Source: a virus. From it: a stretch of DNA of 46,172 bases. Both the position numbers and the translations under genes were made by a program. The notes under the pieces were generated by a model. It ran no database searches. It was not told where the DNA came from and saw nothing but the letters and a program-made list of their open reading frames with translations. Of the stretch, positions 1-46,172 are shown piece after piece (positions within the stretch are counted from its first letter, which is position 1; each line of letters begins with the position of its first letter). The DNA lies in the IMG/VR virus record IMGVR_UViG_3300035670_012355, positions 1 through 46,172 of that record. One strand, written 5' to 3'.

Positions 1-991
1 TTACTCTGTTGATTTTAGAGTTGGTAGAGGTAATATCTGTAAAGTATAGGTGAGATAGGTTTACAATTGAGTTAGCATCCACGTTAATCAAATCTTGACC
101 TGTACCTACATAAATGTCTCCGTAAGATATATTATGCCCGTTTTCATATGAACCTTCTGGTCCGTCTAATTCAAAACAGTGACCTGCAGGAGAAATAACT
201 ACAAAATTATCTAAATTACCAGCCCAACTTTGGTCTGTATCAATACCATCGTCACCACAATTCCATACAACCACGTAAGATGTATTTACAGTTCCTCCGA
301 ACCACTCAATACCATCATCTTGGTTAGCTACAATTTCGATATTATTGATTGAAGTTCCAAAACCAACACCACCTAAAGTTAAACCATTAATTTCGTTTCC
401 AGAGCCAATATTAGCACCTCCGTGACGAATTGAAACGTGAGATAAAATACCGCTGTTATCGTGAGTATTAATTCCACCGTACAATCCGTTTGGATCAGAT
501 GTTGGAATACCTTCAATTTGAACTTCAGTAACCTCACCAGTTGCATCTGGTTTAGGTGAAATTGGAGCTTTACCTAAAATAATTACTCCACCCCACAAAC
601 CATTTACAGTTGGATCTAAATTAGGTGAAGCAAAATTTCCCGCTGCAATATCTGCTTGCGAAATCTCATCTGCAACTGAAGTAAAGATAATTGGAGCAGC
701 AGCTGTTCCCTCTGCAATTAACTTACCACCACGAGCAATCAATAAAGCAGTCGCATTAGCACCTGTACCCGCTTCACCTTTAATAATTGTACCTGGCTCA
801 ATTGTTAAAGTAGCTCCATCCTCTACCGCAATTCTACCTGCTAACTGGTAAATCGTATCTGAATACCAAGTAGTATTAGTTGTAATATTGGACGTGATTA
901 CTTTATTTTGTGTTGGAATCGGATCTATAATCACCTCATCACCACATGCTACCATTAAAAACGGTAATAATAAAAACAAAATTTTTTTCAT
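1..991 (-). CDS. Partial secreted lipoprotein with beta-helix-like repeats
   Basis: The 3' end of the gene lies outside the window; about 330 residues are visible from the ATG at 989-991. The N terminus is a lipoprotein signal (hydrophobic run, then MVAC with Cys16, followed by Gly-Asp-Glu). The rest is rich in Gly, Asn, Ile and Val in short strand-turn units, for example the segments GTIIKGEAG and GGKLIAEGTAAAPIIFTS, which suggests a right-handed parallel beta-helix like many Bacteroidota surface proteins. There is no catalytic motif that I recognise. Acidic residues right after the Cys fit the rough pattern of surface-exposed Bacteroidota lipoproteins, but this is inference. It is unusual on a phage and could be a host-derived surface-conversion gene or a receptor-masking protein. 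It is divergent from the next lipoprotein gene. Confidence 0.75.
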   Translation of the reverse strand, partial: MKKILFLLLPFLMVACGDEVIIDPIPTQNKVITSNITTNTTWYSDTIYQLAGRIAVEDGATLTIEPGTIIKGEAGTGANATALLIARGGKLIAEGTAAAPIIFTSVADEISQADIAAGNFASPNLDPTVNGLWGGVIILGKAPISPKPDATGEVTEVQIEGIPTSDPNGLYGGINTHDNSGILSHVSIRHGGANIGSGNEINGLTLGGVGFGTSINNIEIVANQDDGIEWFGGTVNTSYVVVWNCGDDGIDTDQSWAGNLDNFVVISPAGHCFELDGPEGSYENGHNISYGDIYVGTGQDLINVDANSIVNLSHLYFTDITSTNSKINRV

Positions 992-1149
992 AGTTTTTTC
1001 TTATACATATGACTTAACCTATCGCGACAAGTTACGTGAAAATTACGCTTTGATGAAGACGTCATATGACGCTTTTTGCCCTAATATGACTCCAGTATGA
1101 CTAAATCATATTTATAGTCATCAATTAGTAACCTTAAATTCATATTACA
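992..1149. promoter_or_regulatory. Divergent intergenic region with TATGAC repeats and a 12-bp palindrome
   Basis: This 158-base spacer separates two divergent lipoprotein genes. It holds four copies of TATGAC on the plus strand (1008-1013, 1065-1070, 1085-1090, 1096-1101). The second lies inside the perfect 12-bp palindrome CGTCATATGACG (1060-1071). Such clustering suggests an operator for a dimeric regulator. I could not find a convincing TTTG/TAnnTTT promoter on either strand, so the actual start sites are unknown. Confidence 0.4.
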
Positions 1150-1368
1150 ATGAAAAACATACTTACAATTTTAGGGGTTGCATTAGTTATGTCTGCTTGT
1201 TCAACCGCTAACTACGCTACACATAGCATTCGTACTACACCAACCACTACTCGTCAAGCCTTAATTTATGACGACCACGTAGTTATAGTTACTCGAACGA
1301 AAATGTCTGTTGAAGACTATAATCGAATAGTTGCCGTATCAATTCAAAATAGAGAAGAGCGCAAATAG
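1150..1368 (+). CDS. Small lipoprotein
   Basis: This is a 72-residue protein and the only convincing plus-strand gene in the window. It has a short lipoprotein signal peptide ending in VMSAC (Cys17), then a Thr/Arg-rich mature part that ends in charged residues. No known domain is recognised. It is divergent from the beta-helix lipoprotein gene and convergent with the small membrane protein gene that ends at 1378. The stop codon sits inside a GC-rich hairpin. Its size and lipid anchor resemble phage superinfection-immunity lipoproteins, but there is no sequence evidence for that role. Confidence 0.7.
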   Translation: MKNILTILGVALVMSACSTANYATHSIRTTPTTTRQALIYDDHVVIVTRTKMSVEDYNRIVAVSIQNREERK

Positions 1369-1374
1369 CGCTCT
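1356..1374. terminator. Bidirectional hairpin between convergent genes
   Basis: A perfect 7-bp inverted repeat, AGAGCGC-AAATA-GCGCTCT, overlaps the stop codon of the plus-strand lipoprotein gene and lies just beyond the stop of the minus-strand gene ending at 1378. Its position between convergent ends fits a shared transcription terminator, though no long T-run follows on either strand. Confidence 0.55.
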
Positions 1375-1377
1375 ACT

Positions 1378-1584
1378 TTAACCTTTAATTACTTGCCTTT
1401 TATTTTGGCTCGAGTAATACCTCTTTTTAGCTTGTTGTTTTAATTTGCTTACCTCATTATTCATGAAGTGGATTTGCTCTTGGATCTCTAAAATTTGTTT
1501 TTCCATTTTGTGGATCTCTAAATAAAGTAAAAATCCCATAACCAAAGTTAGTACAAGGGAGGTTGCTGCTATTGCTGCTGCCAT
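1378..1584 (-). CDS. Small membrane-anchored coiled-coil protein
   Basis: The 68-residue product has one N-terminal hydrophobic segment (about residues 3-22) followed by a heptad-like stretch rich in Glu, Lys, Ile and Leu (about 24-52) and a basic tail. It looks like a single-pass membrane protein with a short coiled coil facing the other compartment. Small proteins of this shape occur as phage spanin-like or i-spanin-like proteins, but no lysis gene is adjacent, so the role is unknown. ATG start at 1584. Confidence 0.6.
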   Translation of the reverse strand: MAAAIAATSLVLTLVMGFLLYLEIHKMEKQILEIQEQIHFMNNEVSKLKQQAKKRYYSSQNKRQVIKG

Positions 1585-1617
1585 ATTATTTTTTGTGTTA
1601 AATTAGTATATACGTAT

Positions 1618-1800
1618 TTAAGGATTGAGGGGTGGTGAAGACTTAAGCAAGCTTTTTTTAGCTCGCTCGTATGCTAATTCATATCGATCTGCTACTTCCA
1701 TTTTTGGATTTTCTTTTTTTATATCTTGAGCAAACGACATTGTTTCATTATAAATGCCTTTTTCATGTGCTTTGTATAAAACCGTTTCTATTTTACTCAT
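1618..1800 (-). CDS. Small hypothetical protein
   Basis: A 60-residue, mostly helical, charged protein with no recognised domain. The ATG at 1798-1800 is chosen over a TTG ten bases upstream, because it overlaps the stop of the preceding membrane protein gene (AATGAGTAA), the usual coupling in this genome. The sequence ends in a Pro-rich tail. Confidence 0.55.
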   Translation of the reverse strand: MSKIETVLYKAHEKGIYNETMSFAQDIKKENPKMEVADRYELAYERAKKSLLKSSPPLNP

Positions 1801-1975
1801 TATTCCCAAAAAATGTTTTTATAAAACTATAAATAAACCCAACCAATACTAAGGGCCATACTACAATCAACGCAACCCTTTCACCATGAGTAAACGAGTA
1901 TTCGGGAGCAATTTTTATTGTCCCATAATGCATCAACCATTGGAATATAAACCCAATTAATAAATATATTATCAT
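1793..1975 (-). CDS. Small two-segment membrane protein
   Basis: A 60-residue protein with two hydrophobic segments (about residues 2-16 and 35-53) joined by a short polar loop containing His-Gly-Glu. Length and layout resemble small phage inner-membrane proteins, but no family is recognised. Its ATG lies only about ten bases after a strong hairpin, so the transcript leader would be very short if transcription starts after that hairpin. Confidence 0.6.
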   Translation of the reverse strand: MIIYLLIGFIFQWLMHYGTIKIAPEYSFTHGERVALIVVWPLVLVGFIYSFIKTFFGNNE

Positions 1976-1986
1976 GCTAGAATATA

Positions 1987-2009
1987 GTGAGGACCTTTTC
2001 GGTCCTCAC
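1987..2009 (-). terminator. Strong hairpin terminator
   Basis: A perfect 9-bp stem, GTGAGGACC with GGTCCTCAC, and a 5-base loop. It lies 45 bases beyond the stop of the 34-residue acidic protein gene and just upstream of the membrane protein gene starting at 1975. On the plus strand it is followed by GTTTT, so it could work in both directions. It resembles the hairpins at 4431 and 40160. Confidence 0.65.
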
Positions 2010-2053
2010 GTTTTAATTCACTTCTATTAAATTTCTTTTTATCTCCGTGATTT

Positions 2054-2158
2054 TTAGAAATCATCTTCCTCCGAATCAGATTCGCTAAATGTCCCTCTTC
2101 GGTACTTCGGCGTTTGTTGGGTATCTTCATCTTCGTAGTCTTCATAATCGTTATACAT
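2054..2158 (-). CDS. Very short acidic protein
   Basis: A 34-residue open frame (ATG at 2158) with an extremely acidic, Tyr-containing N terminus, a basic centre and an acidic tail ending in EEDDF. The stop is followed by a strong hairpin, which supports a real gene end. The acidic-aromatic tail is similar in style to the tails of single-strand-binding proteins that recruit partners, but there is no OB fold in so short a product. No family recognised. Confidence 0.45.
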   Translation of the reverse strand: MYNDYEDYEDEDTQQTPKYRRGTFSESDSEEDDF

Positions 2159-2160
2159 AA

Positions 2161-2358
2161 CTATAGTTTAGAGGCCCATTTATTAAAATATTCAGTTTTA
2201 GCTTTACCTTTTAGTTGTTGGCGTTTTTCCCAATTTGGGGGTAGTGTTACTTTAAAACGAGGTGTAATCTTTAGGTCGCTTTCCGTCTCTTGGATCGAGT
2301 CCGTTGAGGAAGGCAGTACCAACTTCTTTACACTTTTTACTAATTCGATTGGTCCCAT
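2161..2358 (-). CDS. Hypothetical protein overlapping its upstream gene
   Basis: The last 40 residues (from about SDLKITPRF to the tail WASKL) read like real coding sequence: charged, Trp-containing and unlike a shadow. The frame overlaps the end of the 2252-2560 gene by about 107 bases in another frame. No well-placed start codon exists near that gene's stop; the ATG at 2358 is one option, a TTG further in is another. It may be an overlapping gene, or the downstream part of a frameshifted product. Product unknown. Confidence 0.4.
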   Translation of the reverse strand: MGPIELVKSVKKLVLPSSTDSIQETESDLKITPRFKVTLPPNWEKRQQLKGKAKTEYFNKWASKL

Positions 2359-2560
2359 AATAATAAATTGGGCCATTGTATTCTTCATAATAAGGTTTAT
2401 TAGGATTTTCAACATTTAAAATTCGTCTTTTACCAGTGAAACTTCTAAATTCGCGGGCTGTAACTCGAGCCCATTTTTCACCATCGAAACTAACTTCACA
2501 ACACAATGCTGAATTAAAGTCATAGGTTAATTTGATTAGGTTACCTGTTTTTTCAGCCAT
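2252..2560 (-). CDS. Hypothetical protein
   Basis: A 102-residue protein whose ATG overlaps the stop of the preceding gene as TAATG. It has a beta-rich N terminus with paired Cys-Cys, then a basic segment and a Tyr-rich loop. No family recognised. Its C-terminal coding region is overlapped in another frame by the 2161-2358 reading frame. Confidence 0.6.
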   Translation of the reverse strand: MAEKTGNLIKLTYDFNSALCCEVSFDGEKWARVTAREFRSFTGKRRILNVENPNKPYYEEYNGPIYYYGTNRISKKCKEVGTAFLNGLDPRDGKRPKDYTSF

Positions 2561-2850
2561 TAGAAGGGCAATTCATCATCTCCTCCAACTGCAAAACGAT
2601 CTGCTTCCATCTCGTAGTAAGCATCAATTTGTGCTTGTAGGTTTTCAAGGTATTCTACACCTACAATATCACCATTTTGGTAGCGAATCATATCTGTAAT
2701 CTCTTTTTCGTTTTCGATTACGTTTACACCATTACCATTGTTTAGGCTGATGTGGGTGTAAGTTGGTTCAAACGAGATGTCTGCGATTGAACGAAGTGAA
2801 ATCAAGTGCTTGTACTTGTTTCCGAAACCAGTTAATTCAAGAAATTTCAT
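2560..2850 (-). CDS. FlbD-like small protein with an SSB-type acidic tail
   Basis: A 96-residue protein. Residues 1-50 have the alternating pattern of small FlbD-like beta proteins (a leucine-threonine start, then two strands ending in LNNGNGVNVIE). The C terminus is DDELPF, very close to the DDLPF/DDDIPF tail with which bacterial SSB proteins bind replication and repair partners. The body is too short for the OB fold of an SSB. It may use the tail to compete for, or recruit, SSB-binding host proteins; this is inference. Confidence 0.6.
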   Translation of the reverse strand: MKFLELTGFGNKYKHLISLRSIADISFEPTYTHISLNNGNGVNVIENEKEITDMIRYQNGDIVGVEYLENLQAQIDAYYEMEADRFAVGGDDELPF

Positions 2851-2852
2851 AA

Positions 2853-3086
2853 TTAGAGAAGTAAATTGTTATTTTCCAAACCATACCAAAAACGCTCGAG
2901 CCATACTCCGACTTTTACATTTTCAATTTTTTCATCTACTGAGAGATTTTCGTTGTAGCGTTTATCAGCTACCTTTAAAATACCGAAATCAAACAAATCA
3001 CGAGCGTGATCTAGATTTCCTTGCTCTACTGCCTCTTTGGCTTGAGCATAAATTTTTGTCAAAATACCTTTATCTTTTTTAGCCAT
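2853..3086 (-). CDS. Hypothetical helical protein
   Basis: A 77-residue protein, mostly helical and charged, with a pattern similar to a tetratricopeptide-like helical pair at residues 12-40. The start has the GTTATG context seen at many genes here. No family recognised. Confidence 0.6.
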   Translation of the reverse strand: MAKKDKGILTKIYAQAKEAVEQGNLDHARDLFDFGILKVADKRYNENLSVDEKIENVKVGVWLERFWYGLENNNLLL

Positions 3087-3091
3087 AACTC

Positions 3092-3211
3092 TTATTTTAC
3101 CAATTTAGACATCAACATATCAGCACGATTCTTGTATTCCATAGCTAATACAATCATCCCTTGGTTGAGATAATACTCATACTTTTCCAATGCTTCACGA
3201 ACTTCCTTCAT
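3092..3211 (-). CDS. Very short helical protein
   Basis: A 39-residue frame from the ATG at 3211, predicted to form one amphipathic helical hairpin. Support comes from the promoter-like sequence at 3234-3265 just upstream and an A-rich leader ending in AAAGGTAATG. The following gene starts just after its stop. Confidence 0.5.
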   Translation of the reverse strand: MKEVREALEKYEYYLNQGMIVLAMEYKNRADMLMSKLVK

Positions 3212-3232
3212 TACCTTTATTTTTAATTACCC

Positions 3233-3403
3233 CTAAATATAAAACCTCTCTACTGCTCCTCCAACCACCCCAGGTCTTAGTTCAGCAATAGCATAAGTGA
3301 TTCCGTCTTGTTTATGAACAACGTGCCACGTTTTTTTTCCTTGAATGAATTTTTCATTCCACTTTTTACTTGGAATTTTAATGCGTTGTGGTCCTTTTCT
3401 CAT
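3233..3403 (-). CDS. Small basic hypothetical protein
   Basis: A 56-residue basic protein (ATG at 3403) overlapping the stop of the HNH gene as ATGA. It has a Lys-rich N-terminal half and a beta-rich second half ending in RFYI. The last codons double as the -7 box of the promoter for the next gene. No family recognised. Confidence 0.55.
   Translation of the reverse strand: MRKGPQRIKIPSKKWNEKFIQGKKTWHVVHKQDGITYAIAELRPGVVGGAVERFYI
3234..3265 (-). promoter_or_regulatory. Bacteroidota-type promoter for the 3211 gene
   Basis: On the minus strand GTTGG is followed after 19 bases by TATATTTA, 22 bases before the ATG at 3211. This matches the repeated promoter pattern of this genome (TTTGG-N19-TAYATTTA). 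The -7 box overlaps the stop codon of the upstream gene. Confidence 0.6.
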
Positions 3404-3780
3404 CGGTATTTTTTGGCAACATAGTCCCCTTCTAAATGTGATTTTACAATATGACAGTGCTTACAATTCAATTGGTAATTTGAGGGTTGTTCACCTTCAA
3501 GTGTGTGCTTGATATCTGAATTGATATGGTCTACATCTAACATTGATGATTGACCTTTAGTGTGTAAATCAGGATATGATGCTACAGGATCAAAACCACA
3601 ACTTTCACATTGGTGTTCACCTTTTACAAATTTTTCAACCTTATACATTAGGTGTGGTCTATCTTTAAAAACCGCAGCACCACAAATCTGTTTGTATTGG
3701 ATGTGGGTGGAACAAAATACATAACGCTGAGTTTTATTGTAGAACTCAGTTTCATTATTACACCAGCTTACTTTACACAT
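3400..3780 (-). CDS. HNH endonuclease-like zinc protein
   Basis: A 126-residue protein from the ATG at 3780, preferred over an upstream alternative start because it overlaps the stop of the SWIM gene by 13 bases. The N terminus has Cys pairs (residues 2-8 and near 23, 33). The core has CESCGF, then DVDHINSD, then NCKHCH, the order expected of a zinc-bound HNH/beta-beta-alpha-Me nuclease with the catalytic His in DVDH. It may be a homing-type nuclease, or a host DNA-degrading or packaging-linked nickase; the context does not decide. Confidence 0.75.
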   Translation of the reverse strand: MCKVSWCNNETEFYNKTQRYVFCSTHIQYKQICGAAVFKDRPHLMYKVEKFVKGEHQCESCGFDPVASYPDLHTKGQSSMLDVDHINSDIKHTLEGEQPSNYQLNCKHCHIVKSHLEGDYVAKKYR

Positions 3781-4199
3781 AGCTCTTTTTCTACTGCTTT
3801 GATGTGCTTGCAACGACGATCAGCTGCTCTCCAGCTACCAGGACAAGTACAAGTCAATTTAAGACCATTTTGACGAACCTTGTAAAAACCATCACCTGAT
3901 GATGATTCAAATACCCATTCGTTTTTCTGTACAGGTGCCTCTACTACCTCAGGAGCATTATGAACAATATCATTATAAGTGGTTTGTGGGTGAACCTCAA
4001 TCCAATCAGGTGTAAGGTATTTTTTACCGTCAGCAGGTAAAACCATTAAACCAAAATATGGTGAACGCGATTCGTAGCGAAAGCGCTGGGCGGCTTGGAA
4101 TGATCCAAAGCCACGCCCAATTTTTAAAGCGCCCTCAGCATACACAACACGGCTTCTCAGAGTGCCGTATTTGTTTGTATTTGTAAATTTCCAAAGCAT
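3768..4199 (-). CDS. SWIM zinc-finger protein
   Basis: A 143-residue protein. Near the C terminus, LTCTCPGSW followed by RRCKHIKAV gives C-x-C-xn-C-x-H, the SWIM zinc finger used in DNA or protein binding. The N-terminal part is beta-rich and contains a Phe/Arg-rich region (residues 25-50). It is the first gene after a strong promoter-like sequence (4222-4253) and is followed by an HNH protein gene whose start overlaps its stop. Possibly a DNA-binding partner of that nuclease (inference). Confidence 0.75.
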   Translation of the reverse strand: MLWKFTNTNKYGTLRSRVVYAEGALKIGRGFGSFQAAQRFRYESRSPYFGLMVLPADGKKYLTPDWIEVHPQTTYNDIVHNAPEVVEAPVQKNEWVFESSSGDGFYKVRQNGLKLTCTCPGSWRAADRRCKHIKAVEKELCVK

Positions 4200-4220
4200 A
4201 ACCTTAATTCCCTTATTTAG

Positions 4221-4400
4221 TTAAATGTACGAAACATTTTTTAAGTAACCAAATAGAGACTTAAGCCCTTTAAAAATTGTTTTAAGAATGTAAATGTAAA
4301 GTTTAATAACTTTCCAAACTATCCAAAAGTAAAAGTATACAATAGCAAATGCTAAAAGCCAATCTGTCAACTTTGTCATAAAATTTGTATTGTCAAACAT
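4221..4400 (-). CDS. Small membrane protein
   Basis: A 59-residue protein from the ATG at 4400 with one long aromatic hydrophobic segment (about residues 13-40, rich in Phe, Tyr, Trp and Ile) and a basic C-terminal end. The start has the GGGTTATG context, and a promoter-like sequence with an embedded hairpin lies at 4422-4453. The codons of the last residues (SYI-stop) form the -7 box of the SWIM gene promoter. No family recognised. Confidence 0.65.
   Translation of the reverse strand: MFDNTNFMTKLTDWLLAFAIVYFYFWIVWKVIKLYIYILKTIFKGLKSLFGYLKNVSYI
4222..4253 (-). promoter_or_regulatory. Promoter for the SWIM/HNH genes
   Basis: On the minus strand TTTGG-N19-TACATTTA, ending 22 bases upstream of the ATG at 4199. 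It agrees in both boxes and in spacing with the other promoters of this genome. It lies within the 3' end of the small membrane protein gene. Confidence 0.7.
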
Positions 4401-4421
4401 AACCCTTATTTTTATTTAACA

Positions 4422-4453
4422 TAAATATACGAAGCCCCTTTCGGGGCTCCAAA
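4422..4453 (-). promoter_or_regulatory. Promoter with a hairpin in its spacer
   Basis: TTTGG-N19-TATATTTA on the minus strand, 21 bases upstream of the ATG at 4400. The spacer between the two boxes consists almost wholly of a terminator-like hairpin, so transcription from upstream would end where the new transcript begins. Confidence 0.7.
4431..4450 (-). terminator. Hairpin terminator with GAAA loop
   Basis: Minus strand GGAGCCCC-GAAA-GGGGCTTC, 5 bases beyond the stop of the gene ending at 4455. A stable GNRA tetraloop closes a stem of about 8 bp. It is nested inside the promoter at 4422-4453. Confidence 0.65.
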
Positions 4454-4454
4454 T

Positions 4455-4610
4455 CTATGCTAAATATCTTTCAGGTTCTTTTCCTCGTTCTCGTTCTAAT
4501 TGGAGGTCAAGAGTAATAGCAGTACATATTTTCTGAAGATCGCTTTGTCTCATAGAAGCTAAATCTTCATCATCAAGCATATAGATAATATCTAGTGGTT
4601 TAATTGTCAC
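4455..4610 (-). CDS. Small acidic hypothetical protein
   Basis: A 51-residue frame from a GTG at 4610 that overlaps the previous stop, or 41 residues from the ATG at 4580. It is helical and Asp/Glu/Arg-rich, with MLDDEDLASM near the start. A hairpin terminator follows 5 bases after the stop, supporting a real gene end. The start is uncertain. Confidence 0.5.
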   Translation of the reverse strand: MTIKPLDIIYMLDDEDLASMRQSDLQKICTAITLDLQLERERGKEPERYLA

Positions 4611-4740
4611 TATCGGCACCATAAGCTAAATAGTCAGGACGTGCTTTTTTCTTGCGCTTCATTGACTTATAGTTATTTTGAGCCCACTTATGCCATTCCA
4701 TAAATGCTTCGTAGCGTGCTTTACTTGATACTTTACTCAT
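4600..4740 (-). CDS. Small basic hypothetical protein
   Basis: A 46-residue protein with a Trp-containing helical start and a Lys/Arg-rich centre (MKRKKKARP). The start has the GTTATG context. It could bind nucleic acid, but no domain is recognised. Confidence 0.55.
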   Translation of the reverse strand: MSKVSSKARYEAFMEWHKWAQNNYKSMKRKKKARPDYLAYGADSDN

Positions 4741-4749
4741 AACAAAAAT

Positions 4750-4869
4750 TTAATTAGTTAATTTATTTAATACAATATAATTAGCCTTTAAGCGTTTTCC
4801 AAATTTTACTTTAGTTTTTTTGCTTAGAGGTTTTTTACCCTCAACTCGTTTTTTCTCTGACTGTGCCAT
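4750..4869 (-). CDS. Very short Lys-rich protein
   Basis: A 39-residue basic protein, with Lys in long runs over its first two thirds and then a hydrophobic end. Its ATG overlaps the stop of the preceding gene as TAATG, the common coupling here, which is the main support for the frame. Confidence 0.5.
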   Translation of the reverse strand: MAQSEKKRVEGKKPLSKKTKVKFGKRLKANYIVLNKLTN

Positions 4870-5012
4870 TATTTACCTTGCCCTCTGTAGGCCTTTTTAT
4901 AAAGTTTACTAGTTTTGAGTTTAGATGTTTTAGTTTTAGCGTGAACACCTGGACGAGATACTGTTGGTTTTTCTTGAAACGAAGTTGTAGTTTGGGATTT
5001 AATTTTGGCCAT
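4869..5012 (-). CDS. Small Lys/Thr-rich protein
   Basis: A 47-residue protein, basic and rich in Thr, Ser and Lys, likely disordered. It is coupled by TAATG to the next small basic protein. The two may act together, perhaps on nucleic acid, but that is only suggested by charge. Confidence 0.5.
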   Translation of the reverse strand: MAKIKSQTTTSFQEKPTVSRPGVHAKTKTSKLKTSKLYKKAYRGQGK

Positions 5013-5059
5013 TTAAAGAACAAATTAACATTAGTAATAACTGAGCAGTTATACATATG

Positions 5060-5605
5060 TTAGAATTTATCTTTAAGTTCTTCGGCTAGTTTTTTAATTT
5101 TTAAAATATAATTAGGATCTTCAGCATAACCCATTTGTGAAAGTAGGTTATAATATTCTTGATCACTCCGTGCCTTAATTAGACCCGAAGTTGCTTGGTA
5201 GTAACCATAGTCTTCAACTGATGATTCCCAATGATCATAGTATGCGTGGCCATTTTTGGTACCTATACAAGTAGTAGGACGACGTAGTGATTGTTTCATT
5301 CCAAACAAGTTATGGTTTTGTTTAAATACTTTAGATTTAAAACTACCAGTCTCCAATGTCGCCTGAGCTAAGACAATATGTGGAAATTTAAGATGTTTAT
5401 TTTTAATGGTTTCAACTAAAGCATCTTGACTAAAATAATTCCTATCCATATAAATGATAAATTCTTTCTCATATAGAGTAAGATGATTTACTTGGATAAA
5501 TCGACCTATTGTATAAGTCAGAAGTAAAGTAAAAGCTAAAATTGAATAGTGTTTAAAACCGAATCGTTTAAATTCGAGGTTTTGGCGGTTGTAAGTATAA
5601 AACAT
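5060..5605 (-). CDS. Membrane-anchored GH73-type glucosaminidase
   Basis: A 181-residue protein with one hydrophobic segment (about residues 21-40) acting as a signal anchor, followed by a muramidase/glucosaminidase domain. The segment IVLAQATLETGSF holds the conserved Glu (TLETG) of family GH73, followed by NHNLFGMK. Later Tyr- and Asp-rich motifs (AYYDHWESSVEDYGYY) are also typical. It would cut the glycan chains of peptidoglycan. The membrane anchor suggests Sec-dependent export and attachment to the inner membrane, like signal-anchor endolysins. It is far from the GH19 lysin at 41.7 kb. Confidence 0.85.
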   Translation of the reverse strand: MFYTYNRQNLEFKRFGFKHYSILAFTLLLTYTIGRFIQVNHLTLYEKEFIIYMDRNYFSQDALVETIKNKHLKFPHIVLAQATLETGSFKSKVFKQNHNLFGMKQSLRRPTTCIGTKNGHAYYDHWESSVEDYGYYQATSGLIKARSDQEYYNLLSQMGYAEDPNYILKIKKLAEELKDKF

Positions 5606-5620
5606 AACCTTTGGTTTAAA

Positions 5621-5776
5621 TTAAAACAAGTCAAGAAATTTTCCGTCTGTTTTCTTCTCCTTAAATTTACGAACCTTCTCGTCGTTCTCCAACATTTTAT
5701 CAGCTAGCTTTTCGAGATGTTTCGCTTTTTCTTTTTGATAATCTTTAGTTATCTTTTCGTGTTTTTTAGATTTCAT
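5621..5776 (-). CDS. Small charged coiled-coil-like protein
   Basis: A 51-residue, very Lys/Glu-rich helical protein. ATG at 5776 overlaps the stop of the HNH protein gene as ATGA. It ends in FLDLF. No family recognised. Confidence 0.5.
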   Translation of the reverse strand: MKSKKHEKITKDYQKEKAKHLEKLADKMLENDEKVRKFKEKKTDGKFLDLF

Positions 5777-6417
5777 ATTCTAGAGATAAATTCTGAACCA
5801 TCATCTGATTCGGTTGTATTATGTAAACCTAATTCTTTTAAACGCTCAAGTTGATAATCATCTAGTTCCCACTCAATCGCATCTGATGTTTTGAATTTAG
5901 GAACTGAGTCTTCAATTTGAGCAATATCAGATGGGTTAAATACATCACCCACCATAAGAAAGTAATGATTATAACAGAGTACCTCTAAATTTTCTAGTCT
6001 ATAGTTTTTTGGGTCTTTATCTTTAAAATGAAGTAATAAAGGTATCTTATAATCTGATACTCTACGCTCACTAAACCCACATAAACCACACTCTTCTTTT
6101 AAATAACCTTCTTCAAATAAACGTTTTTTAATCTTAGCAGGTGAAAAACTTGTTGCTGGGATTATTCCGTTTATTAGATCTTGTAGTGGAGGTGTTTTAC
6201 CATGATTACCAATCCACTTTTTAATACCTTTACCTGCTTGATTTAGATGTTGCTCGAATAGATTTTTGTAACCTGGTTCTGTAGCATCATAGTTTTTAGC
6301 CCACTGTTTATAGTGTGTGTAACTACAGTTCAAATAACGAGCTGCTGAGCGGTTACTTTTAGTAACGCCCATAGCAGCTAAAATTTGTTCTTTAGTTAAT
6401 GGTTTTGGTTTTGGCAT
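5773..6417 (-). CDS. HNH-type protein with N-terminal helix-turn-helix
   Basis: A 214-residue protein. Residues 8-40 resemble a helix-turn-helix (EQILAAMGVTKSNRSAARYL). Around residues 108-150, CGLCGF, then LLLHFKDKDPKNYRLENLEVLCYNH (split here: Cys-x2-Cys, a His in place of DH, then Asn-rich loop and a final Cys/His), match the zinc-HNH layout found in many phage HNH proteins. The C terminus is acidic. The Asp-His catalytic pair is replaced by Leu-His, so activity is uncertain. It could be a regulator derived from an HNH nuclease. Confidence 0.7.
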   Translation of the reverse strand: MPKPKPLTKEQILAAMGVTKSNRSAARYLNCSYTHYKQWAKNYDATEPGYKNLFEQHLNQAGKGIKKWIGNHGKTPPLQDLINGIIPATSFSPAKIKKRLFEEGYLKEECGLCGFSERRVSDYKIPLLLHFKDKDPKNYRLENLEVLCYNHYFLMVGDVFNPSDIAQIEDSVPKFKTSDAIEWELDDYQLERLKELGLHNTTESDDGSEFISRI

Positions 6418-6734
6418 TATCCAATGTCTACAACATCTAGACCAGCAGTATCTGGTGTAGATTCATCTTCATCAAAATTTTGAAATTCAGCCTTACTAGA
6501 TCCCTTTTTAGGTTTATCTTTAATAATGTACTGAATGAATTGTTTTTCTTCCATGATTACAACATCAGTGTAGGAATGGTCACCCTCCCCACGTTGTACG
6601 GTAACACCGCGTTTACGACCAACATCTGAACAGCTTACACAGTGCTTTGTGTTAGGTAGGATTTCAAGACGTTTTGGGTGAATTGGCTCACCGCATCCAA
6701 GACATTCTACAATCATAATTTCATTTTGTACCAT
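6417..6734 (-). CDS. DksA/TraR-like zinc-finger protein
   Basis: A 105-residue protein. Residues 11-35 read CLGCGEPIHPKRLE followed by KHCVSCSD, giving C-x2-C-x17-C-x2-C, the C4 zinc finger of the DksA/TraR family, including the GEPI and RLE signature. The long N-terminal coiled coil of DksA is missing and the C-terminal half is acidic. Family members bind RNA polymerase in the secondary channel, so a role in steering host transcription is plausible. It follows its own promoter (6754-6785). Confidence 0.7.
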   Translation of the reverse strand: MVQNEIMIVECLGCGEPIHPKRLEILPNTKHCVSCSDVGRKRGVTVQRGEGDHSYTDVVIMEEKQFIQYIIKDKPKKGSSKAEFQNFDEDESTPDTAGLDVVDIG

Positions 6735-6753
6735 ACATATAACCTTTATTTTG

Positions 6754-6785
6754 TAAATATACGAACTATTCTTCGACCAGACAAA
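6754..6785 (-). promoter_or_regulatory. Promoter for the DksA-like gene
   Basis: Minus strand TTTGT-N19-TATATTTA, 19 bases before the ATG at 6734, followed by an AAATAAAGGTTAT leader. It overlaps the 3' end of the acidic protein gene that stops at 6766. Confidence 0.65.
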
Positions 6786-7158
6786 TTAAATCGTAAAGAT
6801 CTTCAGCTGTTTCTATAATGAATTGTTCATCACCATAGTTAACAATTTTATCTTCCTGATCTTCGGCTAGTGAATGTTCGTAAATATACCATAAAATTAC
6901 TTCTGCTACTTCATCGTCAAAAGTATAATAAATAAGACCCTCGAGTGATTTAGCAAATAAATCTTCCCAGCTCCAAAAATCCAAGCCAAACTTTTCTTGA
7001 GCTTCTCTAGAACGTAGGATAGCTTTTTTATAGTTGTCTACAAAAATAATAAAGTTCTTTCTGGTTAGAGCTTCAGGTGTAAGAACTTCTCCCTGTATTT
7101 CAACAGGAGTATCAAACATCTTTTGAAAGAATTTTTTAAAGTCCTTTTTAGGATCCAT
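6766..7158 (-). CDS. Acidic helical hypothetical protein
   Basis: A 130-residue protein with pronounced negative charge, especially in the second half, and a Trp-rich centre (FWSWEDLF). It is probably all helical. Acidic small phage proteins are often DNA mimics or inhibitors of host enzymes; no specific family is recognised. Confidence 0.6.
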   Translation of the reverse strand: MDPKKDFKKFFQKMFDTPVEIQGEVLTPEALTRKNFIIFVDNYKKAILRSREAQEKFGLDFWSWEDLFAKSLEGLIYYTFDDEVAEVILWYIYEHSLAEDQEDKIVNYGDEQFIIETAEDLYDLICLVEE

Positions 7159-7328
7159 TAGAGTACTTTTTTCTTACCTATAGCCCAGATTGAAAGAAAC
7201 GTTTTTAGTGGAAGACGTTTTTGAGCAGCAAATTCTTTGGCAGCTACTAATCTTGATGTAGTTAAAGCCTTACCTAATATCTCTTTATTAGGATCATTTT
7301 TAACATAATAATAACAATAGGTAATCAT
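7158..7328 (-). CDS. Small basic hypothetical protein
   Basis: A 56-residue protein from the ATG at 7328, coupled by TAATG to the acidic protein gene. The start is Tyr-rich; the C-terminal half is basic (IGKKKVL). No family recognised. Confidence 0.55.
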   Translation of the reverse strand: MITYCYYYVKNDPNKEILGKALTTSRLVAAKEFAAQKRLPLKTFLSIWAIGKKKVL

Positions 7329-7639
7329 AGTCTGGATTTTAGGTTTACTAATTCACTACATTGAGTGTAATCTTCTAATTTTTCATAGTGTTTAATAGCT
7401 TTATTTAGGAACGTTTTATAGTGTTCTTTTTTAATAGCTACTGTTACATTATAATTTTGTATACTAAATATTACACATTCACTTTTATTTTTACGAATAG
7501 CCTGCTTAATGGCCGCTATTGCGTTCTTGAACATAAATGTAATAAATTCTTCTTTAGAAGCCAACTCAAATAATTCTTCTGGGTCTTCATACTTGATTTC
7601 TAGGTCAAGTGGAAACTCTAATTTAAATTTCTGTTCCAT
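7325..7639 (-). CDS. Hypothetical protein
   Basis: A 104-residue protein with an acidic N-terminal part and a helical basic C-terminal part. Its ATG lies inside the end of the glycosyltransferase gene (17-base overlap), so it is the last gene of the sugar operon or the first of the small-gene block. No family recognised. Confidence 0.6.
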   Translation of the reverse strand: MEQKFKLEFPLDLEIKYEDPEELFELASKEEFITFMFKNAIAAIKQAIRKNKSECVIFSIQNYNVTVAIKKEHYKTFLNKAIKHYEKLEDYTQCSELVNLKSRL

Positions 7640-8378
7640 GAAAATAAATATTTAAGACATTAATACATTTAAATGTAAATGGGTGATTTACATAAGCCAA
7701 ATAATCATGAAACACATCTGGTGAATTTTCTTTAGGGCTTATTTCTAATTGGATTTTTACCTTATCTATAAACCTGTATAAATCTAAATTATAGGGTTCA
7801 TAACTAGCTCTTTTAATAGTATCACCTAACCAATTATCTACTAAAGCATGTGGGCTAATAGTTCCCCATATTTGTTTTAAATCTTTAGGAAAAATAGGAA
7901 ATATAAAATCACAAGGGTGAATACCTACACTATTCCAAGAATCAGCTTCAAAATGCCTCATACCTGTAGGTTTATTCTTTAATTCAACTATAGTACCATC
8001 TTCATAGAGTTCCTGATAGTTAAGAAAATAAACTTTAAATTGGGTTAGATAATTAGTTAAAAGTGAATTCCAATTATTAGTTAACATAGGACTATCATCA
8101 CCTATAGCTAAAATATAATTACCTTTAGCTAGGTCAATCATATCGTTAACGTGTTCATGTAAACTAGAATATCCTTGTTTTCTAGAACTAACAATAAATC
8201 TTATATATTCACTATTAACTGTAGAGATATAATTTAAAGTATTAATATCATCAAAATCAACTTTAACTATAACCTCAAAATTATTTAGTGATAAATCTGC
8301 TTTATCAAAATATGAATTAATAGTTGATTTTAATTTTTCTACATTATCTCTAGTGTTAATTACTACTGAGATGAGCAT
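7623..8378 (-). CDS. GT-A fold glycosyltransferase (GT2-like)
   Basis: A 251-residue protein. The first residues (LISVVINTRDNVEKLKSTI) match the N-terminal strand and helix of family 2 glycosyltransferases; an acidic GDD at residues 93-95 after YILAIG corresponds to the metal and sugar-nucleotide binding DxD motif. It should transfer a sugar from a nucleotide donor, probably in the cytoplasm. It is the last transferase of the sugar operon, 1 base from the next upstream gene. Confidence 0.8.
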   Translation of the reverse strand: MLISVVINTRDNVEKLKSTINSYFDKADLSLNNFEVIVKVDFDDINTLNYISTVNSEYIRFIVSSRKQGYSSLHEHVNDMIDLAKGNYILAIGDDSPMLTNNWNSLLTNYLTQFKVYFLNYQELYEDGTIVELKNKPTGMRHFEADSWNSVGIHPCDFIFPIFPKDLKQIWGTISPHALVDNWLGDTIKRASYEPYNLDLYRFIDKVKIQLEISPKENSPDVFHDYLAYVNHPFTFKCINVLNIYFHGTEI

Positions 8379-8379
8379 T

Positions 8380-9228
8380 TTAAATTGTTTCGTATTCTAT
8401 TTCTATTCCGTTCAATCCCCAATTTTCAGTATTTTCTGATTCGGTAAAATATTCTACCCATTTCCATGGATCATTATATTTTTGTTTTGAAGGAGAACTA
8501 CCATCATTACCCATACCTAAATGAGACATATGATATAAGGGAACATCATATATTGCTTCCAAATTAAATCCATTTAATACAGCTTTTTTCTGAATATTGG
8601 TGTCTGGGAAGCAAGCGTAATACATATTTTCTTCGTACCCTTTAATAGTATTCCAAACGTGTTTAGATGCTAATTGGAAGTCTCCACAACAATTAATTAT
8701 ACTATACCTGTCATTAGGGGTTACTTGAGCATAAAATCTTCTTTCTTCTGTGGTTTGATCTAAAATGTCTCTATATTCTCTCCACTTATCAAAACCAAAT
8801 TTAGCTACGTCTTCTATTTCTATGTCTCTACGAGATAAAGTATAAAATGTATTTTTATCAGCTTTAGCTAAAAATGCTTCAAATGTTTCTCTTTTAGGAG
8901 CGATAATGTCAATTGTAGTATTGACTATCCAATCTGCATCTGTTCTTCTAACTACTAGATTAGGTGGTATAAGTCCATTTACTACACTAGCATCAGATGG
9001 AGTTAGTTGAGAAGCTATACTAGGAGGGATAATTACGTGTTTGATTTTACCTTGTTTGATAATTCTATCTTCAAGTTTCCAAAGTAAAGATCCTTTATCT
9101 TCTGGGGAGTTCCAATCAACATACCATACCTCATCAAAGGTTTCTACCATTGAATTGATACAAGTAACTACTCTATCGTCTTCTTTATATCCGTCATTTC
9201 GACTGTATATTATAACTGCGGTTTTCAT
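8380..9228 (-). CDS. Glycosyltransferase-like protein
   Basis: A 282-residue protein starting at the ATG at 9228, which overlaps the kinase stop as ATGA; an upstream alternative start would intrude into the kinase. The N terminus TAVIIYSRND resembles GT2 enzymes, and residues 97-99 form DAD within RRTDADW, a DxD-type motif. The C-terminal third is rich in Trp, Tyr and His, as in acceptor domains of GT-A enzymes. The donor is unknown. Confidence 0.7.
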   Translation of the reverse strand: MKTAVIIYSRNDGYKEDDRVVTCINSMVETFDEVWYVDWNSPEDKGSLLWKLEDRIIKQGKIKHVIIPPSIASQLTPSDASVVNGLIPPNLVVRRTDADWIVNTTIDIIAPKRETFEAFLAKADKNTFYTLSRRDIEIEDVAKFGFDKWREYRDILDQTTEERRFYAQVTPNDRYSIINCCGDFQLASKHVWNTIKGYEENMYYACFPDTNIQKKAVLNGFNLEAIYDVPLYHMSHLGMGNDGSSPSKQKYNDPWKWVEYFTESENTENWGLNGIEIEYETI

Positions 9229-9956
9229 ATAGTTGATACTCCTAATTTTTGGACTACAGTGGTTGTACATTCTTGAGCAAATTGGATTGCTTGTTCTATG
9301 TTTTGAGTTCGAACATATTCTACTACTAATCCTGCTAAGAATGTATCTCCAGCACCTGAAACATCTTTTACTGGTACTTCTTGGGTTGGGTAATTTTTAT
9401 TTTGATAGTTACAACCATATTTTCCTCTAGTTACAATAGTTTTATCTTGAAGAACAGTATCATTATCTATTTGTTCTTTACTTTTATTATATTCTACAGA
9501 GTTAATTTTAATAAAATTAACATGGTGAGCCCAATTACCTAGTATTTTTTTAGTATCTAAAAATATTGTGCTTTGATAAAGTTGAGATATCATTTTAATA
9601 TCTTCTTCACTTAAAAATCCTTTACAATAATCTGAGATTACAACAGCATCATATTTGTTTAAAAGTAAAGATGAAAGATTAAAGGCTTCACAAGTATCAT
9701 TTTCATCCACTCGTAAGAGCATATGATTGTACTTAGAACAAACATATCTTACTTTACGAATTTCAGTTTGGTTAGTTACAAAATCAACATCAGCTCCTAG
9801 TGCTTTCAAGTTAGCTACAACATTACCTGCCATACCTGGGTTAGAAGTTTCTCTATCAGGTTTAATTACAGGAACAGGTGCTTCAGGTGCTAATCTATTT
9901 ACTTCACCATACCTAAAAATATCTGTACAACTATCTCCTATAACTAGTATTTTCAT
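9225..9956 (-). CDS. PfkB-family kinase, similar to the heptose kinase half of HldE
   Basis: A 243-residue protein. It follows the HldE/RfaE kinase domain almost throughout: VIGDSCTD at the start, LAPEAPVPVI (residues 22-31), PGMAGNVVANL (40-50), VISDYCKG (106-113) and the catalytic GAGD at 201-204, ending at KLGVSTI exactly where HldE's kinase domain ends. HldE phosphorylates D-glycero-D-manno-heptose 7-phosphate at C1. The nucleotidyltransferase domain is missing and about 50-70 residues of the usual kinase are lost from the middle. It suggests a heptose- or hexose-phosphate kinase step in the cassette. Overlaps both neighbours by ATGA. Confidence 0.8.
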   Translation of the reverse strand: MKILVIGDSCTDIFRYGEVNRLAPEAPVPVIKPDRETSNPGMAGNVVANLKALGADVDFVTNQTEIRKVRYVCSKYNHMLLRVDENDTCEAFNLSSLLLNKYDAVVISDYCKGFLSEEDIKMISQLYQSTIFLDTKKILGNWAHHVNFIKINSVEYNKSKEQIDNDTVLQDKTIVTRGKYGCNYQNKNYPTQEVPVKDVSGAGDTFLAGLVVEYVRTQNIEQAIQFAQECTTTVVQKLGVSTI

Positions 9957-11005
9957 CGTCTTAAAAACTTACGTCCTGAATTTACTCTATCTCTCCAGTA
10001 TTGCAAAAGGTCATTCATGGTTTGTTCAAAAGTATACTCTGGTTTCCAATCTGTATGATTTTGAAACTTAGTAGTGTCAGGTACTTGTAAATCAGCATCA
10101 ATTGGTCTTAGACGTTCTGGGTCAGTTACAATCTCAATATTTTTAACTGTTGATTGACTGATCAAATAGTTAAGCATATCAGCAATTTTACAAGTATAGG
10201 TACCTCCAATGTTATAATATTCACCTGAAGTAGGATTAATAGTAACTAACATATGATATGCTTTAACAGCATCTCTTACATCAGCATATGTTCTAAGTGA
10301 ATCTAGATTACCAACATAAATTTTAGGTTCTTGTAATCCCGCTTCAATCATAGCAATTTGTTTAGCAAATGTTGATTCTGAGAATACATCACCTCGTCTT
10401 GGGCCTGTATGAGTAAACATACGAGTAGTCATAATAGTCATCCCATATGCTTCAGCATAATAACGACCTACTAGATCAGTTCCTACTTTTGAAATAGCAT
10501 AAGGTGAAGCTGGGTGGAATGTTGTTTCTTCTCCAATTGGTAATTTTTCTTTAGGTACTCGACCAAATACCTCACTTGAAGCACAAACATGAATTGTAGC
10601 ATTTTTATAGTAGGATTTACGAAGAGCCTCTAATAAATTAGCTGTACCTAAAATATTTGTTTGAAGTGTTTCAATTGGTGCATCAAAACTAGTTTGTGGA
10701 TAGGATTGAGCTGCTAAATGAAATACATAATTAGGTCTAGATTTGTCTACAGCTGTAATAAGTGAAGCCAAATCATTTAAATCACCATAAATAAGTTCAA
10801 CACGTTCTTTTTTATTGATTTCGTCTGCTAAATGTTCAATATTATCTAGAGGTTCATTCCAACGAGCTAAACCATAAATTTTCCAGTCAGTATTGGCTAA
10901 CAGGTAGTCGGTCAAATGTGAACCGACCATCCCTGTTATACCTGTAATAAAAACATTACTTACTTTAGGTTCGTAAGTATCAGGCACACAATCTGAAACT
11001 CCCAT
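9953..11005 (-). CDS. SDR sugar dehydratase/reductase, GMD/Rmd-like
   Basis: A 350-residue extended short-chain dehydrogenase. GITGMVG (residues 22-28) binds NAD(P); ASSEVFG and YAISK (Tyr169, Lys173) form the active site. PRRGDVF, VGNLDSLRTYADVRD and DPERLRPIDADL are signatures shared by GDP-mannose 4,6-dehydratase and GDP-4-keto-6-deoxymannose reductase (Rmd). It therefore probably makes or reduces a GDP-4-keto-6-deoxyhexose. The Tyr-x3-Lys dyad is intact, unlike in the two SDR genes upstream. Confidence 0.85.
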   Translation of the reverse strand: MGVSDCVPDTYEPKVSNVFITGITGMVGSHLTDYLLANTDWKIYGLARWNEPLDNIEHLADEINKKERVELIYGDLNDLASLITAVDKSRPNYVFHLAAQSYPQTSFDAPIETLQTNILGTANLLEALRKSYYKNATIHVCASSEVFGRVPKEKLPIGEETTFHPASPYAISKVGTDLVGRYYAEAYGMTIMTTRMFTHTGPRRGDVFSESTFAKQIAMIEAGLQEPKIYVGNLDSLRTYADVRDAVKAYHMLVTINPTSGEYYNIGGTYTCKIADMLNYLISQSTVKNIEIVTDPERLRPIDADLQVPDTTKFQNHTDWKPEYTFEQTMNDLLQYWRDRVNSGRKFLRR

Positions 11006-11964
11006 TACTTATTATTTTTATACCACTCAATAGTTTTTTCTAGACCTGCTCTAAGATCATGTTTAGCAGTCCATCCTAGTTCATTTTTAATTCTAGATAC
11101 ATCTACTAAACGAATAGGAATCATAGTGGGTTTAGTTACATCATAATTAAATTCTGGTTTGTAACCGTAAATGTCAGTAATGGTTTCTACTAATTCTGTT
11201 ACTGTTGTACCCTTACCTGTGGCAGCATTATAAGGACGTCCTGTAGGTGCTTTTTCAACTACAGTCATAACTGCGTCTACAACATCATCTACATAAATAA
11301 AATCACGCATTTGAGAACCATCACCCCATACTTCAAATGGATTCATACCAGCATCAGCTTTTAAAATCAACTGAGGAATAGCATGACCATTTTCATTAAA
11401 AGCATCATGTGGACCGTAAATAGCAGTAGTACGAACTACACCAAATTTAGTTTCTGAAATGTCTTGGTAATATTGGATTACTTTTTCTACGTAACGCTTC
11501 ATCCAACCTACTCCTCTATAGAGTTTGTGTGGATTAGAATCATATGCTTCATCTTCATTTACTGGGTGTGAAACATCTGGGTACATAGTTGAGCTACCAA
11601 TAAAGCCAAATAATGGAGTTTTACTTCTAACAGCAGCATCAATCATATTAATTGATGTAAACAAATTATTTCGAACCAAATCAAGAGCATTACTGTATTC
11701 AGTTTGGCCCTTAGCTCCTCTAATAAATGCTACAAAATTAAAAACAACTTCAATACCTTCTAAAACACGCATGCAATCTTCATGCTTCATAAGGTCAGCC
11801 TTTACTACTTCAAGATTAGAATGTGATTCGATTTTCAAATTTCTATTCTCAAAAACAGTTGCTCTAACAAAAGCACCTTCATCTAATAGACGTTTAACTG
11901 CAGCATGACCTGTGATGCCCGCAGCACCAGTTACTAAAACCTTTTTACCTGTATAAAAACCCAT
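11005..11964 (-). CDS. SDR nucleotide-sugar epimerase/reductase with displaced catalytic Tyr
   Basis: A 319-residue extended SDR: GAAGITG (13-19), GSSTMYP (123-129), RDFIYVDD, a C-terminal substrate region and the closing pattern of WcaG/GalE-like enzymes. It acts on a nucleotide sugar. The position four residues before Lys156, where the catalytic Tyr is expected, is Val; the nearest Tyr is 149 (Tyr-x6-Lys). That is odd and may reflect a subfamily with a shifted active site or a non-standard reaction. TAATG coupling to the next gene. Confidence 0.85.
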   Translation of the reverse strand: MGFYTGKKVLVTGAAGITGHAAVKRLLDEGAFVRATVFENRNLKIESHSNLEVVKADLMKHEDCMRVLEGIEVVFNFVAFIRGAKGQTEYSNALDLVRNNLFTSINMIDAAVRSKTPLFGFIGSSTMYPDVSHPVNEDEAYDSNPHKLYRGVGWMKRYVEKVIQYYQDISETKFGVVRTTAIYGPHDAFNENGHAIPQLILKADAGMNPFEVWGDGSQMRDFIYVDDVVDAVMTVVEKAPTGRPYNAATGKGTTVTELVETITDIYGYKPEFNYDVTKPTMIPIRLVDVSRIKNELGWTAKHDLRAGLEKTIEWYKNNK

Positions 11965-11966
11965 AA

Positions 11967-12929
11967 TTATTTGTTTAAAGCATTAAATTGTTTATTAATT
12001 TTATCTTGGTTGTTTAGATACCATTCAATAGTACTTTCAACTCCTTCTTTAATAGAGATTTCAGGATAAAAACCATACGAATTGGCTCTTTCCATACTAA
12101 ACAAACGCTTAGCATCTCCAGAAGGTTTTTCAGGCGACCACTGAATTGGTTTATCAAAGTAATTAGCTACAACCTCAGCTATTTCTTTAATTGTTACTCC
12201 TGCACCTGAACCTAAATTAACAGGTTGAGTAATTTTATTTTCTACCATATGAATCATACCACGAGCAACATCTCGAGCATGAATAAAATCACGGATTGGA
12301 GATCCATCACCCCATACTTCTAGAACTTCATTTTGGTGAGCTTTTCTAATAAGTGAAGGTACAACCATAGCATTTTTTAGATCAAAGTTGTCGTATGGGC
12401 CATAAACGTTAGCTGGTCTTACAATTGAACAAATACCTTCACCTCTTTGTTTAGCATAAGCTTCACATTGCAATTCACCCATTCGTTTAGCCCAACCACC
12501 ATACCAATCATTAGGTGAAGGTGATCCTTTCCAAACATCATCTTCATAAAATACTTCAGCTGGGGTATAGACACCTACTGTGCTAGTGTATAGGTACCAT
12601 TTAACATTGGCTTTCATAGCTGCTTCTAACATGTTAGTGTTAAATTGCATCATAGGACCCATAATGTCAGCTGGTTGTTCCATTGTTACTTTAGGGGAAC
12701 ATTTGATACCTACAAGATTAAAGACATAATCCTTACCCCAACAAATCTTTTCACATTGATCAAAATAAAGTAGGTTAGCTTTTACAAAACCTACCCCAAG
12801 AGGTAAATCTTTTGGCTCGTTAAGATCGGCTACAGTTACTTGAGCACCTCTTTCTACTAGTAAATCTACTAATTGACGCCCAATCATACCGGCACCACCA
12901 GTTACTAAAACTTTTTGATTTTTAAACAT
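11967..12929 (-). CDS. SDR nucleotide-sugar epimerase/dehydratase
   Basis: A 320-residue extended SDR with GGAGMIG (11-17), a Thr-Ser-Thr strand near 115, IVRPANVYGPYD and GSPIRDFIHARDVA. It resembles GDP-fucose synthase-like and GalE-like enzymes that finish activated deoxysugars. The active site reads Tyr143-x4-Lys148 (WYGGWAK) instead of Tyr-x3-Lys, one residue longer than normal. It overlaps the aminotransferase-like gene by 8 bases, so the two are probably translated together. Confidence 0.85.
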   Translation of the reverse strand: MFKNQKVLVTGGAGMIGRQLVDLLVERGAQVTVADLNEPKDLPLGVGFVKANLLYFDQCEKICWGKDYVFNLVGIKCSPKVTMEQPADIMGPMMQFNTNMLEAAMKANVKWYLYTSTVGVYTPAEVFYEDDVWKGSPSPNDWYGGWAKRMGELQCEAYAKQRGEGICSIVRPANVYGPYDNFDLKNAMVVPSLIRKAHQNEVLEVWGDGSPIRDFIHARDVARGMIHMVENKITQPVNLGSGAGVTIKEIAEVVANYFDKPIQWSPEKPSGDAKRLFSMERANSYGFYPEISIKEGVESTIEWYLNNQDKINKQFNALNK

Positions 12930-14082
12930 TATTTAGTTTTTTACAAAGATTAATAATTTGTTCTTCAGTTAATTCAGGATGATTACCAACATACAAAGCA
13001 TGGTGGTGAACATAATTAGCGTGAGCTAAAGATCCATTTACACGATGTGGGAATTTTTTAAGATAGGGTTGTAGAGCCTGGTTACCACCACCTGCAGTTC
13101 CTAAACGGTATTCTACTCCTTCTTCTTCTAAAATACGACAAACATCTTTAAATTTATCTCTAGTAGAGCCTTGCATCATTAAAGGCAAAGCAAAATTACT
13201 ACTACCCTGAGTTGGGAATGAAGACATAAATTTAGAATTGTCAAGATTATTTAACCAAGTGTGCAAATTGCGGGTTCTTGCTTCTATATTGCTATCTAAA
13301 CGCTTCATCTGTTCAATACCCAAGACAGCGTTCAATTCTGTGGAACGCATATTAAACCCAGCTACAGCAAAAGTAAACAACGGATTTAGGTTAGGATATG
13401 TTAATTGATATTCAAGTTGCAACTCTTGAGATGCTTCTCTAGTCATTCCGTGTGAACGGAATAGTTTAGCTAAATCATAAAGCTTACTATCATTTACACA
13501 AACAGTACCACCTTCAATAGTAGTAATGTGGTGACCAAAATAAAATGAGAATAATGAAATATCTCCAAATGAACCTACTTTTTTACCTTTATAAGTAGCA
13601 CCATGTGCTTCACAACAGTCTTCAATTAACAACAAATCATGTTCTTTAGCTAACTGAATGATTTCTTCATTAATAGCATTGAATCCTAGAGTATGAACTA
13701 GTACAATTGCTTTTGTTTTAGAGGTAATAGCACGTTTAATATTTTCAGCTGTAATATTAAAATCATTTAGACTAACATCTACAATTACAGGAGTCATTCC
13801 AAGTTGGGCTACTGAAGCTAGATCTGAAACCCAACCAATTGGGGGAACAATTACTTCACCTTCACCTTTTAACTCTTTAACCATTGCAATTGAAATATAA
13901 TTTGCAGATGCTCCTGAGTTAACCATTACTGAGTGTTTAACGCCTAACCATTCAGACCAGATTTTTTCAAATTCTTTTACTTTAGCTCCGTTTGTAAAAC
14001 GCTCGCCATGTAAACAAAAATCTGCTAATACTTCTCTATCACCTTGAGTGATATTATCATTAATAAGGGGCCACTTAAACAT
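12922..14082 (-). CDS. DegT-fold PLP sugar 3-dehydratase (ColD/RfbH type)
   Basis: A 386-residue DegT/DnrJ/EryC1/StrS protein: NSGASAN (55-61), IEDCCEAHG with Asp155 for the PLP ring nitrogen, and the cofactor strand SFYFGHHITTIEGG. At the place of the lysine that forms the PLP aldimine there is His184/His185. This Lys-to-His change marks the 3-dehydratases ColD (GDP-colitose pathway) and RfbH/E1 (CDP-dideoxysugars), which remove the C3 hydroxyl from 4-keto-6-deoxy sugars. With the SDR genes next to it, this points to a 3,6-dideoxyhexose. Whether it needs PMP and glutamate (ColD) or a ferredoxin partner (RfbH) is not visible; no such partner is nearby. Confidence 0.85.
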   Translation of the reverse strand: MFKWPLINDNITQGDREVLADFCLHGERFTNGAKVKEFEKIWSEWLGVKHSVMVNSGASANYISIAMVKELKGEGEVIVPPIGWVSDLASVAQLGMTPVIVDVSLNDFNITAENIKRAITSKTKAIVLVHTLGFNAINEEIIQLAKEHDLLLIEDCCEAHGATYKGKKVGSFGDISLFSFYFGHHITTIEGGTVCVNDSKLYDLAKLFRSHGMTREASQELQLEYQLTYPNLNPLFTFAVAGFNMRSTELNAVLGIEQMKRLDSNIEARTRNLHTWLNNLDNSKFMSSFPTQGSSNFALPLMMQGSTRDKFKDVCRILEEEGVEYRLGTAGGGNQALQPYLKKFPHRVNGSLAHANYVHHHALYVGNHPELTEEQIINLCKKLNNV

Positions 14083-14983
14083 TTTTGATTTGTTTTAATT
14101 TTTCTAATATTTGTTCAGCACTCGGAGGTAAATTATCTACTGAGGGATGGAATCCAGCAGTTCGTGGTTCTAGGCCTAATGTATAAACTTTTTTACCAGT
14201 TGCCAAGCTTAATTCATTAGCTATACTACTAGCTGTTCCTTCTACATAATCATCATCTGTAACTAAACCACCGTATTTAGAATTATCTAAAGCTATTTTC
14301 CAACTATTTTCTACTATAAAAGGTTTAATCCAAAGTTGGTGAATAATATTTAATTTAATCCCTTCTTGTTCGGCTAATTGAACTAATTTTTTCATTTCTA
14401 AACGAGTTATAGAAATAGGGAATATAGTAAAATCAGCTACAGGATGAATTACATTATCTAATTCTTCAGTATTGTCGTATGATTTTCTATGTTCTGAAAC
14501 ATAGTAAGGATCATCATCAAGCATAAAAGAATCATAAGCATATTGGTATTCACCTGGGGTCATAGGAGCTATAACTTTAATTCCAGGCATACGGTGAGCC
14601 ATTGAATGGTGAGATGAACCTGCTACAGGACCTACTCCACCTTCCATAGCAATACTTCTTACAAAGATAGGACAGGGACGATTCCAAATTTCTTTAGATT
14701 TAGCAGCATAATTAACTACTGAAGCTAAATTATACCATTGGAATCCTTGATAACGAACTACATAAATTGGTCTGCCACCTGCTAAAGCAATACCAGTAGC
14801 AATAGCACCACCAGCAACATCAGCCATTGAAAATTCAACCATACCTTCTTCTTCATACATTTCAGGTAAAGTTCCACCTACCCAACCTACAGCTGTAAGG
14901 CATTGACCATAACATTTACCCTGATCTGTAGTAAGATGTTTACGAGTAATTTCTTTTATTGTATCTCTAACTGTTGCTGCCAT
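14075..14983 (-). CDS. Thiamine-diphosphate E1 beta-type subunit
   Basis: A 302-residue protein with the transketolase-like pyrimidine-binding domain: MVEFSMADVAGGAIATGIALAGG (split motif), FVRSIAMEGGVGP, HHSMAHRMPGIKVIAP and a C-terminal transketolase domain (about residues 195-300). It resembles the beta chain of 2-oxoacid dehydrogenase or acetoin dehydrogenase E1. It overlaps the alpha gene by 28 bases, so the two should form one heterotetrameric enzyme. There is no lipoyl E2 or E3 gene, and the position among sugar genes suggests transfer of a two-carbon unit to or from a sugar. Confidence 0.8.
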   Translation of the reverse strand: MAATVRDTIKEITRKHLTTDQGKCYGQCLTAVGWVGGTLPEMYEEEGMVEFSMADVAGGAIATGIALAGGRPIYVVRYQGFQWYNLASVVNYAAKSKEIWNRPCPIFVRSIAMEGGVGPVAGSSHHSMAHRMPGIKVIAPMTPGEYQYAYDSFMLDDDPYYVSEHRKSYDNTEELDNVIHPVADFTIFPISITRLEMKKLVQLAEQEGIKLNIIHQLWIKPFIVENSWKIALDNSKYGGLVTDDDYVEGTASSIANELSLATGKKVYTLGLEPRTAGFHPSVDNLPPSAEQILEKLKQIKNV

Positions 14984-15792
14984 AACTTTTCTACTAGTAA
15001 CTTATTTTCATTATCAATTTGTTCTGCGGGGGCTCCTAAAGAAAGTTTTTCACTTTCATACCGGTCAAAATAATCTCCATCTTGACCTGCTCCAGCATGC
15101 CAATATTTACGAGTTGTGTTAATATTAAGAAGCATAGGCTTATCAAATTTGTAATTAACTAAAAACTCATATAAAACTAAAGGATCATCATTTAAATTAT
15201 AACCATCCATTTTAAAGGCATTAGCTACACTATGCATATCCCAATTACGTCTTATTTTCTTTTCAGTTAAAATAGATAAGTTATTATCTTCTACAATAAA
15301 TAAGACTGGAAGGTTTTTAGTTGAAGCCCAACCTAAAGCCCCTAAAACATAATCTTCTTCAGCTGAAGCATCTCCCATTACTACAATAGTAGGTTTACGA
15401 GTTTGGTAAGCATGCCCTACAGCAATAGGAACTTGACTACCCATTAATCCATCATGTCCAAAAATATTTTTTTCGTGAGAATGGATTGAAGCCGAACCTC
15501 CCATTCCTCCAGCGCAACCTGTTTTACGTCCTAACAATTCATCAATTAACTGAATGGGATCAGCTCCTTTACTTAGGTAGTGTGAATGGCCTCTATGTTG
15601 AATAAAAACATTAGCATCTATATTATTCATTTCTAGAATAGTATAAAGGGATGCTGGGATGTATTCTTGACCTGCTGAAAGGTAAAATGGGAATTTAATA
15701 TGTTTATTTTGTGCTGCTTTGTAGACTTGATTTTCAAAGTGTCTACAAAATGAAGCTTTTTTAAATGCTTCTATTCTAAATTCTGATCTCAT
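14956..15792 (-). CDS. Thiamine-diphosphate E1 alpha-type subunit
   Basis: A 278-residue protein with the E1 alpha signatures: HRGHSHYLSKGADP (66-79), GGMGGSASIHS (95-105) and the thiamine-diphosphate and metal site GDAS (140-143) ending in NN at 170-171. The usual third residue Gly of GDG is Ala. It is shorter than full PDH alpha (about 360-400), as in compact E1-like pairs. It starts at ATG overlapping the HAD gene stop (ATGA). Together with the beta gene it most likely forms a ThDP enzyme in sugar-nucleotide synthesis. Confidence 0.8.
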   Translation of the reverse strand: MRSEFRIEAFKKASFCRHFENQVYKAAQNKHIKFPFYLSAGQEYIPASLYTILEMNNIDANVFIQHRGHSHYLSKGADPIQLIDELLGRKTGCAGGMGGSASIHSHEKNIFGHDGLMGSQVPIAVGHAYQTRKPTIVVMGDASAEEDYVLGALGWASTKNLPVLFIVEDNNLSILTEKKIRRNWDMHSVANAFKMDGYNLNDDPLVLYEFLVNYKFDKPMLLNINTTRKYWHAGAGQDGDYFDRYESEKLSLGAPAEQIDNENKLLVEKLWQQQLEIQ

Positions 15793-16172
15793 AACTTTTC
15801 TATAAAACTTAAAGTGTCATTCCAATTTTCAAATCTGTAACCATTATCATCAATATAAAGATCAGCTCGTGGTTTATCTGATGTTACAGAAGATACATAT
15901 TGAGCAATATTATATTTTTCTAACCATTCTGCTACTAACATAGCTCCTGTTTTACCGTTCACTAAAGGTCTATCTTCTCTTACTTTAGCTGTAAAAACTA
16001 TAATTGTATATTTTTCAGATAATTGCTTTACAGCCTCAAGAGCACCTGGAAGTGGGTCTCCGTAACAAGTTCCATCACCCCATCCTTTATCTGCATTGTG
16101 AATTACACCATCAAAATCGATAGCTAAATTCTTTTTTTCGTGTTCAAAGCCTGGAGGGTAAAAATTAGCCAT
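15789..16172 (-). CDS. HAD-family phosphatase
   Basis: A 127-residue protein with HAD motif I as AIDFDGVIH (about 17-25), motif II in FTAKVREDRP and a C-terminal Asp pair YIDDN (motif IV). Such small HAD proteins remove phosphate from sugar or nucleoside phosphates. Alongside the HldE-like kinase it could play the part of GmhB in a heptose pathway, but the sequence is not clearly of the GmhB subfamily. It overlaps both neighbours. Confidence 0.75.
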   Translation of the reverse strand: MANFYPPGFEHEKKNLAIDFDGVIHNADKGWGDGTCYGDPLPGALEAVKQLSEKYTIIVFTAKVREDRPLVNGKTGAMLVAEWLEKYNIAQYVSSVTSDKPRADLYIDDNGYRFENWNDTLSFIEKL

Positions 16173-16824
16173 TTGGAATAATAACCATTACAAGTGTTTC
16201 AGGATCTACTTTATGAAATACTTCAGTTAGTTGTTTAATAGTACTAGCAACTACTATATCTCCAGGACCAGCTACATTTTGACCATAATCAGCTTGTAAA
16301 CCACCTTTTAAAAACATAATATTGTACTGATCTTCTATCTGATTAAACATAGAAATATCAGTAATACTTTTTATAGATAAAGTACAATTTGCAAAATTAT
16401 AATCTTTAGGCTCATTTGTTATCCAAAGACAATCTTCAGCTTTAGGCATTTCATGAGTACTATCTTCATAAGGTTTACCTTCACGCCCGTAACTATCTCT
16501 AAAACGAACTAAGTCCTGTTTATCAACCGGAGTTTCAATTTCAAATACAAATGCTCCTTTTTCATTAGTTGCCTTTGTAGAATGAAACAAACCCTTTCTA
16601 ATCATTACTTTATTACCTGGCCCTAATTTATTAGTATGGTTAAAGAATGATACTTCAGCGTTACCATCTAACAAAATTAAACCTGTTGTTTTTTTAGGAT
16701 GGCAATGTAATGATGTAGAGTGAGTATGTTTAATATAAAGAAACCAAAGGGCTACGTGCTCATTTTCATAAGCAAGGTATTCGTAACCCCAAGGTTTTTT
16801 TACTATTGTTGATTCGTAACTCAT
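16165..16824 (-). CDS. Two-cupin protein, mannose-6-phosphate isomerase-like
   Basis: A 219-residue protein. The first cupin starts with VKKPWGYEYL and holds LHCHPKKTTGLILLDGNAEV, close to the cupin part of type II phosphomannose isomerase/GDP-mannose pyrophosphorylase proteins. A second cupin-like repeat follows (about residues 150-215, with AGPGDIVVAS). It may bind or isomerise a sugar phosphate. The metal-binding His set is only partly visible (His41, His43 area). Confidence 0.7.
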   Translation of the reverse strand: MSYESTIVKKPWGYEYLAYENEHVALWFLYIKHTHSTSLHCHPKKTTGLILLDGNAEVSFFNHTNKLGPGNKVMIRKGLFHSTKATNEKGAFVFEIETPVDKQDLVRFRDSYGREGKPYEDSTHEMPKAEDCLWITNEPKDYNFANCTLSIKSITDISMFNQIEDQYNIMFLKGGLQADYGQNVAGPGDIVVASTIKQLTEVFHKVDPETLVMVIIPNG

Positions 16825-17363
16825 TTAGAGCGGTTTTCGTGTACTTCAAAAGCTGTTCTCATCCAGTCACCCATAAAATCATAGTGAGGGCAAGAAATAA
16901 TATTTCCATCTACTACTACAGGACCACGATCATAAGTAGCACCTGCGTTTTCAATATCTGTGTCAATTGAGTAGTAACCTGAAACTGTACGTCCTTGAAG
17001 AATTTTAGCTGAAATCATCAATTGAGCTCCATTACATACTGAGAATATGGTTTTGTTAAGAGCATTCCATTGGCGAATAAATTCTAGTACTCCTTTTTCT
17101 TGGCGAACCTTTTCAAGTGCTTTTACACCACCTGGAATGAGTAGAATTTCGTAATCATTTAGATATTGTTGACGAGTTGCTTCTTGCTCCATAACTGAAG
17201 TAGTAACATCACACATCATATGACTTCCTAGACTACCCCAAATTTTACCTACTTGGTTAGCCATTAGAGTTACTTCGTAACCATGTTCTTTTAGACTGTA
17301 ATATGGGTAGATCAATTCATGATCTTGATATTTTTCCCATGTAATAATAAGTGCTTTTTTCAT
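16821..17363 (-). CDS. DJ-1/PfpI-family protein
   Basis: A 180-residue class I glutamine amidotransferase-like fold: ALIITW at the start, LLIPGGVKALEKVR (75-88) and the nucleophile Cys110 in FSVCNGAQLM, the DJ-1/PfpI elbow. Family members include proteases, chaperones, glyoxalases and deglycases. Its place in a sugar operon would fit handling of reactive sugar aldehydes or removal of an amide, but the actual reaction cannot be read from sequence. Confidence 0.75.
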   Translation of the reverse strand: MKKALIITWEKYQDHELIYPYYSLKEHGYEVTLMANQVGKIWGSLGSHMMCDVTTSVMEQEATRQQYLNDYEILLIPGGVKALEKVRQEKGVLEFIRQWNALNKTIFSVCNGAQLMISAKILQGRTVSGYYSIDTDIENAGATYDRGPVVVDGNIISCPHYDFMGDWMRTAFEVHENRSK

Positions 17364-17387
17364 AGCGATAATATAATAAATTAAAAA

Positions 17388-17864
17388 TTAAGAGTCACGT
17401 TTAGACAAAATTGGATTTGAAATAGGCCAATAAATTCCTATTTTAGGATCATTCCATTTTAATGTAAATTGATCTTGAACATCTGGATAAGCTCCTGGGT
17501 AAGCCCATTTATAAAAGAATGTTGCTTCATCACTTAAAACAAAATGACCATTAGCAAACATAGGTGGAATTAAAACTGATTTTCTATTTTTAGAAGATAA
17601 AACAATTGAATCCCACTTTAAATAATTCTCAGATTCAGGTCTATTATCAACTACTACTAAATAAACTTCACCAGCTAAACAAGAAATATATTTCCAAGAT
17701 TTAGAATCACCGTGTAGTCCTCTTAAAACATGTTTACGAGAAATAGAGACTTTATCATGATTAAAAACTAATTCGTGGTCGTCTTGTTTGAATAAAGTAT
17801 AAAGTTCACCTCTAAAATCTTCAAATGAGTCGGGTTGGTATATTTTTACTTCAGGGAATATCAT
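17388..17864 (-). CDS. RmlC-like dTDP-sugar 3,5-epimerase or isomerase
   Basis: A 158-residue cupin. HVLRGLHGD holds the catalytic His of RmlC, followed by AGEVYLVVVDNRPES and a strand with IPPMFANGHFVLSD, in the order of dTDP-4-dehydrorhamnose 3,5-epimerase. Related proteins epimerise or isomerise 4-keto-6-deoxy sugars. It would supply stereochemistry in the cassette. ATG at 17864 overlaps the GT10 stop by 4 bases. Confidence 0.8.
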   Translation of the reverse strand: MIFPEVKIYQPDSFEDFRGELYTLFKQDDHELVFNHDKVSISRKHVLRGLHGDSKSWKYISCLAGEVYLVVVDNRPESENYLKWDSIVLSSKNRKSVLIPPMFANGHFVLSDEATFFYKWAYPGAYPDVQDQFTLKWNDPKIGIYWPISNPILSKRDS

Positions 17865-18745
17865 AAATTATTAGCTGATTTGATTTGATCTAAAAATAAA
17901 CTTAACTTATTTCTAAAAGTATCTTCCATAGCTACCTGATAGTTGTATTCAATGTAGGGTAGTCTGCTATAATAGTCTTCGGGAGTTAAATTATTTACAA
18001 TTCTAACTAATTCTTCTTCACTATTAAATCTAATAACTCCCCTTTCATCATATCCTAATTCTTCTAAATTAGGACAACCCCAATAAATTGGAACAGTTTT
18101 AGTAGCAAACGATTGAGCTATTTTTTCAGTATACCAATTGTCTATTTTTACATTTTCAACTGCTACGTGAAACATAAAGTCTGTAAATAGTATTCTTTTT
18201 CCAAAATACTCTGGGACTTCTCCGTTTGGGACGTGGGTTAAATCTTTAGAATAATGAGTGTAACCGGGTCTGACTTGTTTAGAAACGTCAAAATCTTCTA
18301 AAACATATTTCCATTCTTTAGGGATTTTAATTTCTTTCTTTAATTTATAAAGTCGTTGTCTAAATTTATGACCTTCAGCCCAATTAGTAGTACCACATAA
18401 AAATGATACTTTAAATTCTTTTTCAGGAGTAATAAACTTATTATAATATTCCTTATCTTCTGTATGAACTAGCCCAAAGCTAAATTCTACAGCATTAGGT
18501 AGTTTTTTTAAAAGATGTTTATTATAAGTTAATACTGTATCAAATAAAAAATAATTTTGTTCAACCCAATCATGTACTCTAAATAATTCATTAGGTTCAT
18601 GAAGTAAATATATTTTAGTACGATTTAAACTTAGTTGTTCTAAGTTAGGAACATGGTCCATAAACATAGTAACAGGAAGATCCTTATACTTGTTTAAAAA
18701 GTATTCATAATGTGTTGGGTTAAAAAAATTATGAAGTATTACCAT
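17861..18745 (-). CDS. GT10 fucosyltransferase-like protein
   Basis: A 294-residue protein. The C-terminal half has the hallmark of alpha-1,3/4-fucosyltransferases: FHVAVENVKIDNWYTEKI then ATKTVPIYWGCPN, which contact GDP-fucose. This suggests a GDP-6-deoxyhexose donor, in keeping with the GDP-sugar SDR and ColD-like genes. The N-terminal half is the acceptor domain. No signal peptide or membrane anchor is seen, so it is cytoplasmic. Confidence 0.8.
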   Translation of the reverse strand: MVILHNFFNPTHYEYFLNKYKDLPVTMFMDHVPNLEQLSLNRTKIYLLHEPNELFRVHDWVEQNYFLFDTVLTYNKHLLKKLPNAVEFSFGLVHTEDKEYYNKFITPEKEFKVSFLCGTTNWAEGHKFRQRLYKLKKEIKIPKEWKYVLEDFDVSKQVRPGYTHYSKDLTHVPNGEVPEYFGKRILFTDFMFHVAVENVKIDNWYTEKIAQSFATKTVPIYWGCPNLEELGYDERGVIRFNSEEELVRIVNNLTPEDYYSRLPYIEYNYQVAMEDTFRNKLSLFLDQIKSANNL

Positions 18746-19137
18746 GAAATATCCCAGTCTTTAAACTCGGCTGCTAAACAATCAATTTTATAGTCTTTAC
18801 GACCACCTACAACCTCCTGAATTTTATTTTTAGCTGTATTACGAATACCATTTAAACCGTGTGTTAATTCGAGATTATTCCCGTCTTTAATACCCTTACG
18901 GTAATTAGATTCGTTGTGCCATATGTGAAGATTCATTTGCGATAAAACAACTATAGCACGGATAGTTTCAGCTGTAATCTCAGACTTATTTTCATCAATG
19001 TGGGCCTGAATATCGTGAACTATATCAGCAATTTCTTGGGCGTATTCTGCTTTATGTTCAGGGATGAATACTTCTTTAAGTTGAACAATTGATAAACGAT
19101 CAACTAGTTCACTTAGTGTTGGTAGATATTTCCTCAT
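18739..19137 (-). CDS. Conserved-looking hypothetical protein
   Basis: A 132-residue, mostly helical protein starting at the ATG at 19137, inside the end of the GT2 gene; a TTG 30 bases upstream is less likely. The segment LPTLSELVDRLSIVQLKE is distinctive and looks like a widespread phage family, but I cannot name its function. Middle residues include MNLHIWHNESNYR. Because it lies between two glycosyltransferases, a role in the sugar pathway is possible. Confidence 0.6.
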   Translation of the reverse strand: MRKYLPTLSELVDRLSIVQLKEVFIPEHKAEYAQEIADIVHDIQAHIDENKSEITAETIRAIVVLSQMNLHIWHNESNYRKGIKDGNNLELTHGLNGIRNTAKNKIQEVVGGRKDYKIDCLAAEFKDWDISW

Positions 19138-19750
19138 AATATTGGTTTTGTTTTTCTTGTCGTTCAATAGTTTTGTGATGCTCTAGAGCAAACTCTGATT
19201 CTAATGGTAATATAGCATGAGTCTTATAACCTTCCAAAATTTCATGTACCTTATTTTTCCATCTAATTTCTGAGGTGCGTTTGTAGATTCTCCACTGTAG
19301 ATCAGGCCAATTAACTCTTCCATGATTGTCTACAATCCATCCCCACTTTTGAATATGTTCCTGTGTAAGTCCTTCTACAGTATTTACTCTAGGTACTCGA
19401 AGCACTTCTACATCATTATTCTCAAGCAACATAGGAAGATATTGAATTAAATACCAATTAGGCATTTCGTCAGCATCAATTTGGAAGATATAATCCCCTA
19501 AACAAGCATCTGTAAGGGCATTTTTCATATTAGCAAAATGTCCATCGAAATGGTAATGTAACCATCTAAAAGGAGCAAATGTAGTTTGAGATAGACTTCT
19601 CAGATAATCATCTACTGATTTAGAACCATTATTAGAATCATAGAATACAATAATTTCATCTTCTTTTCTTTTATTTTCAATCAAAAAAGGAAGTAAACGT
19701 TGTATTTCTACTAATTCATTACAAACCGTTATAGCGTAACTAATTTTCAT
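19109..19750 (-). CDS. GT2 glycosyltransferase
   Basis: A 213-residue GT-A protein from the ATG at 19750, 1 base before the upstream gene's stop. Strand-helix ISYAITVCNELVEIQRLL and the DxD motif QIDADEMP (residues 92-94) are clear; WRIYKR and VHEILEGY are typical of the WaaE/KdtX-like GT2 branch that adds glucose to LPS core. Cytoplasmic, using a nucleotide sugar. Confidence 0.85.
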   Translation of the reverse strand: MKISYAITVCNELVEIQRLLPFLIENKRKEDEIIVFYDSNNGSKSVDDYLRSLSQTTFAPFRWLHYHFDGHFANMKNALTDACLGDYIFQIDADEMPNWYLIQYLPMLLENNDVEVLRVPRVNTVEGLTQEHIQKWGWIVDNHGRVNWPDLQWRIYKRTSEIRWKNKVHEILEGYKTHAILPLESEFALEHHKTIERQEKQNQYYEEISTNTK

Positions 19751-19751
19751 T

Positions 19752-20198
19752 TTATTCAGGTAATACTCCAATATACGTTAAAGCCTCCATAAACTCACGT
19801 TCTGGGAAGTGTTTTAGAGTAGTCATATCCATTTTATAATCGTACTCTTTACCTTTAGCTTTAAATTTAGCTTTTTCGTCTTCAGGCATTAGGGTTGCTT
19901 TTACAGCACCCCAAGCCCAATTTTGACCATTAGCACCATCAGCAAATACCATTCCTTTATCAGGGATGTTTATAGCTGAAGGGATCCAAATGAGACCATT
20001 TTCATCTTCACCCATTAGCTCTTTATATAGTTCAGGAAGTACTTCCATTTGTTGGGCTAAAAATTCACTATCGCGAGTCATTACGTTGTTAGCTTGGAAA
20101 CCACAACCATAACAAAAATGAAGTCTTACTGTATCGTTTACTTCTTGAACGTAACAGGCATCTGAGCCACAACGATCACAGGTAGTTAAATTATCCAT
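19752..20198 (-). CDS. Zinc-ribbon hypothetical protein
   Basis: A 148-residue protein. Cys-x2-Cys pairs at CDRCGS and CYGCGF (residues 7-33) form a zinc ribbon. The rest is mixed alpha/beta with Trp-rich IWIPSAINIPDKG and NWAWGAVK. Similar proteins seem to occur in marine phages, function unknown. It lies between two GT genes with 1-base overlap to the upstream one. Confidence 0.6.
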   Translation of the reverse strand: MDNLTTCDRCGSDACYVQEVNDTVRLHFCYGCGFQANNVMTRDSEFLAQQMEVLPELYKELMGEDENGLIWIPSAINIPDKGMVFADGANGQNWAWGAVKATLMPEDEKAKFKAKGKEYDYKMDMTTLKHFPEREFMEALTYIGVLPE

Positions 20199-21499
20199 TA
20201 TACTGGTTTTTTAGGTAATTCAATTTTTTTCAAATCAGGTAGTTTAAGTTCTATCTTTTTAGGCAAATCAGGAATGTATTGAGTAAACAATTCATCTATT
20301 TTGTTTTTCATAGCTTCCCAACTAAACTCTTTTTTGTTTTTGAATGCCTGACGTTTAGCTCCATCAGTATAATTTTTATAGTTTTCAAAAACATCTTTAA
20401 GATAATGCCCCACAGCTCCGTGATCAACTGAAAACCATTGACTTTCTTTTAGAATCATATTAGGCACAACAGCTGATTCATGAACCTCAGTTAATTGACC
20501 TGGGAGTAAAGAAGTAAATTCTGGGTTAAGAAAATCAATATGACCTGACCATCCTGAAGTAATAATTGGTTTTTTGCTTAAACTGAATTCTAATAGTGGA
20601 CGACCAAATCCTTCACCTTTAGTTAGGTTAATCATTGCTTTTACTTTAGGATGATTATATAACTGGTTCATTTCTAAATCAGTAAATTCACCATGTAAAA
20701 GATAAATGTTAGGCAAATTAGTTGAAGCAACTGTTTTTTTAATTAAATCTATTCTTTTTAGGATTTCATTTCGATCCATATAAGAGGCACCTGCACCACT
20801 TGTTTTTAAAATAAGAGCTGGTTTCTTAGATTTATTTTTAAAAGTTTCATAGAATGCTTTAATTAATAAACCTACATTCTTTCTATCTTGACCTAGATCT
20901 CCTTGAAGCCAGTGTCCCACAAACAAGTAAGCAAATGATTCAGGAATATCATTTAAAGTATTGTATAGATTATTTTTAGGAAGAATATCTAATACTTTAT
21001 AAATGTCAATATTAGCTCCTTCGAATAATACTTCAATTGGTTTTTCTACTTTAACCTGACCTAATGATTGACCATTGGTGTGTTTCTTTTCAAATATTGA
21101 ATTAAGGAAAGTAGTTTTTGAATGGTTTGAAGAAGTAAGAGTAACATCCATTCTATTAATTCCTTCTACCCAAGAACCGTCTACTAAAGTAGTTTCCATA
21201 CCTGCTGTACAACCAATATTAAATTTACCAACTGGTTGAAATTCATTTGGAACTGTAATTTGCATCCAAATATCAGGTTGTTCAGTTAACTGAGGAGCTT
21301 TATTTAAGTATTTAGTTAAAAACATCCATTCAGGATTATTTTTTATAAAACCCCAAGGTGTGTTTCCCCAACGTTGTGATATTAATTTAACATCATATTT
21401 ATCTAGTTCTATAATCGCTTTAATTAAATCTCTAGAACGGGCTCCATAACCGCTGTATGTGTCAAAAGGAGCGCTTATATAAAACGTATTTTTACTCAT
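20198..21499 (-). CDS. GT4-type glycosyltransferase
   Basis: A 433-residue GT-B fold protein. The N-terminal domain begins TFYISAPFDTYSGYGARSRD; the C-terminal domain has VGHWLQGDLGQDRKN and the donor-site motif LTKGEGFGRPLLEFSLSKKP, which matches the E-x7-E retaining GT4 motif. It ends in a Lys/Pro/Leu-rich tail of about 25 residues. It should act as a retaining glycosyltransferase in the cytoplasm. Confidence 0.85.
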   Translation of the reverse strand: MSKNTFYISAPFDTYSGYGARSRDLIKAIIELDKYDVKLISQRWGNTPWGFIKNNPEWMFLTKYLNKAPQLTEQPDIWMQITVPNEFQPVGKFNIGCTAGMETTLVDGSWVEGINRMDVTLTSSNHSKTTFLNSIFEKKHTNGQSLGQVKVEKPIEVLFEGANIDIYKVLDILPKNNLYNTLNDIPESFAYLFVGHWLQGDLGQDRKNVGLLIKAFYETFKNKSKKPALILKTSGAGASYMDRNEILKRIDLIKKTVASTNLPNIYLLHGEFTDLEMNQLYNHPKVKAMINLTKGEGFGRPLLEFSLSKKPIITSGWSGHIDFLNPEFTSLLPGQLTEVHESAVVPNMILKESQWFSVDHGAVGHYLKDVFENYKNYTDGAKRQAFKNKKEFSWEAMKNKIDELFTQYIPDLPKKIELKLPDLKKIELPKKPV

Positions 21500-21500
21500 A

Positions 21501-22931
21501 TTAGTAAATTAATTTATGATTTAGAACTGGTTTTTTATAGGTTGTTGTGTTGATAAGTTCAAAGTTTTCTCTGGGAGTCCAAGTTGAAAATAACTCATCT
21601 ATACCTTCAATAATTCTGTTTGCTTGATGTTCCTGAGTAAATCCAGCTTCATTAGATAAAGCCCATTCTTTACCTGCTTTACCTCTAGCTTTAAGTTCTT
21701 CTTTAGATAAACTGTAAGCTTCTTTAATACACTTAGCTGCATCTTCCCAACTACATCTATCATCAAAGATGTAAGGTGTTGGGACAGAACCTTGAACTGA
21801 GTGGTTATTTGGGAAAACTGGGAATGCCCATTTACCGTGTTTCTTATAGGTGCCTCTATGGTTTGAAGGAAAATCAGCATCAAAATCAATCCAAGTACCA
21901 TCTTCAAATTCAAAACGCATTTGATCTTGCATTCCACCTGTTACGTTAGCGATAATTGGGTTACCAACTAAAAGAGCTTCTGTAAGTGATAAACCCCAAC
22001 CTTCATTTGAAGTAAGTAGAATTTGAATATCTGCCATATTGTGAAGATAATTCATACGTTTACTGTCGTATCTACCCTCTGTAAAGATAATATTACAGTA
22101 TTCAGGACATAGTGTTTCAATTACAGCAAACAAATCAGTTCCATTCTCATCAATCGGTTGAGTATGAAGCATCAATACTACTTTTTCTCTTTGTTCAGGA
22201 GTTAATTCTTCAACAAATTGTCTAAATGCTAAGATTGTATCTGGAATTTGTTTACGACGGATGTTTCTAGAGTTAAAGAATACTACAAACTCATATTCTT
22301 TTCCTTTAAATAATTGTTTTTTAAAGTCTTGAAACTCTTTATCTTGTTCCTTATCAATAGGAAAATATACTTTAGGATTCAAACCATGAGGAACATACTT
22401 AATAATCTTATTTTTAGCTTTATCACCTAAAACAAGTTTATTGATGTTAACTGTTTGTTTTGAAATTCCGAATAATGCATCACATGCTTCATAAAAAGCT
22501 TGGTTATACATTGGTGCTGGGTAATCATCCCAAATGTTTAGATAAATAATAGGAATTTCCTTACGGATTTCATTTTCAATAGCAAATAACCAAGCCCAAT
22601 AACGTGGATCAGTAATTAAGAAAATAGCATCTGGTTTTTCAATGCTAATAATATTTCTTAAAAGAGTAGCATCACCATAACCATTTACTGGATAAAGAAT
22701 AACACTAGAATCATCTATACCTGCATTTATATTAGTATCAGCACTTAAATCTAAACGCTTACCAGCATCAGGATGTTTAATTGCTCCTCCAATATTAACC
22801 CAGTTAAAATGATGGGCTGTGCCAATCATTACTTCTTTTCCTACTGTTCCGATGCCTGAGGGCATTCTAATATCATCGCACATCAAAAGAATTTTTTTCC
22901 TTTGATCCTTAGGGATATAACCTTGTTTCAT
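21501..22931 (-). CDS. GT4-type glycosyltransferase
   Basis: A 476-residue GT-B protein and the first sugar gene in transcription order. It has a Rossmann-like start (ILLMCDDIRMPSGIGTVG), VPHGLNPKVYFP, and the donor motif LTSNEGWGLSLTEALLVGNP with both Glu residues. The two GT4 genes are separated by one base and probably act in sequence on one glycan. No membrane segment is seen. Confidence 0.85.
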   Translation of the reverse strand: MKQGYIPKDQRKKILLMCDDIRMPSGIGTVGKEVMIGTAHHFNWVNIGGAIKHPDAGKRLDLSADTNINAGIDDSSVILYPVNGYGDATLLRNIISIEKPDAIFLITDPRYWAWLFAIENEIRKEIPIIYLNIWDDYPAPMYNQAFYEACDALFGISKQTVNINKLVLGDKAKNKIIKYVPHGLNPKVYFPIDKEQDKEFQDFKKQLFKGKEYEFVVFFNSRNIRRKQIPDTILAFRQFVEELTPEQREKVVLMLHTQPIDENGTDLFAVIETLCPEYCNIIFTEGRYDSKRMNYLHNMADIQILLTSNEGWGLSLTEALLVGNPIIANVTGGMQDQMRFEFEDGTWIDFDADFPSNHRGTYKKHGKWAFPVFPNNHSVQGSVPTPYIFDDRCSWEDAAKCIKEAYSLSKEELKARGKAGKEWALSNEAGFTQEHQANRIIEGIDELFSTWTPRENFELINTTTYKKPVLNHKLIY

Positions 22932-22934
22932 AAA

Positions 22935-23123
22935 TTATTGAATATCTAAATCGTTGTGACTGTGAATTTGCTTTCTAAATGTCTCATCTGTAAGGTACAA
23001 ATGAATAGCGCGATCGGCAAGTTTTTGGAACGAGAATTTGTGTCTAACACAAGATACTTTAAACTCGTCAAATAAGTCACTTTGGATTTTTACACTCGTA
23101 AGTGTCATGTCCTTTTTACTCAT
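22935..23123 (-). CDS. Small ribbon-helix-helix-like protein
   Basis: A 62-residue protein. TLTSVKIQSDLFDEFK resembles the beta strand and first helix of Arc/MetJ/CopG ribbon-helix-helix regulators, followed by FSFQKLADRAIHLYL as a second helix. It stands just before the sugar operon, after a small gap with an A-rich leader and GTTATG start, so it is a candidate regulator of that operon. Confidence 0.6.
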   Translation of the reverse strand: MSKKDMTLTSVKIQSDLFDEFKVSCVRHKFSFQKLADRAIHLYLTDETFRKQIHSHNDLDIQ

Positions 23124-23170
23124 AACATTGTTTTTAATTAATATAACATATATAAATATATTGGGATTCC

Positions 23171-24121
23171 TTAAAGTAATCCTCTATCACACAAATCTTT
23201 ATTGTCTTTAAAAGGACAGTATGTGCAATTATATTTTGAGGGATTTTTCAATTGAGGTCCGGTATTGTAAGAACCATCCTTGTTAAAAGCCATTTCAATA
23301 AACTCCTGAAATAGTTTAGTAGCTTTATTGAGTTTGATTTTTCCAGAAGCAGGCACGTGAATTTGCACTCTAGGGTCTGGGAAATCGGGATTACCGTGTA
23401 GTTTTCTTTTAACGATAAAATATTCGATATCAATGTTATCTACAGGGAATCCAAATTGTTCACTAAAGAACTTTTTATAAAGAATTAACTGCATGTTTTT
23501 AATCTCATCAGTTTTTTCTTTATCTCTCCAACCACGAGTTGAAGTTTTAATATCTATAATCTTAACCTTGTTTAGTGTTTCATTGTATAAAACTACATCA
23601 AGGAATCCTTTATAGTATAGATTTTTATAAACAGGATTAGGTTGAAGAGTAATAGGTACTTCAATACCTACTAACCACCAACCTCGTTTACTAAAATATT
23701 TGCCTTTATTTTTCTTAAACCAAGAAAGAATACCTAACCCATCCTCATAAAACTCTCTAAGTTGTTCTGGGGATGAAAAATGTTCTTTTTTATTACGTTC
23801 GTAATCTGCTCTGTAACCTTCTCTAAGTTTTTCTTCGAATTGACCCTCTAAATCAATTTGATCAGCTGCTGTTTTACTTACGTTATAAAACGCGGTCAGA
23901 TAGTCTTGTAACACAGCGTGGATTGCCGTACCGAACGTCATATGAATCGATACTTCAGACGTATAATGCCCATCTCGATATTGGAGCGCCCACTTATGTG
24001 GGCAGCTCTCAAACATCGAGAATTGACTAAACGATATCATTTTTTGATATCTATGGTCAACGTCTGGGGGCGTGAATTGCTGTACCTCTTTAATTATAGA
24101 GGGGGTTTTCTTTTTAGCCAA
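23171..24121 (-). CDS. PD-(D/E)XK nuclease with Fe-S cysteines (RecB/Cas4-like)
   Basis: A 316-residue protein. An early Cys in MFESCPHKW, then the nuclease core GFLDVVL and KIIDIKTS (Asp-xn-Asp-x-Lys), a Gln helix KNMQLILYKK, and a C-terminal CTYCPFKDNKDLC form the iron-sulfur exonuclease pattern of Cas4 and the AddB nuclease domain. It probably processes DNA ends in recombination. The predicted start is a TTG at 24121; an ATG at 24040 would remove the N-terminal 27 residues. Confidence 0.85.
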   Translation of the reverse strand: MAKKKTPSIIKEVQQFTPPDVDHRYQKMISFSQFSMFESCPHKWALQYRDGHYTSEVSIHMTFGTAIHAVLQDYLTAFYNVSKTAADQIDLEGQFEEKLREGYRADYERNKKEHFSSPEQLREFYEDGLGILSWFKKNKGKYFSKRGWWLVGIEVPITLQPNPVYKNLYYKGFLDVVLYNETLNKVKIIDIKTSTRGWRDKEKTDEIKNMQLILYKKFFSEQFGFPVDNIDIEYFIVKRKLHGNPDFPDPRVQIHVPASGKIKLNKATKLFQEFIEMAFNKDGSYNTGPQLKNPSKYNCTYCPFKDNKDLCDRGLL

Positions 24122-24124
24122 AAC

Positions 24125-24487
24125 TTATTTCCATTTGCCTCTCATAACTAGCTGGGCAATAATCCCGTAGTTTGAGATATCAATAAAACTATCAATCATT
24201 GCTTCTCCAGCTACGTAATTTTTCCCATTACGTTGAAGCATATTTTTTAAACGATTAATTTTATCATTGCAACGAAGCCAGATACCTGTAATAGAAAGAT
24301 TAATATCTTCTTCTTTTTCTAGAGTAGAACCTAAAGCAATGTTTTGAAGACCATAATCCATCATTTTACTAGCAAACAATTCATATTGTTCTTTTTGAAC
24401 TTGTTGAAATTCGTATGCTAGTTCTGGGTATTTGATTTCAAAATCTGTAACTGCTTTACTGTTTCCGTAACCTACTTGTTCTTCCAT
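24125..24487 (-). CDS. DUF1599-like (nucleotide modification-associated) protein
   Basis: A 120-residue protein. FASKMMDYGLQNIALG, LRCNDKINRLKNML and AGEAMIDSFIDISNYGIIA agree with DUF1599, a domain seen with nucleotide-modification genes in phages. The reaction is not known. In this genome a 7-deazaguanine cassette lies 10 kb away, so a link to base modification or to dNTP handling is possible. Confidence 0.75.
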   Translation of the reverse strand: MEEQVGYGNSKAVTDFEIKYPELAYEFQQVQKEQYELFASKMMDYGLQNIALGSTLEKEEDINLSITGIWLRCNDKINRLKNMLQRNGKNYVAGEAMIDSFIDISNYGIIAQLVMRGKWK

Positions 24488-24904
24488 TTATAGAGTTTTT
24501 ACTAATTTATCTTGTTCTTTTTGATCGATTCCCATTTGCCACAAAATACTTCGAACTCCAGGTTCTCGAATTATATCAATGTAGTGATCAGCTTCACCTA
24601 AACTACATTCATAATATTTTGCTACGTATTCTGCTACACTTTGTGGTCTTTGTTTTTTACTTGATTTGACATACTTTAGCCAAATCTTTTTCTTTGGGAT
24701 CATTTCTCTGTAAATGGTATAAATCTGTTTTTTGTTCTGCGGGCTTATCTTTTGAACATAATTTACAAGTTCTATGTAATTTATATCCATCGATAAATAT
24801 CTATGAACCATATAAGAGTTGAATGAGTCCCATGACTCTTCCGTGAAATTGCTAGGAGGAGTCTTCTTAACTGTTATCTCTTCTAGCCAATCAAATAGCG
24901 TCAT
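24488..24904 (-). CDS. Clamp loader small subunit, T4 gp62-like
   Basis: A 138-residue protein. The start TLFDWLEEITVKKTP and the segments FNSYMVHRYLSMD and YVQKISPQN follow the pattern of the T4 gp62 clamp loader A subunit. It should form a complex with the gp44-like AAA+ protein to open the sliding clamp. Three small unrelated genes separate it from the AAA+ gene, whereas in T4 the two are adjacent. Confidence 0.8.
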   Translation of the reverse strand: MTLFDWLEEITVKKTPPSNFTEESWDSFNSYMVHRYLSMDINYIELVNYVQKISPQNKKQIYTIYREMIPKKKIWLKYVKSSKKQRPQSVAEYVAKYYECSLGEADHYIDIIREPGVRSILWQMGIDQKEQDKLVKTL

Positions 24905-25130
24905 ATTCGTCTTGAAGTTCCTTAGGAAGTGTTTCCTTCAAGATAGCACCTGTTTTAACATCATAAAACACAGGGATAGGAATAAGTGCATCTTGTGCAG
25001 TACCAACTGCAAAGCGTGATGCTTTACGCAAGATAAGACCTTCAGCAACTACGTAGTTACCATCAGGGGTTTCAACCTTTTCTGTGTTTTTAAGGTCGAT
25101 ATTAAGTTTAAGATCTTGATTTTGATTCAT
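24891..25130 (-). CDS. Hypothetical protein
   Basis: A 79-residue protein with beta-rich character (YVVAEGLILRKAS, IPIPVFYDVKTG). Its stop lies inside the start of the clamp loader small-subunit gene. Not recognised; its place in the clamp-loader block suggests expression with replication genes. Confidence 0.55.
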   Translation of the reverse strand: MNQNQDLKLNIDLKNTEKVETPDGNYVVAEGLILRKASRFAVGTAQDALIPIPVFYDVKTGAILKETLPKELQDEYDAI

Positions 25131-25302
25131 GATAATCTATTATAAAACCAATCGCTACAATTAAATTCATACCTACACTAGCGATTATTTCGTGTAAGTC
25201 TTCGTATACATTCATTGTTAAATGAACATGTCCTATCATCCAGAAAGGTATAGAAAGATTTTGGCTAATCCAAACTACAGTATACTTAAGAAATTGTTTC
25301 AT
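25108..25302 (-). CDS. Small membrane protein
   Basis: A 64-residue protein with two hydrophobic stretches (about residues 8-25 and 40-55) and a charged tail. Overlaps both neighbours. Not recognised; it may fix something to the membrane, but no partner is evident. Confidence 0.5.
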   Translation of the reverse strand: MKQFLKYTVVWISQNLSIPFWMIGHVHLTMNVYEDLHEIIASVGMNLIVAIGFIIDYHESKSRS

Positions 25303-25471
25303 ATTCTACGTCTTCTATCTCTCGTACAAAATATATAGCTCCTTCTTTTTTAAAAGTATGTGTACAGTGCCAAAGTTGTCGTAAGATATCTAAATCCCAT
25401 TGCTTATCATCTCTTATAATTCTAACTACTTTAAATAACTTATTATTAGCATTTATAATCTGATAGTTCAT
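25286..25471 (-). CDS. Small hypothetical protein
   Basis: A 61-residue protein, alpha/beta with a Trp/His patch (QLWHCTHTF). It overlaps the clamp-loader ATPase stop by 4 bases (ATGA). Not recognised. Confidence 0.5.
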   Translation of the reverse strand: MNYQIINANNKLFKVVRIIRDDKQWDLDILRQLWHCTHTFKKEGAIYFVREIEDVEYETIS

Positions 25472-26385
25472 AGAATAGAGATTATTTTAGCTATACAAGC
25501 CATAATATTGATTTCTTTATCAATTCTAAAGTTAGAATGGTATTGATATTCTTCAATAATAATTGTTATAAGGCCTTCCTGCCCTCCAGCATACACTGAA
25601 GCGTTCTCATAAAGTGCTTTAAATAACTCATCATAATCATTAATATTAGAATCAGCAATTATTTGGCGAATAGTTTTCCAGTTTTTACCGGTTTTAAGCT
25701 CGTTTATAACTTGTTCAGTATAACCATTTGATACAAGTATTGACTTATCTAAAACTAGTTTATTATTAATAGTAGATAACTGAGCGGTACCTAAAATTTT
25801 ACGAATATCAGGGTAATATTGTTTAACAATAGGGCCTAGGGTTTCTTTAGTCCACCCAATTCCTTCTTTATCTAGAATGTCTGCTACGTGAGCAGCTACT
25901 TCTTTCATTGAAGGAGGAACAATTTTAAGTACCTGACAACGTGATTGTAAAGGATCAATAATACGTTCCACATAGTTACACGTTAAAATAAAACGTGTAG
26001 TACGTGAAAATGTTTCAATAACGTTACGAAGTGATGCTTGGGCTTGAATGGTTAAAAAATCAGCCTCATCTAGAATAACTACTTTGAGAGGTTTGAACGA
26101 AGCTGTTGAAGCAAAGCCTGACACCTTGTCCCTAATTGTTTCAATTCCTCTTTCGTCTGAGGCATTGATGTAAAGATAGTCACAATCAAGGTTATTGACA
26201 ATGAGCTTAGCAAGAGTAGTTTTGCCAGTTCCAGCTGGTCCATAGAATATTAGGTTTTGTATATCGTTCTGTGATAAATATTTCGATATAGTTGCTTTAA
26301 TATTCTCGTTACCTACATACTCATCTAGTATTTTACTACGATATTTTTCAACTAATAGAGTATGTTCTTTACTCGAAGTCACCAT
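25468..26385 (-). CDS. Clamp loader ATPase, T4 gp44-like (RFC/AAA+)
   Basis: A 305-residue AAA+ protein. Walker A GPAGTGKT is at residues 49-56, Walker B ILDEADF near 107, sensor LTCNY and the arginine-finger SRC motif near 150, then a helical collar domain. This is the order in RFC small subunits and T4 gp44. Four copies with one gp62-like subunit should load the gp45-like clamp. It starts inside the 26369 gene end. Confidence 0.9.
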   Translation of the reverse strand: MVTSSKEHTLLVEKYRSKILDEYVGNENIKATISKYLSQNDIQNLIFYGPAGTGKTTLAKLIVNNLDCDYLYINASDERGIETIRDKVSGFASTASFKPLKVVILDEADFLTIQAQASLRNVIETFSRTTRFILTCNYVERIIDPLQSRCQVLKIVPPSMKEVAAHVADILDKEGIGWTKETLGPIVKQYYPDIRKILGTAQLSTINNKLVLDKSILVSNGYTEQVINELKTGKNWKTIRQIIADSNINDYDELFKALYENASVYAGGQEGLITIIIEEYQYHSNFRIDKEINIMACIAKIISIL

Positions 26386-26628
26386 ACAGGTCGTATTTTT
26401 TAGGTTCCGGTTTTGGAATTTCTATTTCTTGTGTTGTGATAACATACAACTTACTTTTCATAGGCTCAAGCCTAAATGCAGTAGGTTTAGTATTAGATGC
26501 TTGATAATAAGCATTTAAAACTTCAGTAATTGACTCATAAACTTTCTCACCGCCAAGGAGTTTCCACCTGTCACCAGGTGGAACTCGCTCAGCGATTTGA
26601 ATGTTTTTTTCTACTTGTTGGGTATCCA

Positions 26629-26629
<1 letters not shown>
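26369..26629 (-). CDS. Hypothetical protein
   Basis: An 86-residue protein with a Pro-rich, acidic C-terminal tail ending in KYDLYGDFE and a conserved-looking centre. It is fused into the transcription unit between groEL and the clamp loader ATPase, with TAATG coupling to groEL's stop. Not recognised. Confidence 0.55.
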
Positions 26630-28561
<1,932 letters not shown>

Positions 28562-28565
<4 letters not shown>

Positions 28566-28852
28566 ATTTTAATAACTTGACTTAAACGATTAACGATTTG
28601 ATTATAATTGTCGATATATTCTTGGATTGTATCATAGCTGATACTCATAGCCTCGTCTCGAGCAATTGCTTCAAGAGCACTGCCTAAACTAGTATAGTAT
28701 CCAAGTGTTTGTTGGTATTCTTTACCACTTTCTTCAGCGGTAATTCCTTTTTGCACAGCATAACAATAGTCATCCAATTGAATGTAATAGGGTTCAATTA
28801 GAGGATCTTTGATGTAACGTGTGTACTGCTTTGATTCCTTTGTTTTTCGCAT
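28562..28852 (-). CDS. Conserved-looking hypothetical protein
   Basis: A 96-residue protein, first gene of the chaperone operon. IKDPLIEPYYIQLDDYCYAV and TLGYYTSLGSALEAIA are reminiscent of small proteins seen in other Bacteroidota phages, but no function is known to me. It starts after a GTTATG context with a TATATTCA -7-like box about 18 bases upstream. Confidence 0.6.
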
Positions 28853-28869
28853 AACATTTTATTATAACG

Positions 28870-28901
28870 TGAATATACGACTAAAATTGCGCTAGGGCAC
28901 G
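28870..28901 (-). promoter_or_regulatory. Weak promoter and shared 10-mer before the chaperonin operon
   Basis: On the minus strand a -7-like TATATTCA is present 18 bases before the start, but the -33 position reads CGTGC rather than TTTG. The 10-mer at 28891-28900 recurs inverted at 29406-29415 upstream of hsp20. The pairing may mark a common control of the two chaperone units. Confidence 0.35.
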
Positions 28902-29415
28902 CTTTTAATCAAAAACTATTACTTAATTTTAAGGACTTTTGGTTTAGCTTCTTCAGCAAATGGTACAGAAATTTTTAGAAGACCATTCTTCATTTCTGCA
29001 GTTGCGTCTGCAAGCTTAAACTTAGAAGCTACTTTGTAACCTAAATTAAAAGAACGACGTGCAATACCTTTGTGGAGGTAAGTACAGTCGTTCACATCAC
29101 AACACTTGTCGTCTTCACTTTTATTGTAAGATATTTTAAGAACATCTCCTTCGATATTGATTCCAATATCGCTTTTTTCAAGACCAGTACATGCAACTTC
29201 AAAGTGCAAGCCGTCTTTGTTCTCGTAAATATCTACTGGGTGGGGAATTTTAGCCTCAATGGCTGGTTGGAAATTTAATTCCGATCTGAAGAAATCTTTA
29301 AACAACAGATCAAATGGTGAGAGGTGTCTCTCTGAAATAAATGTAGTCATACGCTAATAAATTTGTGCTGTCCTAAGATCAGCGGGTTAAACTTAACATA
29401 ACTTTGTGCCCTAGC
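28891..29415. repeat. 10-bp inverted repeat flanking hsp20
   Basis: GCTAGGGCAC at 28891-28900 and its reverse complement at 29406-29415 flank the hsp20 gene, one in the promoter region of the groES/groEL unit and one upstream of hsp20 itself. It may be a shared operator or the trace of a mobile unit; a 10-mer is short enough for chance in a 46-kb window. Confidence 0.35.
28919..29350 (-). CDS. Small heat-shock protein Hsp20
   Basis: A 143-residue alpha-crystallin protein. The domain runs from about residue 35 (IPHPVDIYENKDGLHFEVA) to GLLKISVP; the C-terminal anchoring motif is VLKIK (I/V-x-I). A Cys pair in DDKCCDVNDC is an addition to the usual domain. It should act as an ATP-independent holdase. 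It has its own upstream region containing the shared 10-mer and a possible TTG/TAAGTTTA promoter. Confidence 0.92.
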   Translation of the reverse strand: MTTFISERHLSPFDLLFKDFFRSELNFQPAIEAKIPHPVDIYENKDGLHFEVACTGLEKSDIGINIEGDVLKISYNKSEDDKCCDVNDCTYLHKGIARRSFNLGYKVASKFKLADATAEMKNGLLKISVPFAEEAKPKVLKIK

Positions 29416-29440
29416 TACAATTTTATGTCTATAATAAATA

Positions 29441-30181
29441 TTATTGGTCTGCTTTTCTTACAATATAGTATGTACTTTTCCAGTTATCTCCTTCAAATAC
29501 AAACTTTAACAATCCTTGAATATTCAAACTCATGTGAGCTACATTCGCATCTTTATTATTTGCGAATACAACGCGAATCATTTCAGAGTTGAATGGGATA
29601 TTGAAATTGTATTGTTCGCCGGTTATAACCGTGTCAGGAACGATATACTCAATTTTATTTGTGTGGTTTGAATTATCTCCAAACACCATTGTAAGCACTT
29701 GCTCACCATCAAAGTTTTGAGTAATAGTAAAATTTACATTATCACTTTGTAGTGCATTTTTAGCTTTAATAACAGCTGAAATAGCATCTGATTCAAAGGT
29801 ACTTTCGATAATATAATCGTTTGGATCGTTTACTTTACCTGGTTCGTTAATCAATAATAGATCTGAAAGTGAATAGTTTAGTTTGTAACTAACGTCTTCA
29901 ATTACTAGTTTACTAAAAATTCTACCTGTTTTTTCTAGCTGTAGGTTTAGATCACCTGAGGTAATTCCCAATAGTTTATCTAATTGAGAAGTGTTGTAAA
30001 TAGCAATTTCGCAATCTTCTAAATCAAAACCCTTGTAAGTAACTTCCCCAATCATATCTTTTGTTGGGGCGTTAAATTTAATATTTAGCTGTTTTTCTTT
30101 AACAGTCCATTTTACAGCGTCAATCATTCCACTCAAATTATACTTTGAGATGATTGCTTGTAATTCTCCTTTATTTACCAT
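29441..30181 (-). CDS. Sliding clamp, T4 gp45-like
   Basis: A 246-residue protein. It begins with a strand-helix pattern and continues with SKLVIEDVSYKLNYSLSDLLLINEPGK and YNFNIPFNSEMIRVVFANNKD, typical of T4 gp45 clamps that trimerise to encircle DNA. It sits 2 bases downstream of the polymerase C-terminal half and is likely the processivity factor of that enzyme. Confidence 0.85.
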   Translation of the reverse strand: MVNKGELQAIISKYNLSGMIDAVKWTVKEKQLNIKFNAPTKDMIGEVTYKGFDLEDCEIAIYNTSQLDKLLGITSGDLNLQLEKTGRIFSKLVIEDVSYKLNYSLSDLLLINEPGKVNDPNDYIIESTFESDAISAVIKAKNALQSDNVNFTITQNFDGEQVLTMVFGDNSNHTNKIEYIVPDTVITGEQYNFNIPFNSEMIRVVFANNKDANVAHMSLNIQGLLKFVFEGDNWKSTYYIVRKADQ

Positions 30182-30183
30182 AT

Positions 30184-31113
30184 TTAAAAACTAAAAAACA
30201 GATTACGGTAGGGATTTAAATTAAGTGACCATCCTAAATCATGATAAAACCCTTCTAATTTACTTTCCAAAATCGATTCAAATGATTTGTGTTTGTCAGC
30301 ATAATCGTCTAATAATGTACGAATCTTTTCTGGCATATCAAAATCTAGGAATGCGAGTGCTTCTACTTTGTATGGGTTATCTTTTAGATAAATCCATTTT
30401 ACTTTATCACCCTGTGTAATTCTAGAGTGTTGTTTATCTAAACCCCAAAATGATAGTAAATCATTGTATTTGATAGCTGCTTTAACTGGGGCAGGTGCTT
30501 TAGGTTTGATTAATGAGAACATTTCTCCGGGTTTAGGGGCACGCTCAACATAATCGTTTAGAGTTTTTACTGAAGTTGGGTTACCTAGAATTGTAATATC
30601 AAGCTCTTTTGACATAATGTGCTCTCTAAACTCTAGAAGCAATTTATCAATTTCACTTTGTTTAGTACCCTTAAGAGCTAACTCTAGAATTTTATTAAAG
30701 AACTTTCCAAAAATAGGAGGAAAGTTAGCTTTCATAAACTCTAGACCTTTAATATCTAGCTCGTTTTTAACTACACCTTCTTTTTTAGTAATCCACTGAG
30801 CGTATCTTCGAGTTGCTCTAAAGTAAGCTGAACGAATGATACACTCGGTTTTCATCTCAAAACGGTGAACAGGAACGTTAAACACGTTTGTGGACATTTC
30901 CGAATAATAATCGGTAATTAAGTCTTGGTATTTGAGGGCGATTTCTTCAAGTTTGTTATCTCTTTCTTCTTCATCCATCTCATCAAAATTAGGGTAGAGA
31001 TGCCTAAGCAGAGGTTCAGCATTATAATAGTTAGAGTCGGTATCAACATAAGCGCAATAATTAGTATCGCCTTCTTTACAGATAAACCAAGGTGTACTTT
31101 CTAAATTAATCAT
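30184..31113 (-). CDS. DNA polymerase family B, C-terminal half (motif C onward)
   Basis: A 309-residue protein that begins just before polymerase motif C: YVDTDS with Asp24 and Asp26, one half of the catalytic palm. ATRRYAQW matches the KKRY-type motif that contacts DNA, followed by the thumb. The C terminus is YRNLFFSF, resembling the clamp-binding tail of T4 gp43. It lacks exonuclease, motif A and motif B, which are in the 31575-33296 gene. It must associate with that half to act. Its ATG overlaps the Smr gene stop as ATGA, so all four genes are coupled. Confidence 0.9.
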   Translation of the reverse strand: MINLESTPWFICKEGDTNYCAYVDTDSNYYNAEPLLRHLYPNFDEMDEEERDNKLEEIALKYQDLITDYYSEMSTNVFNVPVHRFEMKTECIIRSAYFRATRRYAQWITKKEGVVKNELDIKGLEFMKANFPPIFGKFFNKILELALKGTKQSEIDKLLLEFREHIMSKELDITILGNPTSVKTLNDYVERAPKPGEMFSLIKPKAPAPVKAAIKYNDLLSFWGLDKQHSRITQGDKVKWIYLKDNPYKVEALAFLDFDMPEKIRTLLDDYADKHKSFESILESKLEGFYHDLGWSLNLNPYRNLFFSF

Positions 31114-31334
31114 TCTACTACTACTATTTCTCCTAAATTGTGAGACGAAATATAATACTTAAAATCCCACTCATCAAGGAAATCCATTACTATTTCTTGC
31201 ATTTTTTGAGAATTACCTGTTATTATATTTGCTCCTTTACGATCAAAACCTTGCCAAAAGAAAAAGTCAATCAACTTATCTTCAACATCAGCATGTTTAA
31301 CCCCGTGCAAATCAAGCGTTGTCTTCCTCTTCAT
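31110..31334 (-). CDS. Smr-domain protein between polymerase halves
   Basis: A 74-residue protein. TTLDLHGVKHADVEDKL is the LDLHG motif of the Smr domain, followed by a strand-helix region (ANIITGNSQKMQEIV) as in Smr nicking or RNA-binding domains such as the MutS2 C terminus. Smr domains cut or bind nucleic acids. Here it sits between two parts of one polymerase, translationally coupled to both sides, so it may be part of the replisome. Confidence 0.8.
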   Translation of the reverse strand: MKRKTTLDLHGVKHADVEDKLIDFFFWQGFDRKGANIITGNSQKMQEIVMDFLDEWDFKYYISSHNLGEIVVVE

Positions 31335-31575
31335 TATGTATTACACCCTCAAGTTCACCTTTTTGGTTGTAAATCTGTTCGGGAACAGTAATATAAAATT
31401 TTTCTCCTTTAATGCTAAAACGTCCTCCTTGCTTAAGCATTTTCTTAAAAAAGAGTACTTCTTTATCTGACCACTTTTCTGATTTGAAAATAATAGTATC
31501 TTTGTCAAGTTTTTCACCTGCGCTATAAATTGATACTCCTGCTCTAATTGATTGTTTTGAAATTTTGTTTTCCAT
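31312..31575 (-). CDS. Hypothetical protein between polymerase halves
   Basis: An 87-residue protein, beta-rich and basic in the centre (KMLKQGGRFSIKGEKFYI), acidic at the end. ATG overlaps the stop of the polymerase N-terminal half as TAATG. Not recognised; a bridging or nucleic-acid binding role is only a possibility. Confidence 0.55.
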   Translation of the reverse strand: MENKISKQSIRAGVSIYSAGEKLDKDTIIFKSEKWSDKEVLFFKKMLKQGGRFSIKGEKFYITVPEQIYNQKGELEGVIHNEEEDNA

Positions 31576-33296
31576 TATAGTGTAAGTTCTCCTCTCATTA
31601 CTTTATTCATATGAGTGTTAGCAAAATAAGCTGATTCCTGAATAATTCGTTGACCAGACAAAGTAATACTTTCACTCAAAATTACGTTACCATACCTGAA
31701 TGAACCCAAAGCAGTAGCTCCGTAAAGTGAGTTCAACAAGATTTTCATTGTGTGTTGCATCAAGTGAAACTTTTCACCATCTGCTTTGTTGCCTGCTTTG
31801 TAAGCTTGCTTCATTTTATTTTTATATATAACTCGCTCCTCAAACCATTTTGCCAGAATCGTTTTTAGTACCGAATCAAAATCAGTTCGGTACATAACTC
31901 CATTAGCTGAAATTGCTAAATTAGAAGATTCTACCAAATTGATAATGTCTTTAACCTTCATTTGAGCTGTTCTACGCTTTGAATTTTGAACAGTAAACTC
32001 GTGATCCGGATTCATCTTTTTCAAATCATTTAATCCGTATCGACAGTTAAAAATCTCTTTATTCTCAACGACTACTTTTTCATCCGGCATCAAAATCCTA
32101 CCTACTAGCGTTTCTTTACCGATATTCAAAGACATGATAATTGAAGGATACAATGAAGTTAAATCCTCGTCAAACATGTAATTGAATAAACCCGCGTTAG
32201 GACAAAATAAGTAACCACCTGCGTAATTCTTTTTAGTAATTGGATTTCGATCGCGAGCCGGAGGTACAATACCTTGAGACAACAAGTAAGCCGAAATAGC
32301 ACCATCGTGAATCATACTATTCTTGTAAACGTCTGAATAGTTGATTTTACCTTTATGTGCTAGGTTTTTTGTTAAAGGTAAGTATTGGAATTTCTCGTCT
32401 AATGCCTTTAAAATCTCTACGTCTCGGAAGTTGTACGAGATAAACTTTTGTTTGTCTTCTCTAAACAAGCGGTCCAAACTACCCTCGTACTCGATTTTTT
32501 CCATACCTACGTACTTTTTACCTAAGGCATCAAGCTTATAGGATGGTTCGTCTTTAAAGCTAAACTTTTTGTGTAGCTTCATATAGTCTAAAGATTCGGT
32601 ACCCGCAATTTTAAGCCAACCATCTCTGTTCCATTCGGATTCATCCATTACAATTCCGATCGGAGACAGCATGTTTGCTACTTCTTTGTCAAATACATTA
32701 CAAAGGCGGTAATAGAGGTAAGGGATATCAAAGTAGTCACTGTTGTAGCCAACAAGTATATCCGGATTAATTTCGCGGAGGTGGGTTATAAAAGCCTCAA
32801 GTAAGGCTTTTTCTGTCGGAACCGGAATAATCTCCCTGTTACCTTCTTTATCTCTTTGTAGCTCGCTTTTTTTATCTAAGATAAGAATTTTCCACTCATC
32901 TGTTTGCTTATGCCACCAAGCTATAGAGGTGATAGGTTTAGGAGCGCTACGAATGTAATCTTCTGTAAGCGCACCTCCCATTTCACACTCTATATCAAAA
33001 AATACTTCTTGGTGGGTAGTAGAGGGCTCGTCATTTGTTCCGTACATATCAACTAGAAACCTTTGGTAGGGCCTCATATCGTGAAAGTGCAATTTGGGGT
33101 TATCTTTTTCCCATTTATTTACTTTACGGAGTGATTCTTGTCTTAATCCTCTAATGTTCTTGTCTGCATCATGATCATCGCATTCAACGTAAGCGTGGTA
33201 ATTCCAAGCCATAGTTTGATAACCGCCATCATCCCACAAGTGAATTCTATAATTGTTTTCCTTGAGGGGTTGTACAAAACAAGATTTATAACTCAT
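31575..33296 (-). CDS. DNA polymerase family B, N-terminal half (exonuclease to motif B)
   Basis: A 573-residue protein. The 3'-5' exonuclease is complete: DIE at residues 101-103, GYNSDYFD with Asp190, and YNFRD with Asp292. Polymerase motif A is DEDLTSLYPS with Asp378; motif B is KILLNSLYG (518-526). It ends 47 residues after motif B, before motif C, which is in the separate 30184-31113 gene. Catalytic aspartates of motifs A and C are thus on two polypeptides. It is the first of four coupled genes. Confidence 0.92.
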   Translation of the reverse strand: MSYKSCFVQPLKENNYRIHLWDDGGYQTMAWNYHAYVECDDHDADKNIRGLRQESLRKVNKWEKDNPKLHFHDMRPYQRFLVDMYGTNDEPSTTHQEVFFDIECEMGGALTEDYIRSAPKPITSIAWWHKQTDEWKILILDKKSELQRDKEGNREIIPVPTEKALLEAFITHLREINPDILVGYNSDYFDIPYLYYRLCNVFDKEVANMLSPIGIVMDESEWNRDGWLKIAGTESLDYMKLHKKFSFKDEPSYKLDALGKKYVGMEKIEYEGSLDRLFREDKQKFISYNFRDVEILKALDEKFQYLPLTKNLAHKGKINYSDVYKNSMIHDGAISAYLLSQGIVPPARDRNPITKKNYAGGYLFCPNAGLFNYMFDEDLTSLYPSIIMSLNIGKETLVGRILMPDEKVVVENKEIFNCRYGLNDLKKMNPDHEFTVQNSKRRTAQMKVKDIINLVESSNLAISANGVMYRTDFDSVLKTILAKWFEERVIYKNKMKQAYKAGNKADGEKFHLMQHTMKILLNSLYGATALGSFRYGNVILSESITLSGQRIIQESAYFANTHMNKVMRGELTL

Positions 33297-33913
33297 TACT
33301 TAAAAAATTGCTTCAGATCGGGTTTGAAGTAATTAATTGATTTCATCACTTTACGGTCTCGAGTACGATATACAACATACTTGTCACCAACCTGTTCATA
33401 GTGACAGCCTTCGCCTTGTTCTTGTGAACGTAGGTCAACAGTCTTTTGTGCCTCTTCTTGTGTAGAACAAGCTTTTGAAAGATTTGATGCCTGTACTTCC
33501 ATGTAAGCGGGCCAAATTTTATCCTTAAGACCATGAAGCATAGCACCGTTCCCAATGGAAACATAAGCAATGTCACACAACGCGTCCAAAACTTCAACGA
33601 TGTTTTCTGTTTCGCAAGCATGTTTATACTCCTCAAGTTCTTCCAGAATGAAGTTGTAGACAAAGTCCCATTCAGGTTTTGCTGGAATCGTTGGTACATA
33701 GTTGTTAGGTTTATTCATTAAGCTGTTGAACTCTTCAACCTCGCTGACGAATGGTACATATTGTGAATTAAACAAATTTGCAATTCTTCCAGCGGTAACT
33801 TCAGCCCAATCAAATTCAGGATTGCGAGTTGCTTCATCTCGATCATGGAATGAACGAAGCAATCCTAGGCTGTTGATTAGTTCAATAGTAATTAGTTCTT
33901 TAAATTGAGACAT
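33296..33913 (-). CDS. MazG-like nucleotide pyrophosphohydrolase
   Basis: A 205-residue protein. The centre has LEELEEYKHACETENIVEVLDALCDIAYVSIG followed by EVQASNLSK (each split by a few residues), the Glu/Asp metal-binding helices of the all-alpha NTP-PPase (MazG) family. Such phage enzymes clean the nucleotide pool or alter alarmone signals. A C-terminal extension ends in DLKQFFK, reminiscent of a clamp-binding motif. It overlaps the start region of folE's end by 14 bases. Confidence 0.8.
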   Translation of the reverse strand: MSQFKELITIELINSLGLLRSFHDRDEATRNPEFDWAEVTAGRIANLFNSQYVPFVSEVEEFNSLMNKPNNYVPTIPAKPEWDFVYNFILEELEEYKHACETENIVEVLDALCDIAYVSIGNGAMLHGLKDKIWPAYMEVQASNLSKACSTQEEAQKTVDLRSQEQGEGCHYEQVGDKYVVYRTRDRKVMKSINYFKPDLKQFFK

Positions 33914-34604
33914 GTCCGTTATTAATCTTTAGTGAATCAAAGAATTCTTTACGTGCTTGGTTATCATTATCCATAAACACACCTGATGCTTTGGTAGTTA
34001 CCATAGCTGCTCCTTGGTGTTTAACACCTCGACAAGATACACAAGAGTGAGTAGCAACAACAGTTACAATTACACCCAAATTATCTTCGCATACTTTATC
34101 TACGGCTTGGTGAATAGCGGCTGTAAGCTGTTCTTGAATAGCACCACGGCGACCAAAGTGCTCTACAATACGATTAAGCTTACTCAATCCAATAACTCGT
34201 CCATCTTTTCCTGCAACGTAGCCGATATGTACAACCCCATTGATGGTTTGATGATGGTGAGAACACATAGAAGTAAGAGGTATATTACGTTCAATGATAA
34301 TGCCATCATAGCCATCTGAGGGGAAAGAAGTGATTTCAGTAAACTTCTCATAACGTCCCTTCCAGAGATCATAGACATACGCTTTAGCCACTCGACGAGG
34401 TGTTTCCATTGAGTTTGGATCATTTTGCCAATCACATTTTAGTGCGGTAAGAAACTTACCGAAATGCTCGGTTGCCTCATCTACCATTTGTTGTTTTTGT
34501 TCGTCAGTAAGCGGGAAATCTCCTGCTACACCGTTTGCAAAACCGGCTTGAACACACTCGATATTGTCGTACTTTTTACGACGCTTGTTTTCAATGTTTT
34601 CCAT
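33900..34604 (-). CDS. folE: GTP cyclohydrolase I
   Basis: A 234-residue protein that makes dihydroneopterin triphosphate from GTP, the first step to 7-deazaguanines. SMCSHHHQTINGVVHIGYVAG and THSCVSCRGVKHQGA carry the Cys/His zinc ligands and active-site His. The ATG at 34604 is chosen because it follows a full promoter (34620-34650) and the GTTATATG leader; an upstream alternative start lies inside the HPRT gene. It begins the deazaguanine group with queE, queD and queC. Confidence 0.9.
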   Translation of the reverse strand: MENIENKRRKKYDNIECVQAGFANGVAGDFPLTDEQKQQMVDEATEHFGKFLTALKCDWQNDPNSMETPRRVAKAYVYDLWKGRYEKFTEITSFPSDGYDGIIIERNIPLTSMCSHHHQTINGVVHIGYVAGKDGRVIGLSKLNRIVEHFGRRGAIQEQLTAAIHQAVDKVCEDNLGVIVTVVATHSCVSCRGVKHQGAAMVTTKASGVFMDNDNQARKEFFDSLKINNGHVSI

Positions 34605-34619
34605 ATAACTTATTTTATT

Positions 34620-34650
34620 TAAATGTACGAAATAATCTTTACAGAGCAAA
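34620..34650 (-). promoter_or_regulatory. Promoter for folE
   Basis: Minus strand TTTGC-N18-TACATTTA, 15 bases before the ATG of folE. One base shorter spacing than the other promoters. It begins inside the end of the HPRT gene, so folE can be transcribed apart from the upstream genes. Confidence 0.6.
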
Positions 34651-35163
34651 GATTGATTTTAAGTTTCTTTTATAACCTCCAGTTGAATCCATTCCATAGC
34701 CAATCAACCATTCATCATCACATTCAAAAGCATGTCTAAATGTTGATACATGACTGTGTGGGTTAATAGGATTAAATTCGTTTTTAGCTCGTTTAACTAA
34801 GGTAACAATATTAATTGTCTTAGCCCCTTTTAAATTAAAGTACTTAGCTAAAAATTTCATTGTTTCACCTGAATCAAAGATATCATCTACAAGATAAACA
34901 TGTTTACCAGTAACTGATGTTTCAACATCTTTAGTTAGTTGAATACTACCTCGTTCTTTACCTGAATAGGATTTAACTCTGATAAAATCACATTCAACAT
35001 CAATTTCCATGTTACGAACTAGATCAGAATAAAACATAAAGGCTCCATTTAGTACTCCAACCATTACTACTGGGGTAGCATTGTTTTTATGTTCTCTAGA
35101 GATTTGTTGAGCAATAATTTTAGTTTTAATGTCTATATCTTTAGACGAATATAACTCTATCAT
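34639..35163 (-). CDS. Hypoxanthine/guanine phosphoribosyltransferase-like protein
   Basis: A 174-residue type I phosphoribosyltransferase. VYLVDDIFDSGETM is the PRPP-binding loop; VVMVGVLNGAFMFYSDLVR and IRVKSYSG are typical of hypoxanthine-guanine PRTases. It would salvage purines to IMP or GMP, possibly feeding GTP to FolE. A role on a deazaguanine base is a possibility. ATG overlaps the thioredoxin-like stop as ATGA. Confidence 0.85.
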   Translation of the reverse strand: MIELYSSKDIDIKTKIIAQQISREHKNNATPVVMVGVLNGAFMFYSDLVRNMEIDVECDFIRVKSYSGKERGSIQLTKDVETSVTGKHVYLVDDIFDSGETMKFLAKYFNLKGAKTINIVTLVKRAKNEFNPINPHSHVSTFRHAFECDDEWLIGYGMDSTGGYKRNLKSIFAL

Positions 35164-35435
35164 TTAAGTAAATTTTTAATCTGTTCAGTGCCAATAATTT
35201 TAGCTTTAAGTTGACTATTTTCAACTACAAGTAAAGTAGGATAATAAGTTATTTCAAAGGTTTTATTTAACTCATCATCTTTGTCTAACTCTACTAAAAT
35301 AATATTATTTTGTTCACTATATTCTTTAATTATACTTCTTATAGCATCACAGTGATTACATTTATCTTTAATAAAAGATATAAATAATTTAGGACTACCT
35401 ATAATAAGTTTTTTTAAATTATCGTCTTGATCCAT
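35160..35435 (-). CDS. Thioredoxin-fold protein with CNHC active site
   Basis: A 91-residue thioredoxin-like protein: SFIKDKCNHCDAI holds Cys-x2-Cys, and a cis-Pro site follows at YYPTLLVVEN. The pattern between is more like glutaredoxin or DsbA-type redoxins than classical Trx. It probably reduces a disulfide in a phage enzyme. It is one of two redox proteins in the deazaguanine region. Confidence 0.7.
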   Translation of the reverse strand: MDQDDNLKKLIIGSPKLFISFIKDKCNHCDAIRSIIKEYSEQNNIILVELDKDDELNKTFEITYYPTLLVVENSQLKAKIIGTEQIKNLLK

Positions 35436-35578
35436 TAAATTTTTTCTTTAGAACATTTTTTACAAATCCAAACAAAGTGAGGAATACCGAAGTTATTCCT
35501 CTCTACTTTGACTCCTGTTTTAAAAGTCATAGGACCTAAACAGTTATGACAAACTATTTTTTCAGACGCGCGTGCCAT
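35435..35578 (-). CDS. Small zinc-ribbon protein
   Basis: A 47-residue protein from the ATG at 35578 with CHNC and CKKC pairs (residues 10-13 and 39-42), forming a zinc ribbon. The start has the GTTATG context. Not otherwise recognised. Confidence 0.55.
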   Translation of the reverse strand: MARASEKIVCHNCLGPMTFKTGVKVERNNFGIPHFVWICKKCSKEKI

Positions 35579-35741
35579 AACGAAATTCAAATTTTTCGTT
35601 TTCTTTTTCTACTCCAATTCCATCTAAACTAATGTAACTTAATTTATAACCATAAGGGTGAATTGCTGAGATAATACCAGAAGGCTCAAGAACTTTAAGA
35701 GCCCATAACTGGTGTAGATTTTGAAGATATTGATGAGGCAT
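35562..35741 (-). CDS. Small hypothetical protein
   Basis: A 59-residue frame from the ATG at 35741 with a helical start and a beta-rich, charged end. It overlaps both neighbours by 1-17 bases, which is the main support. Not recognised. Confidence 0.5.
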   Translation of the reverse strand: MPHQYLQNLHQLWALKVLEPSGIISAIHPYGYKLSYISLDGIGVEKENEKFEFRYGTRV

Positions 35742-35920
35742 TATTTTATTTCTTTTACTTCGTAAATGTTTCCTGAGGTAGTATTAGCTTGAAAGATTTC
35801 AGCCAATTTAACAGCAGCATCTGCTGATTCAAACTCCATAGGAATACCCTCGCTATCATTTACAATGATAGTACGAGGGGTTCCTTGGATTTGTGTATGC
35901 TTAAGAATGATGTAAGCCAT
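35741..35920 (-). CDS. Small hypothetical protein
   Basis: A 59-residue alpha/beta protein from the ATG at 35920, TAATG-coupled to queE. IIVNDSEGIPMEFESADAAVKLAE suggests a small strand-helix fold similar to many phage accessory proteins. Not recognised. Confidence 0.5.
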   Translation of the reverse strand: MAYIILKHTQIQGTPRTIIVNDSEGIPMEFESADAAVKLAEIFQANTTSGNIYEVKEIK

Positions 35921-36702
35921 TATACTTCGCGTTTAGTATCAAAGGCAATAATATGTTCACGGCCTGTGAAATTATAGTAATTATCTGTACACCATTGAAT
36001 TACCATAGGATAAACACGAATTAGTTCTTCACGGTTATCACCTGGAGGCATAATCCAAATTTTATCTTTAGGTACTTCTAGCTCATCCATAAATGTTCTA
36101 ATTTCGTTCCATGTTTCAGGCATTTCAACAGGGTTGACAACTACCTTCATATGGTAATCAGAATGGTAAGCCATTGATTTTTTAATAGCATCTTTGTTTA
36201 AACGCAAGCTATTATGCTTATCAACCATTTTTTGGTCTACAACACCCCCAAGAGGTGTAGCAATCCCAAGTACAGGCACGCTGTTGCTAAATTTAGGGCT
36301 GAAAGATATAAGCCCAATAGGATGATCTGTTTGGAGGAAAGCAGACCCTTCTGTTTCGATCGTGATGATGATTTGCCTTTCATTTGCAAAGTGAGTTAGT
36401 TCGTTTACGAGTTTAGGATGCATAGTGGGAGAACCACCAGTTAGCATCATTTCCTTAATTTCAGGATGTTGATCGTAAATGTTAATAATATCCTGGAAGG
36501 TATATTTACCTTTCTCAGGGTGAATACTTGTGTACCAAGAGTCGCACCAGCCACCTTCACCAAAGTAGCAGCGGTGAGTGCAACCTGTAGTGCGAACTGC
36601 AACAGTAGGGCGACCTGCACGGCTACCTTCTGATTGCACACAAGTGTATAGTTCTACAATTGGTAAAACTTTATTGTAATCTTCAATTCTTCCTAGTGAC
36701 AT
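35920..36702 (-). CDS. queE: 7-carboxy-7-deazaguanine synthase (radical SAM)
   Basis: A 260-residue protein from the ATG at 36702, placed 2 bases after the queD stop and preceded by AAAGGATAA; an upstream start would overlap queD. LYTCVQSEGSRAGRPTVAVR and GGSPTMHP are QueE signatures. QueE turns 6-carboxytetrahydropterin into 7-carboxy-7-deazaguanine with SAM. The Fe-S motif is GCTHRCYFGEGGWCDS: Cys-x3-Cys-x7-Cys, five residues longer than the standard C-x3-C-x2-C. Confidence 0.9.
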   Translation of the reverse strand: MSLGRIEDYNKVLPIVELYTCVQSEGSRAGRPTVAVRTTGCTHRCYFGEGGWCDSWYTSIHPEKGKYTFQDIINIYDQHPEIKEMMLTGGSPTMHPKLVNELTHFANERQIIITIETEGSAFLQTDHPIGLISFSPKFSNSVPVLGIATPLGGVVDQKMVDKHNSLRLNKDAIKKSMAYHSDYHMKVVVNPVEMPETWNEIRTFMDELEVPKDKIWIMPPGDNREELIRVYPMVIQWCTDNYYNFTGREHIIAFDTKREV

Positions 36703-36703
36703 A

Positions 36704-37168
36704 TTATCCTTTATAAAATGCTGTATTTTTTTCATGTTCACGGAACTCAACTTGAACAACCTTTACGCGACCTTCTGTTTCAGTTTGAATAAAATCGTTT
36801 AGCTTGTTATAGAAATATTCTGCAAATCGTTCTGCTCCTGTGGCTGGGATTACTCGAAGTTGGATTACTCCAAATTTCTCCATTGCTTTAAATCCTTCTA
36901 GTTCAGGATCGTCTTCAGCTACAATAGTAGTGTGATCAAGCATGTAATCCATCCATGCTTTAGGATTCATACCATCAATAGTTCCTTTAGCACGCTTCAT
37001 ACCTCCAAAATCCCATACCCAGTTACGCTCATCAAGATCACCTTCAAACCATACTCTTAGGCTTACTCCATAGCCGTGAAGAAATCTGCAGTGAGTTCCT
37101 TCGGCTTTCCACTGACGGAAGACTGTTGAGTAACCGTCAAATATTTTTGTTGATCTAAAGCTTCCCAT
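36704..37168 (-). CDS. queD: 6-carboxytetrahydropterin synthase (QueD-like)
   Basis: A 154-residue T-fold protein from the ATG at 37168. FRQWKAEGTHCRFLHGYG matches the active-site stretch of QueD/PTPS (Cys and LHG are kept), and ERNWVWDFGGMK fits the WVxDFxxLK segment. It makes 6-carboxytetrahydropterin from the FolE product. Of the usual three zinc His, the second of LHGHxH is Tyr here and the first lies in an altered FRQW context, so the metal site differs. It overlaps the thioredoxin gene by 14 bases. Confidence 0.85.
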   Translation of the reverse strand: MGSFRSTKIFDGYSTVFRQWKAEGTHCRFLHGYGVSLRVWFEGDLDERNWVWDFGGMKRAKGTIDGMNPKAWMDYMLDHTTIVAEDDPELEGFKAMEKFGVIQLRVIPATGAERFAEYFYNKLNDFIQTETEGRVKVVQVEFREHEKNTAFYKG

Positions 37169-37409
37169 TGTAAAAATCAATTACTTGTTGCATTGAACGA
37201 GCTCCTGTAAAGCGAGCTTTTTCTTGTTCATTTTCTACTAAAATTACTGTAGGAACACTTTTAATTCCATAGCGAGTTGTAGCATCAGGAGTATAATCTA
37301 CATTAAGTTTTTTAATAGGCATACCTTGTTTAGCTAATTCATCCATCACAGGACCGAATTGTTTACAGGGACCACACCAGTCCGCTGAAAAATACCATAG
37401 TTGTTTCAT
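37155..37409 (-). CDS. Thioredoxin
   Basis: An 84-residue thioredoxin with the canonical WCGPC site at residues 11-15, the cis-Pro SVPTVILVEN and the C-terminal helix. Shorter than host Trx (about 105) but complete in motifs. It may reduce the phage's enzymes or host ribonucleotide reductase. It is in the deazaguanine block and overlaps queD. Confidence 0.88.
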   Translation of the reverse strand: MKQLWYFSADWCGPCKQFGPVMDELAKQGMPIKKLNVDYTPDATTRYGIKSVPTVILVENEQEKARFTGARSMQQVIDFYNGKL

Positions 37410-37636
37410 TTACGTATAAATTGATAATTAATAAAAAGAAACATTAGAGCAGCCGCTGTTAACCAGCGACCCTCTCCTGCTTCAAAAAGTGAGCTAAACA
37501 AAAAGCTCCAATGTCCATATTTCAAAAACCAAGTTTCAAATTTTTTCATTTTACTATTTTTTTGTTTTTGTTCTTTTTCCCAACGTTCTTTATTTTTACC
37601 GTTGAAAATATCTCTATAGAGATTACTTCGATCCAT
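37406..37636 (-). CDS. Small membrane-associated protein
   Basis: A 76-residue protein with a charged Lys/Glu-rich first third, a Trp-rich middle and a hydrophobic C-terminal segment (about 58-72). ATGA overlaps with the thioredoxin start. Not recognised. Confidence 0.5.
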   Translation of the reverse strand: MDRSNLYRDIFNGKNKERWEKEQKQKNSKMKKFETWFLKYGHWSFLFSSLFEAGEGRWLTAAALMFLFINYQFIRK

Positions 37637-38480
37637 GACTTTCTAGTACTTTTGATACTTCTGCTACTACGTGTTCCCAAGTTACAGGACCGGTCTCGTC
37701 TGCATATTCTACTGGGTCAGGACGACCTAGTTTAAGGAATGCCTCAACTCGTTCTACTGAAGAAGCTGATTTGTAATCTGAGTACCATTTGTAAGCATTA
37801 GTCTCTGGACGGTTATACCATTTGATTGGTTTATAAGATGTATTTGTACGTGAATATACTTCATTAAAATCAAGTCCTAATTCATCACACAATACTTCTC
37901 CATCTTGTAAAATGGTGAATTTATCACCTTTAAGATAGGGTGTAAAATAACTTACATTTTCAGCACCCCAATTACCTATTCTAAAAGCATAATCGTCTGC
38001 GTCACGGAATTCTTGACGACAATCAGGATAGATTGCATGGTCACCTGCGTGAATACCCATTGCAATGTCACACATTTCACCTGTTTTATCAGCGATTGAA
38101 AGTGCAACTGCTTGAGTAATTGAAGCAAAGATTTTGTTACGATTAGGAACAACTGTTGCTTTCATATTTTCTTCAGCATAGTGTCCTTCAGGTACTTCAT
38201 CTCCACCTGTTACAAGTGCTGAGTTAAGTAGATCAACCAAACCGTCAAGTTTGATAACTCGGTAGTTAATCATTGAATAAGCATCTTTACTTTTACCTTC
38301 TACTAATCTTTGAAAATTTAAAAGGTTTACTAAAGATTGAGCACGGTCAAGTTCAACTCGGTGTTTTTGACCATAATCAAATGAAAGTGCTGTTACTGTA
38401 TCGTACTCTTTCAAGCAACGAAGCAACAATGTTGAGGAATCCATTCCTCCAGATAACGAAACTACAACGTGTTTTGCCAT
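37623..38480 (-). CDS. queC: 7-cyano-7-deazaguanine synthase (QueC) without zinc cysteines
   Basis: A 285-residue PP-loop enzyme: SGGMDSS (10-16), ALSFDYGQKHRVEL and VVPNRNKIF are QueC signatures. It makes preQ0 from carboxy-deazaguanine and ammonia with ATP. The four Cys that bind zinc near the C terminus of QueC are absent: the aligned region reads NTSYKP and YKSASSVERVEAF. It may need no zinc. A start codon is preceded by an A/T-rich leader. Confidence 0.88.
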   Translation of the reverse strand: MAKHVVVSLSGGMDSSTLLLRCLKEYDTVTALSFDYGQKHRVELDRAQSLVNLLNFQRLVEGKSKDAYSMINYRVIKLDGLVDLLNSALVTGGDEVPEGHYAEENMKATVVPNRNKIFASITQAVALSIADKTGEMCDIAMGIHAGDHAIYPDCRQEFRDADDYAFRIGNWGAENVSYFTPYLKGDKFTILQDGEVLCDELGLDFNEVYSRTNTSYKPIKWYNRPETNAYKWYSDYKSASSVERVEAFLKLGRPDPVEYADETGPVTWEHVVAEVSKVLESHGSK

Positions 38481-38535
38481 GTTTAATATAAATATTTAAT
38501 GTGCCAGGTATTGTGAGCGTATAGGCAAACGCTTT

Positions 38536-39324
38536 TTACAGATCATTAATTTCACAAAACTTACAAATGTTATTTGCTAAAATGTCGTAATCAATTTGAT
38601 CACTTAACATATAAAAATAATCATTCATATTTGCTTTTGGTTTAGCATCTAAACCAGCATTACTATAACGAATACCCTCTAACGCAGCCATTACTGGGTT
38701 AGATGTATCGATTGATTCAATAAATTTGAATCCTCTATACCAACCAAATTCTTGTGGTACTGAACAACCCAAAAGGTGAACACGATCGTTATCGTGAATT
38801 ATTTTCGTTTTGTAGAGAGCAGAGATGACAGAAAGTCGACCAAGTGCTTTACCAAGATCCAAATTAGGATGAGGAACAACGTCATTATAATAAGATGCCC
38901 CATACGAAAAAGCAATTTTTTCATATCCTAAATCTCTATAAGTTTGATAACAAGTGGATGCTTCATGAATTGTTTGTGCTTGAACTACAGCTACTTTAGT
39001 AACACCTTTAGGTAATTCAATTTGAGCCCATTTACGAGCATTTACTACTGAAGCGTCTCGATTTTCCCAAACATCAGGAACAATAAATTCTTGAGGACGA
39101 ATAACACTAATCCAGTGTAGCAAACGATCCTCATCATAAGCATGCCCTAGCTCATGAAGTGAATTATCCATAATAATATAGCGGCCTTGAGATACTGAAG
39201 TCAAGAAATAATCTTGATAACCTTGCTCTTGATCAAGCAAGTGGGGAAGACAATAATCGTAATCATTAAAATTACGGCTATCTTCTAAAAGACATAACGG
39301 TGTTTCGTGAGATACTTTAATCAT
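38536..39324 (-). CDS. DpdA/TGT-like transglycosylase
   Basis: A 262-residue TIM-barrel-like protein with features of tRNA-guanine transglycosylase relatives: MDNSLHELG with Asp53, EFIVPDVWEN with Asp84 and VHLLGCSVPQEFGW, all in the order expected of phage DpdA-type proteins. DpdA exchanges guanine in DNA for a 7-deazaguanine. A Cys-x2-Cys at the C terminus (CKFC) may bind zinc. Next to queC/D/E and folE it is the likely insertion enzyme. There is no QueF, so preQ0 is the probable base before further changes. Confidence 0.8.
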   Translation of the reverse strand: MIKVSHETPLCLLEDSRNFNDYDYCLPHLLDQEQGYQDYFLTSVSQGRYIIMDNSLHELGHAYDEDRLLHWISVIRPQEFIVPDVWENRDASVVNARKWAQIELPKGVTKVAVVQAQTIHEASTCYQTYRDLGYEKIAFSYGASYYNDVVPHPNLDLGKALGRLSVISALYKTKIIHDNDRVHLLGCSVPQEFGWYRGFKFIESIDTSNPVMAALEGIRYSNAGLDAKPKANMNDYFYMLSDQIDYDILANNICKFCEINDL

Positions 39325-39328
39325 AATG

Positions 39329-39360
39329 TGAATATAAATATTTTATTTTGTCAAAGCAAG
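39329..39360 (-). promoter_or_regulatory. Weak promoter for the DpdA-like gene
   Basis: Minus strand CTTGC-N19-TATATTCA, ending 4 bases before the start. Spacing fits the promoter family; both boxes differ by one or two bases, and the leader would be very short, so the call is weak. Confidence 0.35.
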
Positions 39361-39876
39361 TTTTCTTGGTCGACCTCGTTTACGAATTTCTACTGAGGTG
39401 ACTTGTCCAAATTCCTCAAGTGATTCATAGAATGATAACAAATCAGAGGACCAATTACACAACCGATCAAGCAGCTCTTCTCTACTAATTTTAAACGAGG
39501 TAGTAAAGGCATCAAGTATAGCCTCGATACGAGTATTTTCCTCCTTTTCGAAATCAGCTAGTAAACGACGGTAACGAGCAACATCAACAGTAACTTTTTC
39601 GTACTGTGTTTGGTAATCATCTTTGTCTAAATCGAGCTTTTTACGCGCATTAATCGCAGCAGATTGCGCTTGCCAATAGTAGCACGAAAAATCGAAGTCG
39701 CCGTTTATAATGCGCTCTTTCAACGGAGCACGCTTACCTAGTGGTGCACCAGGTTGAGCGTGAGTACGCCACCACATAAATTTATTGTAATTAAGTGGTT
39801 TGAGTTTTGATAATTCTTTGTTAACAACCTCTTCGGGTTGAGTAATAAATGAATCTAAAAAGCAATTAAAAGGCAT
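39343..39876 (-). CDS. Hypothetical protein with AT-hook-like tail
   Basis: A 177-residue, mostly helical protein. The C terminus is KRGRPRKLALTK, in which RGRPRK is a clear AT-hook core for the minor groove of AT-rich DNA. The centre is charged and coiled-coil-like. Directly upstream of the DpdA-like gene, it could steer that enzyme to DNA or be a separate nucleoid protein (inference). Confidence 0.65.
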   Translation of the reverse strand: MPFNCFLDSFITQPEEVVNKELSKLKPLNYNKFMWWRTHAQPGAPLGKRAPLKERIINGDFDFSCYYWQAQSAAINARKKLDLDKDDYQTQYEKVTVDVARYRRLLADFEKEENTRIEAILDAFTTSFKISREELLDRLCNWSSDLLSFYESLEEFGQVTSVEIRKRGRPRKLALTK

Positions 39877-39958
39877 CTTCGATTGTCCCTGGGTTATTCT
39901 TTAATGTGTCACGTAAGGTACGAAGAGAGGAGTGGTTAATCAACTCCTCTTCTTGCAT
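39866..39958 (-). CDS. Very short protein
   Basis: A 30-residue frame from the ATG at 39958, preceded by AATAAG and starting 4 bases after the stop of the 39963 gene. It overlaps the next gene by 11 bases. Only the tiling supports it. Confidence 0.4.
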   Translation of the reverse strand: MQEEELINHSSLRTLRDTLKNNPGTIEDAF

Positions 39959-39962
39959 CTTA

Positions 39963-40130
39963 TTAACCCAGTTGGGTTTCGATTTCGGCTTTGCGTTCTG
40001 CCAACGCCTTGAATTCTGATACCACATCTACTTGTTTGGGGTTTTCAGGGTGATATTGATACAACTCGTCCATAACGTGAACAACAGTCATCAATTCGTC
40101 TAGCAATTTTACTCGTTCTTTTGGTTCCAT
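39963..40130 (-). CDS. Small helical protein
   Basis: A 55-residue helical protein from the ATG at 40130, preceded by GTTATG and a full promoter (40151-40182). The ATG is preferred to an upstream alternative that lies in the hairpin region. Charged heptad-like sequence, not recognised. Confidence 0.6.
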   Translation of the reverse strand: MEPKERVKLLDELMTVVHVMDELYQYHPENPKQVDVVSEFKALAERKAEIETQLG

Positions 40131-40150
40131 AACTTTATTTTTTATTTGGG

Positions 40151-40182
40151 TAAATATATGAAAGCCCTTTCGGGCTTCCAAA
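40151..40182 (-). promoter_or_regulatory. Promoter with a hairpin in its spacer
   Basis: TTTGG-N19-TATATTTA on the minus strand, 20 bases before the ATG at 40130. The 19-base spacer is made almost wholly of a hairpin, exactly as at 4422-4453. It follows the stop of the coiled-coil membrane protein gene by only a few bases. Confidence 0.7.
40160..40179 (-). terminator. Hairpin terminator with GAAA loop
   Basis: Minus strand GGAAGCCC-GAAA-GGGCTTTC with a 6-7 bp stem, 5 bases beyond the stop of the gene ending at 40185. It sits within the promoter spacer at 40151-40182. Confidence 0.65.
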
Positions 40183-40184
40183 TT

Positions 40185-41273
40185 TTAAAAATAGCTTTTT
40201 GTATTCCCGTCTAAATAATCTCGTAATTTTTTCTTTCGCCAAGCTGAAATACCTGGGTTATTTAGAATTTTGTCTTCACTTAAAGGTGGAATGGAGGGTT
40301 CACCACTCATTTTAACTTCAATTTCTGGCTCTTGTAAATCTTCATCTTCCCATTCTTCATCTTCTAAACCATCCATTAAAGTTGAGTCCCAATCACTAAG
40401 GTCTTCTTTAGTGTAAATATCAGTTCCCTCGTTATCTTCTTTATCCTTATACATGTCATATCCTTCTTTAGAACGTAATTGAGCAAAAGCAAAATTAGCT
40501 GCAATCACAAGAGCAATTGCTAAAGGATCAAATACAAAGATAATAATTAAAAGAAGTACATTGATAATTTTATCCATTGATACTCCTGTTAGACCTGAAA
40601 GGTACTTAAGTGGACCTAATTCTCCTGCTAGTTCACTATTAGTTTTAACTTCTACTATTTCAGTTTCGTATTCAAATAATTTAGTATTTAATTCATCTAC
40701 TTTACTATTCAAATCTGATTGACGAGAAATAGCTTGGTCTAATTGTTTTTCAAGTGATTTACGATTAGCTGAAGATGAGGTAGATAATATATTTCCATCT
40801 TTGTCTTTATAGGTTTGAATGTTACCTGCTAATCCTGATCTTAGGTTTGATACAGCAGCGTTAATACTTTCTTTTTCAGCATTATAAACTGCTAACTGTT
40901 CTTTAATATTGTCTCGTTTTACCTCTATTAGAGATACTTGGGCGTCAATATTACCTGCTTTGTTTGCTGTTTCTTGATAAGCAGCAGATAAGAAACCATA
41001 AATACCCATTGAGGTAATTAAAATAAGCACACCAGCCGCTATTGTTAAATAGGTTCGGAGTGCTTTATTTATTGAATCCCAATATTGGTAAAGTAGGGAA
41101 GCTATAACTAATTTAGCGATTTCTAATGAAGAGGCCATAATAATGACCTCAAGTGAAGCCCCAGCAAAGAGTTTGCTAAGGCCGCTAACTGAATAGAAAG
41201 CGGCCGAAGCAGACACTGACAGGGCGGAGAATGCTATTAAAAGCGGAAATATTTTATTCTTTAGGTTCTTCAT
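40185..41273 (-). CDS. Membrane protein with central coiled coil
   Basis: A 362-residue protein with three or four hydrophobic segments near the N terminus (about residues 8-30, 35-60, 72-98) and one near 235-262, a long coiled coil between (about 105-215) and an acidic cytoplasmic tail of about 90 residues. The layout suggests a pair of membrane hairpins joined by a helical stalk. Not recognised; it could be a lysis-timing protein, an envelope adaptor or a superinfection block. Confidence 0.65.
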   Translation of the reverse strand: MKNLKNKIFPLLIAFSALSVSASAAFYSVSGLSKLFAGASLEVIIMASSLEIAKLVIASLLYQYWDSINKALRTYLTIAAGVLILITSMGIYGFLSAAYQETANKAGNIDAQVSLIEVKRDNIKEQLAVYNAEKESINAAVSNLRSGLAGNIQTYKDKDGNILSTSSSANRKSLEKQLDQAISRQSDLNSKVDELNTKLFEYETEIVEVKTNSELAGELGPLKYLSGLTGVSMDKIINVLLLIIIFVFDPLAIALVIAANFAFAQLRSKEGYDMYKDKEDNEGTDIYTKEDLSDWDSTLMDGLEDEEWEDEDLQEPEIEVKMSGEPSIPPLSEDKILNNPGISAWRKKKLRDYLDGNTKSYF

Positions 41274-41691
41274 CTCTAATACCTTTATGTTTATCTATCT
41301 TATCCAGTATCTGGTTTAGTAGACTTACCTGGATAAAACCAGCCATAGATGCATTTTTAAGTGCACTTATTAACTGAAATATCATAAAAGGTACAACAAT
41401 TACTTCACTAAGCCAAGCTGTACCAGCAAAGCCTTGTTCAACCATTAATATAACTGTTAAGATGACTAACCAAGCAACTGTATTTCTTAATACATTTAAT
41501 GCTTTGCGAGTCTGGAATCCTTCTCTTTTGGTTCCAGCAATCATACCAAATATACCATCTAGAAACATTACCCCCACTATAGCCAAATACTGATCTGAAT
41601 TTGCCATAGTAAGTTCCATGAAATAGGAACACATGAAGGTGATACCCGCGGATAATGAAGTTATAGCCAATAGTGGGAGGTTAAGTTTCAT
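41254..41691 (-). CDS. Holin-like membrane protein
   Basis: A 145-residue protein with three or four hydrophobic stretches (about residues 5-25, 34-52, 66-90, 95-112) and a charged, basic-to-acidic C terminus. The sequence YLAIVGVMFLDGIFGMIAG with its following Lys/Arg loop resembles the phage holin 4 family. It precedes the coiled-coil gene and follows the GH19 endolysin, an expected place for a holin. Not certain. Confidence 0.6.
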   Translation of the reverse strand: MKLNLPLLAITSLSAGITFMCSYFMELTMANSDQYLAIVGVMFLDGIFGMIAGTKREGFQTRKALNVLRNTVAWLVILTVILMVEQGFAGTAWLSEVIVVPFMIFQLISALKNASMAGFIQVSLLNQILDKIDKHKGIRDEEPKE

Positions 41692-41698
41692 AGAGGTT

Positions 41699-42316
41699 TT
41701 ATTTTACGTATTCGTAGTACTTGTATGTTTTAGTTTTTCTATCTTCTAAACCATGAGTACCACCATTAATACGTTTTGTAAGAGCTAAAATAGCTGCATC
41801 GTTGATACCTTGGTCACAGATAGACCACAACTTATTTCTTTCAAAGAAGAACATAGCTGATTCAAAAGCATACTTAGTAGCAACTAAATCTGGGTTCTCT
41901 AAAACTTCGTTATTGTTTAAATACTTAGCAAAAGCTTCGTAGTTAGATTTACCAGTTAATTGTAGAGCACCTCTACCTCTGTATTTCCAACCATCACCTG
42001 AAGCTTCGTCTCCGTTACCCATTCTAGAAGCATAAACTACGTTAGCGATTTTTTCTGGGTTACGAGCGTAAGCGTTAGCGTCACGACCAGCGTTTTTAAA
42101 GTATTTAGGGAAAATTTTGTTTAAACCATCAGCTGAGTAATTTAAATTTTCGGAAAATGCTTTAAAACCACCTGTCTCGTGTGCGGTTTGAGCAAAGAAA
42201 TGTGCTGCTCTAACAGGTGAAAATTTATAGAAAGCAGTAGCTGCTTTCATTGTACCAGGACCGAAAGCACCGTCTGCGGCTACTCCGGCTTTTTCTTGTA
42301 AACTTTTTAAGCTCAT
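41699..42316 (-). CDS. Endolysin: peptidoglycan-binding plus GH19-type lysozyme
   Basis: A 205-residue protein. Residues 3-30 look like a peptidoglycan-binding repeat (LQEKAGVAADGAFGPGTMKA). The catalytic region has AQTAHETGGF with the catalytic Glu, FSENLNYSADGL with the second Glu and YRGRGALQLTGKSNY, the motifs of GH19 chitinase-like lysozymes. No signal peptide, so it needs a holin to reach the wall. Confidence 0.9.
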   Translation of the reverse strand: MSLKSLQEKAGVAADGAFGPGTMKAATAFYKFSPVRAAHFFAQTAHETGGFKAFSENLNYSADGLNKIFPKYFKNAGRDANAYARNPEKIANVVYASRMGNGDEASGDGWKYRGRGALQLTGKSNYEAFAKYLNNNEVLENPDLVATKYAFESAMFFFERNKLWSICDQGINDAAILALTKRINGGTHGLEDRKTKTYKYYEYVK

Positions 42317-42561
42317 AATCCGTCTTCTTCTTGTTTATTACCTTTACCAAAAATCTTACCTGCTTCAGCGATACCGAAAGCACCTAAGGTAATGATTACG
42401 AACGAATTGAATACAGTATCTGAAATAACGAGTTCTTGGCCCATGATACCTGTAACGATGTCAGCAAGAGCTGCAATGCTCATTACTGAGAATGACATAA
42501 AACCAACGATTGTTTTTTCGTTGTAGTCATTTTTGTCTTTAAAAATGTCTGAAAATCCCAT
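42313..42561 (-). CDS. Small holin-like membrane protein
   Basis: An 82-residue protein with two hydrophobic segments (about residues 20-42 and 48-68), a charged start and a charged tail. It overlaps the endolysin start by ATGA. The size and site fit a class II holin, so it competes with the 41254 gene for that role. Confidence 0.6.
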   Translation of the reverse strand: MGFSDIFKDKNDYNEKTIVGFMSFSVMSIAALADIVTGIMGQELVISDTVFNSFVIITLGAFGIAEAGKIFGKGNKQEEDGL

Positions 42562-42620
42562 AATTTGAATTTAAAATGTTAATTAAGTACAACTATTGGG
42601 CAAAACGTTTATTATAAATA

Positions 42621-43040
42621 TTAAATTGTTTTTAAAGCGTCCTCAAGAGAACGTTGTAAAGCTTTGGAGAACGCCTTTCTATTAAGCGGAACTTCATTAT
42701 TTTCAACATCTAACAAAGCAGCAAATAATAAAGTTTTTCTTTTAGCGTCTCCCATATATTCTTTTCCGTCAATGGTTATTTTAACTTCTACAATATAATC
42801 TTTTCTTAACCACTGCATTCCTACTATATTAAGTTTCTGTTGTGGAGATTCAATTTTAGTAATCTCTACTGAGATATGATGCATTTGAGGATTAAAATCT
42901 TTATCATAAAGAATTTCTTCAACAGTTTCTTTTATACCAAATCGAACATCTCTATCTTCAATTGTTTGAATTGGGGTAGTATTGATAACTGTATCAACTT
43001 GGGCTGTAGCTAAAGTAGCTGCTAATAAAATTGAAAGCAT
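42621..43040 (-). CDS. Small secreted protein of the CsgG module
   Basis: A 139-residue protein with a Sec signal peptide likely cut before Gln (ATA-Q at about 14). The C-terminal part, ending with LNRKAFSKALQRSLEDAL, is faintly reminiscent of the curli helper CsgE, but this is too weak to name it. It follows the GEVED protein gene by one base. It is probably periplasmic. Confidence 0.55.
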   Translation of the reverse strand: MLSILLAATLATAQVDTVINTTPIQTIEDRDVRFGIKETVEEILYDKDFNPQMHHISVEITKIESPQQKLNIVGMQWLRKDYIVEVKITIDGKEYMGDAKRKTLLFAALLDVENNEVPLNRKAFSKALQRSLEDALKTI

Positions 43041-43041
43041 A

Positions 43042-44094
43042 TTAATTGTTGTATCCTGTTCTTACTAAATAAAAATTAGTGCTACCTTGGTTAGTTAATC
43101 CAGTTATAGTAACACTTTGTTGTCCGGTATACGTATTTTTTAAATTACTGTTAGATGCATTTATAACATTCCATTCTGCTACAGTAAATATTCTGTAATT
43201 AGGGATTCCAGGTTTCCATCCTCTACCTAATATTCTCATAAAAGTAAGGTAAATATCAGTTATAGATAAACTATTATCTCCGTTTACATCCATTCTATAA
43301 TAATCTTTAGCTACAAAAGATTGAGATAATACTTTTTGATTAAAGGCTTGGGCATCACTATTTGCAGGAGCTCCTATGGTTAAACTACCTAAACGTAATT
43401 CAAAATCATATAAATTAGCGTCTCTAGAAGATGATAAATTATATCTACCATTAGCATCAGTTATATGATTACTTAAAAAAGTATAAGTAGGGTCTGATTT
43501 TAATTTACTATATAATTGAAAAGGAATATTAGGGATTCCTACCCCTTCAGCCCCATAGACATAACCATTATAAGCAAATGGATCTTGTGCTCCTGTAATT
43601 GTTGTTTTAAAATCAAATGTATTACCATAAGGATAATTACCACAAAGAGTAGGAGATGAAGAATACACCATTATAAAACGGGCATAAACTTGACCATTAA
43701 ATACTGAGGTAGGGACTGTAAATGTGCTGTTAAAACTTCTAGTGCCAGTCCAAACATCAGTATGTGAATAAACTAATTCACCAGGGTCACTTAAGTTCCC
43801 ATTACCATTAAAGTCAATCCATAACTTAAAATATTGTTGGTAATTTCCTTTTGTTTGAGCTGTAAACGAAATTGAAATATTTTGACCAGCGTTAATAGTA
43901 GGAATAGGAGTACCTGTATAATCATAATAACCGGGTCCTGAATACGCAGTATTACCCTGATAATATTGACCATTTATAGTTAGGTTAGCCATATATTCGT
44001 AACCAAAACTAGTAGAGGTACTAGCACATAAAGGTGACTGGGCGTATGATTGCACACCTGATAGAATAAGTAATATTATGAGTAATTTTCTCAT
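43042..44094 (-). CDS. Secreted GEVED-domain and dockerin-like protein
   Basis: A 350-residue protein with a signal peptide cut before Gln (SYA-QSP). Residues about 35-165 form a GEVED domain (FKLWIDFNGNGNLSDPGE). A Cna-B/carboxypeptidase-like fold follows, with NHITDANGRYNLSSS, and then DVNGDNSLSITDIYL, a dockerin-like calcium loop near residues 272-286. These are adhesin-type building blocks of Bacteroidota surface proteins. It is the best candidate for cargo of the CsgG-like pore. Its start overlaps the barrel-protein stop. Confidence 0.75.
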   Translation of the reverse strand: MRKLLIILLILSGVQSYAQSPLCASTSTSFGYEYMANLTINGQYYQGNTAYSGPGYYDYTGTPIPTINAGQNISISFTAQTKGNYQQYFKLWIDFNGNGNLSDPGELVYSHTDVWTGTRSFNSTFTVPTSVFNGQVYARFIMVYSSSPTLCGNYPYGNTFDFKTTITGAQDPFAYNGYVYGAEGVGIPNIPFQLYSKLKSDPTYTFLSNHITDANGRYNLSSSRDANLYDFELRLGSLTIGAPANSDAQAFNQKVLSQSFVAKDYYRMDVNGDNSLSITDIYLTFMRILGRGWKPGIPNYRIFTVAEWNVINASNSNLKNTYTGQQSVTITGLTNQGSTNFYLVRTGYNN

Positions 44095-45440
44095 AGGATC
44101 AGTTTAGCACCTAATAATACTTGATAGTTTAAAATATTAGCACCCGCAAGGTAAGTTCCACCTCCTGTTAACCCAAATCCAAATGTTTTAGTTAATTTAT
44201 AATTTACATTAAAGAATGGGATTATAATAGGTTTAGAATCAAACCAAGATTCAGTATAGTATTTTGAGTAAGGAGCATAAACACCTGCGGCAATTAAAGT
44301 GCCATCTATGTTTTTATAAAGTTTACCTTTATACATAAACCCAGCTACTGCTAGAGTTGATATAATAGGTTCTTTATATAGGTAACCTACACTACCAGCA
44401 GCACCATAAATGGCAGTAAAACGTTTTAAGCTATTTACTCTAATAAACATTGTAGTATTAGACCAAGCACCTGGCTGGAATGACATTCCTGAAGATAAAA
44501 GGTTAATACCTTTGTTTCCTTTTTCAGTAGTACTAATCCAAGATTTCATTACAGTTATATTACTGATTCGAGCTCGAACCATATAATCAGCTGATAGACC
44601 AATTGATGCTGTGCCATCTCCTTTTACACGAGTAAACGAAAATGTGCCTCTAGCATCATTGGTTTTATCGTCTGTTTTTTGAAGACCAACTATATCGCCA
44701 GTTACTAAAATAGCAGGTTTTTGAACTTGTGCTTTAGCTTTAGCTGTTGTTTTTGAGGTTTGATTCGCATCTGATTTTTGTTGGTCTGTTTTAGCTTCAT
44801 CTATTTTCTCCTCAGATGGAACTCCCTCTTGACCTCCTCCTTGAGTTTCTCCTGTTGAAGTTCCTCCGCTAGATTCGCTAGGGTTAGGGGAACCAGAATT
44901 AGGGTTGCTAGTACCCCCACCGCTGCTAGAACCTGAACCTGAGTTGCCAGAAGAACCAGTGTTGTTATTATTGTTACTACTGTTGCTCGAGCTAGAAACA
45001 TTTGACTGAGAATTGTTATTGTCTTCATTTGAGGAGGAATTTGAATTTGATTGGTTACCTGTATTAATATTTCCTCCTAAATTAAGAGAAGAAATAGACG
45101 TAACTGTACTTAAATTCAGAACATTATTAATTATATTAGTTGTTAAATTTGTGGTAGATGTTGTTGTAACTGTAGTAAATACTTCACTACAGGGGGCCGC
45201 TACATAATTAGAATATACTTGGTTAAGCCACGTATCTAAAACACCACTAGAAATTTCATTGTAAGTAAATGCTCGGGTCTGCCCATAATATGAAACTATA
45301 ATAGGAGCACTCATATCGTACATTAAAGTCTGTACTTGTTGAGTACAAGGATCAATATACGAATACATGAAGGTCTGCCCTTTTAAGGACAAACCTCCAA
45401 GTAAAAATAGGAATGCTAATATTTTAGTTTTCAAATACAC
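44091..45440 (-). CDS. Outer-membrane protein with Asn/Ser/Gly-rich linker
   Basis: A 449-residue protein with a signal peptide cut before Gln (LKG-QTF). After a mature domain with two Cys (residues about 32-85), a Thr-rich region and a long Asn/Ser/Gly/Pro low-complexity linker (about 120-210) lead to a C-terminal domain of about 230 residues with alternating strands that look like an outer-membrane beta barrel. The start is GTG at 45440, or TTG at 45434; the upstream gene's end overlaps by 17 bases. Likely in the outer membrane with the CsgG-like pore. Confidence 0.7.
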   Translation of the reverse strand: MYLKTKILAFLFLLGGLSLKGQTFMYSYIDPCTQQVQTLMYDMSAPIIVSYYGQTRAFTYNEISSGVLDTWLNQVYSNYVAAPCSEVFTTVTTTSTTNLTTNIINNVLNLSTVTSISSLNLGGNINTGNQSNSNSSSNEDNNNSQSNVSSSSNSSNNNNNTGSSGNSGSGSSSGGGTSNPNSGSPNPSESSGGTSTGETQGGGQEGVPSEEKIDEAKTDQQKSDANQTSKTTAKAKAQVQKPAILVTGDIVGLQKTDDKTNDARGTFSFTRVKGDGTASIGLSADYMVRARISNITVMKSWISTTEKGNKGINLLSSGMSFQPGAWSNTTMFIRVNSLKRFTAIYGAAGSVGYLYKEPIISTLAVAGFMYKGKLYKNIDGTLIAAGVYAPYSKYYTESWFDSKPIIIPFFNVNYKLTKTFGFGLTGGGTYLAGANILNYQVLLGAKLIL

Positions 45441-46107
45441 CGTTCTTGATAAGTTTTTCGATTACATTAGTACTAGCTGTTTCTAATGCTTTACGAGTTG
45501 CCTTACCTACCGTGCTTTGAGAGAATGTCATACCATCCAATGATTTTAAGAATGCTTCACCTGTTTTTGTAGCTTCACCTTCACCTGAGCCAATGTAAAT
45601 TTGCCCAGTTTCAGCGTTTACAAATCTAACTTGTAGTCTAATAAATGTAGTTACTACAACTTTAGCTTTGCCTTTTACTACGGTTTCATCCTCATCAACA
45701 GCAAAATCCGCTACAGTTACATAAACAAAGTAACGAGCAGCTTTAATTTTACCTTTACCATCAATTGGTTCTTCAAACACACCTTTTTTAGATGCTTTGA
45801 ATTGTGTTACCATTCTTTCTTTGATTTCAGATTTTTCTTCTGTAAAGTCAAAGCGATTAGTTTCATCTAAATAATCAAGTACAGATTCAGCGAATCCTAA
45901 ACCTACATTTTTTTCTTGCAAGCTAGGATACATTTTGAATACTTTCTCTAAATCTACATTTATAACTTGAATAGTAGTTTTAGCTCCAGAATAATCTGAA
46001 ACTGTAGAGATACTTTTAGATACTACTTCATCTCCTTCAGTTACGGTTGACATTGAACCACAACCTGTAAGGAGGAGTAAAATTGCTAGACTACCAAGGA
46101 TCCTCAT
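45424..46107 (-). CDS. CsgG-like lipoprotein secretion pore
   Basis: A 227-residue lipoprotein: LLLTGC with Cys16, then the CsgG-type fold (TTIQVINVDLEKVF, YFVYVTVADFAV, VVVTTFIRLQVRFVNAETGQIYIGSGEGEA). CsgG forms the nonameric outer-membrane channel that exports curli subunits. It is a little shorter than E. coli CsgG (277). Similar csgG genes have been reported in some marine phages. The two genes after it are probably its partners. It overlaps the partial gene upstream by 17 bases. Confidence 0.85.
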   Translation of the reverse strand: MRILGSLAILLLLTGCGSMSTVTEGDEVVSKSISTVSDYSGAKTTIQVINVDLEKVFKMYPSLQEKNVGLGFAESVLDYLDETNRFDFTEEKSEIKERMVTQFKASKKGVFEEPIDGKGKIKAARYFVYVTVADFAVDEDETVVKGKAKVVVTTFIRLQVRFVNAETGQIYIGSGEGEATKTGEAFLKSLDGMTFSQSTVGKATRKALETASTNVIEKLIKNGVFEN

Positions 46108-46172
46108 CTTCTACTGGTTTTGCTGGAGCCGGAGCTGGTTTTTCGATTACTCTTTCAACTACTTTAGTTTCA
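46091..46172 (-). CDS. Partial gene with Ala/Pro-rich C terminus
   Basis: Only the last 26 residues are seen: a Lys/Val/Glu stretch, then KPAPAPAKPVEDEDPW. This end resembles the linker tail of a membrane or periplasmic protein such as a TonB-like or CsgG-linked protein, but too little is visible for a name. The rest lies beyond the window. Confidence 0.45.
   Translation of the reverse strand, partial: ETKVVERVIEKPAPAPAKPVEDEDPW

What the first reader, a model, noticed from the sequence alone, without database searches (positions are those of the whole stretch)
31110..33296. Family B DNA polymerase split between motif B and motif C
The N-terminal gene carries the exonuclease, motif A (Asp378) and motif B; the C-terminal gene begins 23 residues before motif C (Asp24, Asp26). 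The catalytic aspartates of one active site thus lie on two polypeptides, separated by two intact genes, with all four genes joined by TAATG/ATGA or short overlaps. Split T4-like polymerases are known in some phages, but a cut at this place with an Smr-domain gene between the halves is, to my knowledge, not a standard arrangement. It implies a polymerase assembled in trans, with balanced translation.
Basis: partly seen in the sequence, partly recalled or inferred. Interest (0 to 1): 0.82.

Follow-up and report, generated by a model that had tools for sequence, protein, structure and literature searches.

The report
Phage DNA polymerase made in two
A family of uncultured, mostly marine phages makes its only detectable DNA-copying enzyme as two separate proteins, cut through the catalytic centre at a place not used by the known split phage polymerases, and other genes have repeatedly settled in the gap.

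Summary
A T4-type family B DNA polymerase is encoded as an N half (31575-33296, 573 aa: exonuclease, motif A, motif B) and a C half (30184-31113, 309 aa: motif C, thumb), with two intact genes between. In fold comparison the N half covers RB69 gp43 3-615 and the C half about 606-900, so nothing is missing. It is not an assembly error: 59 non-identical N/C pairs have the same break, with spacing from a 4-nt overlap to 4,210 nt and zero to six genes between. Both halves are under strong purifying selection (dN/dS 0.03-0.07), and relatives of 58-170 kb hold no other polymerase detected. The best reading is a heterodimeric replicative polymerase with one active site built from two chains. Split T4-type PolB is known (Aeromonas phage 43A/43B), but that break lies before motif B; here it lies between B and C. 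Relatives carry a GIY-YIG gene at the break (L170) or a replaced C-half start beside an HNH-like ORF (L012), which suggests homing endonucleases. A continuous sister group sits inside the split forms in the tree, so re-fusion is favoured but not secure. The Smr gene is a passenger. Assembly in trans is inferred, not shown.

The parts
31575..33296 (-). polB N half, 573 aa: N-terminal and 3'-5' exonuclease domains, palm part 1 with motif A (D378), fingers and motif B (K518-NSLYG), ends after the following palm helix (H538-567)
   Evidence: Pfam DNA_pol_B_exo1 1.3e-18 and DNA_pol_B 3.7e-19; phrog_262 1.5e-111; model pLDDT 89; aligns to RB69 gp43 3-615, Z 36-41
30184..31113 (-). polB C half, 309 aa: motif C (D24, D26), rest of palm, thumb, C-terminal tail
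   Evidence: phrog_262 positions 565-842, 1e-42; model aligns to RB69 gp43 606-900, Z 17; start Met invariant in the family alignment
31312..31575 (-). 87-aa gene (family F0), function unknown; found between the halves in at least 48 of 59 pairs, elsewhere in some relatives
31110..31334 (-). 74-aa Smr-like gene (family F1), passenger in 27 of 59 pairs
31110..31113 (-). ATGA overlap: stop of Smr-like gene / start of polB C half
31575..31575 (-). TAATG junction: last base of polB N-half stop is first base of the 87-aa gene's start

Best explanation
A T4-type family B replicative polymerase encoded by two genes. The N half (exonuclease, motif A, fingers with motif B) and the C half (motif C hairpin, rest of the palm, thumb, C-terminal tail) are translated separately from one operon and associate non-covalently, so that the two catalytic aspartate clusters meet in a shared palm. 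The break lies in the loop between the last palm helix of the N half and the motif C hairpin. Shown here: gene structure, residue content, completeness of the two halves together, conservation of the break, purifying selection, and absence of another detectable polymerase in long relatives. Inferred: association and activity, the role of homing endonucleases in creating or occupying the break, and re-fusion in one sister group.
For: Complete set of motifs over two chains with no part missing. Same break, with conserved N tail (MNKVxxGExxL) and C head (M[IK]xLExTPWFIC), in 59 non-identical pairs. dN/dS 0.03-0.07 in both halves. N and C half distances correlate (0.80 among split forms). Contigs of 58-170 kb have only this PolB and no PolA or DnaE. 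In isolation the N-half model leaves the region before motif A at pLDDT about 52 and draws motif A as a helix, and the C-half model leaves its palm part (residues 1-130) largely uncertain, with long stretches below 50, while most of the thumb is above 85, as expected if each completes the other's palm. Precedent: split gp43A and gp43B of Aeromonas phage 25 co-purify and have polymerase activity, and the split NrdA of phage Aeh1 is fully functional (PMC2988022).
Against: No biochemistry, and no two-chain model could be run. All long relatives are contigs of unknown completeness, so another polymerase could lie outside them. Low confidence of isolated halves in AlphaFold is only weak evidence for complementarity.
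Confidence: 0.88

Rival explanations
1. The two halves are joined after transcription or translation (group I/II intron, split intein, or programmed frameshift or bypass), so the working enzyme is one chain.
For: Introns and inteins are common in polB genes; the huge-phage relative LR756508 has inteins at motif B and motif C; Nanoarchaeum PolB could be trans-spliced by an intein (PMC4104785).
Against: No Rfam intron family at gathering threshold in the window or seven relatives; no intein domain in either half and only about 14 + 23 residues of tail and head between palm helix and motif C; inserts are intact, changing genes that mostly start on the N-half stop.
Confidence: 0.05
2. The split gene is a decaying or accessory polymerase and a different enzyme replicates the genome.
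For: The window and its relatives are fragments.
Against: Strong purifying selection on both halves, invariant catalytic residues, no PolB, PolA or DnaE elsewhere in ten contigs up to 170 kb, and a clamp loader in the same gene cluster.
Confidence: 0.04
3. Evolutionary rival (compatible with the two-chain mechanism): the continuous sister group keeps the ancestral state and the break arose two or three times independently at the same loop, rather than once followed by re-fusion.
For: A lengthened loop could predispose to repeated breakage; LR756508 appears to be an independent break at the same loop, because its nearest relative Mel-JY01 is continuous; re-fusion rests on AU p of only 0.022 and 0.046.
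Against: Trees nest the continuous group inside split lineages with SH-aLRT 90-97; its loop is 35 residues, like tail plus head in split forms (median 37) and unlike the 19 of continuous outgroups and RB69; the same 87-aa family sits in the break in both split branches.
Confidence: 0.35

Closest known systems
gp43A/gp43B split polymerase of Aeromonas T4-like phages (25, 44RR, 65)
   Same: T4-type PolB in two adjacent genes; 43A and 43B of phage 25 co-purify and are active; homing endonuclease or untranslated insert at the break (PMC2988022)
   Different: In phage 65 the break lies in the fingers before motif B, so B and C share a chain; here it lies between B and C, with varied cargo genes, in a distant lineage (28% identity)
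Split NrdA of phage Aeh1 (mobE genes-in-pieces)
   Same: Essential replication gene split by an insertion, two chains working together (PMC2988022)
   Different: Other enzyme; in the window the endonuclease is absent, and only relatives L170 (GIY-YIG) and perhaps L012 (HNH-like) have one
Split PolB3 of Methanobacteriales (M. thermautotrophicus PolB)
   Same: Family B polymerase encoded by two polypeptides
   Different: Archaeal, attributed to failed intein excision (PMC4104785, PMC7776575); exact break not compared here
Polymerase of uncultured huge phage LR756508
   Same: Break in the same loop before motif C, several genes between
   Different: Carries inteins at motif B and motif C; about 35% identity; apparently an independent break

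Membership tests
T4 gp43-type family B DNA polymerase | Exonuclease domain plus polymerase motifs A, B and C | tested here: met
   All present, catalytic residues invariant, over two chains
T4 gp43-type family B DNA polymerase | Fold collinear with RB69 gp43 along its length | tested here: met
   N half to RB69 3-615 (Z up to 41), C half to 606-900 (Z 17)
T4 gp43-type family B DNA polymerase | Single continuous chain | tested here: not met
   Two ORFs 461 nt apart
Aeromonas-type 43A/43B split polymerase | Break before motif B | tested here: not met
   Motif B is on the N half here; phage 65 has it on 43B
Aeromonas-type 43A/43B split polymerase | Halves co-purify and are active | not testable with these tools
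   Known for phage 25 (PMC2988022)
Split-intein (trans-spliced) polymerase | Intein halves at the break | tested here: not met
   No intein domain in either half; tails too short
Intron-interrupted polymerase | Group I or II intron in the gap | tested here: not met
   No Rfam match at gathering score; undescribed introns not excluded
Homing-endonuclease genes-in-pieces | Homing endonuclease gene in the break | tested here: not met
   None in the window; GIY-YIG T5orf172 in L170 (4.7e-14); HNH-like ORF in L012 by eye, no Pfam hit
Smr domain (middle gene) | PF01713 match | tested here: inconclusive
   9 of 12 family members match, best 2.8e-5; window copy itself does not

The most novel reading that the evidence does not exclude
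A replicative polymerase was split once between motifs B and C by a homing endonuclease, has run as a heterodimer across a whole phage clade while the gap became an entry point for cargo genes, and was stitched back into one chain in one branch, leaving a roughly 16-residue scar in the loop. That would be a documented fission and re-fusion of a catalytic core.
Probability: 0.4. Interest if true: 0.75.

Novelty: new variant of a known kind. Interest (0 to 1): 0.58.

Why it matters
It shows that the catalytic aspartates of a replicative polymerase can sit on different chains over a whole phage lineage, not only in one isolate. It gives a natural split point (RB69 about 612-615) for engineered two-part polymerases, and a set of split, empty-gap, filled-gap and continuous relatives for testing how genes break, fill and fuse.

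Tried and rejected
Assembly error or frameshift: rejected, same break in many independent contigs, including MAG contigs. Intron: no Rfam hit. Intein: none. Second polymerase in relatives: none. Relatives of the LR756508 C half in viral contigs: none found. F0 function: no consistent Pfam family over 13 members. Smr profile against PDB: nothing. Single-sequence PDB search with the C half gave only chance hits. The ATGA-overlap forms are not the ancestral state: they are nested inside the clade. Position of the break in Methanothermobacter PolB could not be settled from held papers. Papers searched for this particular split: none found in the held library.

Full report
Observation. The minus strand carries, in order of transcription, a MazG-like gene (33296-33913), the polB N half (31575-33296), an 87-aa gene (31312-31575), a 74-aa Smr-like gene (31110-31334), the polB C half (30184-31113) and a 246-aa gene (29441-30181). 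The junctions are TAATG, a 23-nt overlap and ATGA. Exonuclease, motif A (D378) and motif B (K518-G526) are on the N half and motif C (D24, D26) is on the C half; the catalytic residues are invariant in alignments of about 50 relatives. The T4-type profile phrog_262 is covered by the two halves with no gap between them (41-567 and 565-842 of 856).

Structure. The N-half model (50 sequences, mean pLDDT 89) ends with a long palm helix (538-567) and aligns to RB69 gp43 3-615 at Z up to 41. The C-half model has a confident thumb and a poorly predicted palm portion; it aligns to RB69 606 or 611-900 at Z 17. The break thus lies in the loop between palm helix and motif C hairpin. Alone, the N-half model is uncertain just before motif A and draws motif A as a helix, and the C half leaves residues 1-130 largely uncertain. 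This fits a palm completed only by both chains, but it is inference: no two-chain prediction was possible.

Relatives. IMG/VR searches with each half gave, with the window, 59 non-identical N/C pairs with both halves readable, all split in the same place. Spacing runs from -4 nt (L098, L099, L101, L104: ATGA, no insert) to 4,210 nt (L110). The 87-aa family (F0) lies in the gap in at least 48 of 59 pairs and the Smr family (F1) in at least 27; other fillers are a DUF2452 protein, a DAHP/Kdo8P-synthase-like protein, a transaldolase-like protein, a PLP-dependent enzyme and a DegT aminotransferase. So the gap is a tolerated entry point and the Smr gene is a passenger. L100 and L102 have junctions like those of L098 but with one gene inserted at the ATGA site.

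Selection and uniqueness. dN/dS against four close relatives is 0.036-0.074 for the N half and 0.032-0.057 for the C half. Ten contigs, the window and nine relatives of up to 170 kb, have no further PolB and no PolA or DnaE match; these contigs may be incomplete.

Origin. Continuous relatives exist: L030, L031, L136-L144, L176, L199 (L030 is 57% identical to the window over its length), the more distant L153, L167, L168, L173 (L153: 43%), and Microcystis phage Mel-JY01 (35%). Trees put the L030 group inside split lineages (L170 and L177-L182 on one side, the window clade on the other). Holding all split forms together is rejected weakly (AU p 0.022; 0.046 without the long rows), and the group was named after an earlier tree had been seen. 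The L030-group loop from the helix Asn to motif C is 35 residues, like tail plus head in split forms (median 37), while continuous outgroups have 19. One fission followed by re-fusion is therefore favoured; repeated fission of an expanded loop is not excluded.

Homing endonucleases. In L170 the gap holds a GIY-YIG T5orf172 gene (4.7e-14). In L012 an HNH-like ORF (by eye; no Pfam hit) stands just before the C half, and the first 30 residues of the C half are only 50% identical to L013, whose N half is nearly identical, as after homing with co-conversion. L197 against L103 shows a similar replaced C-half start. The window itself has no endonuclease.

Known cases. In Aeromonas phage 65 the 43A/43B break is before motif B. 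For phage 25, 43A and 43B co-purify and are active, and Aeh1 NrdA split by mobE is fully functional (PMC2988022). Methanobacteriales have a split PolB3, and Nanoarchaeum a PolB in two parts that could be joined by a split intein (PMC4104785). The huge phage LR756508 has a break in the same loop plus two inteins, and is nearest to continuous Mel-JY01 (45% identity), so its break is probably independent. The present case is a new variant: known principle, new cut between B and C, lineage-wide, with variable cargo.

Mechanism. Most likely the halves are made from one transcript and bind through the palm. Because filler genes vary so much, strict coupling through the two middle genes is not needed.

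Noticed in passing
L117 9998-17922 (LR756508.1): Huge-phage polB broken in the same loop before motif C, with an intein at motif B in the N ORF and one at motif C in the C ORF, and four genes between.
   Followed up: partly
window 29441-30181: 246-aa gene directly after the polB C half; a similar-sized gene follows polB in L139, L170, L117 and Mel-JY01. Candidate sliding clamp by position only (Pfam DNA_pol3_beta_3 at E 0.15).
   Followed up: no
L195-L199: Relatives of the polymerase lie in MAG contigs labelled Flavobacteriaceae (L197, L198), Pelagibacter (L196, L199) and an unnamed bacterium (L195); host uncertain.
   Followed up: no
L196 3125-3503, L198 4785-4805: Two further split polymerases with nothing or only a few bases between the halves, in MAG contigs.
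   Followed up: partly
L009, L079, L113: N half runs on for tens of extra residues beyond the usual end before its stop.
   Followed up: no
L033 3352-4381 and following: N half interrupted by a frameshift (rest in another ORF); sequencing error or decay.
   Followed up: no
window 26629-29350: GroEL-like, GroES-like and small heat-shock-like genes together near the replication genes (by sequence inspection).
   Followed up: no
window 33900-38480: GTP cyclohydrolase-like and QueE-like (by inspection) and QueC (Pfam) genes, suggesting 7-deazaguanine synthesis.
   Followed up: no
window 7623-22931: Long cluster with sugar epimerase, aminotransferase, transketolase-like and glycosyltransferase genes.
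   Followed up: no

Follow-up and report, generated by a model that had tools for sequence, protein, structure and literature searches.

A viral gene module combining two predicted CsgG-fold proteins with exchangeable cargo and, in relatives, a cohesin scaffold

The locus and its conservation

The analyzed window is a 46,172-nucleotide stretch of viral DNA (IMG/VR record IMGVR_UViG_3300035670_012355), and all features described here lie on its minus strand. ORF calling places four genes in a row. The first encodes a CsgG-like lipoprotein of 227 aa (45424-46107), assigned by predicted fold and bearing the lipobox LLTG/C. It is followed by a barrel-like secreted protein of 449 aa with a GTG start (44091-45440), recognized from sequence pattern and conservation, a cargo protein of 350 aa (43042-44094) and a small secreted protein of 139 aa (42621-43040), for which an AlphaFold model predicts a second CsgG/LptE/PelC fold. 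A first-pass annotation had placed these genes in overlapping order, and the coordinates largely bear this out: the CsgG-like and barrel-like genes overlap by 17 bp, the barrel-like and cargo genes by 4 bp, and a gap of 1 bp separates the cargo from the small protein. It had also read three of the products as cleaved before Gln; by inspection, a hydrophobic leader is indeed followed by Gln in the barrel-like protein (LKG/QTF), the cargo (SYA/QSP) and the small protein (ATA/QVD).

The last 81 bases of the contig (46091-46171) encode the C-terminal 26 residues of an upstream protein with one membrane segment, identified by family alignment as a relative of gp16 of Flavobacterium phage immuto. 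The translation of this fragment ends in EKPAPAPAKPVEDEDPW and a stop codon, which fits the family ending, and the fragment overlaps the start of the CsgG-like gene by 17 bp. The module is therefore cut by the contig end. On the other side lie an 82-aa membrane protein (42313-42561), a non-constant neighbor with a relative in 69 loci, a GH19-type endolysin (41699-42316; PHROG 181, E 6.8e-63) and a holin (41254-41691; Pfam Phage_holin_4_1, E 4e-6). Promoter scans gave 1 match to the Bacteroidota consensus pattern (2.14 expected) and sigma-70 matches below background.

In relatives, the module begins with a cohesin scaffold carrying a type IX tail, followed by the one-membrane-segment protein, the CsgG-like and barrel-like proteins, the cargo and the small protein. 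The survey comprised 162 loci, each count being limited to loci with enough flank. The barrel-like gene follows the CsgG-like gene in 161/161 loci and the small-protein gene is in place in 133/133, so that the search for conserved synteny recommended at first pass found the gene order kept. The gp16 gene precedes the CsgG-like gene in 151 of 152 loci, the scaffold gene is present at 127/127 and the cargo gene at 80/80. Because the upstream place of the scaffold gene lies beyond the contig end in the window, its presence there is presumed from the relatives. Comparison of the window with loci L003 and L004 yields dN/dS of ~0.08-0.18 for all four genes, which, judged from these alignments, are under purifying selection. 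Low dN/dS together with the gene order kept across loci argues that the four-gene set is not a product of chance.

Among 50,697 phage records, the only isolated carrier is phage immuto, whose host is Flavobacterium sp. LMO8. Its module follows replication genes on the same strand. The group as a whole probably infects Flavobacterium-like bacteria. The plasmid search found no relative, and cellular relatives amount to one genome-contig locus, L083, whose 16.5-kb contig was assigned to a Sphingomonadaceae MAG and is probably a misbinned phage. The literature search found no paper describing immuto itself; the available part of an article covering its host strain contains zero occurrences of cohesin or lectin (PMC7077304). 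Among the 25 of 59 matches listed for cohesin, dockerin and bacteriophage, none looked related, judging from titles and the openings of abstracts.

Predicted folds and domains

The CsgG-superfamily identity of the lipoprotein rests on its predicted fold. The AlphaFold monomer model (pLDDT 72.4) has E. coli CsgG as its top Foldseek matches (E 1.1e-6, probability 1.00). VIA gives Z 11.6 and 3.5 A across 160 residues, and CsgG fills its seven best rows. Both this model and that of the small protein also have PelC among their best structural matches. At the sequence level the window protein alone has no Pfam or NCBIfam CsgG match, an outcome that the first-pass annotation had named as refuting its reading, while 10 of 33 relatives match Pfam PF03783 weakly (best E 0.018). 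With the Pfam CsgG profile, 0/5 genomes score above the curated cut-off. The family alignment profile finds no match among PDB sequences and an almost nil match to E. coli CsgG, and a search with E. coli CsgG reaches pelagiphage and Melnitz and misses immuto.

The annotation had also called this protein a pore. The predicted CsgG fold stands, but an outer-membrane pore is doubtful from sequence features. In the 155 of 162 proteins that could be parsed, hairpin 1 has 25-26 residues vs. 27 in E. coli and phage CsgG, hairpin 2 has 25-28 vs. 36-37 (8-12 shorter), and the charged fractions of the two hairpins are 0.33/0.26 vs. 0.19/0.19. The lipobox motif occurs in the window protein and in 82/82 members of its clade but in only 34/80 immuto-clade members, none being seen in the other 46.

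The barrel-like protein has two conserved Cys near the N-terminus, followed by an Asn/Ser-rich linker, and its C-terminal half (about 44094-44720) reads like an outer-membrane beta barrel. Pfam OMP families are absent from the matches of 24 members, and PDB profile and Pfam searches returned low-complexity or chance matches only. The small-protein model (pLDDT 83.3) matches LptE, CsgG and PelC, with VIA Z-scores of 11.0 for Cj1090c, 10.5 and 10.4 for CsgG and 10.1 for PelC; according to this model, it has the same superfamily fold as the CsgG-like protein. Assignment of the small protein as CsgE found no support (hhalign probability 0.1).

The cargo is, as first annotated, a GEVED/dockerin-like protein. 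Its GEVED domain spans residues 88-163 (43606-43833; Pfam PF20009, E 6.5e-12), and its conserved C-terminal half (residues 175-347, 43054-43572) joins an Ig/transthyretin-like part to a dockerin-like part with the loop DVNGDNSLSITD. This half is common to other cargo and to the scaffold proteins. A PDB profile search with it returns transthyretins and, weakly, a dockerin; a single F-hand loop is seen, vs. two in dockerins, with the loop motif present in 121/168, and Pfam Dockerin_1 is matched in only 6 of 85 distinct cargo (best E 2.8e-4). The families reported for these 85 cargo include neither a type IX tail nor curlin repeats. Their heads belong to Lectin_C (49), GEVED (12), Laminin_G_3 (8) and PA14 (4), with overlaps.

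Heads of the C-type lectin, GEVED, PA14 and LamG types are exchanged between phages whose CsgG-like proteins are 99-100% identical. Loci L051 and L052 share 100% identity in both the CsgG-like and small proteins and 57% in the head; between L079 (Lectin_C) and L080 (GEVED) the corresponding values are 99.1, 98, and 28%. There are 65 such head-swap pairs, some of which include a shortened or incomplete head. Across 52 loci, median pairwise identity is 25.0% for heads, 81.0% for the CsgG-like protein and 73.0% for the scaffold. Variation of the lectin by a DGR was considered and rejected, RVT_1 being found in 0/16 phage records, which may be incomplete (control positive in 3/14). The lectin gene by itself is not a point-mutation hotspot in the first 50 kb of three immuto isolates: differences there lie in blocks, the lectin gene having 13 in 3-5A and 1 in 13-6C, and gp16-gp19 show zero differences.

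The scaffolds of relatives combine a cohesin with their own dockerin-like half. Por_Secre_tail, the C-terminal type A sorting domain, is present in 54/54 distinct scaffolds and the cohesin domain in 50/54. The cohesin profile matches solved scaffoldin cohesins in the PDB (E 1.3e-4, positions 5-143 of 147). The suspicion at first pass of a system additional to csgG/csgF thus finds substance in the dockerin-like cargo and, in relatives, in the upstream cohesin scaffold with its type IX tail.

Proposed surface display and competing readings

The gene set and its synteny, the domains found, the predicted folds and the exchange of heads lead us to a reading that we hold with about even confidence: a phage-encoded module that displays glycan-binding heads on the infected-cell surface, on a cohesin scaffold exported by the type IX secretion system (T9SS). 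T9SS occurs in the genus Flavobacterium. Judging from the tail of the scaffold, the host T9SS would export it and attach it to the infected cell. The cargo, an exchangeable and mostly glycan-binding head on a constant Ig/dockerin-like half, has a Sec signal and no type IX tail; it may reach the surface through, or aided by, the two CsgG-superfamily proteins and the barrel-like and one-membrane-segment proteins, and there dock on the cohesin via its dockerin-like half. The displayed heads might recognize glycans on the host's own surface or those of rivals. The likeliest benefit, proposed only tentatively, is superinfection exclusion, with other phages kept off the cell surface or competed with there. 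Among the three functions guessed at first pass, the best fit is a phage-made surface layer or a block to superinfection, and lysis is not supported.

Several known systems resemble parts of this arrangement. Like curli type VIII secretion (E. coli CsgG/CsgF/CsgE, with phage-borne copies in Pelagibacter phage HTVC008M and Melnitz), the module places a CsgG-superfamily lipoprotein in a small phage operon for secreted proteins, and in both HTVC008M and immuto the lipoprotein gene lies near a single-stranded-DNA-binding protein gene or other replication genes. However, hardly any match exists at the sequence level and no CsgE or curlin is detected; what the module has instead is another protein of CsgG fold, a barrel-like partner, cargo of dockerin type and a scaffold that combines cohesin with a T9SS tail. 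The exopolysaccharide exporter PelBC likewise pairs a CsgG-superfamily ring lipoprotein (PelC) with a barrel (PelB), but no Pel gene is seen here and the barrel-like partner is without a Pfam relative. In cellulosomes, too, the scaffoldin bears cohesins and the exchangeable partners a calcium-loop dockerin-like module with an Ig-like neighbor, whereas the present module is viral, its cargo are binding heads rather than enzymes, it has one F-hand loop rather than two, and a T9SS tail serves as address. Cryophages also encode variable, T9SS-tailed proteins, one with PA14, for which superinfection exclusion or inter-strain competition is suggested in the portion of the report available (PMC7468147). 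There, the tail is on the variable proteins themselves, whereas here it is on the conserved cohesin scaffold, with the variable heads on separate dockerin-like proteins and a CsgG-fold set besides; that portion contains zero occurrences of cohesin or dockerin (PMC7468147).

The same exported anatomy would serve adhesion or aggregation, in which the displayed lectins fasten infected cells to sibling cells, to algae or to particles, or else trap progeny virions on debris. Glycan-binding folds make up most heads, and "sibling capture" appears as a proposal for pelagimyophage curli genes in the accessible text of PMC7029224. Yet the swapping of entire heads among phages that are otherwise nearly identical looks more like an arms race than like a constant demand for adhesion, and the available text on the CsgGF phage Melnitz reports no clumping (PMC9004378), so that this end use seems unlikely. 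Less probable still is that cargo and scaffold are virion parts, decorations or fibers binding host glycans. Phage adhesins often have lectin folds, but leaders on all four window proteins, type IX tails on all 54 distinct scaffolds tested and the position of the immuto module beside replication and nucleotide genes, not in a tail or head block, speak against it.

A role in lysis or egress, with the CsgG-like protein forming a pore in the outer membrane to time or assist lysis, is quite improbable. Such a pore is proposed for Melnitz CsgGF in the part of PMC9004378 available, and the module genes of the window run into endolysin and holin. However, only 42 of the 80 modules with flank have a relative of this endolysin nearby, and the GH19 lysin and holin of immuto lie ~27 kb from its module, which makes the lysis role unlikely; the CsgG-like hairpins are short and charged, and this model leaves the scaffold and the lectin cargo without a role. 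Least probable of all is a reduced curli system secreting amyloid fibers. It could account for a CsgG-fold protein, and a phage with csgF, csgG and genes annotated as curlin provides a precedent, but the cargo consist of folded proteins of the lectin, GEVED, PA14 and LamG types lacking any reported curlin family, and the searches with E. coli CsgG described above speak against it too.

Implications for phage CsgG-like genes

Within the display reading, the module might even constitute a virus-encoded scaffoldin system, although we regard this as somewhat unlikely: a T9SS-anchored cohesin-dockerin coat with its own exporter, consisting of two CsgG-superfamily proteins and a barrel and distinct in route from type VIII, whose specificity is changed by whole-head swaps. 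In that case scaffolds, which hold a cohesin as well as a dockerin-like half, could also chain to form a polymeric layer on the surface. Published guesses for phage CsgG-like genes comprise uptake, sibling capture and lysis timing, as far as the available texts go (PMC7029224, PMC9004378). These genes have so far been without a convincing substrate, and the module offers candidate cargo. In every informative locus, the CsgG-fold protein goes together with exchangeable cargo of folded proteins and with a cohesin scaffold bearing a T9SS address, and the question therefore becomes testable in cultured immuto. If the display reading is true, lytic phages would refashion the infected-cell surface by means of modular adhesins that bind glycans.

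Two CsgG-superfamily folds in one operon

On the minus strand of this 46,172-base virus record, four tightly packed ORFs encode a CsgG-like lipoprotein (227 aa, 45424-46107), a barrel-like protein ("barrel protein", 449 aa, 44091-45440), a GEVED protein, the cargo (350 aa, 43042-44094), and a small protein (139 aa, 42621-43040), exactly where the first-pass annotation had placed them (42621-46107). Leaders of these proteins were called by eye and from hydrophobicity. Relative to the close relatives L003 and L004, dN/dS is ~0.08-0.18 in all four genes. The proposed CsgG-like identity of the lipoprotein is borne out by its predicted fold and not by profiles: in single-sequence searches the window protein has no Pfam or NCBIfam match, Pfam CsgG is matched weakly by 10 of 33 relatives (best E 0.018), and hhalign against E. 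coli CsgG aligns 20 columns at a probability of 0.7%. The AlphaFold model (42-sequence alignment, pLDDT 72.4) has E. coli CsgG as its top Foldseek rows (E 1.1e-6, probability 1.00), and VIA-align matches it to CsgG (Z 11.6, 3.5 A, 160 residues), then to Cj1090c (an LptE; Z 10.6) and PelC (9.4). The CsgG-like proteins, candidate pores, have a shorter second hairpin than E. coli CsgG (25-28 residues against 36), and both of their hairpins are more charged. The small protein model (pLDDT 83.3) gives tied VIA-align Z scores for Cj1090c (11.0), CsgG (10.5 and 10.4) and PelC (10.1). Because the two models share the superfamily fold, the operon is predicted to encode two CsgG/LptE/PelC-fold proteins.

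Gene order and exchangeable cargo heads

IMG/VR yielded 120 relatives with the window's CsgG-like protein as query and 113 with the CsgG-like gp017 of Flavobacterium phage immuto; the best 80 of each, the window and a contig of a Sphingomonadaceae MAG form the 162 loci. A profile scan found 121, the first 80 identical to the earlier first 80. The longest contig among the listed relatives has 308,574 bases. Gene order, for which the first-pass annotation had proposed a synteny check, is retained. Many of the 162 loci are near-identical contigs, so the following counts, made among the matches listed and over loci with enough flank, are not independent events: the barrel protein adjoins the CsgG-like gene in 161/161, the small protein lies within 4.5 kb in 133/133, gp16 is upstream in 151/152, the cohesin scaffold or a split half lies within 3 kb upstream in 127/127, dockerin-like cargo is present in 80/80, and a relative of the window's endolysin is nearby in 42/80. 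The window contig stops inside gp16, which leaves its scaffold gene out of view. Members of the gp16 family (L003:995-1321 and relatives, alignment A8), which precede the CsgG-like gene, have a single membrane segment followed by a tail that is rich in Pro, Ala and Asn and closes with PW or SW; a TonB- or spanin-like role is conceivable.

All 54 distinct scaffolds carry Por_Secre_tail, the type IX sorting tail, and 50 a Cohesin domain, whose profile gives E 1.3e-4 against solved scaffoldins; in immuto the scaffold is divided into two genes, gp14 and gp15. A recognised C-terminal half defines 168 cargo proteins (gp14 type included). Among the 85 distinct ones tested by Pfam, heads match Lectin_C (49), GEVED (12), Laminin_G_3 (8) or PA14 (4), some (e.g., that of locus L052) have no Pfam match, and the type IX tail is absent from the families listed. 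In sequence, the constant half resembles an Ig/transthyretin-like domain joined to a single calcium loop, and is dockerin-like without being a dockerin of the two-loop kind.

In the 52 loci that have every gene, the CsgG-like protein shows a median pairwise identity of 81.0%, the scaffold 73.0%, gp16 65.1%, the barrel protein 61.9%, the constant half 59.1%, the small protein 40.5% and the heads 25.0%. Of the loci that hold a single main cargo (138), 65 pairs differ in head class despite CsgG-like identity of at least 96%; some of these pairs involve L056, whose head is shortened, or unclassified heads from incomplete ORFs. Clean swaps separate locus L051 from L049, L050 and L052 (CsgG-like and small proteins 100%, head 47-57%), and L079 from L080 and L082 (99.1%, 98% and 28%, respectively; Lectin_C vs. 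GEVED). Immuto isolates (L170 22125-28155 vs. L168 and L169) differ mostly in blocks: the lysin-annotated gene (22125-22685) has 130 differences per kb, gp16-gp19 have 0.

Distribution and relation to known systems

Among 50,697 phage records, queries with the CsgG-like protein, scaffold, barrel protein and two cargo types match only the four records of immuto; 72,556 plasmids gave no match. With E. coli CsgG as query, immuto is not matched; pelagiphage HTVC008M, Melnitz and a Salmonella fragment are. Phage CsgG/CsgF genes (PMC7029224, PMC9004378) and variable T9SS-tailed phage proteins (PMC7468147) are already published; searches of an open-access library found no report of viral scaffold-and-dockerin display, though one may exist. 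In Melnitz (L167), two curlin-associated repeat proteins are annotated after csgG (5851-6570, 7629-8645), at odds with its paper, which states that csgA and csgB are missing (PMC9004378). Type VIII secretion was rejected as an assignment because neither the Pfam CsgG profile nor a curlin substrate supports it, and a cellulosome because the two-loop dockerin is lacking.

Genome setting and role

Other minus-strand genes of the window include a DNA polymerase in two adjacent genes (30184-31113 and 31575-33296), which match residues 41-567 and 565-842 of PHROG 262 and barely overlap there. A phage GroEL (26629-28278; PHROG 5725, E 2.3e-152) is also present, as GroES-GroEL is in immuto, and so is a QueC homologue (37623-38480; E 3.5e-157 to immuto); the immuto annotation holds a 7-deazaguanine DNA modification set, DpdA included.

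A role in lysis had been proposed for the module. In immuto, it lies at 10.5-16.4 kb, after and on the same strand as genes for DNA polymerase, SSB, RecA, helicase and ribonucleotide reductase, and across loci relatives of immuto replication genes near the module are always on its strand. The GH19 lysin and holin of immuto are at 43.7-44.8 kb, ~27 kb away; a second lysin-annotated gene is at 22.1 kb. The replication-gene neighbours and the distant lysin and holin thus speak against lysis and for action before it, a timing predicted from gene position. Nucleotide-sugar epimerases, an aminotransferase and two glycosyltransferases (9953-22931, minus) suggest phage-driven changes to the host's surface glycans as well; these genes fit surface remodelling without proving it. 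The module itself seems to operate in the manner of a cohesin-dockerin display. A conserved scaffold with tail and cohesin, and glycan-binding, dockerin-like, tailless cargo, make up the division of labour that a display system needs.
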